DNA from: an uncultured Williamsia sp.
GTDB taxonomy: Bacteria > Actinomycetota > Actinomycetes > Mycobacteriales > Mycobacteriaceae
Direction of reading: 5' to 3'
Length of the DNA: 64,000 nt
NCBI RefSeq assembly: GCF_947494875.1
Contig: NZ_CANLWM010000009.1
Location: 186,001-250,000, forward strand
Shown piece by piece: positions 1 through 64,000 of this stretch. The notes below the pieces were generated by a model that made no database searches, was not told the DNA's origin, and was given only the letters and a program-made list of their open reading frames with translations. The position numbers and the translations under genes are program-made. Each line of letters opens with the position of its first letter. Position 1 is the stretch's first letter.

Positions 1-368
1 GCCGGCTGCCGACCGAGGAGAAGATCTCCCACGGCACCACCAAGTACGCGCTGCGGCGGGCGCTCGAACAGATCGTCCCGGCGCACGTGCTGCACCGCAA
101 GAAGTTGGGTTTCCCCGTCCCGCTGCGACACTGGCTCGCCGGGACCGAACTCCACGACTGGGCGCGCGAGACGATCGCGGCGTCGGGCGCGGGCCACATC
201 GTCGATCTCGCCGCCGTCGGCCGGATGCTCGACGAGCACCGCGCGGGCACCGTCGACAACAGTCGTCGCCTGTGGACCGTGCTGGTGTTCCTGGTGTGGC
301 ACGGCATCTTCGTCGAGGGCTCGATCGTCCCCGACATCGCCGACCACACCTACCCCGTACGGCTGTAG
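1..368 (+). CDS. asnB: asparagine synthetase (glutamine-hydrolysing), C-terminal end
   Basis: Partial gene entering from the left edge; the reading frame is open from base 3 to the TAG at 366-368, so only about 121 C-terminal residues are visible. The residues LPTEEKISHGTTKYALRRAL followed by KKLGFPVPLRHWL are typical of the synthetase (ATP-binding) half of class B asparagine synthetases, which transfer glutamine-derived ammonia to aspartyl-AMP. The N-terminal glutaminase domain with its catalytic Cys lies outside the window. It is convergent with adoK, as asnB/adoK are in M. tuberculosis (Rv2201/Rv2202c), which supports the call. Confidence 0.9.
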   Translation, partial: RLPTEEKISHGTTKYALRRALEQIVPAHVLHRKKLGFPVPLRHWLAGTELHDWARETIAASGAGHIVDLAAVGRMLDEHRAGTVDNSRRLWTVLVFLVWHGIFVEGSIVPDIADHTYPVRL

Positions 369-387
369 CCGCACGGGGCGGGGAGGG

Positions 388-1362
388 TCAGGGGACGATC
401 GCGCCGATCTCCTGCGCGGCGTCGGCGCCGTAGGTCTCCTCGAGGCGGGCGAGGGCGGTCTCCCGGTTCCACGTCCAGTCCTGCGGGGCGACGGTCTCGA
501 GCACGGACGTCGCGATGAGCGCGCCGAGCTGCGCGCTGCGCTCGAACGACAGGCCCTTCTGCTGCGCGAAGAGGAACCCCGCACGGAAGCCGTCGCCGAC
601 ACCCGTCGGGTCGACCTTCTCGGTGGCCGGGACGACGTCGACGTGGACGGTCTGGCCGTCCTTGCCGACGATGTCCGCGCCGTCGCCGCCGAGCGTCGTG
701 ACGCGGGTGGTGACCATCCCGGCGATCTCGTCGGCGCTCAGGCCCGTCTTCTTCTGCAGCAGGCCCCACTCGTACTCGTTGGTGAGCAGGTACTCCGCGC
801 CGTCGATCAGGGTGCGGATCTGGTCACCGTCGAGCAGCGCGAGCTGCTGGGACGGGTCGGCCGCGAACGGGATGCCCAGGTCGCGGCAGGACTGGCTGTG
901 CTGGGTCATGGCGACGGGGTCGTCGGCACCGATGAGCACCAGGTCGGGCTGTCCGTACTCGTCGGCGAGGTCGGACAGGGAGATCTGTCGCGCGTCGGCC
1001 ATGGCGCCGACGTAGAAGCTGGCCAACTGGGCCATGTCGTCGTCGGTGGTGCACATGAAGCGCGCGGTGTGCTTGGACGTCGAGGTGCGCACACCGCTGC
1101 AGTCGACACCGTTGGAGGTGAGCCACTCGCGGTAGTCGTCGAAGTCGGCGCCGACCGCACCGACCAGCATCGGCGACGCGCCGAGCAGACCGAGGCCGTA
1201 GGAGATGTTGCCGGCCACGCCGCCCCGCCGGACGACGAGGTCCTCGACCAGGAAGCTGAGGGAGATGTGGTGCAGGTGCTCGGCGAGGAGCTGCTCGCTG
1301 AACTTGCCCTTGAACCGCATCAGATGGTCGGTCGCGATCGAGCCGCAGATGGCGATGGCCAC
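388..1362 (-). CDS. adoK: adenosine kinase, PfkB family
   Basis: 324 residues, the same length as M. tuberculosis AdoK (Rv2202c), and similar to it throughout (start MAIAICGSIATDHLMRFKGK). AdoK phosphorylates adenosine to AMP in purine salvage; unlike most adenosine kinases it belongs to the bacterial ribokinase-like group. The PfkB signature DPTGVGDGFRAGF is at about residues 251-263, with catalytic base D257 and an anion-hole GVGD. The N-terminal glycine pair RRGGVAGN contacts the sugar. The start is GTG at 1362 with an AAAGGG ribosome site about 10 bases upstream. It is separated from the upstream HesB-type gene by a perfect inverted repeat, so it is probably transcribed alone. Confidence 0.93.
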   Translation of the reverse strand: MAIAICGSIATDHLMRFKGKFSEQLLAEHLHHISLSFLVEDLVVRRGGVAGNISYGLGLLGASPMLVGAVGADFDDYREWLTSNGVDCSGVRTSTSKHTARFMCTTDDDMAQLASFYVGAMADARQISLSDLADEYGQPDLVLIGADDPVAMTQHSQSCRDLGIPFAADPSQQLALLDGDQIRTLIDGAEYLLTNEYEWGLLQKKTGLSADEIAGMVTTRVTTLGGDGADIVGKDGQTVHVDVVPATEKVDPTGVGDGFRAGFLFAQQKGLSFERSAQLGALIATSVLETVAPQDWTWNRETALARLEETYGADAAQEIGAIVP

Positions 1363-1413
1363 GGTGGGGGAACCCTTTCGTCGGGATCGGTCGACCGCTC
1401 ACGCTACTGCAAC

Positions 1414-1450
1414 GACCGTGGCCCCCACCGTCACGGTGGGGGCCACGGTC
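1414..1450 (-). terminator. perfect 18-bp inverted repeat, likely terminator of the HesB-type gene
   Basis: Bases 1414-1431 are the exact reverse complement of 1433-1450, with a single C between them, so the RNA would fold into an extremely stable GC hairpin with a minimal loop. It lies about 40 bases beyond the stop of the HesB-type gene and upstream of adoK on the same strand. There is no U-tract, which is usual for actinobacterial terminators. It could also act on RNA stability. Confidence 0.65.
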
Positions 1451-1489
1451 GTGAACCCTGGGACCCGTCACAGACGGGCCCTCGTCAGA

Positions 1490-1864
1490 TCAGTTGAACG
1501 AGTCGCCGCAGGCGCAGCTGCCGGTCGCGTTCGGGTTGTCGATGGTGAAGCCCTGCTTCTCGATGGTGTCGACGAAGTCGATCGAGGCGCCCTGCACGTA
1601 CGGGGCGCTCATGCGGTCCACAGCCAGCTTCACGCCGCCGAAGTCGGCGGTGAGGTCACCGTCGAGGGAGCGGTCGTCGAAGAAGAGCTGGTAGCGCAGG
1701 CCGGCGCAGCCACCGGGCTGGACGGCGATGCGCAGGGCGAGGTCGTCGCGACCCTCCTGGTCGAGCAGGGCCTTCGCCTTGCCGGCCGCGGCGTCGGTCA
1801 GGATGACGCCGGTCGCGGGGGCGGTGGTCTCGGTGTCGGCGGTGACCTGGTTGTCGACGGTCAT
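1490..1864 (-). CDS. HesB/IscA-type iron-sulfur cluster insertion protein
   Basis: 124 residues. A-type carriers of this family hand Fe-S clusters to apo-proteins. The three family cysteines are present: C53 in GGCAGL and C117/C119 in the C-terminal CAC. I chose the ATG at 1864 (MTVDNQVTADTE) because GGAGAA sits just upstream; the frame is open for a further 24 codons, but those are arginine-rich and lack a ribosome site. The position between adoK and glycerate kinase equals M. tuberculosis Rv2204c, an ErpA-like protein. Clients plausibly include the 4Fe-4S enzyme LipA encoded about 12 kb away (inference). Confidence 0.92.
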   Translation of the reverse strand: MTVDNQVTADTETTAPATGVILTDAAAGKAKALLDQEGRDDLALRIAVQPGGCAGLRYQLFFDDRSLDGDLTADFGGVKLAVDRMSAPYVQGASIDFVDTIEKQGFTIDNPNATGSCACGDSFN

Positions 1865-2054
1865 GCGTTCTCCTCGTGTTCTCGTGGCCCGCGATGTGCT
1901 CGCGGTCCGACGATCTCTCGTCGTGTCGACGTGCATGCTTCTTCGGCGGTGTCGCGTCGATCAGGTGCCTGAGAGGACAACGGTACTCCTGTCGGCGCTG
2001 TTCCCGCCCATCGCGGGGCACGACCCGCAGGGGCGGTGCACCGCGTCACCGGGC

Positions 2055-3179
2055 TCATCGGCTCCAGTCACGGGCCATGGGTTCGACGAGGTCGGCGAGC
2101 AGCGGTCCGGCCTGGTCCATCGCGTGCTGGAGCGACTCGGCGATGTCGACGACGGCGCGCGCGGTGACGATCCCCGCCGCGTCGAGTGAGGCGGCGTCGA
2201 GCTGCACCTGCCCGGCCACCACCGCGGTCGGGACCTGCCGGTCCGCGGCCAGGCGGGCGACGGCCGCGACGACCTTGCCGGTCAGCGTCTGCGTGTCCAC
2301 GCGCCCCTCCCCCGTGATCACCACATCCGCCCGGGACACGAGACCCTCCAGACCGATGGCGTCGGCGACGACCCGCGCGCCGGACACCCGTCGGCCACCG
2401 AGCGCGAGCAGGCCGACGCCCAGTCCGCCGGCGGCCCCGGCACCGGGCTCGTCCCGCCAGGATCGGCCGGTCGCCCGGGTCAGCGCATCGTCCCACTCGC
2501 GGAGCCGTCCCTCGAGTGTGTCCACCGTCGCCGGATCGGCACCCTTCTGTGGCCCGAACACCGCCGCCGCCCCGCTCGGGCCGAGCAACGGGCTCTCCAC
2601 GTCCGAGGCGACGACCACCTCGACGTCGGCGAGGAGGTCGCGAGCCAGCGCGATCCACCTCTGCCGGTCCGCGTCGTCGGACGCACCGGCCGGGTCCTCG
2701 TCGGCTGCGGGCGGTGGGTGACCGGCCAGGGCCGCGACCATCCCGGCGCCGCCGTCGGTGCTCGACGACCCGCCGAGACCCACGACGACGCGCCCGGCCC
2801 CGGCGGCCAGCGCAGCCGCGACGAGCTCCCCGACGCCCCAGGTGGATGCGGTGACAGCGGTGTGCGGGGTGGGTGTGCCGACCAGGTGCAGGCCGCAGGC
2901 CTGCGCGCACTCGACGTAGGCGATCGGCGTGGGCCCCGACTCGTCGAGCAGCCACCGGGCGTCGACGGGGCTCCCGAGCGGACCACGGACGGTGGTGACG
3001 ACCACGCGACCGGTCCGCGTCGCCAGCACGTCCACGAACCCCGGACCGCCGTCGGACTGCGGTGCGCACACGACCTCGTCGTCGGGGCGGGCGCGCAGCC
3101 ATCCGCGCGCGACGGCGTCGGCCGCCTCGACCGCGGTCAGGGTGTCGCCGAACGAGTCGGGCGCGACGAGGACCCGCAT
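2055..3179 (-). CDS. glycerate kinase
   Basis: 374 residues, the normal length for the GlxK/GarK family (class II glycerate kinase), which phosphorylates D-glycerate with ATP. It starts MRVLVAPDSFGDTLTAVEAA, the family N-terminal motif (usually APDSFK..LTA), and carries FDGGPGF-like SDGGPGF, the GLGGSSSTDGGAG glycine loop and VITGEGRVDTQTLTGK near the C-terminus. The ORF stays open upstream for 126 codons, but the family motif begins at this ATG and a TATACT -10 box lies six bases before it. Position matches Rv2205c. It is divergent from the DUF3043 gene. Confidence 0.9.
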   Translation of the reverse strand: MRVLVAPDSFGDTLTAVEAADAVARGWLRARPDDEVVCAPQSDGGPGFVDVLATRTGRVVVTTVRGPLGSPVDARWLLDESGPTPIAYVECAQACGLHLVGTPTPHTAVTASTWGVGELVAAALAAGAGRVVVGLGGSSSTDGGAGMVAALAGHPPPAADEDPAGASDDADRQRWIALARDLLADVEVVVASDVESPLLGPSGAAAVFGPQKGADPATVDTLEGRLREWDDALTRATGRSWRDEPGAGAAGGLGVGLLALGGRRVSGARVVADAIGLEGLVSRADVVITGEGRVDTQTLTGKVVAAVARLAADRQVPTAVVAGQVQLDAASLDAAGIVTARAVVDIAESLQHAMDQAGPLLADLVEPMARDWSR

Positions 3180-3185
3180 GGGCGA

Positions 3186-3191
3186 AGTATA
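3186..3191 (-). promoter_or_regulatory. leaderless -10 box of the glycerate kinase gene
   Basis: TATACT on the minus strand, with six or seven bases to the ATG at 3179. Transcription starting at the A of ATG would give a leaderless mRNA; there is no ribosome site. One of a dozen such arrangements in the window. Confidence 0.6.
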
Positions 3192-3257
3192 GGAACGCAT
3201 CGGCCCCCGTGGTGGGTCGGACACGACGGCCCACCCCATGCCGGTCGCGCGGTCGAA

Positions 3258-3263
3258 TATCCT
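3258..3263 (+). promoter_or_regulatory. leaderless -10 box of the DUF3043 gene
   Basis: TATCCT, seven bases before the GTG at 3271 and no Shine-Dalgarno sequence. It drives DUF3043 and probably the cobUT-cobS genes behind it. The 91-base divergent gap also holds the glycerate kinase promoter. Confidence 0.6.
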
Positions 3264-3270
3264 GGCGGGC

Positions 3271-3954
3271 GTGAAGTTGCCCTGGAAGAACGAGACCCCC
3301 GCCGAGGCCGGTGAGGCGACCTCGTCGTCCGCGCGTGCGGCGGCCGATGCGAGCGCCGACGGGACCACCGCGACCGCCACGCGCACCACGCAGGGCAAGG
3401 GGCGGCCGACGCCGAAGCGACGTGAGGCGGAGGCCCGTCGTCGTGGGCCGGTCACCCCGGCGCCGACGACCCGGGCCGAGGCCCGTGCGCGCCGCAAGGA
3501 GCTCAAGGGTCCCCGCAAGAGCCGCGCCGAACGCAAGGTCGACGGCGAGAGCCGCAAGAACGCCCGCGCCGAGCAGCGCCAGAAGATGATGGACGGCGAC
3601 GAGCGCTACCTGATGCCCCGCGACAAGGGTCCGGTGCGCAAGTACGTGCGCGACGTCGTCGACTCCCGGCGCAACTTCGCAGGCCTGTTCATGCCGTTCG
3701 CGATCCTGCTGATCGTGGTCATGTTCCTGCCCGCGATCGCCGTCTACGCGACGCTGCTGATGCTGGTGTTCGCCGTGTTCCTGGTCATCGACGGCGTCAT
3801 CCTCGGCCGCCTGGTGAACAAGCGTGTGCGGGAACGGTTCCCGGACTCCACCGACGGCGGGTTCGCGCTGGGCTGGTACTCGTTCAGCCGGTCCATGCAG
3901 ATGCGCTTCATGCGCGCCCCCCGCCCGCAGGTGAAGCCCGGCGACGCGGTCTAG
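3271..3954 (+). CDS. DUF3043 membrane protein
   Basis: 227 residues, equivalent in position to M. tuberculosis Rv2206. The first 130 residues are charged and rich in Arg, Lys, Ala and Glu with low complexity, so they are probably cytoplasmic. Two hydrophobic segments follow at about 138-158 and 160-178, then a basic C-terminal tail of about 45 residues. No catalytic motif is visible and the function is unknown. I chose GTG at 3271 (VKLPWKNET) over an in-frame ATG at 3238 because the TATCCT box fits the GTG. The cobUT gene follows after four bases, so co-transcription is likely, although a role in cobalamin synthesis is not shown. Confidence 0.85.
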
Positions 3955-3958
3955 GGGC

Positions 3959-5719
3959 GTGCGCACGCTGGTTCTGGGCGGTATCCGCTCGGGCAAATCC
4001 GCGCTGGCCGAGGACCTCGTCCGCGAGTCGGGCCCGGCCGTCCGCTACGTCGCCACCGCGAGTCTGCCGCCGACCGGTGACCCCGACTTCGCCGCCCGCA
4101 TCGACGCGCACCGGAGTCGTCGGCCGTCGGCGTGGTCGGTCGTCGAGGACGACGAGGTCGCCGCGGTGCTGCGCGACGACCCCGACTCCGTCACCCTCGT
4201 CGACGACCTCGGCAACTGGGTCTCGTCGCATCTCGACCGTCTCGGCGCGTGGGAGAACCCCGACGTCGACCTGACCGACCACATCGCCGACCTCGCCGCC
4301 GCCGTCGCCGCCCACCGCGGCGATCTGGTTCTGGTGTCCCCGGAGGTCGGGCTGTCGCTGGTGGCGTCGGTGCCCTCCGGGCGACGGTTCCAGGACGACC
4401 TCGGCCGCGTGAACACCGCAGTGGCCGCCGTCTGCGATCGCGTGCTGCTGGTCGTCGCCGGTCGTGTCCTCGAACTCGACGACCCGGGTCTCGTCGAGCA
4501 CCGCGCCCCGGTCGCCCGTGAGGTGACGCCCGCCCCGGTCGCGGCGCCCGTCCCCGCGGCGGCGCCCGTGGAGGCCGACGCAGTCCCGACCACGGCGCCG
4601 ACCGCGGCGCCGACGCGGCCGCTCACCCCGTCGACGGGGGCGCACAGCGGCGCCCCCGACGAGTTCGACGTCGTCGCGTCACCCGACGCGGATGTCGCCG
4701 AGAGTGCCCGTGCCCGTCAGCGCTCGCTGACCAAGCCCGAGGGATCGCTGGGTCGCCTGGAGGAGCTGTCGATCTGGGCGGCGTCGTGCCAGGGCGTGTG
4801 CCCGCCCGCACCCTTCGCCGATCCGGTGGTCGTCGTGTTCGCCGGCGACCACGGTGTGGCGCGGGCCGGGGTCTCGGCCTACCCGCCCGAGGTGACCGCG
4901 CAGATGGTCGCCAACATCGCCGCCGGGGGTGCTGCGGTGTCGGTGCTCGCGCAGCGGATGGGTGCGCGAGTGATCGTCGAGGACATCGCCGTCGACGCCG
5001 ACACCGATCCCACCCTCGCCGGGCACAAGGTCTGTCGCGGCAGCGGCGACCTCCGCGTCGAGGACGCACTGACGGCCGACCAGGCGCGCACCGCCCTCGC
5101 CGCGGGACGGGCGATCGCCGACGACCTCATCGACTCCGGCGTGGACCTGCTGATCGCCGGTGACCTCGGCATCGGCAACACGACGCCCGCGGCCGTGCTC
5201 GTCGGGACGCTCACCGGTACCGAGCCCGTCGTGGTGGTCGGGCGCGGCACGGGCATCGACGACCACGGCTGGATCCGCAAGACCGCGGCCATCCGCGACG
5301 GAATGCGGCGGGCGCGGAAGGTGTCGCGATCGCCGGTGGACCTGCTCGCCGCGGTCGCCGGTGCGGACATCGCGGCGATGGCCGGGTTCCTCGCGCAGGC
5401 CGCGCTGCGGCGCACACCGGTGATCCTCGACGGCGTCGTCGTCACCGCGGCCGCGCTGGTCGCCGAGGATCTCGCGCCGGGTGCCACGCGATGGTGGCTC
5501 GCCGGCCACCGGTCCGCGGAACCCGCCCACGCGATCGCGTTGCGTCAACTCGACCTCGAGCCGGTCGTCGAGTTCGGCATGCGGCTCGGCGAGGGCAGCG
5601 GCGCACTCACGGCGCTGCCGATCCTGCAGGCCGCGGTCGCGACCCTCGCCTCGATGGCCACCTTCGACGACGCGGGCGTGTCCACCCGCGACGAGGTCGA
5701 CGCGACCGAGCCGGTGTGA
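3959..5719 (+). CDS. CobU-CobT fusion (adenosylcobinamide kinase/guanylyltransferase plus DMB phosphoribosyltransferase)
   Basis: 586 residues in one frame joining two cobalamin nucleotide-loop enzymes. Residues 1 to about 180 are CobU: P-loop GGIRSGKS (7-14) and the AHRSRRP segment with the guanylylated His expected in this family; it phosphorylates adenosylcobinamide and forms AdoCbi-GDP. An Ala/Pro-rich linker spans roughly 185-236. The rest is CobT, starting near [18 protein letters not shown] (about 250) with FAGDHGVA and a C-terminal RLGEGSGA (about 541-548) carrying the catalytic Glu; it makes alpha-ribazole phosphate. In M. tuberculosis cobU and cobT are separate genes. Start GTG is four bases after DUF3043; cobS follows immediately. 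Both halves look intact. Confidence 0.93.
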
Positions 5720-5721
5720 CG

Positions 5722-6501
5722 ATGGCCGCCGCCGAGCGGTCGCCCCGTCGCCCGACGCCCATCCGCGCCGTGGCGCTGGCGTTCTCGTGGCTCACCGTGC
5801 TGCCGCTACCCCAGCCACGGTTCACCATCGACCGCACGGCGGGAGGTTCGGCGATCGCCGCCGCGCCCGTCGTCGGCATCCTGCTCGGCGCCGCCACGGC
5901 CGGCCTCGCGGTCGGCCTGTCGCAGACCGGACTCCCCGCGGCGGCGGTCGGATTCCTCGCGGTGGGGTTCCTCGCGGTGATCACCCGCGGCATGCACGTC
6001 GACGGTCTGGCCGACACCGCCGACGGGCTCGGCAGCATGCGACCGCCCGAGGCCGCACGGGAGATCATGCGGTCGGGACCGGTCGGTCCCTTCGGTGCGG
6101 CGACGCTCGTCGTCGTCCTGGCGCTGCAGGCCATGCTGATCGGGTCGCTCGCCGACGAGGGACGCTGGGTCGCGATCGTCGTGGCGGTCACGGTGGGACG
6201 GGTCGCGGTGGTGGTGGCCTGTCAGCGGTCGATCCCGGCCGCGGTCGACGGATTCGGCGCGATCGTCGGTGCGACGCAACGACTGTCGGTGCTCGCCTGG
6301 GTGGTCCTCGCCGTCGTCGCGGCGGTCGGCGCAGACCAGGACCGGCGGTGGCAGGGGCCGGTCGTGATCGTCGTCGTGCTGATCGGTGCCGCGCTGTGGG
6401 CGCGTCACTGCGCCCGCCGGCTCGGCGGGGTCGGCGGCGACGTCCTCGGCGCGACCGTCGAACTCACCACGGCCGCAGCGCTCGTCGGCCTGGCCCTGTA
6501 G
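5722..6501 (+). CDS. cobS: adenosylcobinamide-GDP ribazoletransferase (cobalamin synthase)
   Basis: 259 residues, normal for CobS, the polytopic membrane enzyme that joins AdoCbi-GDP and alpha-ribazole (products of the two halves of the preceding fusion). The family motif HVDGLADTADGL is at about residues 92-104, followed by IMRSGPVGPFG; five to six hydrophobic segments are evident. The start is ambiguous: ATG at 5722, or GTG at 5716 overlapping the cobUT stop as GTGA; the proteins differ by two residues. CobUT and CobS thus form one translationally coupled unit that completes the nucleotide loop. No cobalamin riboswitch precedes this operon. A 21-bp tandem repeat follows the stop. Confidence 0.93.
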   Translation: MAAAERSPRRPTPIRAVALAFSWLTVLPLPQPRFTIDRTAGGSAIAAAPVVGILLGAATAGLAVGLSQTGLPAAAVGFLAVGFLAVITRGMHVDGLADTADGLGSMRPPEAAREIMRSGPVGPFGAATLVVVLALQAMLIGSLADEGRWVAIVVAVTVGRVAVVVACQRSIPAAVDGFGAIVGATQRLSVLAWVVLAVVAAVGADQDRRWQGPVVIVVVLIGAALWARHCARRLGGVGGDVLGATVELTTAAALVGLAL

Positions 6502-6513
6502 TCGGGCGGCCAC

Positions 6514-6613
6514 CCGCCCACTCGACGTCCCCAACCGCCCACTCGACGTCTCCGGCCGCCCACTCGACGTCTCCGGCCGCCCACTCGACGTCTCCGGGCG
6601 CCCACTCGACGGG
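6514..6613. repeat. 21-bp tandem repeat, five copies
   Basis: Units beginning at 6514, 6535, 6556, 6577 and 6598 share the core CGCCCACTCGACG; copies two to four are essentially identical (CCGCCCACTCGACGTCTCCGG) and the outer ones diverge. It lies in the gap between the convergent genes cobS and ilvE. The period equals seven codons, but the frames that cross it have no start or family support. Copy number could vary between strains. Confidence 0.9.
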
Positions 6614-6683
6614 TGGACGCAGGGCGGACGTCGGCCGGGGGGGCCGGGCGGGCGGACGGCTTCGGCGCGAGGGCGTGGGTGGG

Positions 6684-7787
6684 TCAGGCGCCGTGCAGCG
6701 GCGTCATCCAGCCGTGGGTGTCGGCGAACGTCCCGCGCTGGATCCCGGTGAGCGTGTCGCGCAGGGCCGTGGTCACCTGGCCCGGGTTGCCGTCGCCGAC
6801 CGTGTAGTCGTCGGAGTCGCCGGCGACGCGGCCGACGGGGGTGATGACCGCGGCGGTGCCGCAGGCGAACACCTCGGTGATGTCTCCGGAGGCCACACCC
6901 TTGCGGAGCTCCTCGACGGAGACCTTGCGCTCCTCGACGGCGATCCCTGCGTCGACCGACAGCGTCAGCAGCGAGTCGCGGGTGACACCGGGCAGCAGCG
7001 ACCCCGACAGTTCCGGGGTGACGAGACGCGCGTCGGCGCCCGACCCGAAGACGAAGAACAGGTTCATGCCGCCCATCTCCTCGATGAAACGGCGCTCGAT
7101 GGCGTCGAGCCAGACGACCTGCTCACACCCGTGCTCGGCGGCCTGCGCCTGCGCGAGAAGCGACGCCGCGTAGTTGCCGCCGGTCTTCGCGTCACCGATG
7201 CCCCCCGGCGCCGCGCGCACGTACTCCGACGACAGCCAGACGCTGACCGGCTTGAGGCCACCCGGGAAGTAGGCGCCGGCCGGCGAGGCGATGACGATGT
7301 AGGTGTACGTGTGCGACGGCCGCACGCCCAGGGCGGGGTCCGTCGCGAACATGAACGGCCGCAGGTACAGCGAGTCCTCGCCACCGGCGGCCGGCACCCA
7401 TTCGTGATCCGCGTCGAGCAGCGCCCGCAGTGAACCGAGGAAGTCCTCCTCGGGCAACTCCGGCATCGCCAGGCGCCGCGCCGACGAGTTCAGCCGACGC
7501 GCGTTGGCGTCGGGCCGGAACGACGCGATGGTGCCGTCCGGCTGCCGGTAGGCCTTCAGTCCCTCGAAGATCTCCTGCGCGTAGTGCAGGACCATCGCCG
7601 ACGGGTCGAGTGCGATGGGTCCGTAGGGCTCGACCCTCGGTGAGTGCCAACCGCGGTCGCCGTCGAAGTCGATCATGACCATGTGGTCGGTGAAGTGGTT
7701 GCCGAACCCCGGAGCCTGCAGGATCTCCGCGCGTCGCGAGGCCGGGGTGGGCTGCGGGTGCTCGATCCGGGTGAGCTCCATGGTCAT
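6684..7787 (-). CDS. ilvE: branched-chain amino acid aminotransferase
   Basis: 367 residues, one shorter than M. tuberculosis IlvE (Rv2210c). This PLP enzyme of fold type IV interconverts Leu, Ile and Val with their 2-oxo acids, the last step of branched-chain synthesis. The PLP lysine is K201 in [12 protein letters not shown]. Family segments include [13 protein letters not shown] (about 69-81), [10 protein letters not shown] (141-150) and [12 protein letters not shown] near the C-terminus. The start ATG at 7787 (MTMELTR) has a TACGAT -10 box six bases upstream and no ribosome site; a second in-frame ATG lies two codons later. It is monocistronic between the 21-bp repeat and gcvT. Confidence 0.95.
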
Positions 7788-7793
7788 GGGGCG

Positions 7794-7799
7794 ATCGTA
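7794..7799 (-). promoter_or_regulatory. leaderless -10 box of ilvE
   Basis: TACGAT on the minus strand with six bases to the ATG at 7787. No Shine-Dalgarno sequence is present. Confidence 0.6.
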
Positions 7800-7854
7800 G
7801 ACCCCGTACCGTTCGCCCCACCCGCCCCACACGCGCCGGGGACGGGCCGCGCTG

Positions 7855-8967
7855 TCAGCGGGTGCGCACGTCCACGAACGGCGGCGCGACGACCTCGCAC
7901 TCCAGACCGCGGCCGCGCACATCGACGAGGACGGTGTCACCGTCGGAGACCTCGGCGGCGGTGTCGATCAACGCCAGCGCGATCCCCTGCTTCAGCGACG
8001 GCGAGAACGTGCCCGACGTGCACACCCCGATGTCGGCGCCGGAGGTGGTCTGGACCTGGCAGTCGGCGCGCGGGACCCCGCGGCCGGCGGCACGCAGACC
8101 GCGGAGGCGGCGGGTCGGGCCGGACTCCTTCTCCGCGAGCAGGGCGTCCCGACCGAAGAACTCGGGCTTCTTCCACCCGACCGCCCACCCGCAGCGCGCC
8201 TGCACCGGGCTGATGTCGAGGGACAGCTCGTGGCCGTGCAGCGGGTAGCCCATCTCGGTGCGCAGGGTGTCGCGGGCGCCGAGGCCGGCGGGGAGTCCAC
8301 CGGCCGCGGTGACCGACGCCAGGACGGCGTCGAAGACGGCCGCGGTGTCGTCCCAGGCCGGCAGCAGCTCGTATCCGTGTTCGCCGGTGTATCCGGTGCG
8401 GCACACGCGGACACGCCGGGTGCTGCCACCCACCTCGATGTCGGCGTCGACGAATCCCATGTAGTCCATGTCCGACGGGAGCCCGACCTCGGCGAGCACG
8501 TCCTGCGAACGCGGGCCCTGCACGGCGAGCACCCCGAAATCGCGGTGACGATCCACGACGCTGATGTCGTCCGGTGCGGCGGCGGCGAGCGCGGCGACGA
8601 CCGCCGCGGTGTTCGCCGCGTTCGGCACCAGGAAGATCTCGTCGTCGCCCACGCGATAGGCGATGAGGTCGTCGACGACACCGCCGGAGGCGTCGGCGCA
8701 GAGGGTGTACTGCGCGCGGCCCGCCTCGATGCGGTCGAGATCGTTGGTGAGGCAGCGGTTCACGAACGCCGCGGCGCCCGGCCCGGTCACCGAGGCCTTC
8801 CCGAGATGGCTGACGTCGAAGAGCCCGACGGTCTCGCGGACGGTGGTGTGTTCGGCCACCGTGCCCGAATAGGAGAGCGGCATCGACCACCCGCTGAACT
8901 CCGCGAACGTCGCCCCGAGGGCGGTGTGGACGTCGGTGATCGGACCCGGGATCGGCGCATCGGACAT
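7855..8967 (-). CDS. gcvT: glycine cleavage system T protein (aminomethyltransferase)
   Basis: 370 residues. GcvT releases ammonia from the aminomethyl-lipoyl H protein and passes the methylene group to tetrahydrofolate. Recognised by the N-terminal [41 protein letters not shown] and the C-terminal aminomethyltransferase region with [24 protein letters not shown] sequence. Position equals Rv2211c. The chosen start ATG at 8967 ([19 protein letters not shown]) has a TAGGGT -10 box seven bases upstream. The partners gcvH and gcvP are not in the window. It is divergent from pepA, with about 100 bases between them and no glycine riboswitch. Confidence 0.94.
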
Positions 8968-8974
8968 GCCCGAC

Positions 8975-8980
8975 ACCCTA
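8975..8980 (-). promoter_or_regulatory. probable leaderless -10 box of gcvT
   Basis: TAGGGT on the minus strand with seven bases to the ATG at 8967. The GGGT could also be read as a weak ribosome site, so leaderless translation is less certain here. Confidence 0.45.
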
Positions 8981-9068
8981 GAGGGAGGCGTCGCCCCACG
9001 CGGGTCGCGCCGTCCCGCGTCGCCCGTAGGCTGGGCGGTCGCAGACCGTCCCACCCGAAAGGCGCACC

Positions 9069-10574
9069 GTGACCACCTCTTCCGACGCCCGCCGCCTCGG
9101 CCCCGATCTCCGTGTCGCGCACGATCTCGCGGCCGACGTCCTCGTCGTGGGACTCCTCTCCGGGTCCGACGACGGTTCGCCTCGTGTCGCCGGATCGGGC
9201 CTGTCGCAGGACGCCGCCGACGCGGTCGCGACCGCGGCCGCCGCGGTGGGAGCCACCGGCGCCGTCGGACAGACCCATCGCGTCCCCGCGCCGGACGGGG
9301 TCGACGCCACGAGCGTGGTCACGGTCGGACTCGGCGGCGACGCGGACGTCACCGGCGACGCCGTACGCCAGGCCGCCGGCACCGCGGCACGCGGACTCGA
9401 CGGTGTCGCGAGTGCGGTCACCACGCTCTCGACGCTCGACCTGTCCGCCGCGGCCGAGGGATTCTTCCTCGGCGCATACCGGTTCGAGGAGTTCCGGTCG
9501 CAGAAGTCGCGGTCGTCGACCACACCGCTGGGGTCCGTGGCCCTCGTCGCCGCCGACGACGCGCAGGACGCGGACGCCGTCGTCGACCACGCGCGGCACG
9601 TCGCCGAGGCCGTCGCGATCGCCCGCGACTTCGTCAACACCCCGCCGAGTCACCTCTACCCCGACGAGTTCGCGCGCCGCGCCGCCGACCTCGGCCGCGA
9701 CGCCGGCCTCGAGGTCGAGGTCCTCGACGACGATGCGCTGCGCGCAGGCGGGTACGGCGGGATCGTGGGCGTGGGCAAGGGCTCGTCGCGACAGCCTCGC
9801 CTTGTCCGGCTGGCCCACCGCAGCGGTGTGGACGACGCCCGCACCGTCGCGCTCGTCGGCAAGGGCATCACCTTCGACACCGGCGGCATCTCCATCAAGC
9901 CCGCCGCGAACATGGAGAACATGACGTCGGACATGGGTGGCGCCGCCGCCGTCGTCGCGACGGTGGTGCTCGCCGCGCGTCTCGGTGTCGGCGTCGACGT
10001 GATCGCGACCGTGCCCATGGCGGAGAACATGCCGTCGTCGACCGCCCAGCGCCCCGGCGACGTCCTCACCCAGTACGGCGGGACGACCGTGGAGGTGCTC
10101 AACACCGACGCGGAGGGGCGTCTGATCCTGGCCGACGCCATCGTCCGCGCCGTCGAGGACGAGCCCGACTACCTCATCGACACCGCGACCCTCACCGGCG
10201 CGCAGATGGTCGCGCTCGGCGCACGCACACCGGGCGTGATGGGCACCGACGATTTCCGGGACCGTGTCGCGGAGATCTCGCGGCGCGTCGGGGAGCACGG
10301 GTGGCCGATGCCGTTCCCGGAGGAGCTCCGGGCCGACCTCAAGTCCCGTGTGGCCGACCTCGCCAACGTCACCAACCACCGCAACGGCGGGATGCTGGCG
10401 GCGGGCATCTTCCTGCGTGAATTCGTCCCGGCGGGGCTGGACTGGGCGCACGTCGACATCGCCGGGCCGGCGTTCAACACCGGCGGACCGTGGGGCCACA
10501 CGCCCAAGGGCGGAACCGGCGTGCCGGTGCGCACGATGATCGCCGTCATCGAGGACATCGCGGCGAACGGCTGA
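9069..10574 (+). CDS. pepA: leucyl aminopeptidase, M17 family
   Basis: 501 residues. A cytoplasmic two-metal aminopeptidase that removes N-terminal residues from peptides. The M17 signature NTDAEGRL is at 345-352. Other active-site elements are [19 protein letters not shown] and [13 protein letters not shown], which supply the Lys and Asp/Glu metal ligands. The N-terminal third is the variable macro-like domain. Position equals M. tuberculosis Rv2213 (pepB). GTG at 9069 is preceded by GAAAGG at good spacing; a TAGGCT -10 box at 9027-9032 would give a short leader, contrasting with the leaderless genes around it. Confidence 0.94.
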
Positions 10575-10647
10575 CCCGTCCGCGGGCAGCTGCGCACGAC
10601 CCCGGGCGAGACGTGGCGGGGGTCACCGTCGGAGAGGCCGCTACAGG

Positions 10648-10653
10648 TAGGGT
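10648..10653 (+). promoter_or_regulatory. candidate -10 box upstream of dlaT
   Basis: TAGGGT in the 196-base gap between pepA and dlaT; it would give a leader of about 110 bases. No clear -35 box. I see nothing else in this gap. Confidence 0.3.
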
Positions 10654-10770
10654 TTTCCCGGAGGGCGTGGCCGCATCATGTCGCGCCCGATTGCACGCCC
10701 GCGTCACCTCACCCGTGGTGAGCGGAACCGACGATCACACACCGGATCTCGAGTCGAGGAGTCGACAGAC

Positions 10771-12675
10771 ATGGCCTTCTCCGTCCAGATGCCCGCTCTC
10801 GGCGAGAGCGTCACCGAGGGAACAGTCACCCGCTGGCTGAAGCAGGAGGGGGACACGGTCACCGAGGACGAGCCGCTGCTGGAGGTCTCGACCGACAAGG
10901 TCGACACCGAGATCCCGGCGCCCGCCTCGGGTGTGCTGACGAAGATCATCGCGCAGGAGGACGACGTCGTCGAGGTCGGTGGCGACCTGGCCGAGATCGG
11001 CGAGGAGGGCGAGTCGCCCTCCGGCGGTGACGACTCCGGCAGCGACGACGCGTCCGACGATTCCTCGGACGACGACGAGGCCGGTGGCACGGCGCCCGCC
11101 GACGAGTCCGGCGACTCCCCCGCCGACGAGCCCGAGCCGTCCGCCGACGCCGACGAGCCCGCGAAGAAGCCGACCGCCGGCGCCGATTCCGGCGGTGACG
11201 GCACCGACGTGACGATGCCGGAACTCGGCGAGTCCGTCACCGAGGGCACGGTCACCAACTGGCTGAAGTCCGTCGGCGACGAGGTCGCCGAGGACGAGCC
11301 GCTGCTCGAGGTCTCCACCGACAAGGTCGACACCGAGATCCCCTCGCCGGTCGCGGGCACCCTGCTCGAGATCGTCGCGAACGAGGACGACGTGGTCGAG
11401 GTCGGTGGCCGGCTGGCCGTCATCGGATCCGGCAGCCCGGCGTCCTCCGGCGGTTCGTCGGACGACGACTCCGACGACTCCGCGTCCGCGCCGTCCTCCG
11501 ACGACTCCGGTTCCGACTCCGCCGACGCCGACACCGACTCCGGCAGCTCCGACGCCGGCAAGGAGTCCGTCGCCTCCGAGTCGGACACGTCCCCGCAGCC
11601 CGAGCCCGACTCCTCGTCGGAGGACTCGGCCCCGAAGCAGGAGTCGGCCCCGAGGCAGGAGTCGTCCTCCGGTGGCGACTCGTCGCGCTCGCAGCCCGAG
11701 ACCCTGTCCTCGACGCCGTACGTCACCCCGCTGGTGCGCAAGCTGGCGCAGGAGAACAACGTCGACCTGGACTCGGTGAAGGGCACCGGCGTCGGAGGCC
11801 GCATCCGCAAGCAGGACGTGTTGGCCGCCGCCGAGGAGTCGAAGAAGCCCGCCGAGCAGGCCGCCCCGGCCGCGAGCGCGCCGTCGACCCCCGCACCGTC
11901 GACGCCGAGCACCCCGTCGGCGCCGAAGGGTGTCCGCCCCGAGCTCGCCTCGCTGCGCGGGACCACGCAGAAGGTCAACCGGATCCGTCTCATCACGGCG
12001 AAGAAGACCCGCGAGTCGCTGCAGACCAGCGCCCAGCTGACGCAGGTGTTCGAGGTCGACCTGACCCGCGTCGTCGCCCTGCGTGCCGCAGCGAAGGCGT
12101 CGTTCAAGTCCTCCGAGGGCGTGAACCTGACCTATCTGCCGATCATCGCGAAGGCGACCGTGGAGGCGCTCAAGGCGCACCCGAACGTCAACGCCAGCAT
12201 CGACGAGGACGCCAAGGAGATCACCTACCACGGGTCGGTGAACCTGGGCATCGCCGTCGACACGGAGCAGGGGCTGCTCTCGCCGGTCATCCACAACGCC
12301 GACGACCTGTCGATCGCCGGGCTCGCCCGCGCCATCGCGGACATCGCGTCGCGGGCCCGGGAGAACAAGCTCAAGCCCGACGAGCTGGCCGGTGGCACGT
12401 TCACCATCACGAACATCGGTAGCCAGGGCGCCCTGTTCGACACCCCGATCCTGGTGCCGCCGCAGGCGGCCATGCTCGGGACCGGCGCCATCGTCAAGCG
12501 GCCCACCGTCATCACCTCCGACGACGGCTCCGAGTCGATCGCGGTGCGGTCGATGTCGTTCCTGCCGCTGACCTACGACCACCGCCTCATCGACGGTGCG
12601 GACGCCGGTCGGTTCCTGACCACGGTCAAGCATCGGCTCGAGGAAGCGGCGTTCGGGGCCGAGCTGGGGCTGTAG
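10771..12675 (+). CDS. dlaT: dihydrolipoamide acyltransferase (E2), two lipoyl domains
   Basis: 634 residues. Two lipoyl domains each carry [11 protein letters not shown], with lipoylated K43 and K185. They are joined by long Asp/Ser/Glu-rich linkers, followed by a peripheral-subunit binding domain (about 316-353, [13 protein letters not shown]) and an acyltransferase domain ending in [12 protein letters not shown] with catalytic H604 and D608. In M. tuberculosis DlaT (Rv2215, 553 residues) is the E2 of pyruvate dehydrogenase and of the peroxynitrite reductase system; older annotation calls it SucB. ATG at 10771 begins the first lipoyl domain exactly. The downstream lipB and lipA supply its cofactor, so this is a substrate-plus-modifier operon. 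The extra length is in the linkers. Confidence 0.93.
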
Positions 12676-12680
12676 GCCGC

Positions 12681-13568
12681 ATGCGAGTGGTGGTCGCCGG
12701 CTCGTCCGGCCTCATCGGCACGGCGCTCGTCTCCGCGCTGCGGGACGGCGGACACGATGTGTCCCGTCTGGTCCGCCGCGAACCGCGTTCGGACGACGAG
12801 ATCGGGTGGGCGCCGGAGACCTTCGGCCTCACCGACGACGCGCTCGAGGGTGTGGACGCCGTGATCAACCTGTGCGGCGTCGGCATCGCGAGTCGCCCGT
12901 GGTCGGGTCAGTTCAAGCAGGAGCTGCGCGACAGCCGGATCATCCCCACGCAGGTGCTCGCCGACGCGATCGTCGAACACGAGGTGCCGACCTTCATCAG
13001 CGCGAGCGCCACCGGGTTCTACGGATTCACCGGCGACGACGAACGCACGGAGAGCAGCCCTCGGGGCAGCGGGTTCCTGGCGGACCTCTCCGCCGACTGG
13101 GAGCGCACGGCCTCGCTGGCCACCTCGGCGCGCGTCGTCCATCTGCGCACGGCACCCGCGTTCTCCCGCTCGGGCGGTCTTCTCGGTCCGCTGCGGCCGC
13201 TGTTCAAGGCCGGGCTGGGCGCGAGGTTGGGCGACGGGAAGCAGTGGTTCCCGTGGATCACCCTCACCGACCACGTCCGGGCGGTACAGCACGTGTTGAC
13301 CGGCGAGATGGCGGGTCCGGTGAACATCACCTCTCCGCAGCCGGTCACCAACGCCGAGTTCACCGCCGCCTTCGGACGTGCCGTGCACCGGCCCGCGTTC
13401 TTCCGAGCACCCCGCGCGGTGCTGCGTGTGGCGGGCGGCGAGCTCGCGCTGGAGATGCTGCTCGGCGGACAGCGCGCGGTGCCGACGGTGCTGCAGGACA
13501 GTGGGTTCACCTTCACCCACCCCACCGTCGACGACGGCCTGCGGTGGGCGAACGGGAGCGACCGGTGA
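12681..13568 (+). CDS. TIGR01777-type epimerase (SDR fold)
   Basis: 295 residues, matching Rv2216. The N-terminal [23 protein letters not shown] is a Rossmann NAD(P) motif. [20 protein letters not shown] is diagnostic of the TIGR01777 epimerase family, with a C-terminal DUF1731-like region ([17 protein letters not shown] to DDGLRWANG). The substrate is unknown, although the family is often annotated as a cell-division-inhibitor-like nucleotide-sugar epimerase. It starts five bases after dlaT and its stop overlaps the lipB start, so it belongs to the lipoate operon transcriptionally; a metabolic link to lipoate is not known. Confidence 0.9.
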
Positions 13569-14275
13569 GCGGCGCGCGTCGCGACCCCGCCGCCCTCGAG
13601 GTCCGGTCGATGGGCGTCGTCGACTACGCCGAGGCGTTCGAGGTCCAGCACCGGCTCGCGGGCGAGCGCGCCGACGGCACCCTCGACCACGACGTCCTGC
13701 TGCTGCTGGAACACCCGCCGGTGTACACCGCGGGCAAGCGCACCGAGCCCGGCGACCGTCCGGTCGACGGGACACCGGTCGTCGAGGTCGACCGCGGCGG
13801 CAAGATCACCTGGCACGGCCCCGGTCAGCTGGTGGGCTACCCGATCGTCGCGCTCGCCGAGCCCCTCGACGTCGTCGACTACGTGCGCCGCATCGAGGAG
13901 GCCATGATCAGCGTCTGCGCCGCCCGGGGCGTGGATGCCGGGCGGGTCGACGGTCGCAGCGGCGCCTGGGTCGCCGCCGATCCGGCGACGGGGCGCCCGG
14001 AGCGCAAGGTCGCCGCGATCGGCATCCGCGTCGCCCGCGGGGTCGCGCTCCACGGGTTCGCGCTGAACTGCGATCCCGATCTCGGTGCCTTCTCCTCGAT
14101 CGTCCCGTGCGGCATACCGGACGCCGGGGTCACGTCGCTGACCGCCGAGCTCGGGCGCCACGTCGGCGTCGACGACGTGCGGGAGGCCGTCGCGGCGGCC
14201 GTCGCGGACGCACTCGACGGCCCCCGACCGCGGACCGGTGCGCAGGATCGGCCGCGCGTAGCATCGACGCAGTGA
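13565..14275 (+). CDS. lipB: lipoyl(octanoyl) transferase
   Basis: 236 residues. LipB moves octanoate from acyl carrier protein to the lipoyl lysine of E2 and GcvH proteins. Family motifs: [20 protein letters not shown], the ERKVAAIG segment with catalytic K148, and IVPCGI with the acyl-accepting C182. GTG at 13565 overlaps the previous stop as GTGA; no other start gives the family N-terminus ([17 protein letters not shown]). lipA follows with the same kind of overlap. Substrates nearby are DlaT (two lipoyl domains, same operon) and the glycine cleavage H protein encoded elsewhere. Confidence 0.95.
14259..14264 (+). promoter_or_regulatory. possible internal leaderless promoter for lipA
   Basis: TAGCAT inside the end of lipB, seven bases before the lipA GTG at 14272. 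It could supply LipA independently of the dlaT-lipB transcript. Confidence 0.4.
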
Positions 14276-15318
14276 CATCGCACTCGCCGGACACCACCAC
14301 CGCTTCCCAGGACACCGCGCCCGGAGGGCGGAAACTGCTGCGTCTCGAGGTGCGCAACGCGCAGACCCCGATCGAACGCAAGCCGGAGTGGATCCGCACC
14401 CGCGCGACGATGGGACCGGAGTTCACCGAGCTCAAGAAGCTGGTGAAGCGCGAGGGCCTGCACACGGTGTGCGAGGAGGCCGGGTGCCCGAACATCTACG
14501 AGTGCTGGGAGGACCGCGAGGCCACCTTCCTCATCGGTGGCGAGCAGTGCACCCGGCGCTGCGACTTCTGCCAGATCGACACCGGCAAGCCCGCCGAACT
14601 CGACCGCGACGAGCCGCGGCGTGTGGCCGAGAGCGTGCAGGCGATGGGCCTGCGCTACTCGACCATCACCGGCGTCGCCCGCGATGACCTGCCCGACGGC
14701 GGCGCGTGGCTCTACGCCGAGACGGTGCGCCAGATCCACGCGCTGAACCCGGGCACCGGGGTGGAGAACCTCATCCCCGATTTCACCGGTGACGCCGACC
14801 AGCTCGCCGAGGTGTTCGACTCGCGCCCCGAGGTTCTCGCGCACAACCTGGAGACGGTGCCGCGCATCTTCAAGCGCATCCGGCCCGCGTTCCGGTACGA
14901 CCGCTCGCTGGGTGTCCTCACCGCCGCCCGTGACGCCGGTCTCGTCACCAAGTCCAACCTGATCCTGGGCATGGGCGAGACGCCGGAGGAGATCCGCGAG
15001 GCCCTGGCCGACCTGCACGAGGCCGGCTGCGACATCGTCACGATCACCCAGTACCTCCGCCCGTCGCCGCGTCACCATCCGGTCGACCGGTGGGTCAAGC
15101 CCGAGGAGTTCGTCGAGCACTCGCAGTACGCCGAGGAGCTCGGGTTCGCCGGTGTGATGGCCGGTCCGCTGGTGCGGTCGTCCTACCGCGCGGGCCGCCT
15201 CTACGCGCAGGCGATGCGTCGTCACGGGCGCGAGCTGCCCGCCGCGATGGCCCACCTCGCCGACGAGTCCGGCGCGGCGCAGGAAGCCACCTCGGTGCTG
15301 GAGCGCCTCGCACGCTGA
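14272..15318 (+). CDS. lipA: lipoyl synthase, radical SAM
   Basis: 348 residues. LipA inserts two sulfurs into octanoyl groups placed by LipB. Both 4Fe-4S sites are complete: the auxiliary, sacrificial cluster CX4CX5C at C67, C72 and C78, and the radical-SAM CX3CX2C at C93, C97 and C100. The C-terminal LVRSSYRAG carries the RSSY motif whose Ser ligates the auxiliary cluster. GTG at 14272 overlaps the lipB stop (GTGA); the first 25 residues are a variable extension. A short GC hairpin follows the stop. Cluster supply may involve the HesB-type carrier at the left of the window (inference). Confidence 0.96.
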
Positions 15319-15325
15319 CCGGCGT

Positions 15326-15342
15326 CTCCGCCTCTGGCGGAG
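15326..15342 (+). terminator. hairpin after lipA
   Basis: CTCCGCC-TCT-GGCGGAG, seven perfect base pairs around a three-base loop, eight bases past the lipA stop. No U-tract. A likely end of the dlaT-lipA transcript. Confidence 0.55.
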
Positions 15343-15359
15343 GGTCGGGCCCGGTCCCC

Positions 15360-15365
15360 TATCCT
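15360..15365 (+). promoter_or_regulatory. leaderless -10 box of the DUF4191 gene
   Basis: TATCCT with seven bases to the ATG at 15373, the same layout and hexamer as the DUF3043 promoter at 3258. Confidence 0.6.
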
Positions 15366-15372
15366 GGGTGCC

Positions 15373-16110
15373 ATGGCGAAGGCAGATGCGTCGAAAGAGG
15401 CGAAGGCGGCGGCCAAGGCCGCCCGCAAGCAGGCGTCGCGCGATCGGCGCAAGCAGCTCTGGCAGGCGTTCCAGATGCAGCGCAAGGACGACAAGCTGCT
15501 GCTGCCCCTGATGATCGGCGCTCTGCTGGTCTCGACCGCGGTGTTCGTCGTCGTCGGGCTCGTCGTCGGCCTGCTGTGGTTCCTGCTCCCGCTGGGCATC
15601 GTCCTCGGCGTGCTGATCGCCTTCATCATCTTCGGTCGCCGCGTGCAGAGCAGTGTGTTCCGCAAGGCCGAGGGTCAGGCCGGTGCCGCGGGGTGGGCGC
15701 TGGACAACATGCGCGGCCGGTGGCGGGTCAAGCAGGCCGTCACGGGCACCGCCCACCTCGACGCCGTGCACCGCGTGATCGGCAAGCCCGGCGTGATCCT
15801 CGTCGGTGAGGGGTCCCCGGCCCGTGTGCGGCAGCTGCTCGCGCAGGAGAAGAAGAAGATCGCCCGGGTCGTCGGCGACACCCCCATCTACGACGTCGTC
15901 GTCGGCAACGACGATGGCCAGGTCCCGCTGAAGCGTCTCGAGCGCCACCTCAACAAGTTGCCGAACAACATCGACGGCAAGCGGATCGACGCCCTCGAGG
16001 GTCGCCTCGCCGCACTCGGCGGACGTCAGGCCGGCCCCGGTGTGCCCAAGGGTCCGATGCCCGCGGGCGCGAAGATGCGCAACGTCGCCCGCACCGCCCG
16101 GCGGCGCTGA
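15373..16110 (+). CDS. DUF4191 membrane protein
   Basis: 245 residues, equivalent to Rv2219. A short Lys/Ala-rich cytoplasmic N-terminus (MAKADASKEAKAAAKAARKQ) is followed by two hydrophobic helices at about 41-63 and 66-88. The remaining 155 residues are soluble, contain GKPGVILVGEGSPARVRQLL, and end in a basic tail. The function is unknown; it is one of the small membrane proteins conserved in this order next to the lipoate and glutamine genes. It has its own promoter and is convergent with the GntR gene eight bases away. Confidence 0.88.
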   Translation: MAKADASKEAKAAAKAARKQASRDRRKQLWQAFQMQRKDDKLLLPLMIGALLVSTAVFVVVGLVVGLLWFLLPLGIVLGVLIAFIIFGRRVQSSVFRKAEGQAGAAGWALDNMRGRWRVKQAVTGTAHLDAVHRVIGKPGVILVGEGSPARVRQLLAQEKKKIARVVGDTPIYDVVVGNDDGQVPLKRLERHLNKLPNNIDGKRIDALEGRLAALGGRQAGPGVPKGPMPAGAKMRNVARTARRR

Positions 16111-16117
16111 CCCGGAC

Positions 16118-16912
16118 TCAGCGCGGCTCGCCGGCCGCCGTCACGCGGCCGACGCCGGTGATCCGCAGCGGGAACTCCGGGCGGATCCTCCCGATCGCGA
16201 AGTCGACGCGGGCACCGGTCGCATCGCGGATGGTCTGTTCGAACACTTGCACCGGACTGCCCGGCGCGACGTCGAGGGTGTCGGCCACCCACGGGGCCGC
16301 GGGGTGCGCGCTGAGGTCGATGTCGTGGCTCGCCACGTCGACGCCGTGGTCGTCGAGCAGCGCGTAGAAGTCCCCGGTGAACGACGCGGCCGCGAGCCCG
16401 TCCGCCTCGGGCGCCCGGAGGTGGTTGGTGATGACCCCCATCGGCCGACCGTGCGCGTGCAACACGTAGGTCATGCAGAGCATGTCGTCGCCGGCGCCCA
16501 CGCCGTCGAGGCGCGCCGCGACCACCGGTGGGGCCGGGACACGGTCCCACGACAGCACTTGCGACGTCATGGCGATGTCGCCGACGTGCTCTGCCAACGA
16601 CTCCCCGCCGGGCAGACTGCCGTCGACCGTGCGGTGGTCCCCCACGACGAGGGTCCCGCGTCCCCGACGGCGCTCGATGATGCCCTCGTCGGCGAGCAAC
16701 GCCAGCGCCGCGCGGATCACGTCGCGTGATGCCCGGTACTCGCGCATCAACGCCGCCTCGTCGGCGAGGCGGGCGCTGTCGGTCCCGACCGGCCGGTCGG
16801 TGAGCGAGACGCGGAGCAGATCGCTCAACCGGCCGATCTCCAGGCGACGAGACCCCGACGTCCGCGGATCGGCGCGGCACACCGAGGGCGGATGCTCGTG
16901 TCGCGGGACCAT
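16118..16912 (-). CDS. GntR-family regulator, HutC/UTRA type
   Basis: 264 residues. An N-terminal winged helix (about 25-95) includes LADEAALMREYRASRDVIRAA and GIIERRRGRGTLVV. A UTRA ligand-binding domain (about 110-260) follows, with PMGVITNHLRA and PVQVFEQTIRDATGARVDFAIGRIRPE. HutC-type regulators usually sense a substrate or product of the adjacent genes. It is the last gene of the AtzG-like/amidase unit, 56 bases after the amidase, so it plausibly controls that operon through the palindrome at 18615-18633 (inference). It has no counterpart in the mycobacterial gene order here. The start is not certain: ATG at 16912 was used, but the first 25 residues are outside the conserved domain. Confidence 0.85.
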   Translation of the reverse strand: MVPRHEHPPSVCRADPRTSGSRRLEIGRLSDLLRVSLTDRPVGTDSARLADEAALMREYRASRDVIRAALALLADEGIIERRRGRGTLVVGDHRTVDGSLPGGESLAEHVGDIAMTSQVLSWDRVPAPPVVAARLDGVGAGDDMLCMTYVLHAHGRPMGVITNHLRAPEADGLAAASFTGDFYALLDDHGVDVASHDIDLSAHPAAPWVADTLDVAPGSPVQVFEQTIRDATGARVDFAIGRIRPEFPLRITGVGRVTAAGEPR

Positions 16913-16968
16913 GCCTCGACTGTGCAGCCCCGATGCGACGGCGGCGAAAGATCGTGGTTGCCGGTGGG

Positions 16969-18387
16969 TTACGCCGCGTCCGTCACCGCGATGTCCGCGA
17001 CCGGCGGCACGGCACGATGCCAGTCGCTGCGCTCCTGCACCGCGACGCCCGCGGCGAGCACACCCGCCTCGTCGAACGGTCGGCCCGCCACCTGCAGGCC
17101 CAGCGGCAAGCCGTCGGCGCTGAAGCCCATGGGCAGCGACATCGCCGGGTTGCCGATGCAGTCCCAGTACTGGGTGTGGATGGTCGCGAAGTCGTCGCCC
17201 TCGACGACGTCGACCGCGCGCGTGAGCGGCGACGCGCCGGTGGCACAGGTCGGGGTGACGACGAGGTCGACGTCGGTGTACAGCTCGGCCATCTGTTGCT
17301 GGGCGACCTGTCGGACCCGTTGCGCCTGCACGTAGTCGGCGCCGGTGAACGCCAGGCCGGCCGCGACCAGCGCGCGCGTCTCGGTGAAGTAGTCCGACCA
17401 GTGCGCGCGCAGGTCACCCAGGTGATACGCGAGCGCCTCGCTGAGCATGATGACCATGTTCGCCGCACGCATCTCGGCGTAGAGGGGCAGCTGGACCGGG
17501 ACGGCGGTCGCGCCGGCGTCCTCCAGCAGGGTCACCGCGTCCGCGAACAACCGCTGCGTCATCGGGTCGGCTGCATCGCCGGCCTCGTCGACGAGCGAGG
17601 CCACGCCGACACGTTTCCCGCGCAGGTCCCCCGATAGGCCGCCGACGACCGGCGTGTGGTCGGTGTCGATCGAGGTGAGATCCGACGGGTGATGCCCGGC
17701 GATCACGTCGAGGACGGCGGCACAGTCCGCCGCCGAGCGCGCCATCGGCCCGATGTGGTCGAGCGTGAAACCCAGCGGGACGCATCCCGACTTCGGCACC
17801 CGCCCGAATGTCGGCATCAGCCCGGTGATCCCGCAGTAGGCGGCGGGGATGCGGATGCTGCCCGCGGTGTCGGTGCCGAGCGCGGCGAACACCATGCCCG
17901 TGGAGACGGCACTGCCAGACCCCGAACTCGACCCGCCCGCCCAGCGGCTCAGATCCCATGGGTTGCGAGGGATCGGGAACGGCTTCTCCTCGTCCGGGGC
18001 ACCGATGGCGAACTCCATCGTCGTCAGCTTGCCGACGATCACGGCGCCGGCCTCCCGCAGGCGGGACACCACGACTGCGTCCTCGGGATTCCACGCGGCG
18101 TCATGCACGAGGCTCTGCGCCGTGGTCGGTCCCTCGGTCGTCGTGATGATGTCCTTCACCCCGACCGGGATGCCGTGCAGGGGCCCCCGGATGTGCCCGG
18201 CGCGCAACTCGGCGTCGGCGCGGGCGGCTGCGTCACGGGCCTGGTCGTCGAAACGGCTGACGAAGCTGCCGACCTCCGGGTCGATCCGGTCGGTGCGGGC
18301 GATCGCCTCCTCGGTCAGCTGCGCGGAGGTGACCTCGCCTCGTCGCAGACGTTCGGCGGTGCCGACGATGTCCGGCAGTGCGTCCAT
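16969..18387 (-). CDS. AtzE/GatA-type amidase
   Basis: 472 residues of the amidase-signature family. The Ser-cisSer-Lys triad is visible: Lys in PVGVKDIITT, cis-Ser in AGGSSSGSGSAVSTG, and the nucleophile in ALGTDTAGSIRIPAAYCG. An ATG at 18387 overlaps the small gene's TGA as TGATG; a GTG one codon earlier is an alternative. The small partner just upstream resembles AtzG, which holds AtzE (1-carboxybiuret hydrolase) the way GatC holds GatA. So this is probably a heteromeric amide or ureide hydrolase, not a stand-alone amidase. The real substrate is unknown: annotations in this family range from 1-carboxybiuret to aryl amides. A GntR regulator follows. Confidence 0.87.
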   Translation of the reverse strand: MDALPDIVGTAERLRRGEVTSAQLTEEAIARTDRIDPEVGSFVSRFDDQARDAAARADAELRAGHIRGPLHGIPVGVKDIITTTEGPTTAQSLVHDAAWNPEDAVVVSRLREAGAVIVGKLTTMEFAIGAPDEEKPFPIPRNPWDLSRWAGGSSSGSGSAVSTGMVFAALGTDTAGSIRIPAAYCGITGLMPTFGRVPKSGCVPLGFTLDHIGPMARSAADCAAVLDVIAGHHPSDLTSIDTDHTPVVGGLSGDLRGKRVGVASLVDEAGDAADPMTQRLFADAVTLLEDAGATAVPVQLPLYAEMRAANMVIMLSEALAYHLGDLRAHWSDYFTETRALVAAGLAFTGADYVQAQRVRQVAQQQMAELYTDVDLVVTPTCATGASPLTRAVDVVEGDDFATIHTQYWDCIGNPAMSLPMGFSADGLPLGLQVAGRPFDEAGVLAAGVAVQERSDWHRAVPPVADIAVTDAA

Positions 18388-18593
18388 CACCGATCACCCC
18401 CGGTGGGCACCCGCGGGTCCAGTGCGATCGCCGGGACGGCGTAGCGCGCGGCGGGCGTCGCATGGAGCATCTCGGCCAGTGGCCGGAACGCCGCGATCGT
18501 GCCCGCCAGGCGTGCACGGTCAGCGGCGTCCATCGACAGTCCGTGACCGGCGATCACGGCCTCGGCGTACGCCTCGGATGGGTGGTCGGACAT
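18387..18593 (-). CDS. AtzG-like (DUF4089) small amidase subunit
   Basis: 68 residues, mostly alpha-helical by composition: YAEAVIAGHGLSMDAADRARL, then AGTIAAFRPLAEMLHAT, then a Pro-rich end (AIALDPRVPTGGDR). Length, helix pattern and the fixed position directly before an AtzE-like amidase with overlapping codons match AtzG, a GatC-like chaperone subunit. Sequence similarity is judged by eye only, so the family name is an inference from pattern and context. GAGGAGGG sits eight bases before the ATG, the strongest ribosome site in this region. First gene of the amidase operon. Confidence 0.72.
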   Translation of the reverse strand: MSDHPSEAYAEAVIAGHGLSMDAADRARLAGTIAAFRPLAEMLHATPAARYAVPAIALDPRVPTGGDR

Positions 18594-18614
18594 GGCAGGC
18601 CCTCCTCGTCGGGA

Positions 18615-18633
18615 TCACCGAGGAACTCGGTGA
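18615..18633 (-). promoter_or_regulatory. palindrome TCACCGAG-N3-CTCGGTGA, candidate GntR operator
   Basis: A perfect inverted repeat with 8-bp arms and a 3-bp centre, lying about 20 bases upstream of the first gene of the amidase operon, where a repressor would block transcription. Size and symmetry suit a dimeric GntR protein, and the only regulator nearby is the operon's own UTRA-type gene. Assignment is inference. The rest of the 158-base gap holds no other clear signal. Confidence 0.5.
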
Positions 18634-18751
18634 CACCCAGCGAACGACGGACCCGTGTTACGCGGCCACCGCAGCACGCAACGATCAGGTTTCGCGGGCG
18701 ACACAACGCCATGAGCTGCGACGATCCCGACCGGAGGCCGGGTTACGCGGG

Positions 18752-19216
18752 TCAGCGCGTGCGGACGAGAGCCGTCCCGGTCGCGCGATCGTGCAGTCCG
18801 CGGCCGTCCGCGTCGTTGAGCAGCGGAGGAACGATGAACACGATCAGCAGCTGCCGGAAGAACGCGCGGACGATGCCGACGCGGCCGGCCCCGTCGACGC
18901 GCACCACCTGCAACCCGACGAGGAACTGCCCGGGCGTGAACGAGAACATCGAGACGGCCAACAGACCGACGACGAACCAGATGCCGAGCACGACGGTAGA
19001 CAGCGACTGCGACAGGAACCCCACGAACAGCAGCGAGACGCCGTAACACATCACCCAGTCGACGAAGAGGCCGAGCACACGCGGCCACGACGACGCCAGA
19101 GATCCCGGACCGGACTCCCCGAACCCGAGCTTCTCGCCCCGCCAGGCGCCCGTGTCGGCGGCCTGATCCATGCCCGCCTGCGGGCCGGACAGCCAGGAAC
19201 CGAGAGTTCTGCTCAT
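18752..19216 (-). CDS. RDD-family membrane protein
   Basis: 154 residues, equivalent to Rv2219A. The soluble N-terminus (MSRTLGSWLSGPQAGMDQAAD) is followed by the RDD pattern: PRVLGLFVDWVMCYGVSLLF as the first membrane segment, the second at LGIWFVVGLLAVSMFSF, then TPGQFLVGLQVVRVDGAG and a third hydrophobic stretch LLIVFIVPPLL. RDD proteins are proposed transporters or membrane-stress proteins; function here is unknown. The frame is open far upstream, but ATG at 19216 follows a TATCAT box by six bases. Divergent from glnA1. Confidence 0.87.
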   Translation of the reverse strand: MSRTLGSWLSGPQAGMDQAADTGAWRGEKLGFGESGPGSLASSWPRVLGLFVDWVMCYGVSLLFVGFLSQSLSTVVLGIWFVVGLLAVSMFSFTPGQFLVGLQVVRVDGAGRVGIVRAFFRQLLIVFIVPPLLNDADGRGLHDRATGTALVRTR

Positions 19217-19222
19217 GCCTCG

Positions 19223-19228
19223 ATGATA
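19223..19228 (-). promoter_or_regulatory. leaderless -10 box of the RDD gene
   Basis: TATCAT on the minus strand, six bases before the ATG at 19216. The intervening CGAGGC might serve as a weak ribosome site. Confidence 0.55.
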
Positions 19229-19307
19229 GGGAACGCGCAGGAGAAGCGGCCGTGACGATAGTGTGAGGGCCGCATCATCCCGTCTGTAGAGAAGGAGCCA
19301 CCGACAG

Positions 19308-20741
19308 GTGTACAGCTCAAAGGAAGAACTCCTCGAGGGCATCAAGTCCGAGGGAGTCGAGTACGTCGACATCCGGTTCTGTGATCTGCCCGGTGTCATG
19401 CAGCACTTCTCGATCCCCGCATCGGCCTTCGACGAGAGTGTGTTCGAGGACGGCCTGGCGTTCGACGGTTCGTCCGTCCGCGGTTTCCAGTCGATCGACG
19501 AGTCGGACATGATGCTCCTGCCCGACCCCGCCACGGCGCGGATCGACCCGTTCCGCAAGGCCAAGACGATGAACATCAGCTTCTTCGTCCACGACCCCTT
19601 CACCCGCGAGGCGTACAGCCGCGACCCGCGCAACATCGCGCGCAAGGCCGAGGACTACCTGGCCTCGACCGGCGTCGCCGACACCTGCTTCTTCGGCGCC
19701 GAGGCCGAGTTCTACATCTTCGACTCGGTGCAGTTCGGGTCGGAGATGAACGGCACCTTCTACGAGATCGAGTCGGAGTCGGGCTGGTGGAACACCGGTT
19801 CGCCCACCGATCCCGACGGCAGCCCCAACCTGGGCTACAAGGTGCGTCCGAAGGGCGGCTACTTCCCGGTCGCCCCCTACGACCACTACGTCGACCTGCG
19901 CGACGACATGGCCACGAACCTGCAGAGCGCCGGCTTCGTGCTCGAGCGCGGCCACCACGAGGTCGGCACCGCCGGTCAGGCCGAGATCAACTACAAGTTC
20001 AACACCCTGCTGCACGCAGCCGACGACGTGATGCTGTTCAAGTACATCATCAAGAACACGGCCTGGCAGCAGGGCAAGTCGGTCACCTTCATGCCGAAGC
20101 CCCTCTTCGGTGACAACGGCTCGGGCATGCACTGCCATCAGTCGCTGTGGAAGGACGGCAAGCCGCTGTTCCACGACGAGGCCGGGTACGCGGGCCTGTC
20201 GGACCTGGCGCGCCACTACATCGGCGGCATCCTGCACCACGCGCCGTCGCTGCTGGCGTTCACCAACCCGACGGTGAACTCCTACAAGCGTCTGGTGCCC
20301 GGCTACGAGGCCCCGATCAACCTGGTCTACAGCCAGCGCAACCGGTCGGCCTGTGTGCGTATCCCGATCACGGGCAACAACCCGAAGGCCAAGCGCCTCG
20401 AGTTCCGCTGCCCCGACAGCTCGGGCAACCCGTACCTGGCGTTCGCGGCCATGATGATGGCCGGGCTCGACGGCATCAAGAACAAGATCGAGCCGCACGA
20501 GCCCGTCGACAAGGACCTCTACGAGCTCCCGCCGGAGGAGGCCAAGGGCATCCCGCAGGCCCCGACGCAGCTCTCCGCGGTCATCGACCGCCTCGAGGAG
20601 GACCACGAGTACCTCACCGCGGGTGGCGTGTTCACCGAGGACCTGATCGAGACCTGGATCAGCCTCAAGCGCGAGAACGAGATCCTGCCCACGCAGATCC
20701 GTCCGCACCCGTACGAGTTCTCGCTGTACTACGACTGCTGA
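19308..20741 (+). CDS. glnA1: glutamine synthetase type I
   Basis: 477 residues, the essential GSI-beta form (Rv2220 equivalent) that makes glutamine from glutamate, ammonia and ATP as a dodecamer. Motifs include [17 protein letters not shown], the ATP/metal site [11 protein letters not shown], and the adenylylation loop [15 protein letters not shown] with Y405 as the modified tyrosine. GlnE, which adds and removes the AMP, is encoded 3.6 kb downstream. GTG at 19308 follows AGAAGGAG. No clear GlnR-type site was found in the 90 bases upstream. A 16-bp hairpin closes the gene. Confidence 0.97.
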
Positions 20742-20764
20742 GTCGCCCTCGGCGACAACGCCTC

Positions 20765-20799
20765 CTCCGCCCGTCCTGCGTCCCGCAGGGCGGGCGGAG
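20765..20799 (+). terminator. terminator hairpin after glnA1
   Basis: A 16-bp stem (one G-U pair) with loop TCC, about 24 bases past the glnA1 stop. A strong GC-rich intrinsic-type hairpin without a long U-tract. Confidence 0.75.
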
Positions 20800-20835
20800 T
20801 CGTCTCCACGGTCCGTTCCTGGGAGGATCGACGCC

Positions 20836-21432
20836 ATGGCCGTCATCAACGCGAGGTTCCGCGGCAAGCGCCGCGACGGACCGCAGCTGCCACCCGGTCA
20901 GTACCTGACCACCGACTTCCCGGTCCTGCAGATCGGCACCACGCCCCGAGTCCTCACCGACCGGTGGTCCCTGTCGGTGACGACGCCCGACGGGCAGGGG
21001 CACCGCTGGACGTGGCGGGAATTCCTCGACCTGCCGCAGACCGAGTTCACCGTCGACATCCACTGCGTCACACGATGGTCGAAGCTGGGGACCACCTGGA
21101 AGGGCGTCGCGGTCGACACCCTCCTCGAGGCCGCGGGTGCCACCGGTGTCGGGACGCACGTGATGGCGCACAGCTCCGACGGCTACACCACGAACATGCC
21201 GCTGGCCGATCTCGTCGGCGTGCAGGCGATGGTCGCGCACACCTTCGACGGGAAACCGCTCGCACCGGAGCACGGTGGGCCGGCACGGCTCGTCATCCCG
21301 CACCTGTACTTCTGGAAGAGCGCCAAGTGGGTCAGCGAGATCCACCTCATGGAGGGCGACGAGCCCGGTTTCTGGGAGCGCAACGGGTATCACATGTACG
21401 GCGACCCGTGGCTCGAGCAGCGGTATGGCTGA
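20836..21432 (+). CDS. cytoplasmic sulfite-oxidase-family molybdopterin oxidoreductase
   Basis: 198 residues, a compact single Mo-cofactor domain of the sulfite oxidase/MsrP (YedY) superfamily. The Mo-ligating cysteine is in VDIHCVTRWSK (about residue 76). Other family segments are HSSDGYTTNMPLADL, HGGPARLVIPHLYFWKSAKWV and FWERNGYHMYGDPW. There is no Tat signal, so unlike MsrP it should stay in the cytoplasm. A flavin reductase follows after 12 bases and is the obvious electron donor. The substrate (a sulfoxide, sulfite or N-oxide) cannot be read from sequence. GGGAGG precedes the ATG. Not part of the mycobacterial order at this site. Confidence 0.88.
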   Translation: MAVINARFRGKRRDGPQLPPGQYLTTDFPVLQIGTTPRVLTDRWSLSVTTPDGQGHRWTWREFLDLPQTEFTVDIHCVTRWSKLGTTWKGVAVDTLLEAAGATGVGTHVMAHSSDGYTTNMPLADLVGVQAMVAHTFDGKPLAPEHGGPARLVIPHLYFWKSAKWVSEIHLMEGDEPGFWERNGYHMYGDPWLEQRYG

Positions 21433-21444
21433 CGCGGTGAGGCG

Positions 21445-22173
21445 ATGACGACCTGGCGCGTGGCGACCGTGGTCGGTGCGGTCATGGAATCGGCGACCGC
21501 GCGCTCGATCTGGCTGGAGATCCCCGGTCTGCCGACGCCTCGACCCGGTCAGCACATCGACATCCGGCTCACCGCGCCCGACGGCTACTCCACGTCGCGT
21601 TCCTACTCGCTGTCCGATGTCCGTGAGGGCGAGACGGTCTCGGTGAGTGTGGAGGAACTCGACGACGGTGAGGTGTCACCGTTCCTCGTGCACGACCTCG
21701 AGATCGCGGAACAGGTGGAGGTCGCCGGTCCGGTCGGCATGCAGTTCGTCTGGCCGCCCTCCGAGGCCGACGCGGATCGACCGGTCCAGCTCGTCGGCGG
21801 CGGGTCGGGCATCGCGCCGCTGATGTCGATGGTCCGGTGGCGTGAGGCCGCGCGACCCGATGTGCCGATGCGACTGGTGTATTCGACCCGCTCCCCCGAC
21901 CACGCCTTCTACCGCGACGAGTTCGCGCTGCTGACCTCGACCGGTCGGCTGCGCGTCGACTGGTTCTACAGCCGATCCGCATCGGCGGGGGCCGCCCGTC
22001 CGGCCGGACGCATCCGTCGTGACGAGTTCCTCGCGGCGGTGCTGCCGGTCGAGTCGCGGCCCCTGTTCTACCTGTGCGGGGGCAACGAGTACGTCGAGAC
22101 GCTCGGCGACTGGCTCCTCGACGCCGGATATCCGATCGGCGACATCCGGATCGAGCGCTTTCTCGTCACCTGA
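21445..22173 (+). CDS. ferredoxin-NADP reductase-like flavoprotein
   Basis: 242 residues. An FAD domain with RSYSLSDVREGETVSVSVEEL (the RxYS flavin motif) is followed by an NAD(P) domain with LVGGGSGIAPLMSMVRW and C-terminal FYLCGGNEYVETLGDWL. It has no 2Fe-2S ferredoxin domain, so electrons presumably go straight from NAD(P)H through FAD to a partner. The spacing and shared strand make the molybdopterin protein just upstream the likely partner. Start ATG at 21445 with GAGG upstream. Confidence 0.87.
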   Translation: MTTWRVATVVGAVMESATARSIWLEIPGLPTPRPGQHIDIRLTAPDGYSTSRSYSLSDVREGETVSVSVEELDDGEVSPFLVHDLEIAEQVEVAGPVGMQFVWPPSEADADRPVQLVGGGSGIAPLMSMVRWREAARPDVPMRLVYSTRSPDHAFYRDEFALLTSTGRLRVDWFYSRSASAGAARPAGRIRRDEFLAAVLPVESRPLFYLCGGNEYVETLGDWLLDAGYPIGDIRIERFLVT

Positions 22174-22235
22174 CCGCGGCGGACGGATACGGTCGGAGGG
22201 GACTTCCGGTGCGCGACGACGAAGGGTGGACGACC

Positions 22236-22397
22236 ATGGGTTTCGAGCAGGCGGCGGAGAAGGCCGACGAGGCCGCGGGTCTCGCGAGCATCGCCAAGAC
22301 ACATCTCGACGACGACCGCGGGCACAAGCTGCTCGCCGAGGCGGTCGAGACGTTGTCGCACGCCATCGCCGAACTCGCTCGCGCGCAGGAGGACTGA
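22236..22397 (+). CDS. small helical protein of unknown function
   Basis: 53 residues, MGFEQAAEKADEAAGLASIA then a helix ending SHAIAELARAQED; acidic and alanine-rich, no cysteine, no membrane segment. Codon usage is like its neighbours. AAGGGTGG upstream of the ATG at 22236 is the best ribosome site; an in-frame GTG at 22209 would add nine residues. It could be the tail of the oxidoreductase/reductase unit (62 bases after it). The stop lies three bases from the convergent EEP gene. Confidence 0.6.
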   Translation: MGFEQAAEKADEAAGLASIAKTHLDDDRGHKLLAEAVETLSHAIAELARAQED

Positions 22398-22400
22398 GCC

Positions 22401-23354
22401 TCACTCGAACCGCACCGTGGCCACCACCGCCCGGTGATCGGAACCCGGGACCCGCACGCGCACGACCCCGATCGCCCGGACTCCGCGCAGCAGGACGTGG
22501 TCGATGCCGATCAACGGCGGGATCCACCGCTTGTGCGCGGGATAGGTCGGCAGCGGTCCGGACCGCGACGCTGCACCGGCGTCGACGAGACCGTCGCCCA
22601 CCAACGCCCGGAAGGCGGCGTGGTCGTGCGCGGCGTTGAGATCGCCGCCGACGATGACGGGACCCGCACAGCTGTCGACCGCATCACGGATGCGGCGTAG
22701 CTCGGCGAGCCACAGCCGCGGTTCGTAGGGATACGGCGGCATCGGGTGCACAGACAGCAGCGTCACCGCTGTCGCGTCGGAGAACTGCACCCGCGCCTGC
22801 ACCGCCGCACAGGTGAACCCCGACAGCGCGTGCGCGTCGTGCAGTGGGTGCCGCGACCAGAGGCCGGTCCCGGCGCCCTGCGGTGCCGCGACCACGAACC
22901 GGTACGGCAGGTGGTGGTCGAGACCCGCGTCGCCCAGGGCGTCGCGACACTCCGGGGTGAGTTCCTGGACGCACAGCAGGTCGACGTCGTGTGCGGCGAC
23001 GGCCGCCACCACGGCGTCGGCGTCGGCCCGTCCGAGCCACAGGTTCGCCTGCATCACCCGAAGCGCCCCGGGTTCCGGCCGTCGGCGGCGCCAGGATGGG
23101 ATCAGCGCGCGGCGGTCGTGGACGACGACCGCGGTCAGCACCGCCCCGACAACCGTGGCGGCCCGGCGCCGCCGGGCCGCCGACACCACGGTGGCGACAG
23201 GCGCGGTGAGTGCGAGCCACGAGGCGAAACTGGCTGCGGCGACGGGCAGTTGCGCCCTGCCGCGGTAGCGACGCAGAACCGTCGCGGCGCCGGCGACGCC
23301 GAGTCCGACGACAACGGCACCGTCGACCGCGGTCGTGCGGCGCGGGCCGGTCAC
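22401..23354 (-). CDS. endonuclease/exonuclease/phosphatase-family protein with N-terminal membrane region
   Basis: 317 residues. The first 85 residues hold two or three hydrophobic stretches (VDGAVVVGLGVAGAATVL, FASWLALTAPVATVVSA, VVGAVLTAVVV). The EEP fold follows: MQANLWLGRAD, LLCVQELTPE with the metal Glu, SVHPMPPYPYEPRL, VIVGGDLNAAHDH and SDHRAVVATV with the terminal catalytic His. EEP proteins cleave phosphodiesters or phosphoesters in nucleic acids, lipids or nucleotides; the substrate is unknown. GTG at 23354 overlaps the stop of the paralogue before it (GTGA). Last gene of the glnE operon. Confidence 0.85.
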   Translation of the reverse strand: MTGPRRTTAVDGAVVVGLGVAGAATVLRRYRGRAQLPVAAASFASWLALTAPVATVVSAARRRRAATVVGAVLTAVVVHDRRALIPSWRRRRPEPGALRVMQANLWLGRADADAVVAAVAAHDVDLLCVQELTPECRDALGDAGLDHHLPYRFVVAAPQGAGTGLWSRHPLHDAHALSGFTCAAVQARVQFSDATAVTLLSVHPMPPYPYEPRLWLAELRRIRDAVDSCAGPVIVGGDLNAAHDHAAFRALVGDGLVDAGAASRSGPLPTYPAHKRWIPPLIGIDHVLLRGVRAIGVVRVRVPGSDHRAVVATVRFE

Positions 23355-24331
23355 CCGACCGCGAGCGTCGCGACGAGCGCGCGGTGATCGGAGCGGGCGA
23401 CGTCGGCACTGTGCACATCGGTGGCGACGAAGCCTCGTGAGACGACGTGGTCGATGCCGATGACGGGTCCGTACCATTCGTCGGCCGGGTACGTGGGGAG
23501 CCAGCGCCCGCCCGCGGTCTCGGTGGCGTCGGTGTACCCGTCACGCAGGAGATCGCGGAACTGACGGTGGTCCCAGGTGGCGTTGAAGTCGCCGCCGACG
23601 AGCACGCGGGCACCCCGCTGGGCGTGTAGTTCGGTGCGGATCCGCTGCATCTCACCCACCCACCGCGCCGAGTCGTAGGGGTAGGGCGGGATCGGGTGCA
23701 TCGCGTAGACGACGGTGTCCCCCAGCCCCGGGAGTTCGACCGTCGCGCGCAACGAGTTCAGTGCGTAGCCGTCGAGGAGGGTGGTGTCGCGCAGCGGGTA
23801 CCGGCTGAGGATGGCAGAACCCACCCCACCGGTCCCGGGCACGACATAGCGGTGGGGCATCAGCGTCCGCAGTGACGAGGCCTCGATACGCGCCGCCGCG
23901 TCCGGCGTCACCTCGTTGAGCGTCACCACCGTCGCGTCGTGATCGGCGACGATCCGGGCGACGGTGTCGACGTCACCCGCGCCGAGCTTGATGTTGCTCT
24001 GCACCAGTGTGATCCGCTGTCCGGTGGGCGCGGTGTGCGCGACCCACAGCGGCACCTGCGTCCACACCCCGGCGGAGACCACGACCACGCCGATGCCCGC
24101 GAGGATCCAGCGACGCGCCACCAAGGCCACCACGAGTGCCACCGCGGTGCCGGCCACAGCGATCGGAACCCCGGCGGTGAGCGCCGTCGAGAAGCGGCCA
24201 CGGCCGGGATACCAGTGGAGCCAGATCGCGGTGATCCCGGCGGCGAGCAGCAGCGTGACGACCACCACCGCGATCACCCGCAGCGCCGACGGCCATCGGC
24301 GGCGGCGTGCCGACGGCCGGGCCCGCGTCAT
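23351..24331 (-). CDS. endonuclease/exonuclease/phosphatase-family protein, membrane-anchored paralogue
   Basis: 326 residues with three hydrophobic segments in the first 100 ([52 protein letters not shown]). The EEP domain contains [53 protein letters not shown] and [13 protein letters not shown]. It shares the HPIPPYPY-type insert and overall plan with the next gene, so the two arose by duplication. ATG at 24331 overlaps the glnE stop as ATGA. The active site would lie on the outer or inner membrane face depending on topology, which I cannot decide. Confidence 0.85.
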
Positions 24332-27300
24332 CCGCCGAACACCTTGAGCACGACCGCTTTCGCCCGCCGTGTCACGCGCAGGTAGTTGTCGAGGAACTCC
24401 GCCGCCTGGTCCTCGGGCCAGCCCGCGGCGTAGGCGACGGCGCGCAGTTGCTGACCCGGCGCAGGCAGCTGATCGATCGCCTTGCCGCGGACCAGGACGA
24501 TGGCGTTGCGCGCGGCGGTCGCGGTCAGCCACGCCTCCTTGAGCAACGTCACGTCGGTCTCGCTGAGGATCTCGGCCGACCCGATCGCGTCCAGTGTCTG
24601 CAGCGTGGAGGTGTTGTGCAGCGACGGCAGGCGGTGGCCGTGACGCAACTGCAGGAGCTGCACGGTCCATTCGACGTCGGCCAGACCGCCGCGGCCGAGT
24701 TTGGTGTGGGTGTGCGGATCGGCGCCGCGGGGAAGCCGTTCGGCGTCGATGCGGGCCTTGATGCGTCGGATCTCGCGGACGGCGTCGGGCGACACCCCGC
24801 CCTCGGGGTACCGGGTCTTGTCGGCCATGTGCAGGAACGCCATCCCCAGGTCCGGGTCGCCGGCGACCGGGTGTGCCCGCAGCAGGGCCTGGATCTCCCA
24901 CGGCTGCGCCCACTGGCGGTAGTAGGCCTCGTAGGCGGCGAGGGTGCGCACGACGGGGCCGTTGCGGCCCTCGGGGCGCAGGCCGGTGTCGATCTCCAGC
25001 GGCGGGTCCGCGCTCGGTGTGCTCAAGACGGTCCGTACGCGCTCGGCCACGGTGTTGGCCCAGCGGACCGCGCGAGCCTCGTCCGCGGCCCCGTCGGGCC
25101 GGCAGACGAACAGGACGTCGGCGTCGGAGCTGTACCCGAGCTCACCGCCACCGAGGCGGCCCATGCCGATGACCGCGATCCGCGCCGGCGCCGCCTCGTC
25201 GTCGCGGAGCGAGTCCGCGATGACCGCCTGCAGCGCCGCGTTCAACACGGCGGCCCACACGCTCGACAGCGCCTCGCAGACCGCGGGGACGTCCAGCATG
25301 CCGAGGATGTCGGCGGAGGCGACCCGCACGAGCTCGGCGCGACGCAACGAGCGGGCGGCGGCGATGGCGCGCTTGGGATCCCGATGGCGGCGGGCCGAGG
25401 CGACGAGCCCGTTGGCGACGTCGCGCAGGGCGACCTCGACGAGCTTCGGTCCGGTCGCCGAGTCGGCGTAGAGCCGGATGACCTCGGGCGAGCGGATGAC
25501 GAGATCGGAGATGTAGGCGGAGGTGCCGAGCACCCGCATCAGGCGTTCGGCGACCAGGCCGTCGTCCCGCAGGAGCCGCAGGAACCAGTCCTGGTCGGCG
25601 AGCTCGTCGCACAGTCGTCGGTAGTTCAGCAGTCCGGCGTCGGGGTCGGGGGTGTTGCTGATCCACTCCAGCAGGGTCGGGAGCAGCAGCTCCTGGATGC
25701 GTCCGCGCCGGCCCCGCATCCCGGTGAGCGCACGCAGATGACTCAGGGCGTGTTGGGGTTTCGCGTATCCCAGCGCGGCCAGGCGGCGGGTCGCGGCCTC
25801 GTCGGACAACCGCAGACCGTCGACGTCGAGGCGGCTCACCGACTCGAGCAATGGCCGGTAGAACAGCTTCTCGTGCAGTCGGCGGACCCGCTGCGACTGC
25901 CGACGGATCTCGGCGCGCAGCGAATCGGCGGCGTCGAGATCGCCCTCGGGGCGGATGTGGGCCGACCGGGCGAGGAACCGCAGCGCCTCGGTGTCGTCGA
26001 ACTCCGGGAGCAGATGTGTCCGTTTGAGTTTGGTCAACTGCAGTCGGTGCTCGAGGAGGCGGAGGAACTCGTACGACGCGGTGAGGTTCGCGGCGTCGTC
26101 GCGGCCCACGTAGCCGCCGGCGTTCAGCGCGGCGAGGGCGTCGACGGTGGAGGCCACGCGCAGCGACTCGTCGGTGCGTCCGTGGACCAGCTGCAGCAAC
26201 TGCACCGCGAACTCGACGTCGCGGATGCTGCCCCGGCCCAGTTTCAGCTCCCGCGAGCGCAGTTCGGGCGGGACGTTGCTCTCGACGCGTCTGCGCATCG
26301 CCTGGACCTCGTGCACGAAGTCCTCACGTTCACACGCCTCCCACACCATCGGGGCAACCGCGTGCAGGTACTCCCACCCCAGCGCCATGTCGCCGGTCAT
26401 GGGACGCGCCTTGAGCAGCGCCTGGAACTCCCAGGTCTTGGCCCAGCGCTGGTAGTAGGCCAGATGCGAGGTGAGCGTCCGGGTGAGCGCACCCGCCTTG
26501 CCCTCGGGCCGCAGGGCCGCGTCGACCTCGAAGAACGCGAGGGACCCGATGCGCATCATCTCCCCCGCGATCCGGGCCGACACCCCGTCGGCCGGTTCGG
26601 CGACGAACACCACGTCGACATCGCTGACGTAGTTCAGTTCGCGCGCACCGCATTTGCCCATCGCGATGACAGCGAGCCGTACGGGGACGTCGTCCTCGCC
26701 GCACACCGTCCCGATCGCGACGGCGAGCGCCGCGGTGAGTGCGGCGTCGGCGAGGTCGGCGAGGTAGCGACCCACCTCGGGGAACCACACGACGGGCTCG
26801 TCCTCGACCGCCGGCGCCACATCACGGGCGGCCATCTGCAGCAGCAGGTCGCGATAGGCCGTCCGCAGGGCGACGACGGCCTGGGGACCGGTGATGCGTG
26901 CGCGACACACGCGGTCCTCGGCGCCGACATCCTCGCCGACGGCGGGCACCGCGTCGACGGCGGCGAGTATCGAGCGTTGCATCTCGTCGGCGTCCGGCAG
27001 CGTGTCCCTCAGGAGCAGGCGCCAGGTCGTCGACTCCGCGACGAGATGGTCGCCGAGGGGCTCCGACGCCCCCAGCACCGCGAACAGCCGGCCCCGCAGG
27101 GTGACGTCCTCACGCAACGCCTTCTCGAGCCCCGACCAGTCGTCGACGACGTCCCGCAGTCGCATGAGGGTGCGCAACGCGAGATCGGGATCGGGCGCAC
27201 GCGACAGCGACCAGAGCAGCGCGAGATCGGCCGTGGTGGTCCACCCGAGCTCGGCGAGCGCGGCCGGTGCCGACTCGTCGATCAGTCCGAGACGCGCCGG

Positions 27301-27336
27301 ACCCGGCACGACGGTCCGCGACACAGGAGAACTCAC
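24328..27336 (-). CDS. glnE: bifunctional glutamine synthetase adenylyltransferase/deadenylase
   Basis: 1002 residues, full length. GlnE attaches AMP to, and removes it from, the tyrosine of GlnA1, setting nitrogen flux. Two nucleotidyltransferase domains are seen: one with [20 protein letters not shown] (about 225-245, deadenylase half) and one with [20 protein letters not shown] (about 724-743, adenylylase half), each with the DxD metal pair and followed by a helical domain. Start GTG at 27336 with a TACCGT box seven bases upstream and no ribosome site. It sits between glnA2 and two EEP hydrolases that overlap it. A 1,032-codon open frame on the opposite strand is a GC shadow. Confidence 0.96.
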
Positions 27337-27343
27337 GCCACAG

Positions 27344-27349
27344 ACGGTA
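27344..27349 (-). promoter_or_regulatory. leaderless -10 box of glnE
   Basis: TACCGT on the minus strand with seven bases to the GTG at 27336. It lies in the 31-base gap after glnA2, so glnE has its own promoter beside any read-through. Confidence 0.55.
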
Positions 27350-27367
27350 GCGGGAGCGCCGAACGGT

Positions 27368-28708
27368 CTACAGCGACAGGTAGCGACCGAGCTCGAACGG
27401 GGTGACCCGGCTGCGGTACTCGTTCCATTCCGTCCACTTGTTGCGGAGGAAGTAGTCGAAGACGTGCTCGCCGAGCGCCTCGGCGACCAGCTCGGAGGAC
27501 TCCATCGCCTTGAGCGCCTCGGCGAGGCTGCCGGGCAGCTCGGTGTAGCCCATCGTGCGACGCTCGGCCGAGGTGAGGGCCCAGACGTCGTCCTCGGCCT
27601 CGTCGGGGAGCTCGTACTTCTCGGCGATGCCCTTCAGACCGGCCGCGAGCAGCACCGCGAACGTCAGGTAGGGGTTGCAGGCCGAGTCGGGGCTGCGGAC
27701 CTCGATGCGGCGCGACGACGCCTTGTTCGGCGTGTACAGCGGGAGCCGGATGAGTGCCGAGCGGTTGGCGCCACCCCACGTCGCCGCGGTCGGGGCCTCG
27801 CCGCCGTGGATGAGGCGCTTGTAGCTGTTCACCCACTGGTTGGTGACGGCGCTGATCTCGGGTGCGTGCGTGAGGATGCCGGCGATGAACTGCTTGCCGG
27901 TGTCCGACAGCTGCATCGGGTCGTCGGGGTTGTGGAAGGCGTTGGTGTCGCCCTCGAACAGGCTCATGTGGGTGTGCATCGCCGAGCCGGCGTGGTCGGA
28001 GAGCGGCTTGGGCATGAACGTGGCCCAGACACCCTCACCGATCGCGACCTCCTTGACGATGTAGCGGAAGGTCATGACGTTGTCGGCCATCGACAGCGCG
28101 TCGGCGTAGCGCAGGTCGATCTCCTGCTGACCCGGAGCGCCCTCGTGATGCGAGAACTCGACCGAGATGCCCATCGACTCCAGCGCGTCGATGGCGTGCC
28201 GACGGAAGTTGGGGGCGCTGCCGTGGACCACCTGGTCGAAGTAGCCGCCACCGTCCGCCGGGGTGGGCGGGGTGCCGTCGGTCGGCGCGTCCTTCATGAG
28301 GAAGAACTCGATCTCGGGATGCACGTAGCAGGTGAACCCCTGGTCGGCGGCCTTGTTCAGCTGGCGGCGCAGGACATGGCGGGAGTCCGCCCACGACGGG
28401 GTGCCGTCCGGCATGGCGATGTCACAGAACATGCGGGCCGAGTGGTGCTTGCCCTGGCTGGTCGTCCACGGCAGGACCTGGAAGGTCGACGGGTCCGGCT
28501 TGGCGATGGTGTCGGCCTCGGAGACGCGCGAGAAGCCCTCGATCGACGAGCCGTCGAAGCCGATCCCCTCGGCGAATGCACCCTCGAGTTCGGCCGGTGC
28601 GATCGCCACGGACTTGAGGTATCCGAGCACGTCGGTGAACCAGAGCCGGACGAAGCGGATGTCACGTTCCTCCAGCGTGCGGAGGACGAACTCCTTTTGG
28701 CGATCCAT
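27368..28708 (-). CDS. glnA2: glutamine synthetase, second GSI copy
   Basis: 446 residues, the shorter GSI-alpha-like form (Rv2222c equivalent). It has [44 protein letters not shown] and NRSALIRLP, so the catalytic core is complete. The adenylylation loop of glnA1 (DLYELPPEE) is absent; here the region reads [14 protein letters not shown], so GlnE control is not expected. In relatives GlnA2 is non-essential and linked to D-glutamine/iso-glutamate in the cell wall or to other amines. ATG at 28708 follows GAGG. A possible GlnR-like site lies 25-40 bases upstream. Confidence 0.95.
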
Positions 28709-28732
28709 AGCCTCAGAGGCTAGGAGCGCGCT

Positions 28733-28748
28733 GTTAAATCCGTGTTAC
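28733..28748 (-). promoter_or_regulatory. possible GlnR-type site upstream of glnA2
   Basis: The minus strand reads GTAAC-ACGGAT-TTAAC, close to the actinomycete GlnR box GTnAC-n6-GAAAC. It is a local AT-rich patch in GC-rich DNA 25 bases before the glnA2 start. The second half-site deviates at two positions, so the call is weak. Further along the same gap, 28822-28828/28841-28847 (TTCGCCC/GGGCGAA) can form a small hairpin near the end of the protease gene. Confidence 0.35.
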
Positions 28749-28898
28749 GACGCCACGCCGATATCGAATCCGTTGTTGTGAGGCCCAAAGAACTGCACCC
28801 ACGCCGCCACCGCGTCCGCGTTTCGCCCGCGCGATTCGCCGGGCGAATCCGACCTCGGGTGGCGAACCCGCCACATCGCGGGCGAGGAGATCAGGCGG

Positions 28899-30500
28899 TC
28901 AGCAGGTCAGTCCCTCGGCGGGCGGGGTGAGGTCGACGAGGTAGCGGGTGAGGGGGCCGTCGAGGCAGTCGTCGCCCTCGAACGAGGCGGTGTGCTGCGT
29001 TCCGCGGAACGTCACGAGCCGGGCGTTCAGCTGCTTCGCGAGCGAGACGCCGGCCGCATACGGGGTGGCCGGGTCGTCGGTGGTCGACACGACGACGGTG
29101 GTCGCCAGACCCGGCGCGCTGATCCGGTGCGGCTGCGAGGTCGGCGGCACCGGCCAGAACGCGCACTCGTCGGCGGCGCCGCGACCCGATCCGCGCCCGT
29201 CGTCACGGAAGGGGGCCGTGCGACGCAACTCGGTGTCGAGGCGGTCGATGGTGGCGCGGTCGGTGATGGCCGGCCCGTCGACGCAGCGGATCGCGGTGAA
29301 CGCGTCGGCGGTGGTGTCGTACTTCCCCGAGCGGTCGCGGCCCTCGTACAGGTCGGCCAGCCGCAGCATCGTGTCCCCGCGACCGTCGGTGAGCTCCGCG
29401 AGCGCGTCGCGCAGGTACTTCCACAGGGACGGTGTGTACAACGCCTGACCCGTCGCCGTGATCGCGTCCCCATAGGTCAGTCCGCGCGGGTCCCGGGTGC
29501 TCGCCGGGCGTCCGATGAGCGAGCGCACCAGCGTCACGTAACGCTCGGTCGCGCGGGCAGGATCGCTGCCCAGAGCGCACCCCCGCCTCGTCACGCAGTC
29601 GGCGGCGAAGCCGTCGAAGGCGCTCTGGAACCCGGTGTTCTGGGCGACGATGTCGTCGACCGGGTTCGTCGACGGGTCGACGGCGCCGTCGTTGACCATG
29701 GCCCGTACCCGCGTCGGGTACCGCTCGGCGTATCGCGCACCGATCAGCGTGCCGTAGGAGTACCCGAGGTAGTTGATCTGCTGCTGGCCGAGTGCGCCGC
29801 GCAGGACGTCGATGTCGTCGATGACGTCGCTGGTGCCCAGGTGGGCGAGGAACTCCCGGCCGAGCGCGGACAGGCACTCCTGCCCGACGGCGGCGTTGCG
29901 CTGTTCGGTCGCCGTGATGCCCGCCGGCGACGTGTCCACCCAGTCCCGGGCCCGCACCGCGTCACGCTGCGCGTCAGTGCGGCATCGCACCGCGGGGGTC
30001 GAGCGGCCGACACCCCGCGGGTCGAACCCGATGATGTCGAGGGAGTCCCCCACCGGGATCCGCGCGAACTGCGCGGCGGTTCCGGCCATGTAGTCGACAC
30101 CGGAGACACCGGGCCCGCCCGGGTTGGTGATCAGCACCCCGGTCGACTCCTTCGCCGCCCGCAGCCGGAAGACGGCCAACGAGGCGGTGGCGCCGTCGGG
30201 GCGGTCGTAGTCGACGGGCACGGTGAGCCGCCCGCAGTCGCTGCGATCGGGTGGGTAGTCGCCGTCGGGTGCCATGTCGGCGCACGTCCCCCACGCGATG
30301 CGCTGCGTGTAGTAGCGGGCCAACGGGCCCGATGCCGGAGACGGTCGGGTCGCACTCACGGTCGACGACGCCGACGAACCGACCGCCTCGGGGCCCAGCC
30401 GCGCGACCCGGGAACCACCGCACGCCGCGAGCAGACCGACACCCAGGACGACCACGACGGCGAGGACGAGCGGGACGCGGACACGCGAGCGGGACGTCAC
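28899..30500 (-). CDS. secreted lipoprotein serine protease, alpha/beta-hydrolase (TAP) family
   Basis: 533 residues. The signal peptide ends in a lipobox, VLGVGLLAACGG, so it is probably an outer-face lipoprotein. Catalytic Ser is S248 in LGYSYGTLIGA; the Asp is in VVSTTDDPATPY and the His in FRGTQHTASFEG, within the C-terminal TAP-like domain. It equals the Rv2223c/Rv2224c (CaeA/Hip1) pair in M. tuberculosis, where Hip1 is a cell-envelope protease that cleaves GroEL2; only one copy is present here. GTG at 30500. It is divergent from panB across a 172-base gap. Confidence 0.9.
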   Translation of the reverse strand: MTSRSRVRVPLVLAVVVVLGVGLLAACGGSRVARLGPEAVGSSASSTVSATRPSPASGPLARYYTQRIAWGTCADMAPDGDYPPDRSDCGRLTVPVDYDRPDGATASLAVFRLRAAKESTGVLITNPGGPGVSGVDYMAGTAAQFARIPVGDSLDIIGFDPRGVGRSTPAVRCRTDAQRDAVRARDWVDTSPAGITATEQRNAAVGQECLSALGREFLAHLGTSDVIDDIDVLRGALGQQQINYLGYSYGTLIGARYAERYPTRVRAMVNDGAVDPSTNPVDDIVAQNTGFQSAFDGFAADCVTRRGCALGSDPARATERYVTLVRSLIGRPASTRDPRGLTYGDAITATGQALYTPSLWKYLRDALAELTDGRGDTMLRLADLYEGRDRSGKYDTTADAFTAIRCVDGPAITDRATIDRLDTELRRTAPFRDDGRGSGRGAADECAFWPVPPTSQPHRISAPGLATTVVVSTTDDPATPYAAGVSLAKQLNARLVTFRGTQHTASFEGDDCLDGPLTRYLVDLTPPAEGLTC

Positions 30501-30672
30501 CCCGCCATCGTGACATGCGTCCGAGACAGTCCCTTCCTGCGCGACCCCGGACCGTGTGAGCTAGTCCACAACCCGCAGCTCTAGGGGTGCGATCGGCGCG
30601 GTGCCACACTGGTCGGGTCAGCTTCCACCCGGGTACTCGCGATGCGAGACCCGAGGCACGAAAGGGACGACG

Positions 30673-31524
30673 ATGTCCGACAGCTCCGACGCACCCGTGT
30701 ACGGCTCCACCTCCACCGACTCCCCGCGGCGCCGCGCCACCCGCATCCACCACCTGGCACAGATGAAGGCCGACGGCGACCGCTGGTCGATGCTCACCGC
30801 CTACGACTACTCCAGCGCCCGCATCTTCGACGAGGCCGGCATCCCGGTGCTGCTCGTCGGCGATTCCGCCGCAAACGTGGTCTACGGCTACGACACCACT
30901 GTCCCGGTCACCACCGACGAGATGATCCCGCTGGTCCGCGGCGTCGTCCGCGGTGCGCCCCACGCGCTGGTCGTCGCCGACCTCACCTTCGGCAGCTATG
31001 AAGGTGGCCCGGCCATGGCGCTCGCGTCGGCCACCCGCTTCATGAAGGAGGCCGGAGCGCACGCGGTGAAGCTCGAGGGCGGCGAGCGTGTGGCCGACCA
31101 GATCGCCACGCTCACCGCTGCCGGGATCCCCGTGATGGCCCACATCGGCTTCACCCCGCAGAGCGTCAACGGCCTCGGTGGTTTCCGCGTGCAGGGTCGT
31201 GGGGACGGCGCCGAGCAGCTCGTCGCCGATGCGATCGCCGTCGCCGAGGCGGGCGCGTTCGCGGTCGTGATGGAGATGGTCCCGGCCGACCTCGCCGGTC
31301 AGATCACCCGCAAGCTGACGATCCCCACCGTGGGCATCGGCGCCGGCAACGAGACCGACGCGCAGGTGCTCGTGTGGCAGGACATGGCCGGCATGACCCA
31401 CGGCAAGACCGCGAAATTCGTCAAGCGGTTCGGTGACGTGGGCGGCGAATTGCGCCGCGCCGCCGAGCAGTACGCCGACGAGGTCCGTCGCGGCACCTTC
31501 CCGGGACCCGAGCACAGCTACTGA
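30673..31524 (+). CDS. panB: 3-methyl-2-oxobutanoate hydroxymethyltransferase
   Basis: 283 residues. PanB adds a hydroxymethyl group from methylene-tetrahydrofolate to 2-oxoisovalerate, the first step of pantothenate synthesis; the oxo acid is the product of IlvE acting on valine. Motifs: [65 protein letters not shown] and [20 protein letters not shown]. The metal-binding Asp residues are in VGDS and ADLTF. ATG at 30673 follows AAAGGGA. The first 25 residues are a variable extension. Same place as Rv2225. Confidence 0.95.
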
Positions 31525-31586
31525 CCCGCCCGCCGCCCGCGGGCGTTCTGTCGGGATCGGGGCGGCGCACTTGGCATGATGGACCC

Positions 31587-32564
31587 ATGCGTGAGCTGTA
31601 TCCCCCGATCGAGCCGTACTCCACCGAGATGCTCGACGTCGGTGAGGGACAACGGATCCACGTCGAGTGCAGCGGTTCTCCCGACGGGAAGCCCGTCGTG
31701 TTCGTGCACGGTGGTCCCGGTGGGGGCACGTCACCGGAGCAGCGTCGGTTCTTCGACCCCGCGGCCTACCGGATCGTGCTGTTCGACCAGCGCGGGTGCG
31801 GGCGGTCGACGCCGCACATCGCCGATGGTGCCGACCTGTCGGTGAACACCACCGATCGGCTCGTCGCGGACATGGAGCGCATCCGCACCCACCTCGGGAT
31901 CGACCGGTGGCAGGTGTTCGGTGGATCGTGGGGGTCGACGCTGGGCCTGACGTACGCGCAGACGCACCCCGAGCGGGTGACGGAACTGGTGCTGCGCGGC
32001 ATCTTCCTGCTGCGGCGCGGCGAGATCGACTGGTACTACAACGGCGGCGCCGCACACCTGTACCCCGACCTGTGGGAGCACTATCTCGCGCCCGTCCCGG
32101 AGGCCGAGCGCGACGGTGATCTCGTCGCCGCCTACGCGCGACTTCTCGCCTCCGACGACCGGTCGACGGCCGAGGCCGCCGCGACAGCGTGGACGAACTG
32201 GGAGCAGTCCACCAGCCACCTGCTCCCCCGTCCCGACGACGGCGAGGTGGACGTCCGCTTCGACCTCGCGTTCGCCCGGATCGAGAACCACTACTTCACC
32301 CACGGCGGTTTCCTCGACGACGGCCAACTGCTGCGCGACATCGACCGCATCGCGCACATCCCGGGGGTGATCGTCCAGGGTCGCTACGACGTCGTCTGCC
32401 CCGTCCGCAGCGCGTGGGATCTGCACCGCGCGTGGCCGTCGGCCGCGCTGCACATCGTCGACGACGCGGGGCACTCCTCGTTCGAGAAGGGCATCGTGCA
32501 CCACCTCGTCGAGGCCACCGACGGCTTCCGCGACACCGACACCCGGGAAGGGGTCACGGCGTGA
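31587..32564 (+). CDS. pip: proline iminopeptidase
   Basis: 325 residues, S33 family. It removes N-terminal proline from peptides. HGGPGGGTSPEQRRFFDP forms the oxyanion region and DQRGCGRSTPH is family-specific. The nucleophile is S114 in GGSWGSTL, the Asp is in QGRYDVVCP and the His is in DDAGHSSFEKG. ATG at 31587 gives the typical N-terminus (LYPPIEPYSTEML). The downstream CYTH/CHAD gene starts within its stop codon (GTGA), so the two are translationally coupled. It is not in the mycobacterial order between panB and the CYTH/CHAD gene. Confidence 0.93.
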   Translation: MRELYPPIEPYSTEMLDVGEGQRIHVECSGSPDGKPVVFVHGGPGGGTSPEQRRFFDPAAYRIVLFDQRGCGRSTPHIADGADLSVNTTDRLVADMERIRTHLGIDRWQVFGGSWGSTLGLTYAQTHPERVTELVLRGIFLLRRGEIDWYYNGGAAHLYPDLWEHYLAPVPEAERDGDLVAAYARLLASDDRSTAEAAATAWTNWEQSTSHLLPRPDDGEVDVRFDLAFARIENHYFTHGGFLDDGQLLRDIDRIAHIPGVIVQGRYDVVCPVRSAWDLHRAWPSAALHIVDDAGHSSFEKGIVHHLVEATDGFRDTDTREGVTA

Positions 32565-34060
32565 GCGCCACGGAGCACCTGGAGATCGAGCTCAAGTTCG
32601 ACGTCGACCCCGGGCGGGCAGTCCCCGACCTCACCCGGTTGCCGGGTGTGGAGAGCGTGACGGGTCCGATCGAGGAGAACCTCGACGCCGTCTACTACGA
32701 CACCGAGAACCTCGACCTCACCGACAATCGGATCACGTTGCGCCGCCGGGAAGGTGGCCACGACGAGGGGTGGCACCTCAAGCGTCCCGGTGACGCCGGT
32801 GGACGTCGCGAGCTGCATGTCCCGCTGGGTCCGCCCGCCGAGGGCTCCGACCACGACACGACGGTCCCGTCCGATCTCCTCGACCCTGTGCGGGTGCACG
32901 TGCGCGCACGTCGGCTCGAGCCCGTCGCGGCGATCGGCACCCGGCGGACGATCCACGAGGCCCGCGACGCCGACGACCGCGTGCTGGCGCTGCTCTGCGC
33001 CGACGTCGTCACCGCCCGGTCGTTGCTGCCCGGCGGGAGCTGCCGCACGTGGGCGGAGTGGGAGTTCGAGCTGGTCGACGGCGACAGCGACCTCCTCGCC
33101 GACGCCGAGGAGCTGCTTCGGGAAGCCGGTGCACGCACCGCGTCGGCGGCTTCGAAGCTGGCCCGGGCGATCGGTGCGACACCGGGTCACGCCGGCACGA
33201 CGACGGTCTCGTCGTCGGCGACCGCGCTCGAACTCGTCGTCGCCGAACTCGCCCGTCACCGCGAGCAACTCGTCGCACACGACCCCCGGGTCCGCGCCGA
33301 CGAGGAGGACGCCGTGCACCAGATGCGCGTCGCCACTCGTCGTCTGCGCAGCGTCCTGCGGGCGTTCCGCGGCGTCGTCGCCGGGCCGAAGGTCGACCGA
33401 CTGGACGCCGAACTGAGAGAGCTCGCCGCGATCCTCGGTGTCGTCCGCGACGCGGAGGTGACCGCGGACCGCTACCGCGACCTCCTCGTCGACGAGGACG
33501 CGTCGGACGCCGTCCACGACAGGCTCGTCGGTGAGCAGATGCGGCGACGGGCACGCGGTCAGCGTTCGGCGGTCGCCGCGTTGAACAGCGCGCGCTACCT
33601 CTCGCTTCTCGACCAACTCGACGACCTCCTGGCCCGACCACCCGCCGGTGCGGACGCCGAGATCGGCGCGAAAAAGGCGCTGCGCGACGCGGTGCGGGAC
33701 AGCGCGAAGAAGGTCCGCAAGGCACAGGCGAAGGCTGACCGGATGGAGACCGACTCCCCCGAGTGGGTCGAGCAGATGCACACCGTCCGCAAACGGGCGA
33801 AGCGGTTGCGGTACGTCGCCGAGTCGGGTGTCACGCTCGGCACGAAGAAGTACGCGTCGACCGCCTCGGCGGCGAAGAAGATCCAGTCGGCCCTCGGCGA
33901 CTCCAACGACGCCAACCTCAGCCGGGAGCTGATCGCCGAGGTGGCACGCGCCGTCGCCGACCCCGCCGACGCGTTCGTGCTCGGTCGCATCGACGCGCGG
34001 GAGCAGGCCGCCCACGACGAGGCGCTGCGTCAGTACGCGCGTCACGCCGACGACCTGTAG
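32561..34060 (+). CDS. CYTH and CHAD domain protein
   Basis: 499 residues, equivalent to Rv2226. An N-terminal CYTH domain (about 1-205) begins with EIELKF, the ExExK tripolyphosphate-binding motif, and has ITLRRREGGHDEGWHLKRPG. The CHAD domain (about 220-499) has HQMRVATRRLRSVLRAF and MHTVRKRAKRLRYVAE, the paired His/Arg/Lys helices that bind polyphosphate. It may hydrolyse inorganic triphosphate and associate with polyphosphate granules (family knowledge). GTG at 32561 overlaps the pip stop. The stop codon directly abuts the 3' end of the RNase P RNA gene on the other strand. Confidence 0.92.
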   Translation: MSATEHLEIELKFDVDPGRAVPDLTRLPGVESVTGPIEENLDAVYYDTENLDLTDNRITLRRREGGHDEGWHLKRPGDAGGRRELHVPLGPPAEGSDHDTTVPSDLLDPVRVHVRARRLEPVAAIGTRRTIHEARDADDRVLALLCADVVTARSLLPGGSCRTWAEWEFELVDGDSDLLADAEELLREAGARTASAASKLARAIGATPGHAGTTTVSSSATALELVVAELARHREQLVAHDPRVRADEEDAVHQMRVATRRLRSVLRAFRGVVAGPKVDRLDAELRELAAILGVVRDAEVTADRYRDLLVDEDASDAVHDRLVGEQMRRRARGQRSAVAALNSARYLSLLDQLDDLLARPPAGADAEIGAKKALRDAVRDSAKKVRKAQAKADRMETDSPEWVEQMHTVRKRAKRLRYVAESGVTLGTKKYASTASAAKKIQSALGDSNDANLSRELIAEVARAVADPADAFVLGRIDAREQAAHDEALRQYARHADDL

Positions 34061-34481
<421 letters not shown>

Positions 34482-34486
34482 CCGTC

Positions 34487-34492
34487 ATCGTA
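34487..34492 (-). promoter_or_regulatory. -10 box of rnpB
   Basis: TACGAT on the minus strand, five bases before the first base of helix P1. No convincing -35 hexamer. It overlaps the upstream region of the divergent DUF1697 gene. Confidence 0.6.
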
Positions 34493-34515
34493 GACATGTG
34501 CCGCGTGGCACCCAC

Positions 34516-34521
34516 TACCCT
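34516..34521 (+). promoter_or_regulatory. leaderless -10 box of the DUF1697 gene
   Basis: TACCCT with six bases to the GTG at 34528; no ribosome site. Back-to-back with the rnpB promoter within 46 bases. Confidence 0.55.
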
Positions 34522-34527
34522 TGCCCG

Positions 34528-35043
34528 GTGGCCGAGTACGTCGCCCTCCTGCGCGGCATCAACGTGGGCGGGATCCGCATCCCGATGGCGGACCTGCGCG
34601 CCCTGGTGGCCGAACTCGGACATGGCGACGTATCCACCGTTCTGGCGAGCGGGAACGTTCGGTTCACCAGCGACTCCGACGACATCGCCGCACTCCGGAC
34701 CGATCTCGAGGCGGCCCTCGCCGACCGCTTCGGATACGACGCCTTCGCCTTCGTGCACCGACGCGATCATGTCGCCGCCGTGACCGGGGCCTACCCCTTC
34801 GACGAGCAGGACGGTGTCCACGCGTACGTCGTCTTCGTCGCCGACGAGACCGTCCTCGAGCAGCTGCTCGGCGTCGACGTCGACGAGGTCGAGTCGGTCG
34901 AGCGCGGCGACGGCGTCGTCTACTGGTCCGTGCCGCAGAAGCAGACGCTCACGAGCGCGTTCGGCAAAGAACTCGGCAAGGCGAAGTACAAGGCGACGAC
35001 CACCAATCGGAATCTGCGCACACTGCGCAAGATCCTGGGCTGA
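34528..35043 (+). CDS. DUF1697 protein
   Basis: 171 residues, the family's usual size. It opens VAEYVALLRGINVGGIRIPM and has VLASGNVRFTSD, the most conserved parts of DUF1697, and ends KYKATTTNRNLRTLRKIL. The function is unknown; structures show a small ferredoxin-like alpha/beta fold. I placed the start at the GTG six bases after TACCCT, since the frame is open far upstream through rnpB, which cannot be coding. The transporter gene follows after 19 bases. Confidence 0.88.
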   Translation: MAEYVALLRGINVGGIRIPMADLRALVAELGHGDVSTVLASGNVRFTSDSDDIAALRTDLEAALADRFGYDAFAFVHRRDHVAAVTGAYPFDEQDGVHAYVVFVADETVLEQLLGVDVDEVESVERGDGVVYWSVPQKQTLTSAFGKELGKAKYKATTTNRNLRTLRKILG

Positions 35044-35062
35044 GGCACCGGGAGCGACGGGG

Positions 35063-36289
35063 ATGGTCGAGGCGGGCGCGGTTGCGCTCATGGTGCTGGC
35101 GCTCGCGTTCGCCGTCTGGCGGCCGCGGGGCCTGCCCGAGGCGACGGTCGCGGTCCCGGCCGCCGCGATCGCCATCGCGGTCGGCGCGGTGACCCTGAGC
35201 GAGGCGTTCGACGAGATCCGCACACTGGCCACGACGGTCGCGACCCTGGCCGCTCTGTTGGCGCTCTCGCATGCCTGCGAGGTGCTCGGGGTGTTCGGCT
35301 GGGTGTCCCGGCAGATCGGGCGCGCCGGCGCGGGCAACGGCCGGCGGCTGTTCGCGCTCGGATTCGTCGGTGCCGCCGTCACGACCGCGGCACTGAACCT
35401 CGACGCGACAGTCGTCCTGCTGACGCCCGTGCTCATCGCGGTCACGCGCGGACTCGGTGTCCGACCGCGGCCGCTCTCGGTGGCGACGATCAGCCTCGCC
35501 AACGCGGCGTCGTCGCTGATGCCGGTCTCGAATCTCACCAATCTGCTGGCGTTCTCGGCCACCGGTCTCGGCTTCGGGCGGTTCACCGTCCTGATGGCAC
35601 TGCCCTGGCTCGCGACACTCGTCGTCCAGTACGCGGTGCACCGCTGGTGGTTCCGCCACGAGATCGCCGACGTCCCCGACAGTGCGCCCCAGGACCCGGG
35701 GCCGGCCCCGATCGCCGCGCTCGTCGTCCTCGCAGCGACCCTCGTCGGCTTCGTCCTGTCGTCGCAGGTCGGTGTGGAGCCGGTCTGGTTCGCGACCGCC
35801 GGCGCGGTCGTCCTCACCGTGATCGCCGTGGTGCGCAGGGCATCCGGACCTGTCGACGTCGTGCGCGCGATCAACCCGCTGTTCCTGCTGTTCGTGTTCG
35901 CACTGGGTGTCCTGGTGGCAGCGATCGCCGACGGCTCGATCGGCCGCTGGCTCGCCGGGATCGTGCCGCACGGCACCGGCCTGCTCGCCCTGCTGGGTGT
36001 CGCGGCGATCGGCGCCGTGGTCGCCAACATCATCAACAACATCCCCGCGACGCTGCTGCTGCTCGCCGCGATGTCGGGCGCCCCGACCGTCGCGCTGCTG
36101 GCGATGCTCCTCGGGGTCAACATCGGGTCGAATTTCACCTACGTCGGCTCGCTGGCGAACCTGCTGTGGCGGCGCATCGTCAGCCGCGACGGCGTAGCGG
36201 TCTCAGCGGGCGGGTTCTCCGCGCTCGGTCTCGTGGCCGGTGCGCCCTCGATCGTCGCCGCTGTCGCCGCACTGTGGTCGGTGAGCTGA
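35063..36289 (+). CDS. SLC13/ArsB-type (ion transporter superfamily) permease
   Basis: 408 residues with 10-11 hydrophobic helices. NLDATVVLLTPVLIAV in the first half and NIINNIPATLLLLAAM plus LLGVNIGSNFTYVGSLAN in the second are the paired re-entrant motifs of the ArsB/NhaD/CitM-type ion transporter superfamily. The substrate (arsenite, Na+/H+ or a carboxylate) cannot be told; there is no arsR, arsC or arsA beside it. ATG at 35063 follows GGGAGCG. It marks the end of the conserved backbone before the accessory island. Confidence 0.83.
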   Translation: MVEAGAVALMVLALAFAVWRPRGLPEATVAVPAAAIAIAVGAVTLSEAFDEIRTLATTVATLAALLALSHACEVLGVFGWVSRQIGRAGAGNGRRLFALGFVGAAVTTAALNLDATVVLLTPVLIAVTRGLGVRPRPLSVATISLANAASSLMPVSNLTNLLAFSATGLGFGRFTVLMALPWLATLVVQYAVHRWWFRHEIADVPDSAPQDPGPAPIAALVVLAATLVGFVLSSQVGVEPVWFATAGAVVLTVIAVVRRASGPVDVVRAINPLFLLFVFALGVLVAAIADGSIGRWLAGIVPHGTGLLALLGVAAIGAVVANIINNIPATLLLLAAMSGAPTVALLAMLLGVNIGSNFTYVGSLANLLWRRIVSRDGVAVSAGGFSALGLVAGAPSIVAAVAALWSVS

Positions 36290-36304
36290 CCGATCGGTCG
36301 CGGG

Positions 36305-36412
36305 TCAGAACGACCGGTTCTGCCGGGATCGCGACGCGAAATCGAGTCCGCCGCCCCCCGACAGCACGATGAATGCGATTGCCCCACAGCCGACCACGAA
36401 CAGAGTGACCAT
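36305..36412 (-). CDS. possible 35-residue membrane peptide
   Basis: MVTLFVVGCGAIAFIVLSGG followed by a polar tail (LDFASRSRQNRSF): one short hydrophobic helix and a basic end. A very good ribosome site, GGGGAGG, lies seven bases before the ATG at 36412. No family is recognised. It is convergent with the permease, 15 bases from its stop. It is a candidate small protein on the strength of the ribosome site and hydrophobic segment only. The 218 bases beyond it (36413-36630) show nothing else. Confidence 0.45.
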   Translation of the reverse strand: MVTLFVVGCGAIAFIVLSGGGGLDFASRSRQNRSF

Positions 36413-36630
36413 CGGTCGCCTCCCCTTCCCCGACGACGTGATCTCGGCCGGGTCGCCACATCCGTCGTCCACGACAACGGTATGCGCCCGACGAGCCGAT
36501 CCGCCCTCCTCGAGGATGCGACTCTGCGTACGTCGGCGGGTCACGAGTGGCTCTCATCACCAGGAGCCTGCGATCCGACAGCGATCACCGATGCGCCGGC
36601 CAGGAGGACCTCTCACGCCGGACGCAAACC

Positions 36631-37356
36631 TCAGGAGCGCGGTCGACCACCGACCACCGCGCTGAGTCGACCGACGGATTCGACCGCCACAGCAGCGTCG
36701 GCCCCGTCGAACACCGCGGCGTGGATGCCCCGCATCGCGCCGGTGATGATCTCCGCCGAGGCGCGGACGTCGACGCCGTCCTCGATCTGACCGCCCTCGA
36801 TCCCCTCCGCGATCAGAGCGGCCACCGCATCGACGAAAGCCGCGTGCCAGTTCTCTGCCGGCCCGTCGCCACGAGGGACACCGACGTCTCGGAACAGCAC
36901 GTGCGCCGCAGGTGTCTCGTAGATGCTCCGGGCTGCGATGGTCAGGAACACACCGAGCTGTTCGAGCGGGGTCGCAGGCCACGCGACGTCGTTCGCGGCG
37001 GCACCGATGGCGTCGATGAGTCGGGTGGCCGCGTCGTCGACCGCCGCCTGGAACAACTCCGCCTTGCCGGAGAACGTGTGGAAAGCGGTGCGCTGCGCGA
37101 CATCGGCGCGCGCGGCTACCGCCTCGACCGTGATCGACGCATAGGTGTTGTCGCGCAACATGTCCTGCGCCGCGCCGATCAACCGTTCGCGAGTGGACCC
37201 ACCGGGGTCATGACGCGACTCCTTGGCCCAGCGATACAGCGTCGCGCTGTGGACACCCAGTTCCGTTGCGACCGCGTCACAGTCCTCCTTCCCGCCGAAG
37301 GCACGCAGAACCGCCGAGTGCCGTTGGGCGGCGGTGAACCGCGACTGTCGAGCCAC
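36631..37356 (-). CDS. TetR-family regulator with an additional N-terminal HTH
   Basis: 241 residues. Residues 1-45 resemble a transposase/homeodomain-like HTH: RFTAAQRHSAVLRAFGGKED then VATELGVHSATLYRWAKES. The TetR DNA-binding domain follows (about 52-100): TRERLIGAAQDMLRDNTYAS, VEAVAARADVAQRTAFHTFSG. The rest is a helical ligand/dimer domain. Two HTHs in a TetR protein are unusual. I chose GTG at 37356 (VARQSRF) because TACGTT lies six bases upstream; the GTG at 37392 would put that promoter inside the gene. It is divergent from an SDR-NmrA-P450 set and probably controls it through the palindromes at 37411-37435. Confidence 0.82.
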   Translation of the reverse strand: MARQSRFTAAQRHSAVLRAFGGKEDCDAVATELGVHSATLYRWAKESRHDPGGSTRERLIGAAQDMLRDNTYASITVEAVAARADVAQRTAFHTFSGKAELFQAAVDDAATRLIDAIGAAANDVAWPATPLEQLGVFLTIAARSIYETPAAHVLFRDVGVPRGDGPAENWHAAFVDAVAALIAEGIEGGQIEDGVDVRASAEIITGAMRGIHAAVFDGADAAVAVESVGRLSAVVGGRPRS

Positions 37357-37362
37357 GACGAC

Positions 37363-37368
37363 AACGTA
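37363..37368 (-). promoter_or_regulatory. leaderless -10 box of the TetR gene
   Basis: TACGTT on the minus strand, six bases before the GTG at 37356. It decides the start codon chosen. Confidence 0.5.
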
Positions 37369-37410
37369 CGAGACCGGCAGCACCGACGCCACTTGAATAC
37401 GCGAACACTT

Positions 37411-37435
37411 GCATATCGAATGCTAGTTTTGCATT
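37411..37435. promoter_or_regulatory. overlapping palindromes, candidate TetR operator
   Basis: GCAT-N5-ATGC (37411-37423) overlaps AATGC-N7-GCATT (37419-37435) in an AT-rich patch between the divergent TetR and SDR genes. The patch also resembles promoter DNA (TTGCAT, TAGTTT, CATTAT). Size and place fit a TetR dimer site controlling both directions; assignment is inference. Confidence 0.5.
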
Positions 37436-37477
37436 ATGGGTCCTCAGCCCCACACAACGCCGAATCCGGAGGAACTC

Positions 37478-38257
37478 ATGGCCTTCACGCCGTCGCGCTC
37501 GCTCATCACCGGCGCCAGCGCCGGGATCGGTACGGCACTCGCGCGTCGCCTAGCCGAACGCGGCTCCGACCTCGTGCTGGTCGCCCGGCGGGAAGATCGA
37601 TTGCGCGCGTTGGCGTCCGAACTCGAATCCCGGTATGGGATCACGTGTGACGTCGTCGCCCTGGACCTCTCCGGCGATCGCCCGGGCGCGGCGTTGCGGG
37701 CGCGAGTCGCGGGCGACGTCGACCTGGTGGTCAACAACGCCGGGGTCGCCACCCAGGGGTTGTTCATCGACGCCGACACCGCCGATCTCGACCGCGTCAT
37801 CGCTGTCGACATCGCCGCACTGGTCGACGTGTGTCATGCATTCCTGCCCGGAATGGCAGCACGCCGTTCCGGCACCATCCTCAACGTGTCGAGCACCACG
37901 GCGTTTCAGCCCGTGCCGACCCTGGCGGTGTACGCGGCGGCGAAATCGTTCGTCCTCAGCTTCACCCAGGCCCTGTGGTGTGAGGCCCGCGAGCACGGTG
38001 TCCGGGTGATGGCGCTGGCACCCGGACCGACCGAGACCGAGTTCTTCGACGTGATCGGCGAGAACGCCGCCGTCGTCGGGTCGATGCAGACCGCCGATCA
38101 GGTGGCGCGCACGGCACTGTCGGCGCTCGACCGGCGATTCCCTCCGCTGTATGTCGTCTCCGGGCGACGCAACACCCTGGCCGCCGTCGGCGCCCGTGTC
38201 GCACCCAAGCGGGTGCTCCTCCCGGCCCTCGCGCGATCGATGCGCCAGTTCACCTGA
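37478..38257 (+). CDS. short-chain dehydrogenase/reductase
   Basis: 259 residues, classical SDR of the DltE-like type. It carries the cofactor motif TGASAGIG (12-19), NNAGVAT, catalytic Ser in LNVSSTTAF and YAAAK. An acceptor of NADP(H) is suggested by VARREDRL after the second strand. The substrate is unknown. I use ATG at 37478 with CCGGAGGAACTC directly upstream rather than the ATG at 37436, which falls within the operator region. First gene of the set divergent from the dual-HTH TetR; an NmrA-like gene follows after 48 bases. Confidence 0.9.
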   Translation: MAFTPSRSLITGASAGIGTALARRLAERGSDLVLVARREDRLRALASELESRYGITCDVVALDLSGDRPGAALRARVAGDVDLVVNNAGVATQGLFIDADTADLDRVIAVDIAALVDVCHAFLPGMAARRSGTILNVSSTTAFQPVPTLAVYAAAKSFVLSFTQALWCEAREHGVRVMALAPGPTETEFFDVIGENAAVVGSMQTADQVARTALSALDRRFPPLYVVSGRRNTLAAVGARVAPKRVLLPALARSMRQFT

Positions 38258-38305
38258 CTCGCAGCCGTTTCCCCACCCCCGAGACACCCACCAAGGAGAA
38301 GTCCC

Positions 38306-39295
38306 ATGTCCACAGTTCTCGTCACCAGTGCCGCCGGCGGCGTCGGCCGCCCCCTCGTCCGCGGACTGAGCGCCCGGGGCGCGACCGTCCGCGCACTCGT
38401 CAAGAACGACGCCCAGGCGTCGCTCGCGCGGCGTGACGGGGCGACCGAGATCCGCGTGGGCGACATGCGCGACGCCGCCACCCTCGACGAGGCCATCCGC
38501 GGCGCGGACGGGATGTATCACGCGGCGCCGACGCAGATCATCGACGAGGGCCCGATCGCCGAGCACATCGTCGAGCTCGGCACGCGACACGGACTGTCCC
38601 ACCTCGTCTTCCACTCGGTCATCCACCCGGAGATCACCGAACTGCCGCACCACACGCAGAAGGAGTCCGTCGAGAGACTGCTGGCCACACAGTCCATCCC
38701 CACGACGATCCTGCGGCCCTCGCACTACATGCAGAACTACCTCGATTTCTGGGAGTTCATCCGGGGCGGGCTGATGCCCTATCCGGTGTCGACGACCAGC
38801 CCGATGGGCGTGGTCGACGTCGAGGACGTCGCCGAGGCCGCCGCGGTCGTGCTGGCCGCGCCCGACGAGCACATCGGGAAGACCTACGACCTGTCGACCG
38901 AGACGATCACCCGCGATGCGATGGCGAGCTGCTTCGCCGACGCGCTCGGCCATCCTGTGACCGCTGTTCGCCTGCCCCCGACCGCTGTCGTCAACCAGGC
39001 CGGCGCCGCCGCTGCCGTCCTGAGCGGGGTTGCCCGCGCGATCCCCACTCTGTCGCCGCGGCGCGCGATCCACCTGCTGAACGGGATGAAGGACGCCCCG
39101 AACGCCCGCGGGATCCGGTCCTGGTCGTCGGAAGCCCGCGACAACTACGTGCAGATGATGACCTACTACGACACCCATGGCCTGCCCGTCGGCGACCTGA
39201 CACACCTCCCGGCACTGCTCGATCGCGCGCCCACCGGCTTTCGCGAGTTCGCGCGCCGCGAGGTCGACCGGCGCGTGCACGACACCCGTCGCTGA
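38306..39295 (+). CDS. NmrA-like NAD(P)-binding oxidoreductase
   Basis: 329 residues. The N-terminus VLVTSAAGGVGRPLVRGLSARG is the atypical-SDR Rossmann motif. GDMRDAATLDEAIRGADGMYHAA, the FHSVIHPEI segment and PTTILRPSHYMQNY fit the NmrA/HSCARG group. Catalytic Tyr/Lys are not obvious, so it may be a redox sensor rather than an enzyme. The C-terminal 70 residues (NARGIRSWSSEARDNYVQMM and on) are typical of actinobacterial NmrA-type proteins. AAGGAGAAG precedes the ATG. Confidence 0.85.
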   Translation: MSTVLVTSAAGGVGRPLVRGLSARGATVRALVKNDAQASLARRDGATEIRVGDMRDAATLDEAIRGADGMYHAAPTQIIDEGPIAEHIVELGTRHGLSHLVFHSVIHPEITELPHHTQKESVERLLATQSIPTTILRPSHYMQNYLDFWEFIRGGLMPYPVSTTSPMGVVDVEDVAEAAAVVLAAPDEHIGKTYDLSTETITRDAMASCFADALGHPVTAVRLPPTAVVNQAGAAAAVLSGVARAIPTLSPRRAIHLLNGMKDAPNARGIRSWSSEARDNYVQMMTYYDTHGLPVGDLTHLPALLDRAPTGFREFARREVDRRVHDTRR

Positions 39296-39371
39296 CATCC
39301 ATGGCGTCTCGTCGCCTCCACTACTGAATCTGTGTCCAATACTGCTACCCTCACGGTGGCCCACCAGACAG

Positions 39372-39407
39372 CCTCTGACGGCGGGGAGCCACGGCGCGGG
39401 TCAGAGG
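39372..39407 (+). promoter_or_regulatory. inverted repeat CCTCTGAC-N20-GTCAGAGG before the P450 gene
   Basis: Perfect 8-bp arms 20 bases apart, 28 bases upstream of the P450 start. It could be an operator, or a hairpin in the leader if transcription starts near the TACCCT at about 39350. The 139-base gap suggests the P450 is not simply co-translated with the NmrA gene. Confidence 0.45.
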
Positions 39408-39434
39408 GTGATCACACACCCGGAGGAGCAGCCG

Positions 39435-40742
39435 ATGTCGTTCGCCCTGGAGTCCGCCCGCAGGCGCACCCATTGGATGGCCACGCATGGGCTCGTGCGT
39501 GCCGCCGCGCCGCTCGGTGCGCGCCTGGGAGATCTCCAGGCCCGTCTGATCAGCGACCCGCAGGTCCGCGTCGACCCCGGTCCCGTTCACCGCGAGATCC
39601 GGTCACGGGGTCCGATCGCACGCGGCAGGCTGGCGGATGTCACGGTCGACCACGCGGTGGTGCGAGATGTGTTGCGGTCCGATGACTTCCGCACCGCCGG
39701 CTCGGGTCCGCAAGGCCCGAAGATCATCGCCGCGATCGAACAGCGCACTCGCACGGACGGATTGCACCCCCTTCGCCCGCCCTCCCTGTTGGCCACGGAG
39801 CCCCCGTCGCACACCACCTATCGCAGGCTGGTGTCGTCGGTGTTCACCGCGCGCGCGGTCGCGTCGATGCGCGACAACGTCGAGCTGACGGCCACCCGCC
39901 TTCTCGACGAACTCGACGGCGAGACAGGCACGGTGGACATCATCGATCGGTACTGCGCTCGACTCCCCGTTGCGGTCATCGGTGACATCCTCGGCGTACC
40001 CGAGGACGAACGCGACCGCGTTCTCGAGTTCGGCGAGCTCGCGGCCCCCAGTCTGGATCTCGGCCTGTCGTGGTCGGAGAGCTGCCGAGTCGACGACGGG
40101 CTGTCCCGATTCATCGAATGGCTCCACGGGCACCTCGCCAGGCTGCGGGAGAACCCTGGCGACGACCTCATGAGCCAGCTGATCGCCGCACGTGACGACG
40201 GAGTGGCCCTGACGGAGCAGGAACTGCTCGCGACGGCGGGCCTCGTGCTCGCCGCAGGATTCGAGACCACGGTGAACATCCTCGGCAGTGGCATCGACCT
40301 GTTGACCACACACCGGGACCAGCTCGAGGTCCTCACCGCGAGTCCGGATCTCTGGGCCAACGCCGCCGACGAGATGCTCCGCCTGCGATCACCGGTCCAG
40401 ATGACCGCCCGTGCGACCGTGCGCCCGACCGAGGTCGGGGGGACCACGCTGCCCGCTGACCGGCTCATCCTGCTGGTACTGGCCGGCGCGAATCGCGATC
40501 CCGCCGTGTTCGACGACCCCGACCGCTTCGACGTGACCCGCGAGAACGCGAACAAGCACCACTCGTTCTCCGGTGGTCGCCACTTCTGTCTCGGGGCAGC
40601 ACTGGCGCGCGCCGAGACCGAGGTCGGCCTACAGACCCTCTTCGAGCGATTTCCGGACCTCGTCCGCGCCGGGCAACCGGTTCGCCGCAACACCCGTGTG
40701 CTGCACGGGTACTCGTCCTACCCGGTGCGTCTGCACGGGTGA
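39435..40742 (+). CDS. cytochrome P450
   Basis: 435 residues, soluble bacterial class. The haem-binding loop FSGGRHFCLGAALARAE has the ligand C385. The I-helix acid/alcohol pair is in AAGFETTVN and the K-helix ExxR is EMLR; ATEPPSHTTYRRLVSSVFT is the C-helix region. No ferredoxin or ferredoxin reductase gene is adjacent, so electrons must come from elsewhere in the genome. The substrate is unknown; the neighbouring SDRs could oxidise a hydroxyl it installs. GGAGGAG lies before the ATG at 39435. Confidence 0.93.
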   Translation: MSFALESARRRTHWMATHGLVRAAAPLGARLGDLQARLISDPQVRVDPGPVHREIRSRGPIARGRLADVTVDHAVVRDVLRSDDFRTAGSGPQGPKIIAAIEQRTRTDGLHPLRPPSLLATEPPSHTTYRRLVSSVFTARAVASMRDNVELTATRLLDELDGETGTVDIIDRYCARLPVAVIGDILGVPEDERDRVLEFGELAAPSLDLGLSWSESCRVDDGLSRFIEWLHGHLARLRENPGDDLMSQLIAARDDGVALTEQELLATAGLVLAAGFETTVNILGSGIDLLTTHRDQLEVLTASPDLWANAADEMLRLRSPVQMTARATVRPTEVGGTTLPADRLILLVLAGANRDPAVFDDPDRFDVTRENANKHHSFSGGRHFCLGAALARAETEVGLQTLFERFPDLVRAGQPVRRNTRVLHGYSSYPVRLHG

Positions 40743-40756
40743 ACCGGCAAGGCTCT

Positions 40757-40786
40757 GTTGACTGAGAGTCAACGAATGCTTAGGGT
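40757..40786 (+). promoter_or_regulatory. regulated promoter of the SDR-acyltransferase-hydrolase operon, with 17-bp palindrome
   Basis: GTTGACT-GAG-AGTCAAC (40757-40773) is a perfect palindrome whose left arm contains the -35 box TTGACT (40758-40763). TAGGGT (40781-40786) is 17 bases downstream as the -10 box. The same layout recurs at 44261-44290. A repressor bound here would block RNA polymerase. The TetR gene at 43457 is the nearest candidate regulator. Confidence 0.75.
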
Positions 40787-40846
40787 GGTGGCGCAACCGG
40801 GAGCGGCCACGCCGCTCCGACAGCGTCGTCGATCAGTGAGGTCCGT

Positions 40847-41644
40847 GTGCGAACCGCAGTTGTCACCGGCGCATCGTCCGGGATCGGCAGGGCGACAGCC
40901 GAAGCGCTGATCGCCGCCCACTTCCGGGTCATCGGGACGAGCCGCGACAGCCGGTCAGTCGTGGATCCCGTTCCCGGAGTGCACTATCGCGACCTCGATC
41001 TCGCGTCACCCGAGTCGATCCGAGTGTTCGCGCACGGGTTGTCCGACACCGAGGTCGACGTCCTGGTGAACAACGCCGGCGAGAGCCAGTGCGGGCCGTT
41101 GGAGGAGCTCCCGGCCGAGGCACTCGAGCGGCTCTTCCGGTTGAACGTGCTGGGACACATCGAGTTGACCCAGCTGATCCTCCCGGCGATGCGCGCACGC
41201 AGGCAGGGGCGGGTCGTGTTCGTCGGCTCGATGCTCGCCAGCTTCCCACTGGCCTTCCGGTCGTCCTATGTGGCGAGCAAGGCAGCGCTGAAGGGATTCG
41301 CGACGGCCGCACGGCTCGAACTGGCGCCGTTCGGCGTCCACCTCACCACCGTCGAACCCGGATCGATCGACACGGGCCTGTCCGATCGCCGGACGAAGTA
41401 CATCGCGGACGACTCGCCCTATCGGAAGGCGTTCACGACCACCGTCGCCGCCCTCGACGAGAAGGAGTCACAGGGGATCTCGGCTGATCGTGTCGCACAG
41501 ACGATCCTGCGCGCCGCGACCGCCCGGCGACCGGAGCCCCTCTACGCGATCGGCAGCCGAGCGCCCATGGTCTTCGCCGCGCGCCGCCTGCTCCCCCGCC
41601 GGGTGATCGAGTCGGTCATGGCCCGCTCCTACGGCCTGAGCTGA
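40847..41644 (+). CDS. short-chain dehydrogenase/reductase
   Basis: 265 residues. MRTAVVTGASSGIGRATAEA gives the glycine motif, VLVNNAGES follows, Ser is in VFVGSMLASFPL and the catalytic pair is YVASK. The C-terminal part (PLYAIGSRAPMVFAARRLLPRRV) resembles SDRs acting on lipophilic or steroid-like substrates, but this is only suggestive. GTG at 40847 with GAGG upstream. First gene of a three-gene unit driven by the palindromic promoter about 75 bases upstream. Confidence 0.9.
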   Translation: MRTAVVTGASSGIGRATAEALIAAHFRVIGTSRDSRSVVDPVPGVHYRDLDLASPESIRVFAHGLSDTEVDVLVNNAGESQCGPLEELPAEALERLFRLNVLGHIELTQLILPAMRARRQGRVVFVGSMLASFPLAFRSSYVASKAALKGFATAARLELAPFGVHLTTVEPGSIDTGLSDRRTKYIADDSPYRKAFTTTVAALDEKESQGISADRVAQTILRAATARRPEPLYAIGSRAPMVFAARRLLPRRVIESVMARSYGLS

Positions 41645-41665
41645 GCGCGGGGACAGCGGCTGACC

Positions 41666-42424
41666 ATGGACGACGCGGCGCGAAAGGTGCTCGACGCGAC
41701 GATCGCGATCGGTCGGCTCTACCACCGGATCAGCGCCGAGCAGCGGGCGCCGATGCCCGACGGCCCCGTGCTGTTCGTCGCCAACCACGGCTTCGGTGGC
41801 GTGTTCGATCTCAACGTGCTCGCGTTCGCGTCGGCTCATGACCAGTTGGGCGACACCCGCGACGTCGCCGTCCTCACCCATCAGATCGCGTGGACGCTGG
41901 GCCTCGGGTCGATCCTGGAGAGGTTCGGCTCCGTCCCGGCCGATCACGGGTCCGGACTGCGCGCCCTGCGGTCGGGCAAGCATGCGCTCGTGTTCCCCGG
42001 CGGCGACATCGACGGGTTCAAGTCGTGGACCGACAGGAACAAGGTCCTCTTCGTCGGACGAACCGGATTCGCCCGGCTCGCGATGGACGCCGACGTACCG
42101 ATCGTCCCGGTGGTGACCGCCGGCGCGGGCGAATCCCTCGTCGTGCTGGGCGCGGGACGAAGGCTCGCCCGCCTCGCTCGACTCGACCGTCTCCTGCGCG
42201 TGAAGACCGTCGCCCTCACGGTGTCGCTGCCCTGGGGCGTCAACGCCGGACTGGTGGGACTGCTGCCCTACCTGCCGCTCCCGACGAAGCTGACGACGAC
42301 CATCCTCCCGCCGATGCGGCCCGAACCCGGCGAGTCGGTCGCCGACTACGCGAACCGTGTCCACTCCGCGATGGCGGTGGAACTCAAGGCCCTCACGGCG
42401 GAACGACTGCCGGTGATCGGATGA
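41666..42424 (+). CDS. lysophospholipid acyltransferase-family protein
   Basis: 252 residues. It has FVANHGFGGVFD, with the active-site His and a following Asp at HX6D, and LVFPGGDIDGFKSW, an FPGG motif typical of DGAT2/plant-type glycerolipid acyltransferases. GVNAGLVGLLPYLPLPTKL is a short hydrophobic stretch. It probably transfers an acyl chain to a glycerol or sterol-like hydroxyl; substrate unknown. Its stop overlaps the start of the hydrolase (ATGA). The pairing of acyltransferase and alpha/beta hydrolase suggests acylation and deacylation of one compound (inference). Confidence 0.82.
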   Translation: MDDAARKVLDATIAIGRLYHRISAEQRAPMPDGPVLFVANHGFGGVFDLNVLAFASAHDQLGDTRDVAVLTHQIAWTLGLGSILERFGSVPADHGSGLRALRSGKHALVFPGGDIDGFKSWTDRNKVLFVGRTGFARLAMDADVPIVPVVTAGAGESLVVLGAGRRLARLARLDRLLRVKTVALTVSLPWGVNAGLVGLLPYLPLPTKLTTTILPPMRPEPGESVADYANRVHSAMAVELKALTAERLPVIG

Positions 42425-43386
42425 CTCGCCAGGATGGACTCGGCGGACGCGATGTGTGGGACGGGTATGGCGGCACCCTCCCCGGGGCCGTGTCCACGGA
42501 CGACTGGGCATCATCGGTACGCACCGTGTCGACGCGGACCGCTCGGGTGAGCTGTGTCGACGTGGCCCACGGGGACGGCCCGACGATCGTTCTGCTGCAC
42601 GGCATCTCGGCGAGCTGGAAATGGTTCGCCCACCTGTTCCCAGCCCTGTCGCAGCGATATCGGATCCTGGCGGTGGACCTCCCTGGCTTCGGTGGGTCGC
42701 CGTTCTCGCGGCACCACCTCACCTTCGACGGGCTCGCCGACTCGGTCGTCGATGTGTGCGATGCGCTCGACGTCGACGCGCCGGTCGTCCTCGGCCACTC
42801 GATGGGCTCGTTGGTGGCCACGCGTGTGGCGGTGAGACATCCGGATCGCCTGGCAAGCCTGATCATCACCGGCGGGCCGATCCTCTCCCTGGTGCACCTC
42901 GTCCGACGGCCGGTCGAGACGTTCCGGCGCAGCCCGAGGGCGGTGTCGACGCTGGTGGCCGAGTCGGCGGTGGTGGGTCTGCCGCTCCCGCAGTCCGTCG
43001 CATCCGTCATCGCCGGGTCGGCGCGCCTGCGCCGAGCCGCGCTGGGCGCTTTCGTGGCCCGGCCTGACCTGCTCGACCCCGCGGTCGTCCGCGCCACCAT
43101 GCAGGATCTGGGTGCGCCCGCGACATTCCCGGTTCTCGCCTCGACGGTGACGGGTGATCCCGGGCGCGACCTGGAGCACGTGCGATGCCCGACCCTGATC
43201 CTGCGTGGAGCGCAGGATGCCCTGTCCCCTCCGGATGACGTCGCCCTGTTCCTGTCGCGGGTCCCCTCCGCCGACGAGGTCCGGCTCGACAACACCGGTC
43301 ACTGGCCGCACATCGAACGTCCACGACGGTTCGTCGACGAAGTACACCGTTTCGCGTCACCCGGTGACGCCCCACTCACCCTCTGA
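42421..43386 (+). CDS. alpha/beta hydrolase
   Basis: 321 residues. Oxyanion-hole region LLHGISASWKWFAHLFP, nucleophile in LGHSMGSLVATRV, Asp in LRGAQDALSPPDD and His in NTGHWPHIERP, so the triad is complete. The sequence is of the general esterase/C-C hydrolase type and cannot be assigned between ester, epoxide and meta-cleavage product hydrolysis. ATG at 42421 overlaps the acyltransferase stop. The first 45 residues (DGYGGTLPGAVSTDDWASS) precede the core fold. Last gene before the second TetR. Confidence 0.86.
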   Translation: MTRQDGLGGRDVWDGYGGTLPGAVSTDDWASSVRTVSTRTARVSCVDVAHGDGPTIVLLHGISASWKWFAHLFPALSQRYRILAVDLPGFGGSPFSRHHLTFDGLADSVVDVCDALDVDAPVVLGHSMGSLVATRVAVRHPDRLASLIITGGPILSLVHLVRRPVETFRRSPRAVSTLVAESAVVGLPLPQSVASVIAGSARLRRAALGAFVARPDLLDPAVVRATMQDLGAPATFPVLASTVTGDPGRDLEHVRCPTLILRGAQDALSPPDDVALFLSRVPSADEVRLDNTGHWPHIERPRRFVDEVHRFASPGDAPLTL

Positions 43387-43456
43387 CGTGGTGACCCGTC
43401 CCGGACGGTCGCGGCGATAGGATCGCACCCGACAAGTCATCAGTGAGGAGCGCGCC

Positions 43457-44107
43457 GTGCCCGACCCCGCCTCGCGGAAACCCACGAAGCGGGCAGCGCA
43501 GGCGGCGGAGACCAAGGCGCGCCTCATCGACGTCGCCATCGAGGTGTTCTCGGACACCGACTACGACCAGGTCGCGGTGGCAGACATAGCGGCCCGCGCG
43601 AAAGTCGCACACGGCCTTCTCTTCCACTACTTCGGCAACAAGCGCGGCATCTACCTCGCCGCGGTCCGAGCCACCGCCGAACAGCTCAACGCCGCGTTCA
43701 CCTTCGAGCCAGGGGCGACCCCGCGCGAGATGATCCACGGTGCACTCGAACAACACCTCGCCTATCTGCACGAACACCGCGGCCTCGCACTGCGACTCGT
43801 GCTCGGTGGCCGCGGGGTGGATTCCGAGGCATGGGAGATCTACGAGGCGGGCCGATGGCATGCCCTCGAGGCGTTCGCAGGGCTCCTCGGGCTGGAGACC
43901 ACCAACCAGGCACTGCGCGTCGTGGGTCGTGCGGCCGTCAGTGCGATCGACGAGGCCGTGGTGCAGTGGCTCGACGACACCGACGTGATCGACGCGCAAC
44001 GGCTCGTGGCGTGGATGGAGGCCCTGATCGTCGCGTGCCTGGGCACCGCGCCGGTCCTCGACGAGACGTTCGACCTCGACCGTGCGATCCGCGCGCTCGA
44101 CGGTTGA
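43457..44107 (+). CDS. TetR-family regulator
   Basis: 216 residues. The HTH is at about 20-66: ETKARLIDVAIEVFSDTDYD, VADIAARAKVAHGLLFHYFG. The ligand domain begins near residue 75 and is helical. GTG at 43457 follows GAGGAG. It lies between the two operons that share the GTTGACT-N3-AGTCAAC promoter, so it is the leading candidate for the repressor of both. Its own upstream gap lacks the palindrome, so autoregulation through that site is not expected. The inducer is probably a pathway intermediate (inference). Confidence 0.88.
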   Translation: MPDPASRKPTKRAAQAAETKARLIDVAIEVFSDTDYDQVAVADIAARAKVAHGLLFHYFGNKRGIYLAAVRATAEQLNAAFTFEPGATPREMIHGALEQHLAYLHEHRGLALRLVLGGRGVDSEAWEIYEAGRWHALEAFAGLLGLETTNQALRVVGRAAVSAIDEAVVQWLDDTDVIDAQRLVAWMEALIVACLGTAPVLDETFDLDRAIRALDG

Positions 44108-44260
44108 GTCGAAACACCCTCGTCTGACACGGATCTCGGTGTCGGGAGTGGAGCAGCACGAGAACGCCGACTGCCCACCGCGCACCCATCGCACCGACGC
44201 CTCGTCGAGCACCGCCCGGTGGATACACAGCTCTTCGGGGCCGGAGGTCGACCGCGATTC

Positions 44261-44290
44261 GTTGACTTCAAGTCAACTGCTTTGTAACGT
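44261..44290 (+). promoter_or_regulatory. regulated promoter of the FAH-VOC-monooxygenase-E1 operon, with 17-bp palindrome
   Basis: GTTGACTT-C-AAGTCAAC (44261-44277) includes the -35 TTGACT (44262-44267); the -10 box TAACGT (44285-44290) is exactly 17 bases on. This duplicates the promoter at 40757-40786. The preceding 150 bases (44108-44260) have no recognisable feature. Confidence 0.77.
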
Positions 44291-44319
44291 CGCCACCGAC
44301 AGCCGATCGAGGAGGGCGC

Positions 44320-45297
44320 ATGGCGATCCGGGTCATCCGGTACACCGACGACGGGGCGACGCACTGGGGGGTCGTCGACGGCCAGGACGTCACCGCGTTG
44401 TCCGACGACTATCCGACGACCGGAGCGCTGCTCGAGAGCGGGCGAGCCGACATCGACGATGCACGCCGCCGGGCTCCGAGCCACACCCTGGCCGATGTCG
44501 ACGTGCAGTCACCGATCACCGTTCCCTGTCGAGTGCTGTGTCAGGGCGCGAACTATCGACAGCACGCCATCGAGTCCGGAATGGACCCCGACAACCGCGC
44601 CTTCAACCTGTTCTTCGACAAGACCGACGCGTCGGTCACGGGTCCGTACGACCCCGTCGAGCGTCCCCGGCACGTGCGCCTGCTCGACCACGAGATCGAA
44701 CTCGCGCTGGTCATCGGCGCGACTGTCGACGGGCCGGTGACCATCACCGACGCCGACCTGCCGCGGTATGTCGCGGCGGTGACCATCGGCAACGACCTGT
44801 CCGCGCGCGATGTGCAGTTGCCCCAGGGCCAGTACCTGAAAGGCAAGAGCTATCGCGGTTTCTGCCCACTGGGACCCGAGCTCGTCCTGTTGGAGCCGGC
44901 CGACTACCCGCTGCTGGACAACCTCGATCTCGAGCTGCGTGTCAACGGCGAGCTGCGACAGACCGACAACACCTCGAACGTCGTCTACCGACCCGCCGAG
45001 TCGTTGACCGAACTGAGCACGTTCTCCAACCTGTCACCCGGGGACGTCGTCCTCACGGGGACACCCCATGGCACCGCCGCCACAGCGCCCCCGGCCATCG
45101 TGCGCCGCCTCGCCGCCGCCCTCCTCCCCGAGCACGTCATGTGGAAGGCGTTCATCCGCCGGAACGAGTCCGGACCGTTCCTCCGGCCCGGTGACACCGT
45201 GACCGCGTCCATCCGCACACCCGATGGAGCACTCGACCTGGGCACCCAGAGGACACCCATCGTCGCCGCGACCACACCGGAAGGCGTTCTCGCATGA
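44320..45297 (+). CDS. fumarylacetoacetate hydrolase-family protein
   Basis: 325 residues. The metal ligands of the FAH fold are E125 and E127 in LLDHEIELALVIG and D159 in IGNDLSARD. The catalytic His/Glu pair is H82/E85 in GANYRQHAIES, and KGKSYRGFCPLGP is the substrate-loop region. FAH-family members hydrolyse C-C bonds of ring-cleavage products, hydrate 2-oxo-dienoates or decarboxylate oxo acids. AGGAGGG precedes the ATG, about 23 bases after the predicted transcription start. First gene of a four-gene overlapping operon with an extradiol-type VOC protein and a flavin hydroxylase. Confidence 0.92.
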   Translation: MAIRVIRYTDDGATHWGVVDGQDVTALSDDYPTTGALLESGRADIDDARRRAPSHTLADVDVQSPITVPCRVLCQGANYRQHAIESGMDPDNRAFNLFFDKTDASVTGPYDPVERPRHVRLLDHEIELALVIGATVDGPVTITDADLPRYVAAVTIGNDLSARDVQLPQGQYLKGKSYRGFCPLGPELVLLEPADYPLLDNLDLELRVNGELRQTDNTSNVVYRPAESLTELSTFSNLSPGDVVLTGTPHGTAATAPPAIVRRLAAALLPEHVMWKAFIRRNESGPFLRPGDTVTASIRTPDGALDLGTQRTPIVAATTPEGVLA

Positions 45298-45920
45298 CCA
45301 CACCGGGCCCGAGCACCATCGCACTGGCGCCCGAGATCCTCGCGCACTACGTCATCAAGACCCCGCGCGCGGCCGAGATGATCGATTGGTACGGAGAAGT
45401 GCTCGGCGCACGCGTCGTCCACGAGGACTCGCAGATCGCCTTCCTGACCTGGGACGAGGAGAGTCACCGGCTCGCACTGGTGAAGATCCCCGGGCTCGTC
45501 GGGCGGCTCTTCCCGCTCGCGCGCTTCCGTCGCAAGGTGATGGGCGTCGACCACCTCGCGTTCACCTACAGCTCCCTGGAGCGGCTGCTGCTCAACCATG
45601 AGCGTCTGACCGCGCTCGGCATCGACCCGGTGTGGTCGATCAACCACGGCCCCACCACATCGCTGTACTACGAGGATCCCGACGGCACGCGTCTGGAGTT
45701 CCAGGTCGAGAACTTCGACACCCCGGAGGAGACCGCCGCGTTCTTCGACAGCGACGAGTTCGCCGAGAACCCGATCGGTGTGACGATCGACCCGACCTAT
45801 CTCCTCGAACGCTTGCGCGCGGGCGATCCGCCGCACGCACTCACCGGCCGCTACGCCGGGGTCCGGCCCGGCACTCGTCCGCGTGTCAACAAGCGCGCCA
45901 TCACCTTCCGTACGCTGTGA
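45294..45920 (+). CDS. VOC-superfamily protein, probable single-domain extradiol dioxygenase
   Basis: 208 residues with one pair of vicinal-oxygen-chelate modules. The metal triad expected of type I extradiol dioxygenases is present: H18 (ILAHYVIKT), H87 (GVDHLAFTY) and E135 (DPDGTRLEFQ). A C-terminal extension of about 65 residues (FFDSDEFAENPIGVTIDPTYLLERL) resembles proteins annotated as dihydroxybiphenyl-dioxygenase-like. It could instead be a glyoxalase-type isomerase; the hydroxylase and FAH next to it favour ring cleavage. ATG overlaps the FAH stop (ATGA), and its own stop overlaps the monooxygenase start (TGATG). Confidence 0.83.
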   Translation: MTTPGPSTIALAPEILAHYVIKTPRAAEMIDWYGEVLGARVVHEDSQIAFLTWDEESHRLALVKIPGLVGRLFPLARFRRKVMGVDHLAFTYSSLERLLLNHERLTALGIDPVWSINHGPTTSLYYEDPDGTRLEFQVENFDTPEETAAFFDSDEFAENPIGVTIDPTYLLERLRAGDPPHALTGRYAGVRPGTRPRVNKRAITFRTL

Positions 45921-47752
45921 TGATCACGCCACCGCACACCCCGGTGGTGATCTGCGGGGCGGGTGCTGCGGGGTCGACCCTGGCCCTCCTGCTCGCATCC
46001 CGCGGGATCCCGTCGACCGTGCTGGATCGGCGTCGTGACCCGCTGGGACATCCTGCAGCGCACGTGATCAACGCACGGTCGCTGGAGATCTGGCGTGAGA
46101 TCGACCCCGATCTCGCCGCGCACGTTGCCGCGCTGTCCCCACCGATCTCCGAGATCAACCTCATCCGGTGGTGTTCGACGATCGGCGCGACCCCGCTCGG
46201 CGAGATCGACCTGTTGTCCGAACCCGAGCAGCTCGAGAGGGTGCGCTCGCACAGCGACTACCTCATCTCCCACGTCGGCCAACACCTGCTGATGCCGCTG
46301 CTGTGGCGACACCTCGACGACGAGCCGCTGGTCTCGTTCCACCGCGACGTCGCCGTCACCGATCTGGTCACCGACCGGTCGGGTATGACCGTCCGCACCG
46401 GATCAGGCTCGGGCACAGCACCGTTCGTCGTCGCGGCCGACGGGGCGAACAGCGTCGTCCGGGACCTGCTCGGCATCACCATGCAGGGACCGGTGCTGGC
46501 ACGGATGGCGAGTGCGTTCTTCCGCTCCCCCGACCTGCATCCCCACGAACGCCCGCTGTTGACGTGGATCTATCAACCCGACTTCGCCGGCGTCCTGATC
46601 GCCCACGCCGACGACCACTACATCCTCATGGGCACGTACGTGCACCCGGGCCAACCGATCGCGTCCGACCCCGAGCGGTACTGGCGCGACGCACTGCCTC
46701 GGGTCCTGGGCGCCGACAAGACCTACGACATCAGGTCGACCGGCACGTGGACGATGACGTCACAGACAGCGTCCGCCTTCCGCAGCGGACCGGTACTGCT
46801 CGTCGGCGACGCCGCTCACCGCTTCCCACACACCGGGGGGTACGGACTCAACAGCGGCGTGCAGGACGCACACAACCTGGCCTGGAAGCTCGACGCGGTG
46901 CTGAACCACCGCGCCGACGACGCACTGCTCGACACCTACGAGATCGAACGTCGGCCGGTGGTGGAACTCTTCGCCGACCACAGCGTGCGCAACCACTTCA
47001 ACCTCGACGCCGTCACCAAGCACTTCGGGGCGACCAACCGGGCACTGCAGACCGTCACGTCCCTGATGGGACGCGCTCCGCTGACCTGGGTTCCCGACGC
47101 TCTCGCGGCGCGGGCGTCAGACCACCTGATCCGTGCCGGCCTGGCCCGCACGGCCATCCTGGGCCGCGACTCCGCTCGCGCCCGACGCGTGCGCGACCGT
47201 GCCGCCCTCGCCATCCCCGACCAGGCGCCCCACTTCGTCTCCACCGGACTGGAGTTCGGCTACCGCTACTCCGGGCCGCTGATCGCCGACGACGGCACGC
47301 CGCCGGGATCGACGGACCCGGAGGAGGTGATCGAGTACCTCCCGTCCGTCGTCGCCGGAGGGCGGCTGCCGCACGTCCCCGTCGACGTCGGCGACGACCG
47401 CCGGTCGATCCTCGAACTGGTCGACCGATCACCGGTCGTGCTGACCGTCGTGACCTCCGATCCCGCTGCCTGGCAGGACCGGCTCGAGGCCGATCTGATC
47501 AGTCCACTCGAGGCCACGACGGTGGACATCGGAGCGGTGTGCGTGGCGCCCGAGTCGGCCGCCGAGCTGTACCGCCTGACCCGCGGCGGCGCCGTGGTCG
47601 TCCGCTGCGACGGGCACATCGTGTGGCACGACGACCGCCCCGCCGATCAGTCCGCCGACGCCCTGCACGCATTCCTCGCGCAGGGGTGGGCGCAGCTCGT
47701 CCCCGCCCGCGCCTCGACCGCAGACGCCCGCACCTCCAGGAGCACCGAGTGA
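45920..47752 (+). CDS. group A FAD-dependent aromatic monooxygenase
   Basis: 610 residues of the phenol hydroxylase/MhpA type. FAD motifs: GAGAAG (13-18), the ADGANSVVRDLLG segment, and the second FAD motif GDAAHRFPHTGGYGLNSGVQ (G296, D297). The last 170 residues, starting around GYRYSGPLI, form the thioredoxin-like C-terminal domain of this class (DRSPVVLTVVTSD). These enzymes use NAD(P)H and O2 to hydroxylate phenols ortho or para, giving a diol for ring cleavage. ATG at 45920 overlaps the VOC stop; a GTG one codon earlier is possible. The E1-like gene starts inside its stop codon. Confidence 0.92.
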   Translation: MITPPHTPVVICGAGAAGSTLALLLASRGIPSTVLDRRRDPLGHPAAHVINARSLEIWREIDPDLAAHVAALSPPISEINLIRWCSTIGATPLGEIDLLSEPEQLERVRSHSDYLISHVGQHLLMPLLWRHLDDEPLVSFHRDVAVTDLVTDRSGMTVRTGSGSGTAPFVVAADGANSVVRDLLGITMQGPVLARMASAFFRSPDLHPHERPLLTWIYQPDFAGVLIAHADDHYILMGTYVHPGQPIASDPERYWRDALPRVLGADKTYDIRSTGTWTMTSQTASAFRSGPVLLVGDAAHRFPHTGGYGLNSGVQDAHNLAWKLDAVLNHRADDALLDTYEIERRPVVELFADHSVRNHFNLDAVTKHFGATNRALQTVTSLMGRAPLTWVPDALAARASDHLIRAGLARTAILGRDSARARRVRDRAALAIPDQAPHFVSTGLEFGYRYSGPLIADDGTPPGSTDPEEVIEYLPSVVAGGRLPHVPVDVGDDRRSILELVDRSPVVLTVVTSDPAAWQDRLEADLISPLEATTVDIGAVCVAPESAAELYRLTRGGAVVVRCDGHIVWHDDRPADQSADALHAFLAQGWAQLVPARASTADARTSRSTE

Positions 47753-50073
47753 GCATCGACGTACCCGAGATCACCCCGGCCTCACCGGAGACCCGGACGC
47801 TCGACGCGATCGCCCGACGTGTCCTGTGGACCTCGACCGCGATCATCCACCACGCCAACCGGGTTCGCCCCAACCCGAGCGGGCTGAAGGTCGGTGGCCA
47901 TCAGGCATCGAGTGCGTCGATGGTCCACATCATGACGTCGCTGTGGTTCGGTCAGCTGCGTGCCGGTGACCGGGTCTCGGTGAAACCTCATGCCTCACCG
48001 GTCCTGCACGCCATCAACCACCTCCTCGGGGAACTCGACGAGCGATGGCTCACGACGCTGCGGGAATACGGTGGACTGCAGTCGTATCCGAGCAGGTCGA
48101 AGGATCCCGACCCCGTCGACTACTCCACCGGATCGGTGGGCATCGGTGCGACCGCTCCGATCTGGGGGGCGATCGCGCGCCGCTACGTCGACACGACCTT
48201 CGGCAGCACGGGCACGGGTCGGCAGTACTCGCTTGTCGGCGACGCCGAACTCGACGAGGGCGCGATCTGGGAGGCCGTGCTCGATCCCAGCGTCGCCGAC
48301 CTCGGGGAGATCGTCTGGATCGTCGATCTGAACCGCCAGTCACTCGACCGGGTGGTCCCGAACATCGCCGCCCGCCGGCTGGAGCAGATGTTCACCGCCG
48401 CGGGGTGGCAGGTCATCACCGTCTCCTTCGGGCACATCCTGGAGAGCCTGTTCGCCCGTGCCGGAGGGGACGCATTGCGCCGTCGCATCGTCGAGATGCC
48501 CAACCCCGAATACCAACGACTTCTGCGATGCTCGGCCGACGAGGTCCGCACCCGGCTGCCCGGCGCCGGCCCCGACGCCGAGGCCATCACCGGCGTCATC
48601 GGCGATCTCGACGACGCGACCCTGCTCGCCGCCGTGGCGAACCTCGGCGGGCACGACATCGACGCGCTGCAGGCCGCGTACGCGCAGATCGACGACACGC
48701 GGCCCACGGTCGTCATCGCCTACACCGTGAAGGGGTTCGGCCTGCCCATCCAGGGCCACCCGCAGAACCACTCGTCGCTGCTCACCGTCGAGCAGTTCGC
48801 CGCCCTCGCCGACACACTCGGCGAGGACGCCGAGAACCCCTGGCGACGGTTCCCATCGGAGTCATCAGAAGGACGACTGTGCGATCAGGTCTCGGCTCGG
48901 CTTCACCGCGACCCGGTTCCCGCGCTGCCCCGACTGTCGGTGCCCCGCGACGTCGACCGCACACCCTCCGCGACGTCCACCACCCAGGCCGCGCTCGGCC
49001 GGGTCCTGCTCGACCTCTCCCGTGAGGCACCCGAGATCGCCGACCGAGTGGTCACTGTCAGCCCTGACGTCAGCTCGACGACGAACCTGGCCGGATGGCT
49101 GAACAAGGTCGGCGTCTGGTCGCCGGCCGAACGGCACAACTGGTTCGCCGACGACGCCGAGACGATCATGCACTGGCGCGAACGACCCACCGGCCAGCAC
49201 ATGGAACTCGGCATCGCCGAGACGAACCTCGTCGGCCTGCTCGGCGAACTCGGCGCCACGTGGAGCCGGTGGGGACAACCGCTGCTGCCGATCGGCGTCC
49301 TCTACGACCCCTTCGTCGAACGTGCACTCGAACCGTGGTCGTTCGGCATCTACGCCGGCGGCCAGTCCATCCTCGTGGGCACCCCGTCGGGCGTCAGCCT
49401 CGCCTCCGAAGGCGGTGCGCACCAATCGATCACGACACCCTCGGTCGGTCTGGAACAGCCCGGATGTGTCACCTACGAGCCCGCGTTCGCGATCGAGGTG
49501 CAGTGGATCCTGCTCGACTGCCTGGCTCACCTCGGGCGACCCGACGGGCGCTCCGCCTACCTGCGTCTGTCCACGCGACCCGTCGAGCAGGGTCTCGCCG
49601 ACGTCCCCGCCGACCCTGCGGCGAGGGAACGCCGACGACGACAGGTCGTCGCCGGCGCGTACCGACTCCGCACCGCGGAGACACCGGCCGCGACCATCGT
49701 CACGATGGGCGCGATGGCGACCGAGGCGATTCGGGCCGCGGAACGCCTGCGGGACATGGACATCGACGCCGACGTCGTCTGCGTCACCAGCCCGGGACTG
49801 CTCTTCCACGCCACGCAGGCCCGCGCCGGTCGACAGGACGCGCCGAGCTGGATCCTCGACAGCGTGTTCCCGTCCGACCGCGCAGCCCCGATGGTGACAG
49901 TCCTGGACGGGCACCCCCACACGCTGGCGTTCCTCGCGACGATCAACGCGGTTCCGTCACGCGCCCTGGGCGTCACGTCGTTCGGTCAGGCCGGATCGCT
50001 CGAAGACACCTACCGACACCACGAGATCGACGCCGACAGCATCGTCCGCGCGACGCTGGACGTCCTCGCCTGA
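47749..50073 (+). CDS. AceE-like thiamine-diphosphate 2-oxo acid enzyme (homodimeric E1 type), orphan
   Basis: 774 residues, a complete transketolase-fold E1. HQASSASMVHIMTSLWFGQL and VSVKPHASPVLHAINHLLG match the first AceE domain. The ThDP motif is GDAELDEGAIWEA (G164, D165) with N near 196 (VDLNRQSLD). The pyrimidine domain has HMELGIAETNLVGLLGELG, and the C-terminal domain ends GVTSFGQAGSLEDTYRHHEI. AceE enzymes are about 890-930 residues; this one begins near the catalytic core and lacks most of the N-terminal region used to dock on E2. No E2 or E3 gene is beside it. It may decarboxylate or ligate a 2-oxo acid made by the upstream ring-cleavage enzymes. GTG at 47749 overlaps the monooxygenase stop (GTGA). 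Confidence 0.9.
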   Translation: MSIDVPEITPASPETRTLDAIARRVLWTSTAIIHHANRVRPNPSGLKVGGHQASSASMVHIMTSLWFGQLRAGDRVSVKPHASPVLHAINHLLGELDERWLTTLREYGGLQSYPSRSKDPDPVDYSTGSVGIGATAPIWGAIARRYVDTTFGSTGTGRQYSLVGDAELDEGAIWEAVLDPSVADLGEIVWIVDLNRQSLDRVVPNIAARRLEQMFTAAGWQVITVSFGHILESLFARAGGDALRRRIVEMPNPEYQRLLRCSADEVRTRLPGAGPDAEAITGVIGDLDDATLLAAVANLGGHDIDALQAAYAQIDDTRPTVVIAYTVKGFGLPIQGHPQNHSSLLTVEQFAALADTLGEDAENPWRRFPSESSEGRLCDQVSARLHRDPVPALPRLSVPRDVDRTPSATSTTQAALGRVLLDLSREAPEIADRVVTVSPDVSSTTNLAGWLNKVGVWSPAERHNWFADDAETIMHWRERPTGQHMELGIAETNLVGLLGELGATWSRWGQPLLPIGVLYDPFVERALEPWSFGIYAGGQSILVGTPSGVSLASEGGAHQSITTPSVGLEQPGCVTYEPAFAIEVQWILLDCLAHLGRPDGRSAYLRLSTRPVEQGLADVPADPAARERRRRQVVAGAYRLRTAETPAATIVTMGAMATEAIRAAERLRDMDIDADVVCVTSPGLLFHATQARAGRQDAPSWILDSVFPSDRAAPMVTVLDGHPHTLAFLATINAVPSRALGVTSFGQAGSLEDTYRHHEIDADSIVRATLDVLA

Positions 50074-50091
50074 CCGACCGCGGCGGTCGGT
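50073..50091 (+). terminator. hairpin overlapping the stop of the E1-like gene
   Basis: ACCGACCG-CGG-CGGTCGGT, eight base pairs with a three-base loop, beginning at the last base of the stop codon. Likely end of the catabolic operon. Confidence 0.55.
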
Positions 50092-50113
50092 GGGCGGGCC
50101 GACTTCCACGGCC

Positions 50114-50211
50114 GCCGAGTGTGCCGAAACTCGTCGCCGAGTGTGCGACGATCCGTCGTCGTCTCGCGACGATCGATCAGCACACTCGGCTCGACCTTCG
50201 TCACACTCGGC
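50114..50211. repeat. four copies of GCCGAGTGTG, two direct and two inverted
   Basis: GCCGAGTGTG at 50114-50123 and 50136-50145, and its complement CACACTCGGC at 50181-50190 and 50202-50211. Pairs nest symmetrically, and a direct GCGACGATC occurs twice in the centre (50145-50153, 50166-50174). The whole gap between the convergent E1-like and RNase H genes is made of this element, which touches the RNase H stop. It could be a bidirectional terminator or a mobile palindromic repeat. Confidence 0.85.
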
Positions 50212-50213
50212 AT

Positions 50214-51368
50214 CTACGACAGGTGATTCGTGTCGTTGACGAGGCGAACCGACGAGCCGCCGTCGGCGTAGAACTCGGCCATCGACAGGGACGCCAGGTC
50301 GAGGTGGAGCTTGAAGAGGATCGACGGCCCGACGTCGAGGGCGTGGCGCAGAACGGTTTTGATCGGCGTCACGTGGCTGACCACCACGACGTTGCCGGGA
50401 CCGTACTCCGACACCACCTGGTCGGTGGCGGCGCGGACGCGCTCGGTGACCGCGTCGAAACTCTCACCACCGGGGGGCGCGACCGACGTGTCGGACATCC
50501 AGGCGCGGTGCAGTTCCGGATACCGTTGTGAGGCCTCGGAAAACGTCAGGCCCTCCCACTCGCCGAAGTCGGTCTCGGTGAAGCCCTCCACCTCGTGCAC
50601 CGGCAGTCCGACGCGTCGGGCGATGGCACCGGCGGTTGCGCGGGCCCGCGACAGCGGACTCGACACGATTGCTGCGATGCCACCCCTCGAGGCGATGCGG
50701 TGCGCGACTCGATCGGCCTGCTGTACGCCGAGCGCGGTGAGTTCCGGGTTGCCACGCCCGCTGTAGCGGCGATCCACCGACAGTGCGGTCTGGCCGTGGC
50801 GCACCAGCAGCAGGCGGGTCGGTTTACCCATCGCGCCGGTCCACCCGGGCCCGGTCTCGTCCTTCTTCGACAACGCAGGGGCAGAAGGCGCTGTGTCGGA
50901 AGGTGCTGTGTCAAAAGGCTTCTCGGCCGGGGGCGCGGCCTCAGGGGTGGTGGCGACCTGACCCTCGGCCTGTGCGTCCATCGCCTCGTTGGCGAGGCGG
51001 TCGGCGTGGGAGTTCTGCTTGCGTGGGATCCAGGCGAAGTCGACGCGGGAGAATCCGGCGACGAGATCCCTGGCCTGCTGGGCGAGCGGGATCATGTCCG
51101 GGTGCTTGACCTTCCACCGTCCCGACATCTGCTCGACGACGAGTTTGGAGTCCATCCGGACGGACACCTCGTCGGCACCCAGTTCCCGCGCGGCCTTCAG
51201 TCCCGCTATGAGGCCGCGGTATTCGGCGACGTTGTTGGTCGCGCGGCCGATGTACTCCTTGCGCTCGGCGAGCACCGCGTCGTGGTCTGCGTCGAACACG
51301 ACAGAGCCGTACCCGGCGACACCGGGATTGCCGCGCGATCCCCCGTCGGCCTCGACGATGACCAGCAC
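50214..51368 (-). CDS. RNase HI and histidine-phosphatase fusion
   Basis: 384 residues, equivalent to Rv2228c. The N-terminal RNase H domain (1-135) has the acidic active site: D8 in VEADGGSRGNPG, Glu in NNVAEYRGL, Asp in VRMDSKLVVEQ and Asp in NSHADRLANEA. An Ala/Pro linker (about 140-180) leads to a phosphoglycerate-mutase-like domain (180-384) with LLVRHGQTALS and VVSHVTPIKT. In M. tuberculosis the phosphatase half acts as alpha-ribazole phosphatase (CobC activity), which would link it to CobUT and CobS in this window. GTG at 51368 starts two bases after the zinc-ribbon gene. Confidence 0.92.
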   Translation of the reverse strand: MLVIVEADGGSRGNPGVAGYGSVVFDADHDAVLAERKEYIGRATNNVAEYRGLIAGLKAARELGADEVSVRMDSKLVVEQMSGRWKVKHPDMIPLAQQARDLVAGFSRVDFAWIPRKQNSHADRLANEAMDAQAEGQVATTPEAAPPAEKPFDTAPSDTAPSAPALSKKDETGPGWTGAMGKPTRLLLVRHGQTALSVDRRYSGRGNPELTALGVQQADRVAHRIASRGGIAAIVSSPLSRARATAGAIARRVGLPVHEVEGFTETDFGEWEGLTFSEASQRYPELHRAWMSDTSVAPPGGESFDAVTERVRAATDQVVSEYGPGNVVVVSHVTPIKTVLRHALDVGPSILFKLHLDLASLSMAEFYADGGSSVRLVNDTNHLS

Positions 51369-51370
51369 GC

Positions 51371-52108
51371 TCAGACCCCGGACTCGTGGGTCCGGACGAT
51401 CACCGCGCCGCACTCCTCACACCGCAGGACCTCATCGGGGTCGGCCTTGCCATAGCGGGCGAGGGTGCCGCGGTCGATCTCCATCCGGCATGCGCCGCAC
51501 CGCGCCTGGCGGAGCAGGCCTGCACCGACACGGCCACGGGCGACCTGCTGGTCGTAGACGGCCAGCAGGGCCGGATCGACGCGGCCGCGGATCTCGTCGC
51601 GGTGCCGCGCGGCCGACGTCGCCTGCACGTCGATGTCCCCGACGGCTCCGTCGGCCTTCTCCGTCGCCTGCGCGAGCTGCTCCTCGGTGTGGCTCACCAG
51701 CGCACCGCAGCGCAGCTCCTCGGCGGCGGTCGCCTCCTGCTGCTCCATGACCTCGAGCAGTTCCTCCTCGAGGAGACCCCGTCGGCGGGCAAGGCCGCGC
51801 AACTCGTGGTCGATCTCGACGAGCCCCTTGCCGACGAGGGTGCCGCCGTCGCGCAGGGCGGTGTCCTTCTGCTCGCGGGTGGTGAGCACCGCGATCTCGT
51901 TCTCCAGCCGGCGTACCTCGCGCTCCTGGTCCTCGGCCGCGATCTGCGCGGCGACCGCGGCGTCGCGGTGGTGACGCAGCGCCTCGGTGAGTTCGTCGAC
52001 CGCGGCGACCTCCGGCGCGTGCGAGCGGCGGTGGGCGGCGCGTGCCACCTCGGCGTCGGCGTCGGCCAACTCCAGGAGCAGGCGCTGGGCGGCGGGATCA
52101 GCCCTCAT
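51371..52108 (-). CDS. coiled-coil zinc-ribbon protein
   Basis: 245 residues, equivalent to Rv2229c. The first 180 are a long charged coiled coil (for example RLENEIAVLTTREQKDTAL and ATAAEELRCGALVSHTEEQL). The C-terminal C4 zinc ribbon uses CGAC and CEEC (about 203-232). It belongs to the CT398-like family found beside Nif3 proteins; it is thought to be a nucleic-acid or protein adaptor, with role unproven. Same strand and order Nif3 - zinc ribbon - RNase H as in mycobacteria, with gaps of 50 and 2 bases, so one operon. Confidence 0.9.
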   Translation of the reverse strand: MRADPAAQRLLLELADADAEVARAAHRRSHAPEVAAVDELTEALRHHRDAAVAAQIAAEDQEREVRRLENEIAVLTTREQKDTALRDGGTLVGKGLVEIDHELRGLARRRGLLEEELLEVMEQQEATAAEELRCGALVSHTEEQLAQATEKADGAVGDIDVQATSAARHRDEIRGRVDPALLAVYDQQVARGRVGAGLLRQARCGACRMEIDRGTLARYGKADPDEVLRCEECGAVIVRTHESGV

Positions 52109-52157
52109 CGACGGCAGTGGTCCTCTCGGTGTTCGGCGTCACGGCAGACTCGCGACC

Positions 52158-53297
52158 CTACTCGCCGGAGCCGCGGTCACCGGCGGCGTGGACGGTGAAC
52201 GGGTCGGTCGGGGTGTCGAAGACATCGACGACGAGCGCGGGGTCCCACGTCGACACGATGCCGGCCACCTGCGCGCACCAAGGGAACTCGGTGGCCCAGT
52301 GGCCCGCGTCGACGAGGGCGGGTCCGCCGGTGCGCAGGTGCTCGTCGGCGGGGTGGTGACGCAGGTCGGCGGTGACGTAGACGTGCGCGCCGGCGGCGGT
52401 CGCGGCGTCGAGCAACGAGTCGCCCGCCCCGCCGCAGACGGCGACGGTGGTGACCTCGGCATCAGGATCGCCGGCGACGCGGAGACCCCACGGGGCGAGG
52501 CGCAACGCGGAGGCGACGTGCTCGGCGAAGCCGGACAGCGTCATGGGGTCGGCCAGTCGACCCACCCGGCCCAGGCCGCGGTCCTCGTCGAGCGAGGCCT
52601 GCGCGAGCACGTCGAACGCGGGTTCCTCGTAGGGGTGCGCCTCGCGCACCGCCGTGAGGACGGCGCTGCGGCGACTGCGGGGGGCGACCATCTCGAGACG
52701 GTCCTCGGTGACCGACTCGATCTCGCCGAGCGTCCCGATGTGCGGCGTCGCGCCGTCGCCGGGCAGGAACTGCCCGGTCCCGGTCACCTGCCAGCGGCAC
52801 CGGCTGTAGTCGCCGATCGCGCCCGCCCCGGCGCGGAACATCGCGTCGGCGACGTCGTCGGTGTTCTCGACGGGGACGAACACCACCCACTTGTCGAGCG
52901 CGGGTGCGGTGGTCGGCTGCAGCGGGCGGGTGTCGAGCACACCGAGGGCGTCGGCCAGGGCGTCGGACACCCCGGGACGGGCGATGTCGGCGTTGGTGTG
53001 GGCGGTGACCAGCGCACATCCGGCCCGGACGAGTCGGTGCACGATCCGGCCCTTCGGCGTGTGCGCACCGACGGTGTCGACCCCGCGCAGCAGCAACGGG
53101 TGGTGCGCGACGATGAGCTCCACGCCGTGCGCGATGGCGTGGTCGACGACGGCGTCCGTCACGTCGATGCAGACGAGCACGGCGGTGACCGTGTCGAGGG
53201 GGTCACCGCACACCAGCCCGACGCTGTCCCAGCTCTCGGCGAGGTGTGGCGGGTAGTGCTCCTCGATCAGGTCGACGATGTCTGCGACCGCGGCCAT
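52158..53297 (-). CDS. Nif3-like (GTP cyclohydrolase I type 2) dinuclear metal protein
   Basis: 379 residues, long form with an inserted PII-like domain. Metal-binding segments: IVAHHPLLLRGVD near the N-terminus, TAHTNADIARPG, and HPADEHLRTGGPALVDAGHWATE near the C-terminus. The inserted domain (about 135-235) includes WVVFVPVENTDDVADAMF and HPYEEPAFDVLA. The biochemical role is unknown for the family. ATG at 53297 (MAAVADIVDLIEEHYPP) follows GAAGGG. Position equals Rv2230c. The cobC-like gene precedes it by 55 bases on the same strand. Confidence 0.92.
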   Translation of the reverse strand: MAAVADIVDLIEEHYPPHLAESWDSVGLVCGDPLDTVTAVLVCIDVTDAVVDHAIAHGVELIVAHHPLLLRGVDTVGAHTPKGRIVHRLVRAGCALVTAHTNADIARPGVSDALADALGVLDTRPLQPTTAPALDKWVVFVPVENTDDVADAMFRAGAGAIGDYSRCRWQVTGTGQFLPGDGATPHIGTLGEIESVTEDRLEMVAPRSRRSAVLTAVREAHPYEEPAFDVLAQASLDEDRGLGRVGRLADPMTLSGFAEHVASALRLAPWGLRVAGDPDAEVTTVAVCGGAGDSLLDAATAAGAHVYVTADLRHHPADEHLRTGGPALVDAGHWATEFPWCAQVAGIVSTWDPALVVDVFDTPTDPFTVHAAGDRGSGE

Positions 53298-53352
53298 GGG
53301 ATCCGCCCTTCTGTGCTGTCGTCCGTCGTGGGTGCGTGTCGTGCGGCAGGTG

Positions 53353-54441
53353 TCAGACCGTCGGCCACGCCCGCAGCAGCATCGCGACGTCCTCGCTGCC
53401 GCGCACGGCGAGGCGCAGATGCTCGGCGTCGAGGCCCGGGAACGTGTCACACCGTCGGACCGCCACCCCCGCGTCGGCCAGGTGCTCGCGTCGCCACATC
53501 GCCTCCGCGTCGTGGACGAGGACGAACGACGCCTGCGGATCACCGCACACGGTGACTCCGGCGTCGGTGAGCATGCGACACATCGCCGTTCGTTCGTCGC
53601 GCACCGCACGTGCCTGGGTGCGTGCGTGGTCGCGACCGGTCGGGCCGAGAGCCGCCTGAACCGCCGCGAGTTGCAGAGTCCCCACCGGCCAGTGCGGCCG
53701 AGCGACGACCATGCGCGCGACCACGTCGGGGTCACCGACGAGATACCCCGCGCGCAGGCCCGGCACCGCGAACGTCTTCGTCACCGACCGCAGCACCACG
53801 AGCCCCGGCAGCCGACGCCCGGCCACCGACTGCGGCTCGTCGACGAGTTCCCCGCCGACCTCGGCCAGGGTGACGTCGGCGAACGCCTCGTCGACGAGGA
53901 CCACGCGGCCGGGTCGGCACAGCGCGACGAGCGCGTCGGCCGGGTGCAGCACCGAGGTCGGGTTGGTGGGGTTTCCGACGACCAGCAGATCGGCGTCGTC
54001 GGGGATCGCGGCGCCGGCGAGGTGCCAGGGTGGGGGCAGGACGACGCGGGTGACCCGCACCCCGGCGGCACGCAGCACCCGCTCGGGTTCGGTGAACGAC
54101 GGCGCGATCACGACGGCGTGACGGGGCCGCAGCGCGGCGGCGAGAGCGAATCCCTCTGCCGCACCCGACAACACCGCGATCTCCGACTCGTCACGACCGT
54201 GGGCGCCCGCGATCGCGGCGACGGCGGCCTGTTCGTCGGCGGGTGACGGGTAGGTCGAGAGGTCGTCGACACGAGCACGCAGCACGTCGCGCAGCCACTC
54301 GGGGGTCGTACCGCGGACGTTGACGGCGAAGTCGAGCATGCCGGGGACCACGTCGCGATCACCGTGATGCGACAGCGGATCCGGCGGTGTCGTGGCGCAC
54401 GGGTACCCGGGATCGCCGATGCGCGTCACTCCGGGCGTCAC
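53353..54441 (-). CDS. CobC-type PLP aminotransferase (probable L-threonine-O-3-phosphate decarboxylase)
   Basis: 362 residues, fold type I. PLP lysine is in VLRSVTKTFAVPGLRAGY; substrate/cofactor residues are in VGNPTNPTSVLH and VDEAFADV. It equals Rv2231c, annotated CobC, which would make (R)-1-amino-2-propanol phosphate for CobD to attach to cobyric acid; a histidinol-phosphate-type aminotransferase is the alternative. CobUT, CobS and CobD elsewhere in the window support the cobalamin role. GTG at 54441 with TAGGCT eight bases upstream. Divergent from the HAD gene, with 30 bases between. Confidence 0.85.
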   Translation of the reverse strand: MTPGVTRIGDPGYPCATTPPDPLSHHGDRDVVPGMLDFAVNVRGTTPEWLRDVLRARVDDLSTYPSPADEQAAVAAIAGAHGRDESEIAVLSGAAEGFALAAALRPRHAVVIAPSFTEPERVLRAAGVRVTRVVLPPPWHLAGAAIPDDADLLVVGNPTNPTSVLHPADALVALCRPGRVVLVDEAFADVTLAEVGGELVDEPQSVAGRRLPGLVVLRSVTKTFAVPGLRAGYLVGDPDVVARMVVARPHWPVGTLQLAAVQAALGPTGRDHARTQARAVRDERTAMCRMLTDAGVTVCGDPQASFVLVHDAEAMWRREHLADAGVAVRRCDTFPGLDAEHLRLAVRGSEDVAMLLRAWPTV

Positions 54442-54449
54442 GACCGATC

Positions 54450-54455
54450 AGCCTA
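54450..54455 (-). promoter_or_regulatory. possible leaderless -10 box of the cobC-like gene
   Basis: TAGGCT on the minus strand with eight bases to the GTG at 54441, slightly longer than the other leaderless spacings. Confidence 0.4.
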
Positions 54456-54471
54456 CGGGGACAATGGGACC

Positions 54472-55163
54472 GTGCCCGCACCCGCCGACCCGGCCGCCCC
54501 GTCCACCGTCGTGCTGTTCGACCTCGACGGCACCATCACCGACTCCTTCGACGGCATCGCAGCGAGTTTCCGTCACGCGCTGACCGAGATCGGCGCGCCC
54601 GACCCCGACGCCGCCGTGGTGGCGGGGATCGCCGGACCACCGATGGTCGACACGTTCCGCACCCTCGGCCTCGACGACACCGCCGTCGAGGCCGCCATGT
54701 CGGCCTACCGGGATCGGTACACGACCGTCGGGTGGCGCGAGAACGCCGTCTTCCCCGGGATGGAGACGGTGGTCCGCGACCTGCGCGCCTCGGGCCGGCG
54801 CATGGCCGTGTCGACGTCGAAGAACGAGACGACCGCGCAGCGCATCCTCGAGCACTTCGGGCTCGCCGACTGCTTCGACGTGATCGCCGGGGCCAGCGAC
54901 GACGGCACACGCCGCAGCAAGAGCGACGTGGTCGCCCACGCGCTGACAGCGCTCGGCATCGACACGGCGGGCGAGATCACCGACGTCGTCATCGTGGGCG
55001 ATCGCTCGCACGACGTACACGGTGCGGGTGAGTTCGGGATCCCGGCCGTGTTCGTCGAGTGGGGCTATTCGCTGCCCGGCGAGGTCGACGACGCGGCGTG
55101 GTCTGTGCGCACCGTCGACGACCTGCGGTCGCTGCTCGGTCTCGCGACGGCGGGAGCGTCGGC

Positions 55164-55167
<4 letters not shown>
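54472..55167 (+). CDS. HAD-superfamily protein, PtkA-like
   Basis: 231 residues. HAD motif I is FDLDGTITDSFDG, motif II STSKNETTAQ, and motif IV VIVGDRSHDVHGA, typical of phosphoglycolate-phosphatase-like enzymes. By position it equals M. tuberculosis PtkA (Rv2232), a HAD-fold protein reported to phosphorylate PtpA on tyrosine. That protein has a disordered N-terminal region of about 80 residues, missing here, so kinase activity is not assured and simple phosphatase action is equally likely. GTG at 54472 is the only start near motif I. Its stop overlaps the phosphatase gene (ATGA). Confidence 0.87.
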
Positions 55168-55629
<462 letters not shown>

Positions 55630-55658
<29 letters not shown>

Positions 55659-56646
55659 GCTGGTGCAGGAACGACATCTTCTCGAGCACCTTCGGGGGCA
55701 GCACGAACGGGTAGAGGTCCTGGTGGCCCATCGAGCGGTTGATCTGGTTCAGCGACCACGACAGCGGCAGCCAGAGCTCGATGATCTTCTCGAAACCCAC
55801 CTCGCCCGGCAGGTCTGATTCCAGGGTCGCCCCCGACGGCGCCATCGCGAACGCGGCCGCGGTGTCGAGGGTGTCGCGGATGTGCAGGTAGTGGGCGAAC
55901 GTCTCGGCCCAGTCCTCCGCGGGGTGCATGGTCGCGTACGACGACACGAAGTCGGACTTCCAGTCGTCCGGCGGACCCTGGTTGTAGTGGCGGTCGAGTG
56001 CGGCCTGGTAGTCGTCGTCGGGGTTTCCGAACAGTTCCTCGAAGCGCGGTCGGTGCTCGCCGTCGCCGACCAGGACCATCTGGTAGTAGTGCCCGATCTC
56101 GTGACGGAAGTGACCGATCAGCGTGCGGTAGGGCTCGTCCATCGACACGCGCAGCTGCTCGCGGTGGACGTCGTCGCCCTCGGCGAGGTCGAGGGTGATC
56201 ACGCCGTTCGCGTGCCCGGTGATCACGTTCTGCGCCTCGCTGGAGAGCAGGTCGAAGGCGAGGCCGGTCTGGGGGTCCTCGTCACGCCCCCGGATCGGCA
56301 GGCCCAGCTCGTCGAGTTCGAGGATCACCCGACGCTTGGCCTTCTCGGCCTCGGCGAACTCGGGCAGCGCCACGGCGTCGTCGTCGGCGGGGCGGGTGCG
56401 CGTCAGACGGCACGACTCGCACAGTCCGTTCGGGGCGGTGTCGTCGACGAGCCAGTTGCACTTGGCGACGACGTTGTTGGCGCAGCGCTGCACCGCGGTG
56501 CCGTCGACGTCGCCGACGCCGTCCTCGCCGACGATGTGGATGATCCGCGTCGGCAGGTGGAAACCGAGCGCGTGGTCGCACTTCAGGCAGAGGGTGTTCT
56601 CGAAGGAGAGTTGCTGGCCGCAGTTGCGGCAGGTGAAATCACGCAC
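55630..56646 (-). CDS. zinc-binding metallopeptidase with N-terminal zinc ribbon
   Basis: 338 residues of the actinobacterial/proteobacterial 'putative zinc-binding metallopeptidase' family. The N-terminal 80 residues carry rubredoxin-like pairs (CRNC, CLKC, then C..C and CESC). The peptidase motif RHEIGHYYQ gives H182, E183 and H186, with WAETFAHYLH downstream likely supplying the third ligand. No signal peptide, so cytoplasmic. The substrate is unknown. GTG at 56646 with GGAG upstream; the frame is open further but without the zinc ribbon. It ends inside ptpA on the other strand. Confidence 0.86.
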
Positions 56647-56816
56647 GGTGACGCTCCGTTTCGGGGTGGTCGCGGGACCCGGAACGCCGCCGTCGTCTCG
56701 AGCGGGCGTCCGCCGTCGAGGTGCGACGGGTGTCGCGATGAGCGTAGTCGACCCATGCGTCGGTCCTGATGGGTCGTCGTCGCGGCAGGCCACGGCACCC
56801 ACCACCCCGGCCCTAG

Positions 56817-56822
56817 TACCGT
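56817..56822 (+). promoter_or_regulatory. leaderless -10 box of the SURF1 gene
   Basis: TACCGT with six bases to the ATG at 56829 and no ribosome site. The 182-base divergent gap also serves the metallopeptidase gene. Confidence 0.55.
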
Positions 56823-56828
56823 TGTGAC

Positions 56829-57788
56829 ATGCGGATCCTGCGCACCTTCGCTCGCCCGGGGTGGGTGGCGCTCGCCATCGTGGTGGTCGCGTTCGCCGCG
56901 GCGTGCTTCTACGTGCTGGCCCCATGGCAGCTCGGCAAGAACTCCCGCACCGAGCACCAGAACTCGCTGATCAAGAGCGCTGTGTCGCGGTCCGCCGCCC
57001 CGATCGACTCGGTGTGGCCCGGTCGCGGTCCGCTGCCGAAGGACTCCGAGTGGCGCGAGGTGACCGCCACGGGTCGATACCTCCCCGACGACCAGGCCGT
57101 CGTGCGGCTGCGGTCGGTCTCCGACGCTCCTGCCTACGAGGTGCTCACACCGTTCCGGCTCGACGACGGTCGCGTCTTCGTGGTGAACCGCGGGTACGTC
57201 CGGCCGGAGCAGGGCACCGCGCTGCCGTCGGTGTCCCCGGCCCCCGCCGGTTCGACGACCGTCACTGCCCGTCTGCGTGTCGGTGAGGGGACCGCACCGG
57301 GTCGCGGGCCGCGCGTCGAGGGCGGGGCGCTACAGGTCTACACGATCGATCCCGCCGTGCTCGGGCGGACGGTCGGGCTCGACACCATGCCCGCCTACCT
57401 GCAGCTCTCACCCGATCAGCCGGGCAGTCTCGGCGAACTCCCCATACCCCAGCTCGACTCCGGGCCGTACCTGTCCTACGGGCTGCAGTGGATCGCGTTC
57501 GGCGTCATGGCCCCACTGGGACTCGGGTACTTCATCGTGGCCGAGGTCCGTCATCGCCGTGCCGCGGCCGCGGCCACCAAGGGCGGTGGCACCGAGACGG
57601 GCGCCGCACCGCCGACACCCGCGGGCGGTGTCGCCGCCCGTGCCCGGCAGCGTCGTGAGGACCTCGTGTCGGCCTCGTCGTCGGGTCTCGGCAGCACGCG
57701 TGTCCGCAGTGGCATCGGGTTCGGGCCGCGCCGCGAGGAGACCTCCGCGTCGGCTCGCGAGAAGCTCACCGACCGCTACGGCGACTGA
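56829..57788 (+). CDS. SURF1-family protein
   Basis: 319 residues, equivalent to Rv2235. Two membrane helices flank an extracytoplasmic domain: WVALAIVVVAFAAACFYVLA near the N-terminus (then WQLGKN, the family motif) and LSYGLQWIAFGVMAPLGLGY at about 217-236. Between them lie WREVTATGRYL, PAYEVLTPFRLDDGRVFVVNRGYV and PYLSYGLQW, all conserved. SURF1 proteins assist cytochrome aa3 oxidase assembly, probably haem a insertion. The C-terminal 85 residues are a disordered basic tail. The gene overlaps the 3' end of cobD by 23 bases. Confidence 0.93.
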   Translation: MRILRTFARPGWVALAIVVVAFAAACFYVLAPWQLGKNSRTEHQNSLIKSAVSRSAAPIDSVWPGRGPLPKDSEWREVTATGRYLPDDQAVVRLRSVSDAPAYEVLTPFRLDDGRVFVVNRGYVRPEQGTALPSVSPAPAGSTTVTARLRVGEGTAPGRGPRVEGGALQVYTIDPAVLGRTVGLDTMPAYLQLSPDQPGSLGELPIPQLDSGPYLSYGLQWIAFGVMAPLGLGYFIVAEVRHRRAAAAATKGGGTETGAAPPTPAGGVAARARQRREDLVSASSSGLGSTRVRSGIGFGPRREETSASAREKLTDRYGD

Positions 57789-58695
57789 CCGCCACACCGC
57801 ACGCGACCACGGCCACGAGGGTCTGCACTCTGCGCGACAACACCACCGACCGATGCAGGTCCTGCACCGTCGGCGGTGGTCCGTCACCCAGACGCGGCCT
57901 GTCCTCCACCCCGTGCGGATAGACCGTGAGCCCGCCGAGCCCCGTACCCAGTGCGCCGGCGAAAGCGGCCTCGACGACACCCGCATTCGGACTCGGGTGA
58001 CGGCCGGCGTCCCGACGCCACGCGGCGACCGCTCCCCTCCGGTCCGGACCGAGCGCGACGACGGCGAGTCCCGTCACCCGTGCCGGGACGATGTTGACGA
58101 GGTCGTCGAGACGGGCCGATGCCCACCCGAACCGCTGGTGGCGTTCGGACCGATAGCCGACCATCGCGTCGAGGGTGTTGGCCATCCGGTAGCCGAGCGC
58201 GCCGGGGGCACCGGCGACCGCCGCCCACACCAGCGGGCCCACCGCCGCGTCGGAGGTGTTCTCCGCCAACGACTCCACCGCCGCGCGCACCATCCCGTCC
58301 GCGTCGAGTGAGCGCGGGTCCCGGCCGCACAGGCTGGGGATCAGGTCGCGCGCGCCGTCCAGGTCGTCGGCGTCGACGAGTGTCCCGAGATCGGCGACCA
58401 CCCGGGTGAGCGTGGTCCCGCCGAGGGTCGCCCACGTCGCCGCAGCGGTGGTCACGATGGTCAGCCGTGGGCCACCGCGGTCGACGAGCGCGCCCGCGGC
58501 CACGGCACCACCGACGAGGACCGCGGCGTGCACCACACCGGCGGCGCGGCTGTCGGCGTAGATGCGTCGTTCCAGCGCCGCCGCTACGGTGCCCATCCCG
58601 GCGACGGGGTGCAGTCGACGCGGGTCGCCGAGGGCCCGGTCGGCGACGACACCGAGCGCGATGCCCACGGCGCGTGCGGCGGGTCGTCGGATCAC
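57766..58695 (-). CDS. cobD: adenosylcobinamide-phosphate synthase
   Basis: 309 residues of the CobD/CbiB membrane family, which joins aminopropanol (phosphate) to adenosylcobyric acid. Segments: ALGVVADRALGDPRRLHPVAGMG, AESLAENTSDAAVGPLVWAA, GYRMANTLDAMVGYRSER and SPNAGVVEAAFAGALG, all diagnostic. Three to four hydrophobic helices. Starts are ambiguous: GTG at 58695 (VIRRPAARAVG) fits the Rv2236c length; a GTG three codons upstream is also open. Together with CobC-like, CobUT and CobS it covers the last steps of cobalamin assembly, in three separate places within 55 kb. Confidence 0.92.
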   Translation of the reverse strand: MIRRPAARAVGIALGVVADRALGDPRRLHPVAGMGTVAAALERRIYADSRAAGVVHAAVLVGGAVAAGALVDRGGPRLTIVTTAAATWATLGGTTLTRVVADLGTLVDADDLDGARDLIPSLCGRDPRSLDADGMVRAAVESLAENTSDAAVGPLVWAAVAGAPGALGYRMANTLDAMVGYRSERHQRFGWASARLDDLVNIVPARVTGLAVVALGPDRRGAVAAWRRDAGRHPSPNAGVVEAAFAGALGTGLGGLTVYPHGVEDRPRLGDGPPPTVQDLHRSVVLSRRVQTLVAVVACGVAVSRRSGR

Positions 58696-58760
58696 GTCGA
58701 CCACCCTGCCAGGCGGGGCCGCGCACGGCGCCGGCGCGCGCACCGTGACAGGGTCGGGAC

Positions 58761-59636
58761 GTGGCCCGACAGCGATCGCGGCGCCGACCCGCGGTGGGTG
58801 GCGCCCCCGACGACATCGCCGGGACGTACCCGATAGACACGGGCACCGCGGTCATCACCACCGACATCGACGGGCAGGGCTGGCTGCTCGAGGTGAACGG
58901 AGTGCAGAGCTCGCACGTCGCCGCCGATCCGACACGCCTGGACTTCGAGTACATGCGGTGGATCGCAGCGGTCGTCGCCGACCGACTCGATCTCGACGAG
59001 CCCCTGCGGGCCCTGCACCTCGGCGCGGCCGGGTGCGCACTCCCCCGCCACCTCGCCGCGGTCGCGCCGGCGTCGCGGCATGTCGCGGTGGAGATCGACG
59101 CTGCTCTGGCCGACCTCGTGCGGGCCCGGTTCGACATCCCGCGGGCGCCGATCGTGCGCCTGCGTGTGGGCGACGCCCGGACGGTCACCGAGGGTCTCAC
59201 CCCGGACAGCCGCGACCTCGTCGTCGTCGACGTCTTCGCCGGTGCCCGGACACCGGCCCACCTGACGACGGTCGAGTTCGTCGACGCGGTCCACCGCGTG
59301 CTACGACCCGGCGGGCTGGTCGTGATGAACATCGCCGACACCCGCGACCTCGCCTACGCACGACGTCAGATCGCCACGGTCGCCGACCGTTTCGAGCACC
59401 TGATGCTCGTCGCCGACCCGGCGATGCTCAAGGGCCGCCGCTACGGCAACGTCGTCGTCGCCGCCTCGGACGAGCCCCTGCCCGCCTCGCCCGCGTTGGT
59501 GCGAGACCTGCTCGTCGACGCCGTACCGGCGTCGGTCCGGGAGGGCGCGGCCGTGCACGCCTTCATCGCGGGCGCCCGGCCGTACACCGACGCCGATCCG
59601 CCGACCGACCGGGGCACGCCCCTGATCCCCGTGTGA
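58761..59636 (+). CDS. spermidine-synthase-like Rossmann-fold protein
   Basis: 291 residues. A SAM-dependent methyltransferase-type fold: ALHLGAAGCALPRHLAAV (motif I), HVAVEIDAALADLVRARF, RVGDARTVTE and DLVVVDVFAGARTP. It resembles the actinobacterial 'spermidine synthase-like'/fused-MFS type proteins, but the aminopropyltransferase D/E gate residues are not convincingly conserved, so polyamine synthesis is doubtful. GTG at 58761; the 65 bases to the divergent cobD start hold no strong promoter. Convergent with the acyl-CoA synthetase. Confidence 0.75.
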   Translation: MARQRSRRRPAVGGAPDDIAGTYPIDTGTAVITTDIDGQGWLLEVNGVQSSHVAADPTRLDFEYMRWIAAVVADRLDLDEPLRALHLGAAGCALPRHLAAVAPASRHVAVEIDAALADLVRARFDIPRAPIVRLRVGDARTVTEGLTPDSRDLVVVDVFAGARTPAHLTTVEFVDAVHRVLRPGGLVVMNIADTRDLAYARRQIATVADRFEHLMLVADPAMLKGRRYGNVVVAASDEPLPASPALVRDLLVDAVPASVREGAAVHAFIAGARPYTDADPPTDRGTPLIPV

Positions 59637-59645
59637 CGTCACCCG

Positions 59646-61091
59646 TCACGACTCGTCGAGCAGCGCCTTCTTGGTGACCTTGCCCATCGCGTTGCGGGGC
59701 AGGTCGTCGACGAAGCGGACCACCCGCGGACGCTTGTGGTCGGAGAGCTGTTCGGCCACATGACCGATGAGCGACTCGGCGAGGTCGTCGCCGGCGTCGT
59801 ACCCCGATGCGGTGACGACCGCCGCGACGATGCGCTGTCCGAGATCGTCGTCGGGCACACCGACCACGGCGACCTCGGCGACGGCGTCGTGGTCGAGCAG
59901 ACAGCTCTCGATCTCGCCGGCACCGACGCGGAAACCGCCCGTCTTGATGAGGTCGGTCGACAGACGACCGACGATCCGGTGCATCCCGTCGGCGTCGATC
60001 ACGGCGGCGTCACCGGTCGCGAACCACCCACCGGGAAGCCATGACTCGGCCGTCGCCTCCGGCCTCCCGTGGTAGCCGACGCCCAGCATCGGACCCCGGA
60101 CCAGCAACTCCCCGATCGTCTCGCCGTCGTGCGGCAGATCGTCACCGCCGGTGCCCCCGGACTCCGGGTCCGGACGGAGCATCGTCTCGACCCCGTCGAG
60201 CGGCAGGCCGACCCAGCCGGCGCGGCGTTCACCGTCGACACGCGCACTGAGGGTGATGAGGGTCTCGGTGCTGCCGTACCGTTCCACGATCTCGTGGCCG
60301 GTCAGATCGGCGATGCGCCGGAACACCGACTCCGGCAGCGGCGCACTGCCGGAGACCAGCAGGCGCGCACCGGCGAGGCTGCGCGCACTGTCCTCGTCGG
60401 CGGCGATCCGCGACCACACCGTGGGGACGCCGAAGTACATCGTCCCGTCCGTCCGGGCGTACGCCTCCGGCGTCGGGCGCCCGGTGTGGACCAGCCGACC
60501 CCCGAGTCGCAGCGGCCCGAGCACACCGAGCACGAGTCCGTGCACGTGGAACAGCGGCAGGCCGTGCACCAGGACGTCGGACGCAGTCCACCGCCAGGCC
60601 GCGGCGAGCGCGTCGAGACCCGCCGCGATCGAGCCGTGCGTGCTGACAACACCTTTCGGCGCGCCCGTGGTGCCCGAGGTGTAGAGGATCATCGCCGGAT
60701 GGTCCGCCGGCGGGCGCGGATGCGAGTGCCACGACCGGGCGTAGAGACGCACCGGCAGATGCGGGAGACCACACGCCTCGGCCGGTTCAGGACCCAGCCA
60801 GCCCTGCGCGCCGGAGTCGTCGAGGACGTGGCGGCGTTCGGCGATGCCGGAGTCCGGTGGGACGGGGACGACGACCACGCCCGCCATCAACGCTCCCACC
60901 ACGGCGATCACCGTGGCCATCGACGGCGTCGCCTCCACCGCGACCACGCGGACGCCCCCGAGACGTTCGGCGGCCGCGATCGCCGCGCCCGCCACGTCGG
61001 CTCGTGAGAAGGACAGACCGTCGACGGCGACCGTGTCGGGGACGTCGGACGCCGCGGCGACCGCGGACGGTGTCAGCAGCGGGAACAGCAC
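59646..61091 (-). CDS. AMP-forming acyl-CoA synthetase
   Basis: 481 residues, short form of the ANL superfamily. Phosphate loop LYTSGTTGAPKGV, motif A5 IVERYGSTETL, A7 GWFATGDAAVIDADG, hinge GRLSTDLIKTGGFRV and the catalytic lysine in RNAMGKVTKKAL. Size and sequence are closest to malonyl/short-chain acyl-CoA synthetases (MatB-like); the acid is not determined. The frame is open 148 codons upstream, but those residues are out of family; GTG at 61091 (VLFPLLTPSAVAAA) gives the normal length. It is divergent from the DUF429 gene across 70 bases. Confidence 0.88.
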   Translation of the reverse strand: MLFPLLTPSAVAAASDVPDTVAVDGLSFSRADVAGAAIAAAERLGGVRVVAVEATPSMATVIAVVGALMAGVVVVPVPPDSGIAERRHVLDDSGAQGWLGPEPAEACGLPHLPVRLYARSWHSHPRPPADHPAMILYTSGTTGAPKGVVSTHGSIAAGLDALAAAWRWTASDVLVHGLPLFHVHGLVLGVLGPLRLGGRLVHTGRPTPEAYARTDGTMYFGVPTVWSRIAADEDSARSLAGARLLVSGSAPLPESVFRRIADLTGHEIVERYGSTETLITLSARVDGERRAGWVGLPLDGVETMLRPDPESGGTGGDDLPHDGETIGELLVRGPMLGVGYHGRPEATAESWLPGGWFATGDAAVIDADGMHRIVGRLSTDLIKTGGFRVGAGEIESCLLDHDAVAEVAVVGVPDDDLGQRIVAAVVTASGYDAGDDLAESLIGHVAEQLSDHKRPRVVRFVDDLPRNAMGKVTKKALLDES

Positions 61092-61148
61092 CCGCCCACT
61101 GTCGCACAGACGGCGGCGGTCACCGCGGGGCACAGATGTGGGCGGCGC

Positions 61149-61154
61149 TACGGT
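61149..61154 (+). promoter_or_regulatory. leaderless -10 box of the DUF429 gene
   Basis: TACGGT with seven bases to the GTG at 61162; it supports that start over the GTG two codons earlier. Confidence 0.45.
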
Positions 61155-61161
61155 CGTGGAC

Positions 61162-61926
61162 GTGCGCACCCTGGGAGTCGACCTCGCGGCCGAGCCGACC
61201 AAGTCCGCGCTCGCGGTGCTGCGGTGGCGGTCGGGGCGCGCGGAGGTGGAGCGGATCACGCTCGGCGCCACGGACTCCGACATCGTCGCGGCCGCCGCGG
61301 GGTGCGATCGGGTCGGGATCGACGCGCCGTTCGGCTGGCCCGACCAGTTCGTCCGGTTCGTGACGGCACACCACGCCCTGGGCGACCCGGACACGGCGGT
61401 CACCGGTGCCGACCGCGTCCCGCCCGCGGCCTCGGACACCCGGGACGCCCGGGCGGGTCTCGTCCGTCGCATGACCGACGACAGGGTCCGGGAGCGGACG
61501 CGCCTGATCCCGCTGAGCGTCTCGGCCGATCTCATCGCGCACGTGGCGATGCGGTGCGTCGGACTGCTGCGGGCCCTGGACGTGATGGACCGGGTCGACG
61601 GGCCTGTGGTCGAGGCCTATCCCGCGGCCGCACTGCGCGTCTGGGGACTCGACCACCGCGGGTACAAGGGTCCGGCCAAGGCCGCGGTCCTCGACGCACT
61701 GGTCGACGAGGTGCGCGTGCGGGCCCCGTGGTTGGACCTCGGAGTCTCGGAGGCCGCGATCCGCGCCAGCGACGACGTCTTCGACGCGGTCGTCGCGGCC
61801 TGCATCGCGCGCGCCGCGGCGCTGGGGCGAACCCACCTGCCCGAGGGCGACGACGCCGTGCTCGCGCGGCGCGAGGGCTGGATCCACCTGCCCTCGGCGG
61901 ATCTGGAGGGACTCGTGGTCGGGTGA
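61162..61926 (+). CDS. DUF429 protein (predicted RNase H-like nuclease fold)
   Basis: 254 residues. VRTLGVDLAAEPTKSALAVL gives the N-terminal Asp of an RNase H-like fold; VGIDAPFGWPDQF, VVEAYPAAALRVWGLDHRGYK and ASDDVFDAVVAACIAR are the conserved DUF429 segments, with further acidic residues. The family is predicted to be a nuclease but its substrate is unknown. The start is set by the GTG after TACGGT. It is convergent with the DUF218 gene, 13 bases apart. Confidence 0.86.
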   Translation: MRTLGVDLAAEPTKSALAVLRWRSGRAEVERITLGATDSDIVAAAAGCDRVGIDAPFGWPDQFVRFVTAHHALGDPDTAVTGADRVPPAASDTRDARAGLVRRMTDDRVRERTRLIPLSVSADLIAHVAMRCVGLLRALDVMDRVDGPVVEAYPAAALRVWGLDHRGYKGPAKAAVLDALVDEVRVRAPWLDLGVSEAAIRASDDVFDAVVAACIARAAALGRTHLPEGDDAVLARREGWIHLPSADLEGLVVG

Positions 61927-61939
61927 CGGCCGCGACGCG

Positions 61940-62830
61940 TCAGCGACGCGCCGGGATGCCCGCCGTCCGTGTGACGTCGAGGTAGATGCCCCGCTGCGCC
62001 GGACGCAGCGGCGGGATGAGCTGCGGCAGCCAGCCGTCGAGCTGCGTGGTGGCCCCCACGACCGGCAGGCCCGCCATCGTGAAGTCGGCCGCGGCGCGAC
62101 GCACGTGGTCGGCGCTGGACACCAGTACCGCGTTGCCGAGCCCCCGGGAGCGGGCGATCGCGGCGGAGTTCAGCGCGTTCTGCACCGTCGACCCCGAGCG
62201 GTCCTCGACGACGATCCGCGACGCGGGGATCCCGCGCCCCACCAACCAGTCCCGCATCGCGGCGGCCTCGGTGGTGCCCGCGTGTGGCGCGCCACCGCTG
62301 ACGATGATCGTCGACCACGGCGCCGCGACGGCCTGCAGCCACGCAGCACCCAGCCGCGACACCAGCTCGTCGCGCAGCGACCCGTCGGGCATCAGTCCGT
62401 AGCCGAGCACGACGATCGCCGTCTGCGGTCCGATGATGCCCGGCAACGGGTTCGGGATCGTGCCGATGCCGGCGCCGATCGCACCGAACATGCGCCCGAC
62501 GGTCCCCGCCATCGCCGGGGACACCGCGCCGAGACGGTTGAGGGCGTTCTGTCGGGTGATCAGGTCGAGGGTGAAGTCCGACCACACCGCCTGCAAGGCG
62601 AGGGCCTGCGCGTCGTTCGGGGCCACCCGCAGGAGCGCCGCGAGGTCGCCCAGACCGCCCGGCACGTCCCCAGCGGTGAACTTTCCCTGCGCCGAGTTGA
62701 ACAGCGTCGTGGTCGGTGGCGCTGCGCTCGCCGGCGCGGCCACCGTCGCCTGAAGGGCGCCCACACCGGCGCCGAGGGCGACGACAGTGGTCGCCGCCGC
62801 GATGGCCCGTCGAAACCGCAGGAACACCAT
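61940..62830 (-). CDS. secreted DUF218 (YdcF-like) protein
   Basis: 296 residues. A signal peptide with basic start (MVFLRFRRAIAAATTVVALG) ends at APASAAPP, so it is exported. An N-terminal helical region of about 100 residues follows. The DUF218 core has TAIVVLGYGLMPDGSL, TIIVSGGAPHAGTTEAAAM, VVEDRSGSTVQNALNSAAIA and AVLVSSADHVRRAA. YdcF/SanA-like proteins bind SAM or act in envelope integrity; the role is unclear. GAGGGG lies eight bases before the ATG. Confidence 0.87.
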   Translation of the reverse strand: MVFLRFRRAIAAATTVVALGAGVGALQATVAAPASAAPPTTTLFNSAQGKFTAGDVPGGLGDLAALLRVAPNDAQALALQAVWSDFTLDLITRQNALNRLGAVSPAMAGTVGRMFGAIGAGIGTIPNPLPGIIGPQTAIVVLGYGLMPDGSLRDELVSRLGAAWLQAVAAPWSTIIVSGGAPHAGTTEAAAMRDWLVGRGIPASRIVVEDRSGSTVQNALNSAAIARSRGLGNAVLVSSADHVRRAAADFTMAGLPVVGATTQLDGWLPQLIPPLRPAQRGIYLDVTRTAGIPARR

Positions 62831-63026
62831 GCCGACCCCTCGTGAGACTCATGAGACACAGCGAGACTAACGATGCTCGTGCGGCCGATGAGCACAGATG
62901 GGACACGAGACCGTCTCAGCACGATCACCCCACGGCGTGTCGCGCCATCTGCACACACCGGCCATCGTCTGCACCTCCGCGGCATTGCGGACCGGAACTG
63001 ACCGCGTTGGATGCCAGGATGACCGC

Positions 63027-64000
63027 ATGCCGATCGAATCGTCCGCACGACTCCTCTCGCTGCTGTCGCTGCTGCAGATGCGCCAGGAGTGGTCGGGCGC
63101 CGATCTCGCCCACCGACTGGCGGTGACGCCCCGCACCGTCCGCCGTGACGTGGACCGGTTGCGGACGCTCGGCTACCCCGTCGATGCGACAGTCGGCGTC
63201 GGGGGTGGCTACCGGCTCGGCGCGGGCGCGGAGATGCCGCCGCTGCTCCTCGACGACGCCGAGGTCCTCGCCGTCGCGGTCGCTCTCCAGTCCGGGGCGA
63301 CGCGATCGGTGACCGGGCTCGACGACGCCGCAACGGGTGCGTTGTCGAAGCTGCGCCAGGTGATGCCGTCCCGGCTTCGACACCGCCTGGACGCGTTGAC
63401 CGTCGAGACCGTCGAGGGCCCCGTCCCCCGGTCGTCGGTGGACGCGGCCACTCTGTCCGACATCGCCCTCGCGTGCCATCGCACCGAGCGACTGCGCTTC
63501 GACTACAGCAGCCGCACCGGCGAGGAGTCCCGGCGTGAGTGCGAGCCCTACCGGCTCGTACGCAACGGGACCCGCTGGTACCTGCTCGCCTGGGACATCG
63601 GCCGCGACGACTGGCGCACCTTCCGCGTCGACCGCATGACCCCGAAGACGCCGACCGGCCCGCGCTTCGCGGCGCGAGAACTTCCCGATGGCGGCGCCGC
63701 GGCGTTCGTCGCGGCGAGCATCGGGTCGGCGATGCGGTCGGTCACCGCGCGGGTGCGCATCCACGCACCCGTGCAGGACGTCGAGTCGATGGTCTACCCG
63801 GAATGGGGCGTCATCGAGGCCGGCGACGAGAACAGTTGCGAGATCGCGTTGTTCGGCTCGTCACTGGATTCCATCGCGTGGTGGTTGCACCGGTTCGACG
63901 CCGACTTCACCGTCCTGGCACCCGAACCCCTGCGCGCGTTGTGTCTCGACCAGGCCCGCGCACACGACCACATCGCCGAGCGCTATCGCACCGCGAGCAG
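63027..64000 (+). CDS. HTH-WYL transcriptional regulator, 3' end cut by the window
   Basis: At least 324 residues, open to the right edge without a stop. N-terminal winged helix (1-60) of the HTH_11/DeoR type: LLSLLSLLQMRQEWSGADLA, VTPRTVRRDVDRLRTLGYPV and VGGGYRLG. A WYL domain follows (about 140-225) with RRECEPYRLVRNGTRWYLLA, which holds the WYL motif, and DWRTFRVDRM. WYL regulators sense nucleotides or single-stranded nucleic acids in some systems; the target here is unknown. It is divergent from the DUF218 gene across 196 bases with no obvious operator. Confidence 0.9.
   Translation, partial: MPIESSARLLSLLSLLQMRQEWSGADLAHRLAVTPRTVRRDVDRLRTLGYPVDATVGVGGGYRLGAGAEMPPLLLDDAEVLAVAVALQSGATRSVTGLDDAATGALSKLRQVMPSRLRHRLDALTVETVEGPVPRSSVDAATLSDIALACHRTERLRFDYSSRTGEESRRECEPYRLVRNGTRWYLLAWDIGRDDWRTFRVDRMTPKTPTGPRFAARELPDGGAAAFVAASIGSAMRSVTARVRIHAPVQDVESMVYPEWGVIEAGDENSCEIALFGSSLDSIAWWLHRFDADFTVLAPEPLRALCLDQARAHDHIAERYRTAS

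Follow-up and report, generated by a model that had tools for sequence, protein, structure and literature searches.

Four adjoining genes in the stretch of DNA analysed here, 64,000 nucleotides from an uncultured Williamsia (hereafter the window), combine a probable ring-opening gene set with an AceE-like 2-oxo acid dehydrogenase. This soil actinobacterium encodes four tightly coupled enzymes that probably open an alkylated phenol and pass the 2-oxo acid so formed on to a dehydrogenase of their own:

44320..45297, plus strand: FAH-fold enzyme (FAH), 325 aa; Pfam FAA_hydrolase, 162.9 bits
45294..45920, plus strand: one-domain VOC extradiol-type dioxygenase (VOC), 208 aa; Pfam Glyoxalase/VOC, 46.4 bits
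45920..47752, plus strand: group A FAD aromatic hydroxylase (FMO), 610 aa; Pfam FAD_binding_3 and Rng_hyd_C
47749..50073, plus strand: AceE-like 2-oxo acid dehydrogenase E1 (E1), 774 aa, GTG start; Pfam Transketolase_N and PDH_E1_M

The four genes (44320-50073) are translationally coupled through ATGA at 45294-45297 (FAH/VOC), TGATG at 45918-45922 (VOC/FMO) and GTGA at 47749-47752 (FMO/E1). A first-pass annotation had named these overlapping codons, all three of which are read directly from the sequence, and had assigned the proteins to the FAH fold, the VOC family, the group A flavin hydroxylases and the AceE-like E1s, as the Pfam matches bear out. Its treatment of hydroxylase, extradiol-type VOC, FAH and E1 as one unit is supported by the coupled frames, the gene order and the proximity of VOC and E1, and the intact H/H/E metal triad that it read in the VOC corresponds to H18/H87/E135, which all 29 aligned sequences keep unchanged. 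It had also proposed looking for the four genes together in other genomes: of 28 window-type genomes, 5 have the exact order on a single contig, and one more has it except that a stop interrupts E1 and the contig is broken.

H58, H118, Y125 and Y126 of the VOC are likewise invariant in the alignment, the second spacing of the triad (48 residues) is the same in IppB (PMC12442392), and the best matches of the VOC model are extradiol dioxygenases. By fold and metal triad the protein is a type I extradiol dioxygenase, with predicted ring-cleaving activity. The FAH, probably a C–C hydrolase, carries the motifs DHEIELAL (E125, E127) and GNDLSARD (D159); it may also be a hydratase, because the FAH Pfam family takes in hydratases as well. 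The motifs of the FMO are GAGAAG at 13, ADGANS at 173 and GDAAHRFP at 296, and its best-scoring solved relatives include 2,4-dichlorophenol 6-monooxygenase and 2-hydroxybiphenyl 3-monooxygenase, both of them ortho hydroxylases.

The E1 can be aligned with E. coli E1 over 735 residues and retains the ThDP motif and most catalytic positions of AceE-type pyruvate dehydrogenase E1 (H51, H81, Y113, GDAELDE at 164, H341, E491 and H558 align with E. coli E1). In contrast to that family, it has a shorter N-terminus, and it is only 30% identical to the genome's canonical AceE, the gene for which lies 2.4 kb past the end of the window. Its score against TIGR00759 (aceE) is 233.4 bits, under the curated cut-off of 859.9, which places it by sequence outside the PDH-E1 equivalog, AceE-like as it is. 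An E1 of the MdeB type, the 2-oxobutyrate dehydrogenases, would group with Pseudomonas MdeB and prefer 2-oxobutyrate; a literature search for mdeB returned no match. Two E1 neighbourhoods carry ACC deaminase or methionine gamma-lyase, a hint that 2-oxobutyrate may be the E1 substrate.

The four genes look like one arm of a larger, apparently co-regulated unit of about 36.6-50.1 kb, whose remaining features are listed below (genes assigned by Pfam unless stated; counts are out of 26 regions, among them one probable duplicate pair, L046 and G214, and with the VOC missed by gene calling at some stretch joins):

36631..37392, minus strand: TetR-family regulator that also carries a transposase-type HTH; neighbour family C13, seen again at related clusters, 6/26 regions
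37478..38257, plus strand: SDR oxidoreductase (SDR1); 10/26 regions
38306..39295, plus strand: NmrA-like oxidoreductase; 13/26 regions
39408..40742, plus strand: cytochrome P450; family C14, 6/26 regions
40758..40772, no strand: operator-like palindrome TTGACTGAGAGTCAA, ahead of SDR2; the genome has it at two places only
40847..41644, plus strand: SDR oxidoreductase (SDR2), first gene past the first palindrome
41666..42424, plus strand: PlsC-type acyltransferase; 8/26 regions
42454..43386, plus strand: alpha/beta hydrolase; 6/26 regions
43457..44107, plus strand: TetR-family regulator; family C5, 13/26 regions
44168..44220, minus strand: short remnants of a second, divergent TetR gene (blastn)
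44262..44276, no strand: operator-like palindrome TTGACTTCAAGTCAA, 43 bp ahead of the start codon of FAH

The exact palindrome TTGACTNNNAGTCAA occurs in the 4.77-Mb genome only upstream of FAH and upstream of the SDR2–acyltransferase–hydrolase–TetR genes, and it recurs at related clusters, in 19 of the same 26 regions. The TetR protein encoded at 43457..44107 is a candidate for binding it. The second TetR gene is open in a Williamsia serinedens relative (L013, 5814-6374), and SDR2 is absent from the neighbour families common to at least 5 of the 26 regions. The limits 44320 and 50073 set by the first-pass annotation thus hold for the four genes themselves and look too narrow for the unit, because the conserved neighbours and the common palindrome extend it to near 36.6 kb.

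Pfam assigned none of the 19 genes predicted between 34.5 and 55.2 kb to an aldolase, aldehyde dehydrogenase, E2, E3 or beta-oxidation family, nor to an AsnC regulator, TetR genes being in its place; acetoacetyl-CoA synthetase, nitroreductase, RibBA and flavin reductase, which mark pathway VIII or ipp-type clusters of Rhodococcus, were likewise not found among these 19. In lacking aldolase and aldehyde dehydrogenase the cluster differs from the classical meta-cleavage pathway, as had been said from the start of the usual lower-pathway enzymes, with the reservation that the FAH may be a hydratase; and the description of the E1 as an orphan is fair, since E2 and E3 are absent from this interval. 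The suggestion that the pathway is undescribed does not hold in full. The same enzyme combination is drawn in PMC6498646, with an unknown substrate, as pathway VIII (VOC, FAH, FMO, AsnC and E1) of Rhodococcus jostii RHA1, R. opacus B4 and R. ruber Chol-4, and a VOC/FAH relative, the ipp cluster of Rhodococcus sp. D-6, degrades 2-isopropylphenol (PMC12442392). The gene set has precedent, and the window version is a divergent one with other regulators. As in the published drawing of pathway VIII, a one-domain DHBD-II-type extradiol enzyme, HpcE/FAH, a PheA/TfdB FMO and an E1 stand in one cluster; the one-domain HHE VOC with its adjoining FAH/HpcE-type gene is a trait of both pathway VIII and ipp, the PheA/TfdB-type FMO one of pathway VIII. 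The window differs from pathway VIII in having TetR genes and a palindrome in place of AsnC beside E1, in the absence of ligase, nitroreductase and RibBA among the genes scanned, in the additional P450, NmrA and acyltransferase genes, and in sequence, identity to pathway VIII-type loci being 36-44% for VOC, about 34% for FAH and about 27% for FMO.

The ipp cluster is a sister without E1, which is absent from the eight ipp genes listed. It shares a one-domain BphC2-like VOC with an HHE triad adjoining a FAH gene, but relies on a group D two-component monooxygenase, whereas the window FMO belongs to group A, and its ring-cleavage substrate is a hydroquinone (PMC12442392). The aed genes of Rhodococcus, its estrogen 4,5-seco cluster, were rejected as a counterpart because AedG/H/J are given for the step there and E1 and FAH are not named in the available part of PMC12507874. 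Among the best-ranked literature matches listed, only PMC6498646 and PMC12442392 bear on such a cluster, and none of those listed was relevant to a thymol gene cluster.

We put at roughly 0.5 the probability that the unit serves the catabolism of an alkylated phenol, perhaps one of terpenoid type, as a regulon probably under TetR control, with a pathway ending in E1. As one possible substrate, the first-pass annotation had thought of a substituted resorcinol or an alkylphenol. The genes, their coupled frames, the cluster-specific palindrome, the conserved active-site residues and the recurrent E1–VOC linkage are established; we infer TetR control, the reaction order, the FAH chemistry and the substrates of the E1 and of ring opening. 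The P450, the SDRs, the NmrA-like protein and the alpha/beta hydrolase would be upper enzymes delivering or trimming the phenol, on whose ring the group A hydroxylase would then place a hydroxyl. The one-domain VOC would open the ring by extradiol-type cleavage, FAH would hydrolyse a C–C bond of the dioxo acid to give an acid and a short 2-oxo acid, and the E1, with E2/E3 from elsewhere, would turn the latter into an acyl-CoA, most likely 2-oxobutyrate into propionyl-CoA. That these last steps amount to a novel aromatic lower pathway (extradiol-type cleavage, FAH C–C hydrolysis, dedicated 2-oxobutyrate dehydrogenase E1) is a tentative idea, to our minds doubtful. If it is true, methyl-bearing ring carbons would exit as propionyl-CoA with no need of a hydratase, an aldolase or an aldehyde dehydrogenase, the E1 of RHA1 pathway VIII would also be explained, and this would be the gene set behind thymol-type ring fission to acids and 2-oxobutyrate, a conversion reportedly observed in work of the 1960s.

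An unlikely alternative course is a hydroquinone route like that of ipp, with para hydroxylation, cleavage of an alkylhydroquinone by the VOC and splitting of a maleylacetone-type product by FAH, while the E1 would serve a side-product or an unrelated 2-oxo acid. This would leave the recurrent E1 linkage unexplained, and the two hydroxylases named above among the best-scoring solved FMO relatives hydroxylate in the ortho position. The top PDB profile match of the VOC speaks for it, being 9u42, a one-domain protein titled homogentisate 1,2-dioxygenase in the structure listing; so does the assay of IppB on 2-isopropylhydroquinone, although the same source places IppA in group D and the window FMO is of group A (PMC12442392). 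It seems quite unlikely, too, that the E1 takes the product of ring cleavage itself, as a vinylogous 2-oxo acid, and makes from it a CoA ester for beta-oxidation, with FAH acting later or as an isomerase. This reading is the closest to what the first-pass annotation had in mind. Its model would be EdcC of the 4,5-seco estrogen pathway, a 2-oxoacid:ferredoxin oxidoreductase which, according to PMC12507874, acts directly after cleavage of the estrogen A-ring, and the coupling of E1 to FMO agrees with it. However, EdcC belongs to the ferredoxin oxidoreductase family rather than to AceE and has a steroid substrate, no beta-oxidation family is present among the 19 genes, and FAH remains with VOC and FMO even in genomes where the E1 is unlinked.

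It is very improbable that the locus is an ordinary pathway VIII under another regulator, the E1 being a mere neighbour from outside ring catabolism. An AsnC/Lrp regulator and E2 are the commonest neighbours of the E1 subfamily, which therefore has an independent life, but a VOC family comes next, lying no more than 6 kb away at 12 of 107 loci, and the E1 is joined to FMO by the GTGA overlap. VOC and E1 lie at most 20 kb apart in 23 of 43 VOC-bearing genomes; L013, L014, L097 and L099, the same places by coordinates as G002, G140, G006 and G010, count only once among the genomes. Linkage with the VOC also changes at least 13 times on the E1 tree, where two genes no more than 10 kb apart in the sequence examined count as linked (contig ends can hide it). 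The tree leaves out identical proteins, proteins shorter than 650 aa up to their first stop, L001-L012 and L103 as short loci, and L014, whose E1 frame has a stop near residue 237.

A central aromatic pathway of RHA1 was still marked 'unknown substrate' in 2019 (PMC6498646). The window cluster, a divergent sister whose regulators are its own and whose operator-like site is confined to it within the genome, offers a handle on the inducer and on what the VOC and the E1 each act upon. Should the E1 be the end step, the counting of meta-cleavage lower pathways in actinobacterial genomes would change.

As a description of the whole E1 subfamily, general methionine or ACC catabolism was rejected, as counts of 1/108 and 0/108 loci do not carry it. 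On three further plasmids of proteobacterial relatives, whose gene tables are incomplete, no methionine gamma-lyase is annotated; AsnC/Lrp adjoins the E1 on two. Pyruvate may be the natural substrate of the E1, but the genome has a separate canonical AceE. A paralogue of the E1 (85%) is present on contig C3.

The first-pass annotation's four genes, with their frames and three overlapping junctions, were borne out on reading the window sequence:

44320..45297, plus strand: FAH
45294..45920, plus strand: VOC protein
45920..47752, plus strand: FMO
47749..50073, plus strand: E1

All four reading frames run uninterrupted from start to stop, and the enzyme families proposed were likewise recovered by Pfam and NCBIfam (FAA_hydrolase; VOC/glyoxalase; FAD_binding_3 with Rng_hyd_C; transketolase/PDH-E1 domains). 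The FMO retains the motifs GAGAAG, ADGANS and GDAAHRFP. The alignment of E1 with E. coli PDH E1 begins at residue 39; histidines, one tyrosine and one glutamate, which we take to be catalytic positions, are retained, while valine replaces E522.

Among 251 genomes of the family, a VOC relative (E <= 1e-15) was found in 43, a member of the E1 subfamily (E <= 1e-150) in 69 and both in 37. By best VOC identity, the 43 genomes were divided into 28 of window type (at least 53%) and 15 that we label 'IppB-like' (38-49%), a label of our own for which residue spacing was verified on a single locus, L027. The distance between VOC and E1 is at most 20 kb in 15/28 window-type and 8/15 IppB-like genomes; E1 is located elsewhere in 11 of the 28 window-type genomes and missing from two. 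Conserved gene order, proposed earlier as a check, was indeed found: FAH-VOC-FMO-E1 occur in exactly this order on one contig in the window's genome (G000), W. serinedens (G002), G006, G010 and G255. Dietzia (G140) has VOC-FMO-E1, with a partial FAH ending another contig, and its E1 (L014 2688-4988; G140:C68) carries an in-frame TGA stop near residue 237.

The unit appears to extend beyond the quartet. Upstream on the same strand, Pfam identifies SDR, NmrA-like, P450, SDR, PlsC-type acyltransferase, alpha/beta hydrolase and TetR genes, the row being preceded by a minus-strand TetR gene. For 26 regions, each around a window-type VOC gene and counting the window itself as well as one probable duplicate, our own gene calls were grouped into families; SDR2 is absent from the neighbour families shared in this census. 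An ArsB/CitMHS-type membrane transporter is encoded upstream of the cluster (window 35063-36289).

Gene families grouped in the 26 regions
FAH: 22/26
VOC: 21/26
FMO: 21/26
E1: 15/26
NmrA: 13/26
TetR, plus strand, upstream of FAH: 13/26
SDR1: 10/26
acyltransferase: 8/26
P450: 6/26
alpha/beta hydrolase: 6/26
TetR, minus strand: 6/26

The cluster is real and conserved, with a cluster-specific palindrome in common. Exact copies of TTGACTNNNAGTCAA stand at 40758 and 44262 in the window (0.01 expected), with no further exact copy in the whole genome, where the reversed pattern gave 0 matches. A further seven genomes carry exact sites, one or two per genome, and in six of the seven these are at the cluster; the G006 site lies 17 kb away from FAH. 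At one mismatch or fewer, 19/26 regions have a site, mostly just 5' of FAH, VOC, NmrA, SDR1, alpha/beta hydrolase or an acyl-CoA-dehydrogenase-type monooxygenase. Palindrome sites totalled 35, against a mean of 0.7 and a maximum of 6 in 40 permuted-arm controls. We read this palindrome as a putative operator to which a dedicated TetR regulator would bind. The W. serinedens relative (L013) has an additional TetR gene, divergent and open, beside the FAH promoter, and comparison with it reveals short leftovers of that gene at window 44168-44220; operon control in the window strain may differ from that in W. serinedens.

The likeliest mechanism, to which we give a probability of about one half, would be phenol hydroxylation, extradiol-type cleavage by the VOC protein, C-C hydrolysis by FAH and acyl-CoA formation by E1. 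The gene list described for pathway VIII of Rhodococcus RHA1/Chol-4, given as of unknown substrate, comprises a DUF1486/nitroreductase, an acyl-CoA-DH-type protein, RibBA, a reductase, DHBD II, HpcE, a PheA/TfdB FMO, acetoacetyl-CoA synthetase, AsnC and PDH E1 (PMC6498646). On that list, the window cluster is close to pathway VIII yet lacks two of its listed features, AsnC and the ligase/nitroreductase set, and its regulators and accessory genes are its own. The earlier suggestion of an undescribed pathway stands only in part, as the kind is partly known. A layout similar to pathway VIII (VOC, FAH, FMO, ligase, AsnC, E1, E2) occurs in R. aetherivorans and R. ruber (L027/L028) and on a Rhodococcus rhodochrous plasmid. 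In the ipp cluster, genes for an FAH protein and a BphC2-like VOC accompany a group D monooxygenase, and E1 is not listed (PMC12442392). EdcC is a precedent for a 2-oxo acid enzyme directly following ring cleavage (PMC12507874).

Rhodococcus relatives (L161 6520-13113, G163) have a longer cluster, with an added GMC-oxidoreductase-like gene and a P450 beside a ferredoxin-reductase-like gene, the GMC and reductase assignments being made by eye; this extension might point to a terpenoid or a hydrophobic alcohol as substrate. The commonest neighbours of the E1 subfamily within 10 kb are AsnC/Lrp (53/108 loci) and E2 (25/108). On one Rhodococcus plasmid a member has ACC deaminase, lipoyl synthase and E2 as its neighbours, and on a Sulfitobacter plasmid a 41% relative comes after methionine gamma-lyase. 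Both ACC deaminase and methionine gamma-lyase yield 2-oxobutyrate, and the Pseudomonas mdeA-mdeB-mdeR layout is similar to these plasmid arrangements. With two cases behind it, 2-oxobutyrate as E1 substrate is a lead.

On a FastTree tree of 113 E1 proteins, the label 'linked within 10 kb' must change 13 times or more along branches with good support (window-type 5, IppB-like 8), and E1 has therefore been repeatedly gained by or lost from such clusters; the IppB-like label clusters no more than shuffles do (114/500 equally low). The window E1 falls together with further linked copies and its own genome's unlinked paralogue, L101 (G000:C3:115086-117404), 85% identical to it; at the thresholds used, no VOC, FAH, FMO, AsnC or E2 relatives were found in the 20-kb stretch around L101. 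Window 10678-12675 encodes a dihydrolipoyl acyltransferase E2, a possible partner of the cluster E1; it has two lipoyl-like repeats, seen by eye and as two separate matches. Just past the window end, the AceE-like gene at G000:C9:252413-254761, only 30% identical to the cluster E1, is probably the canonical PDH E1.
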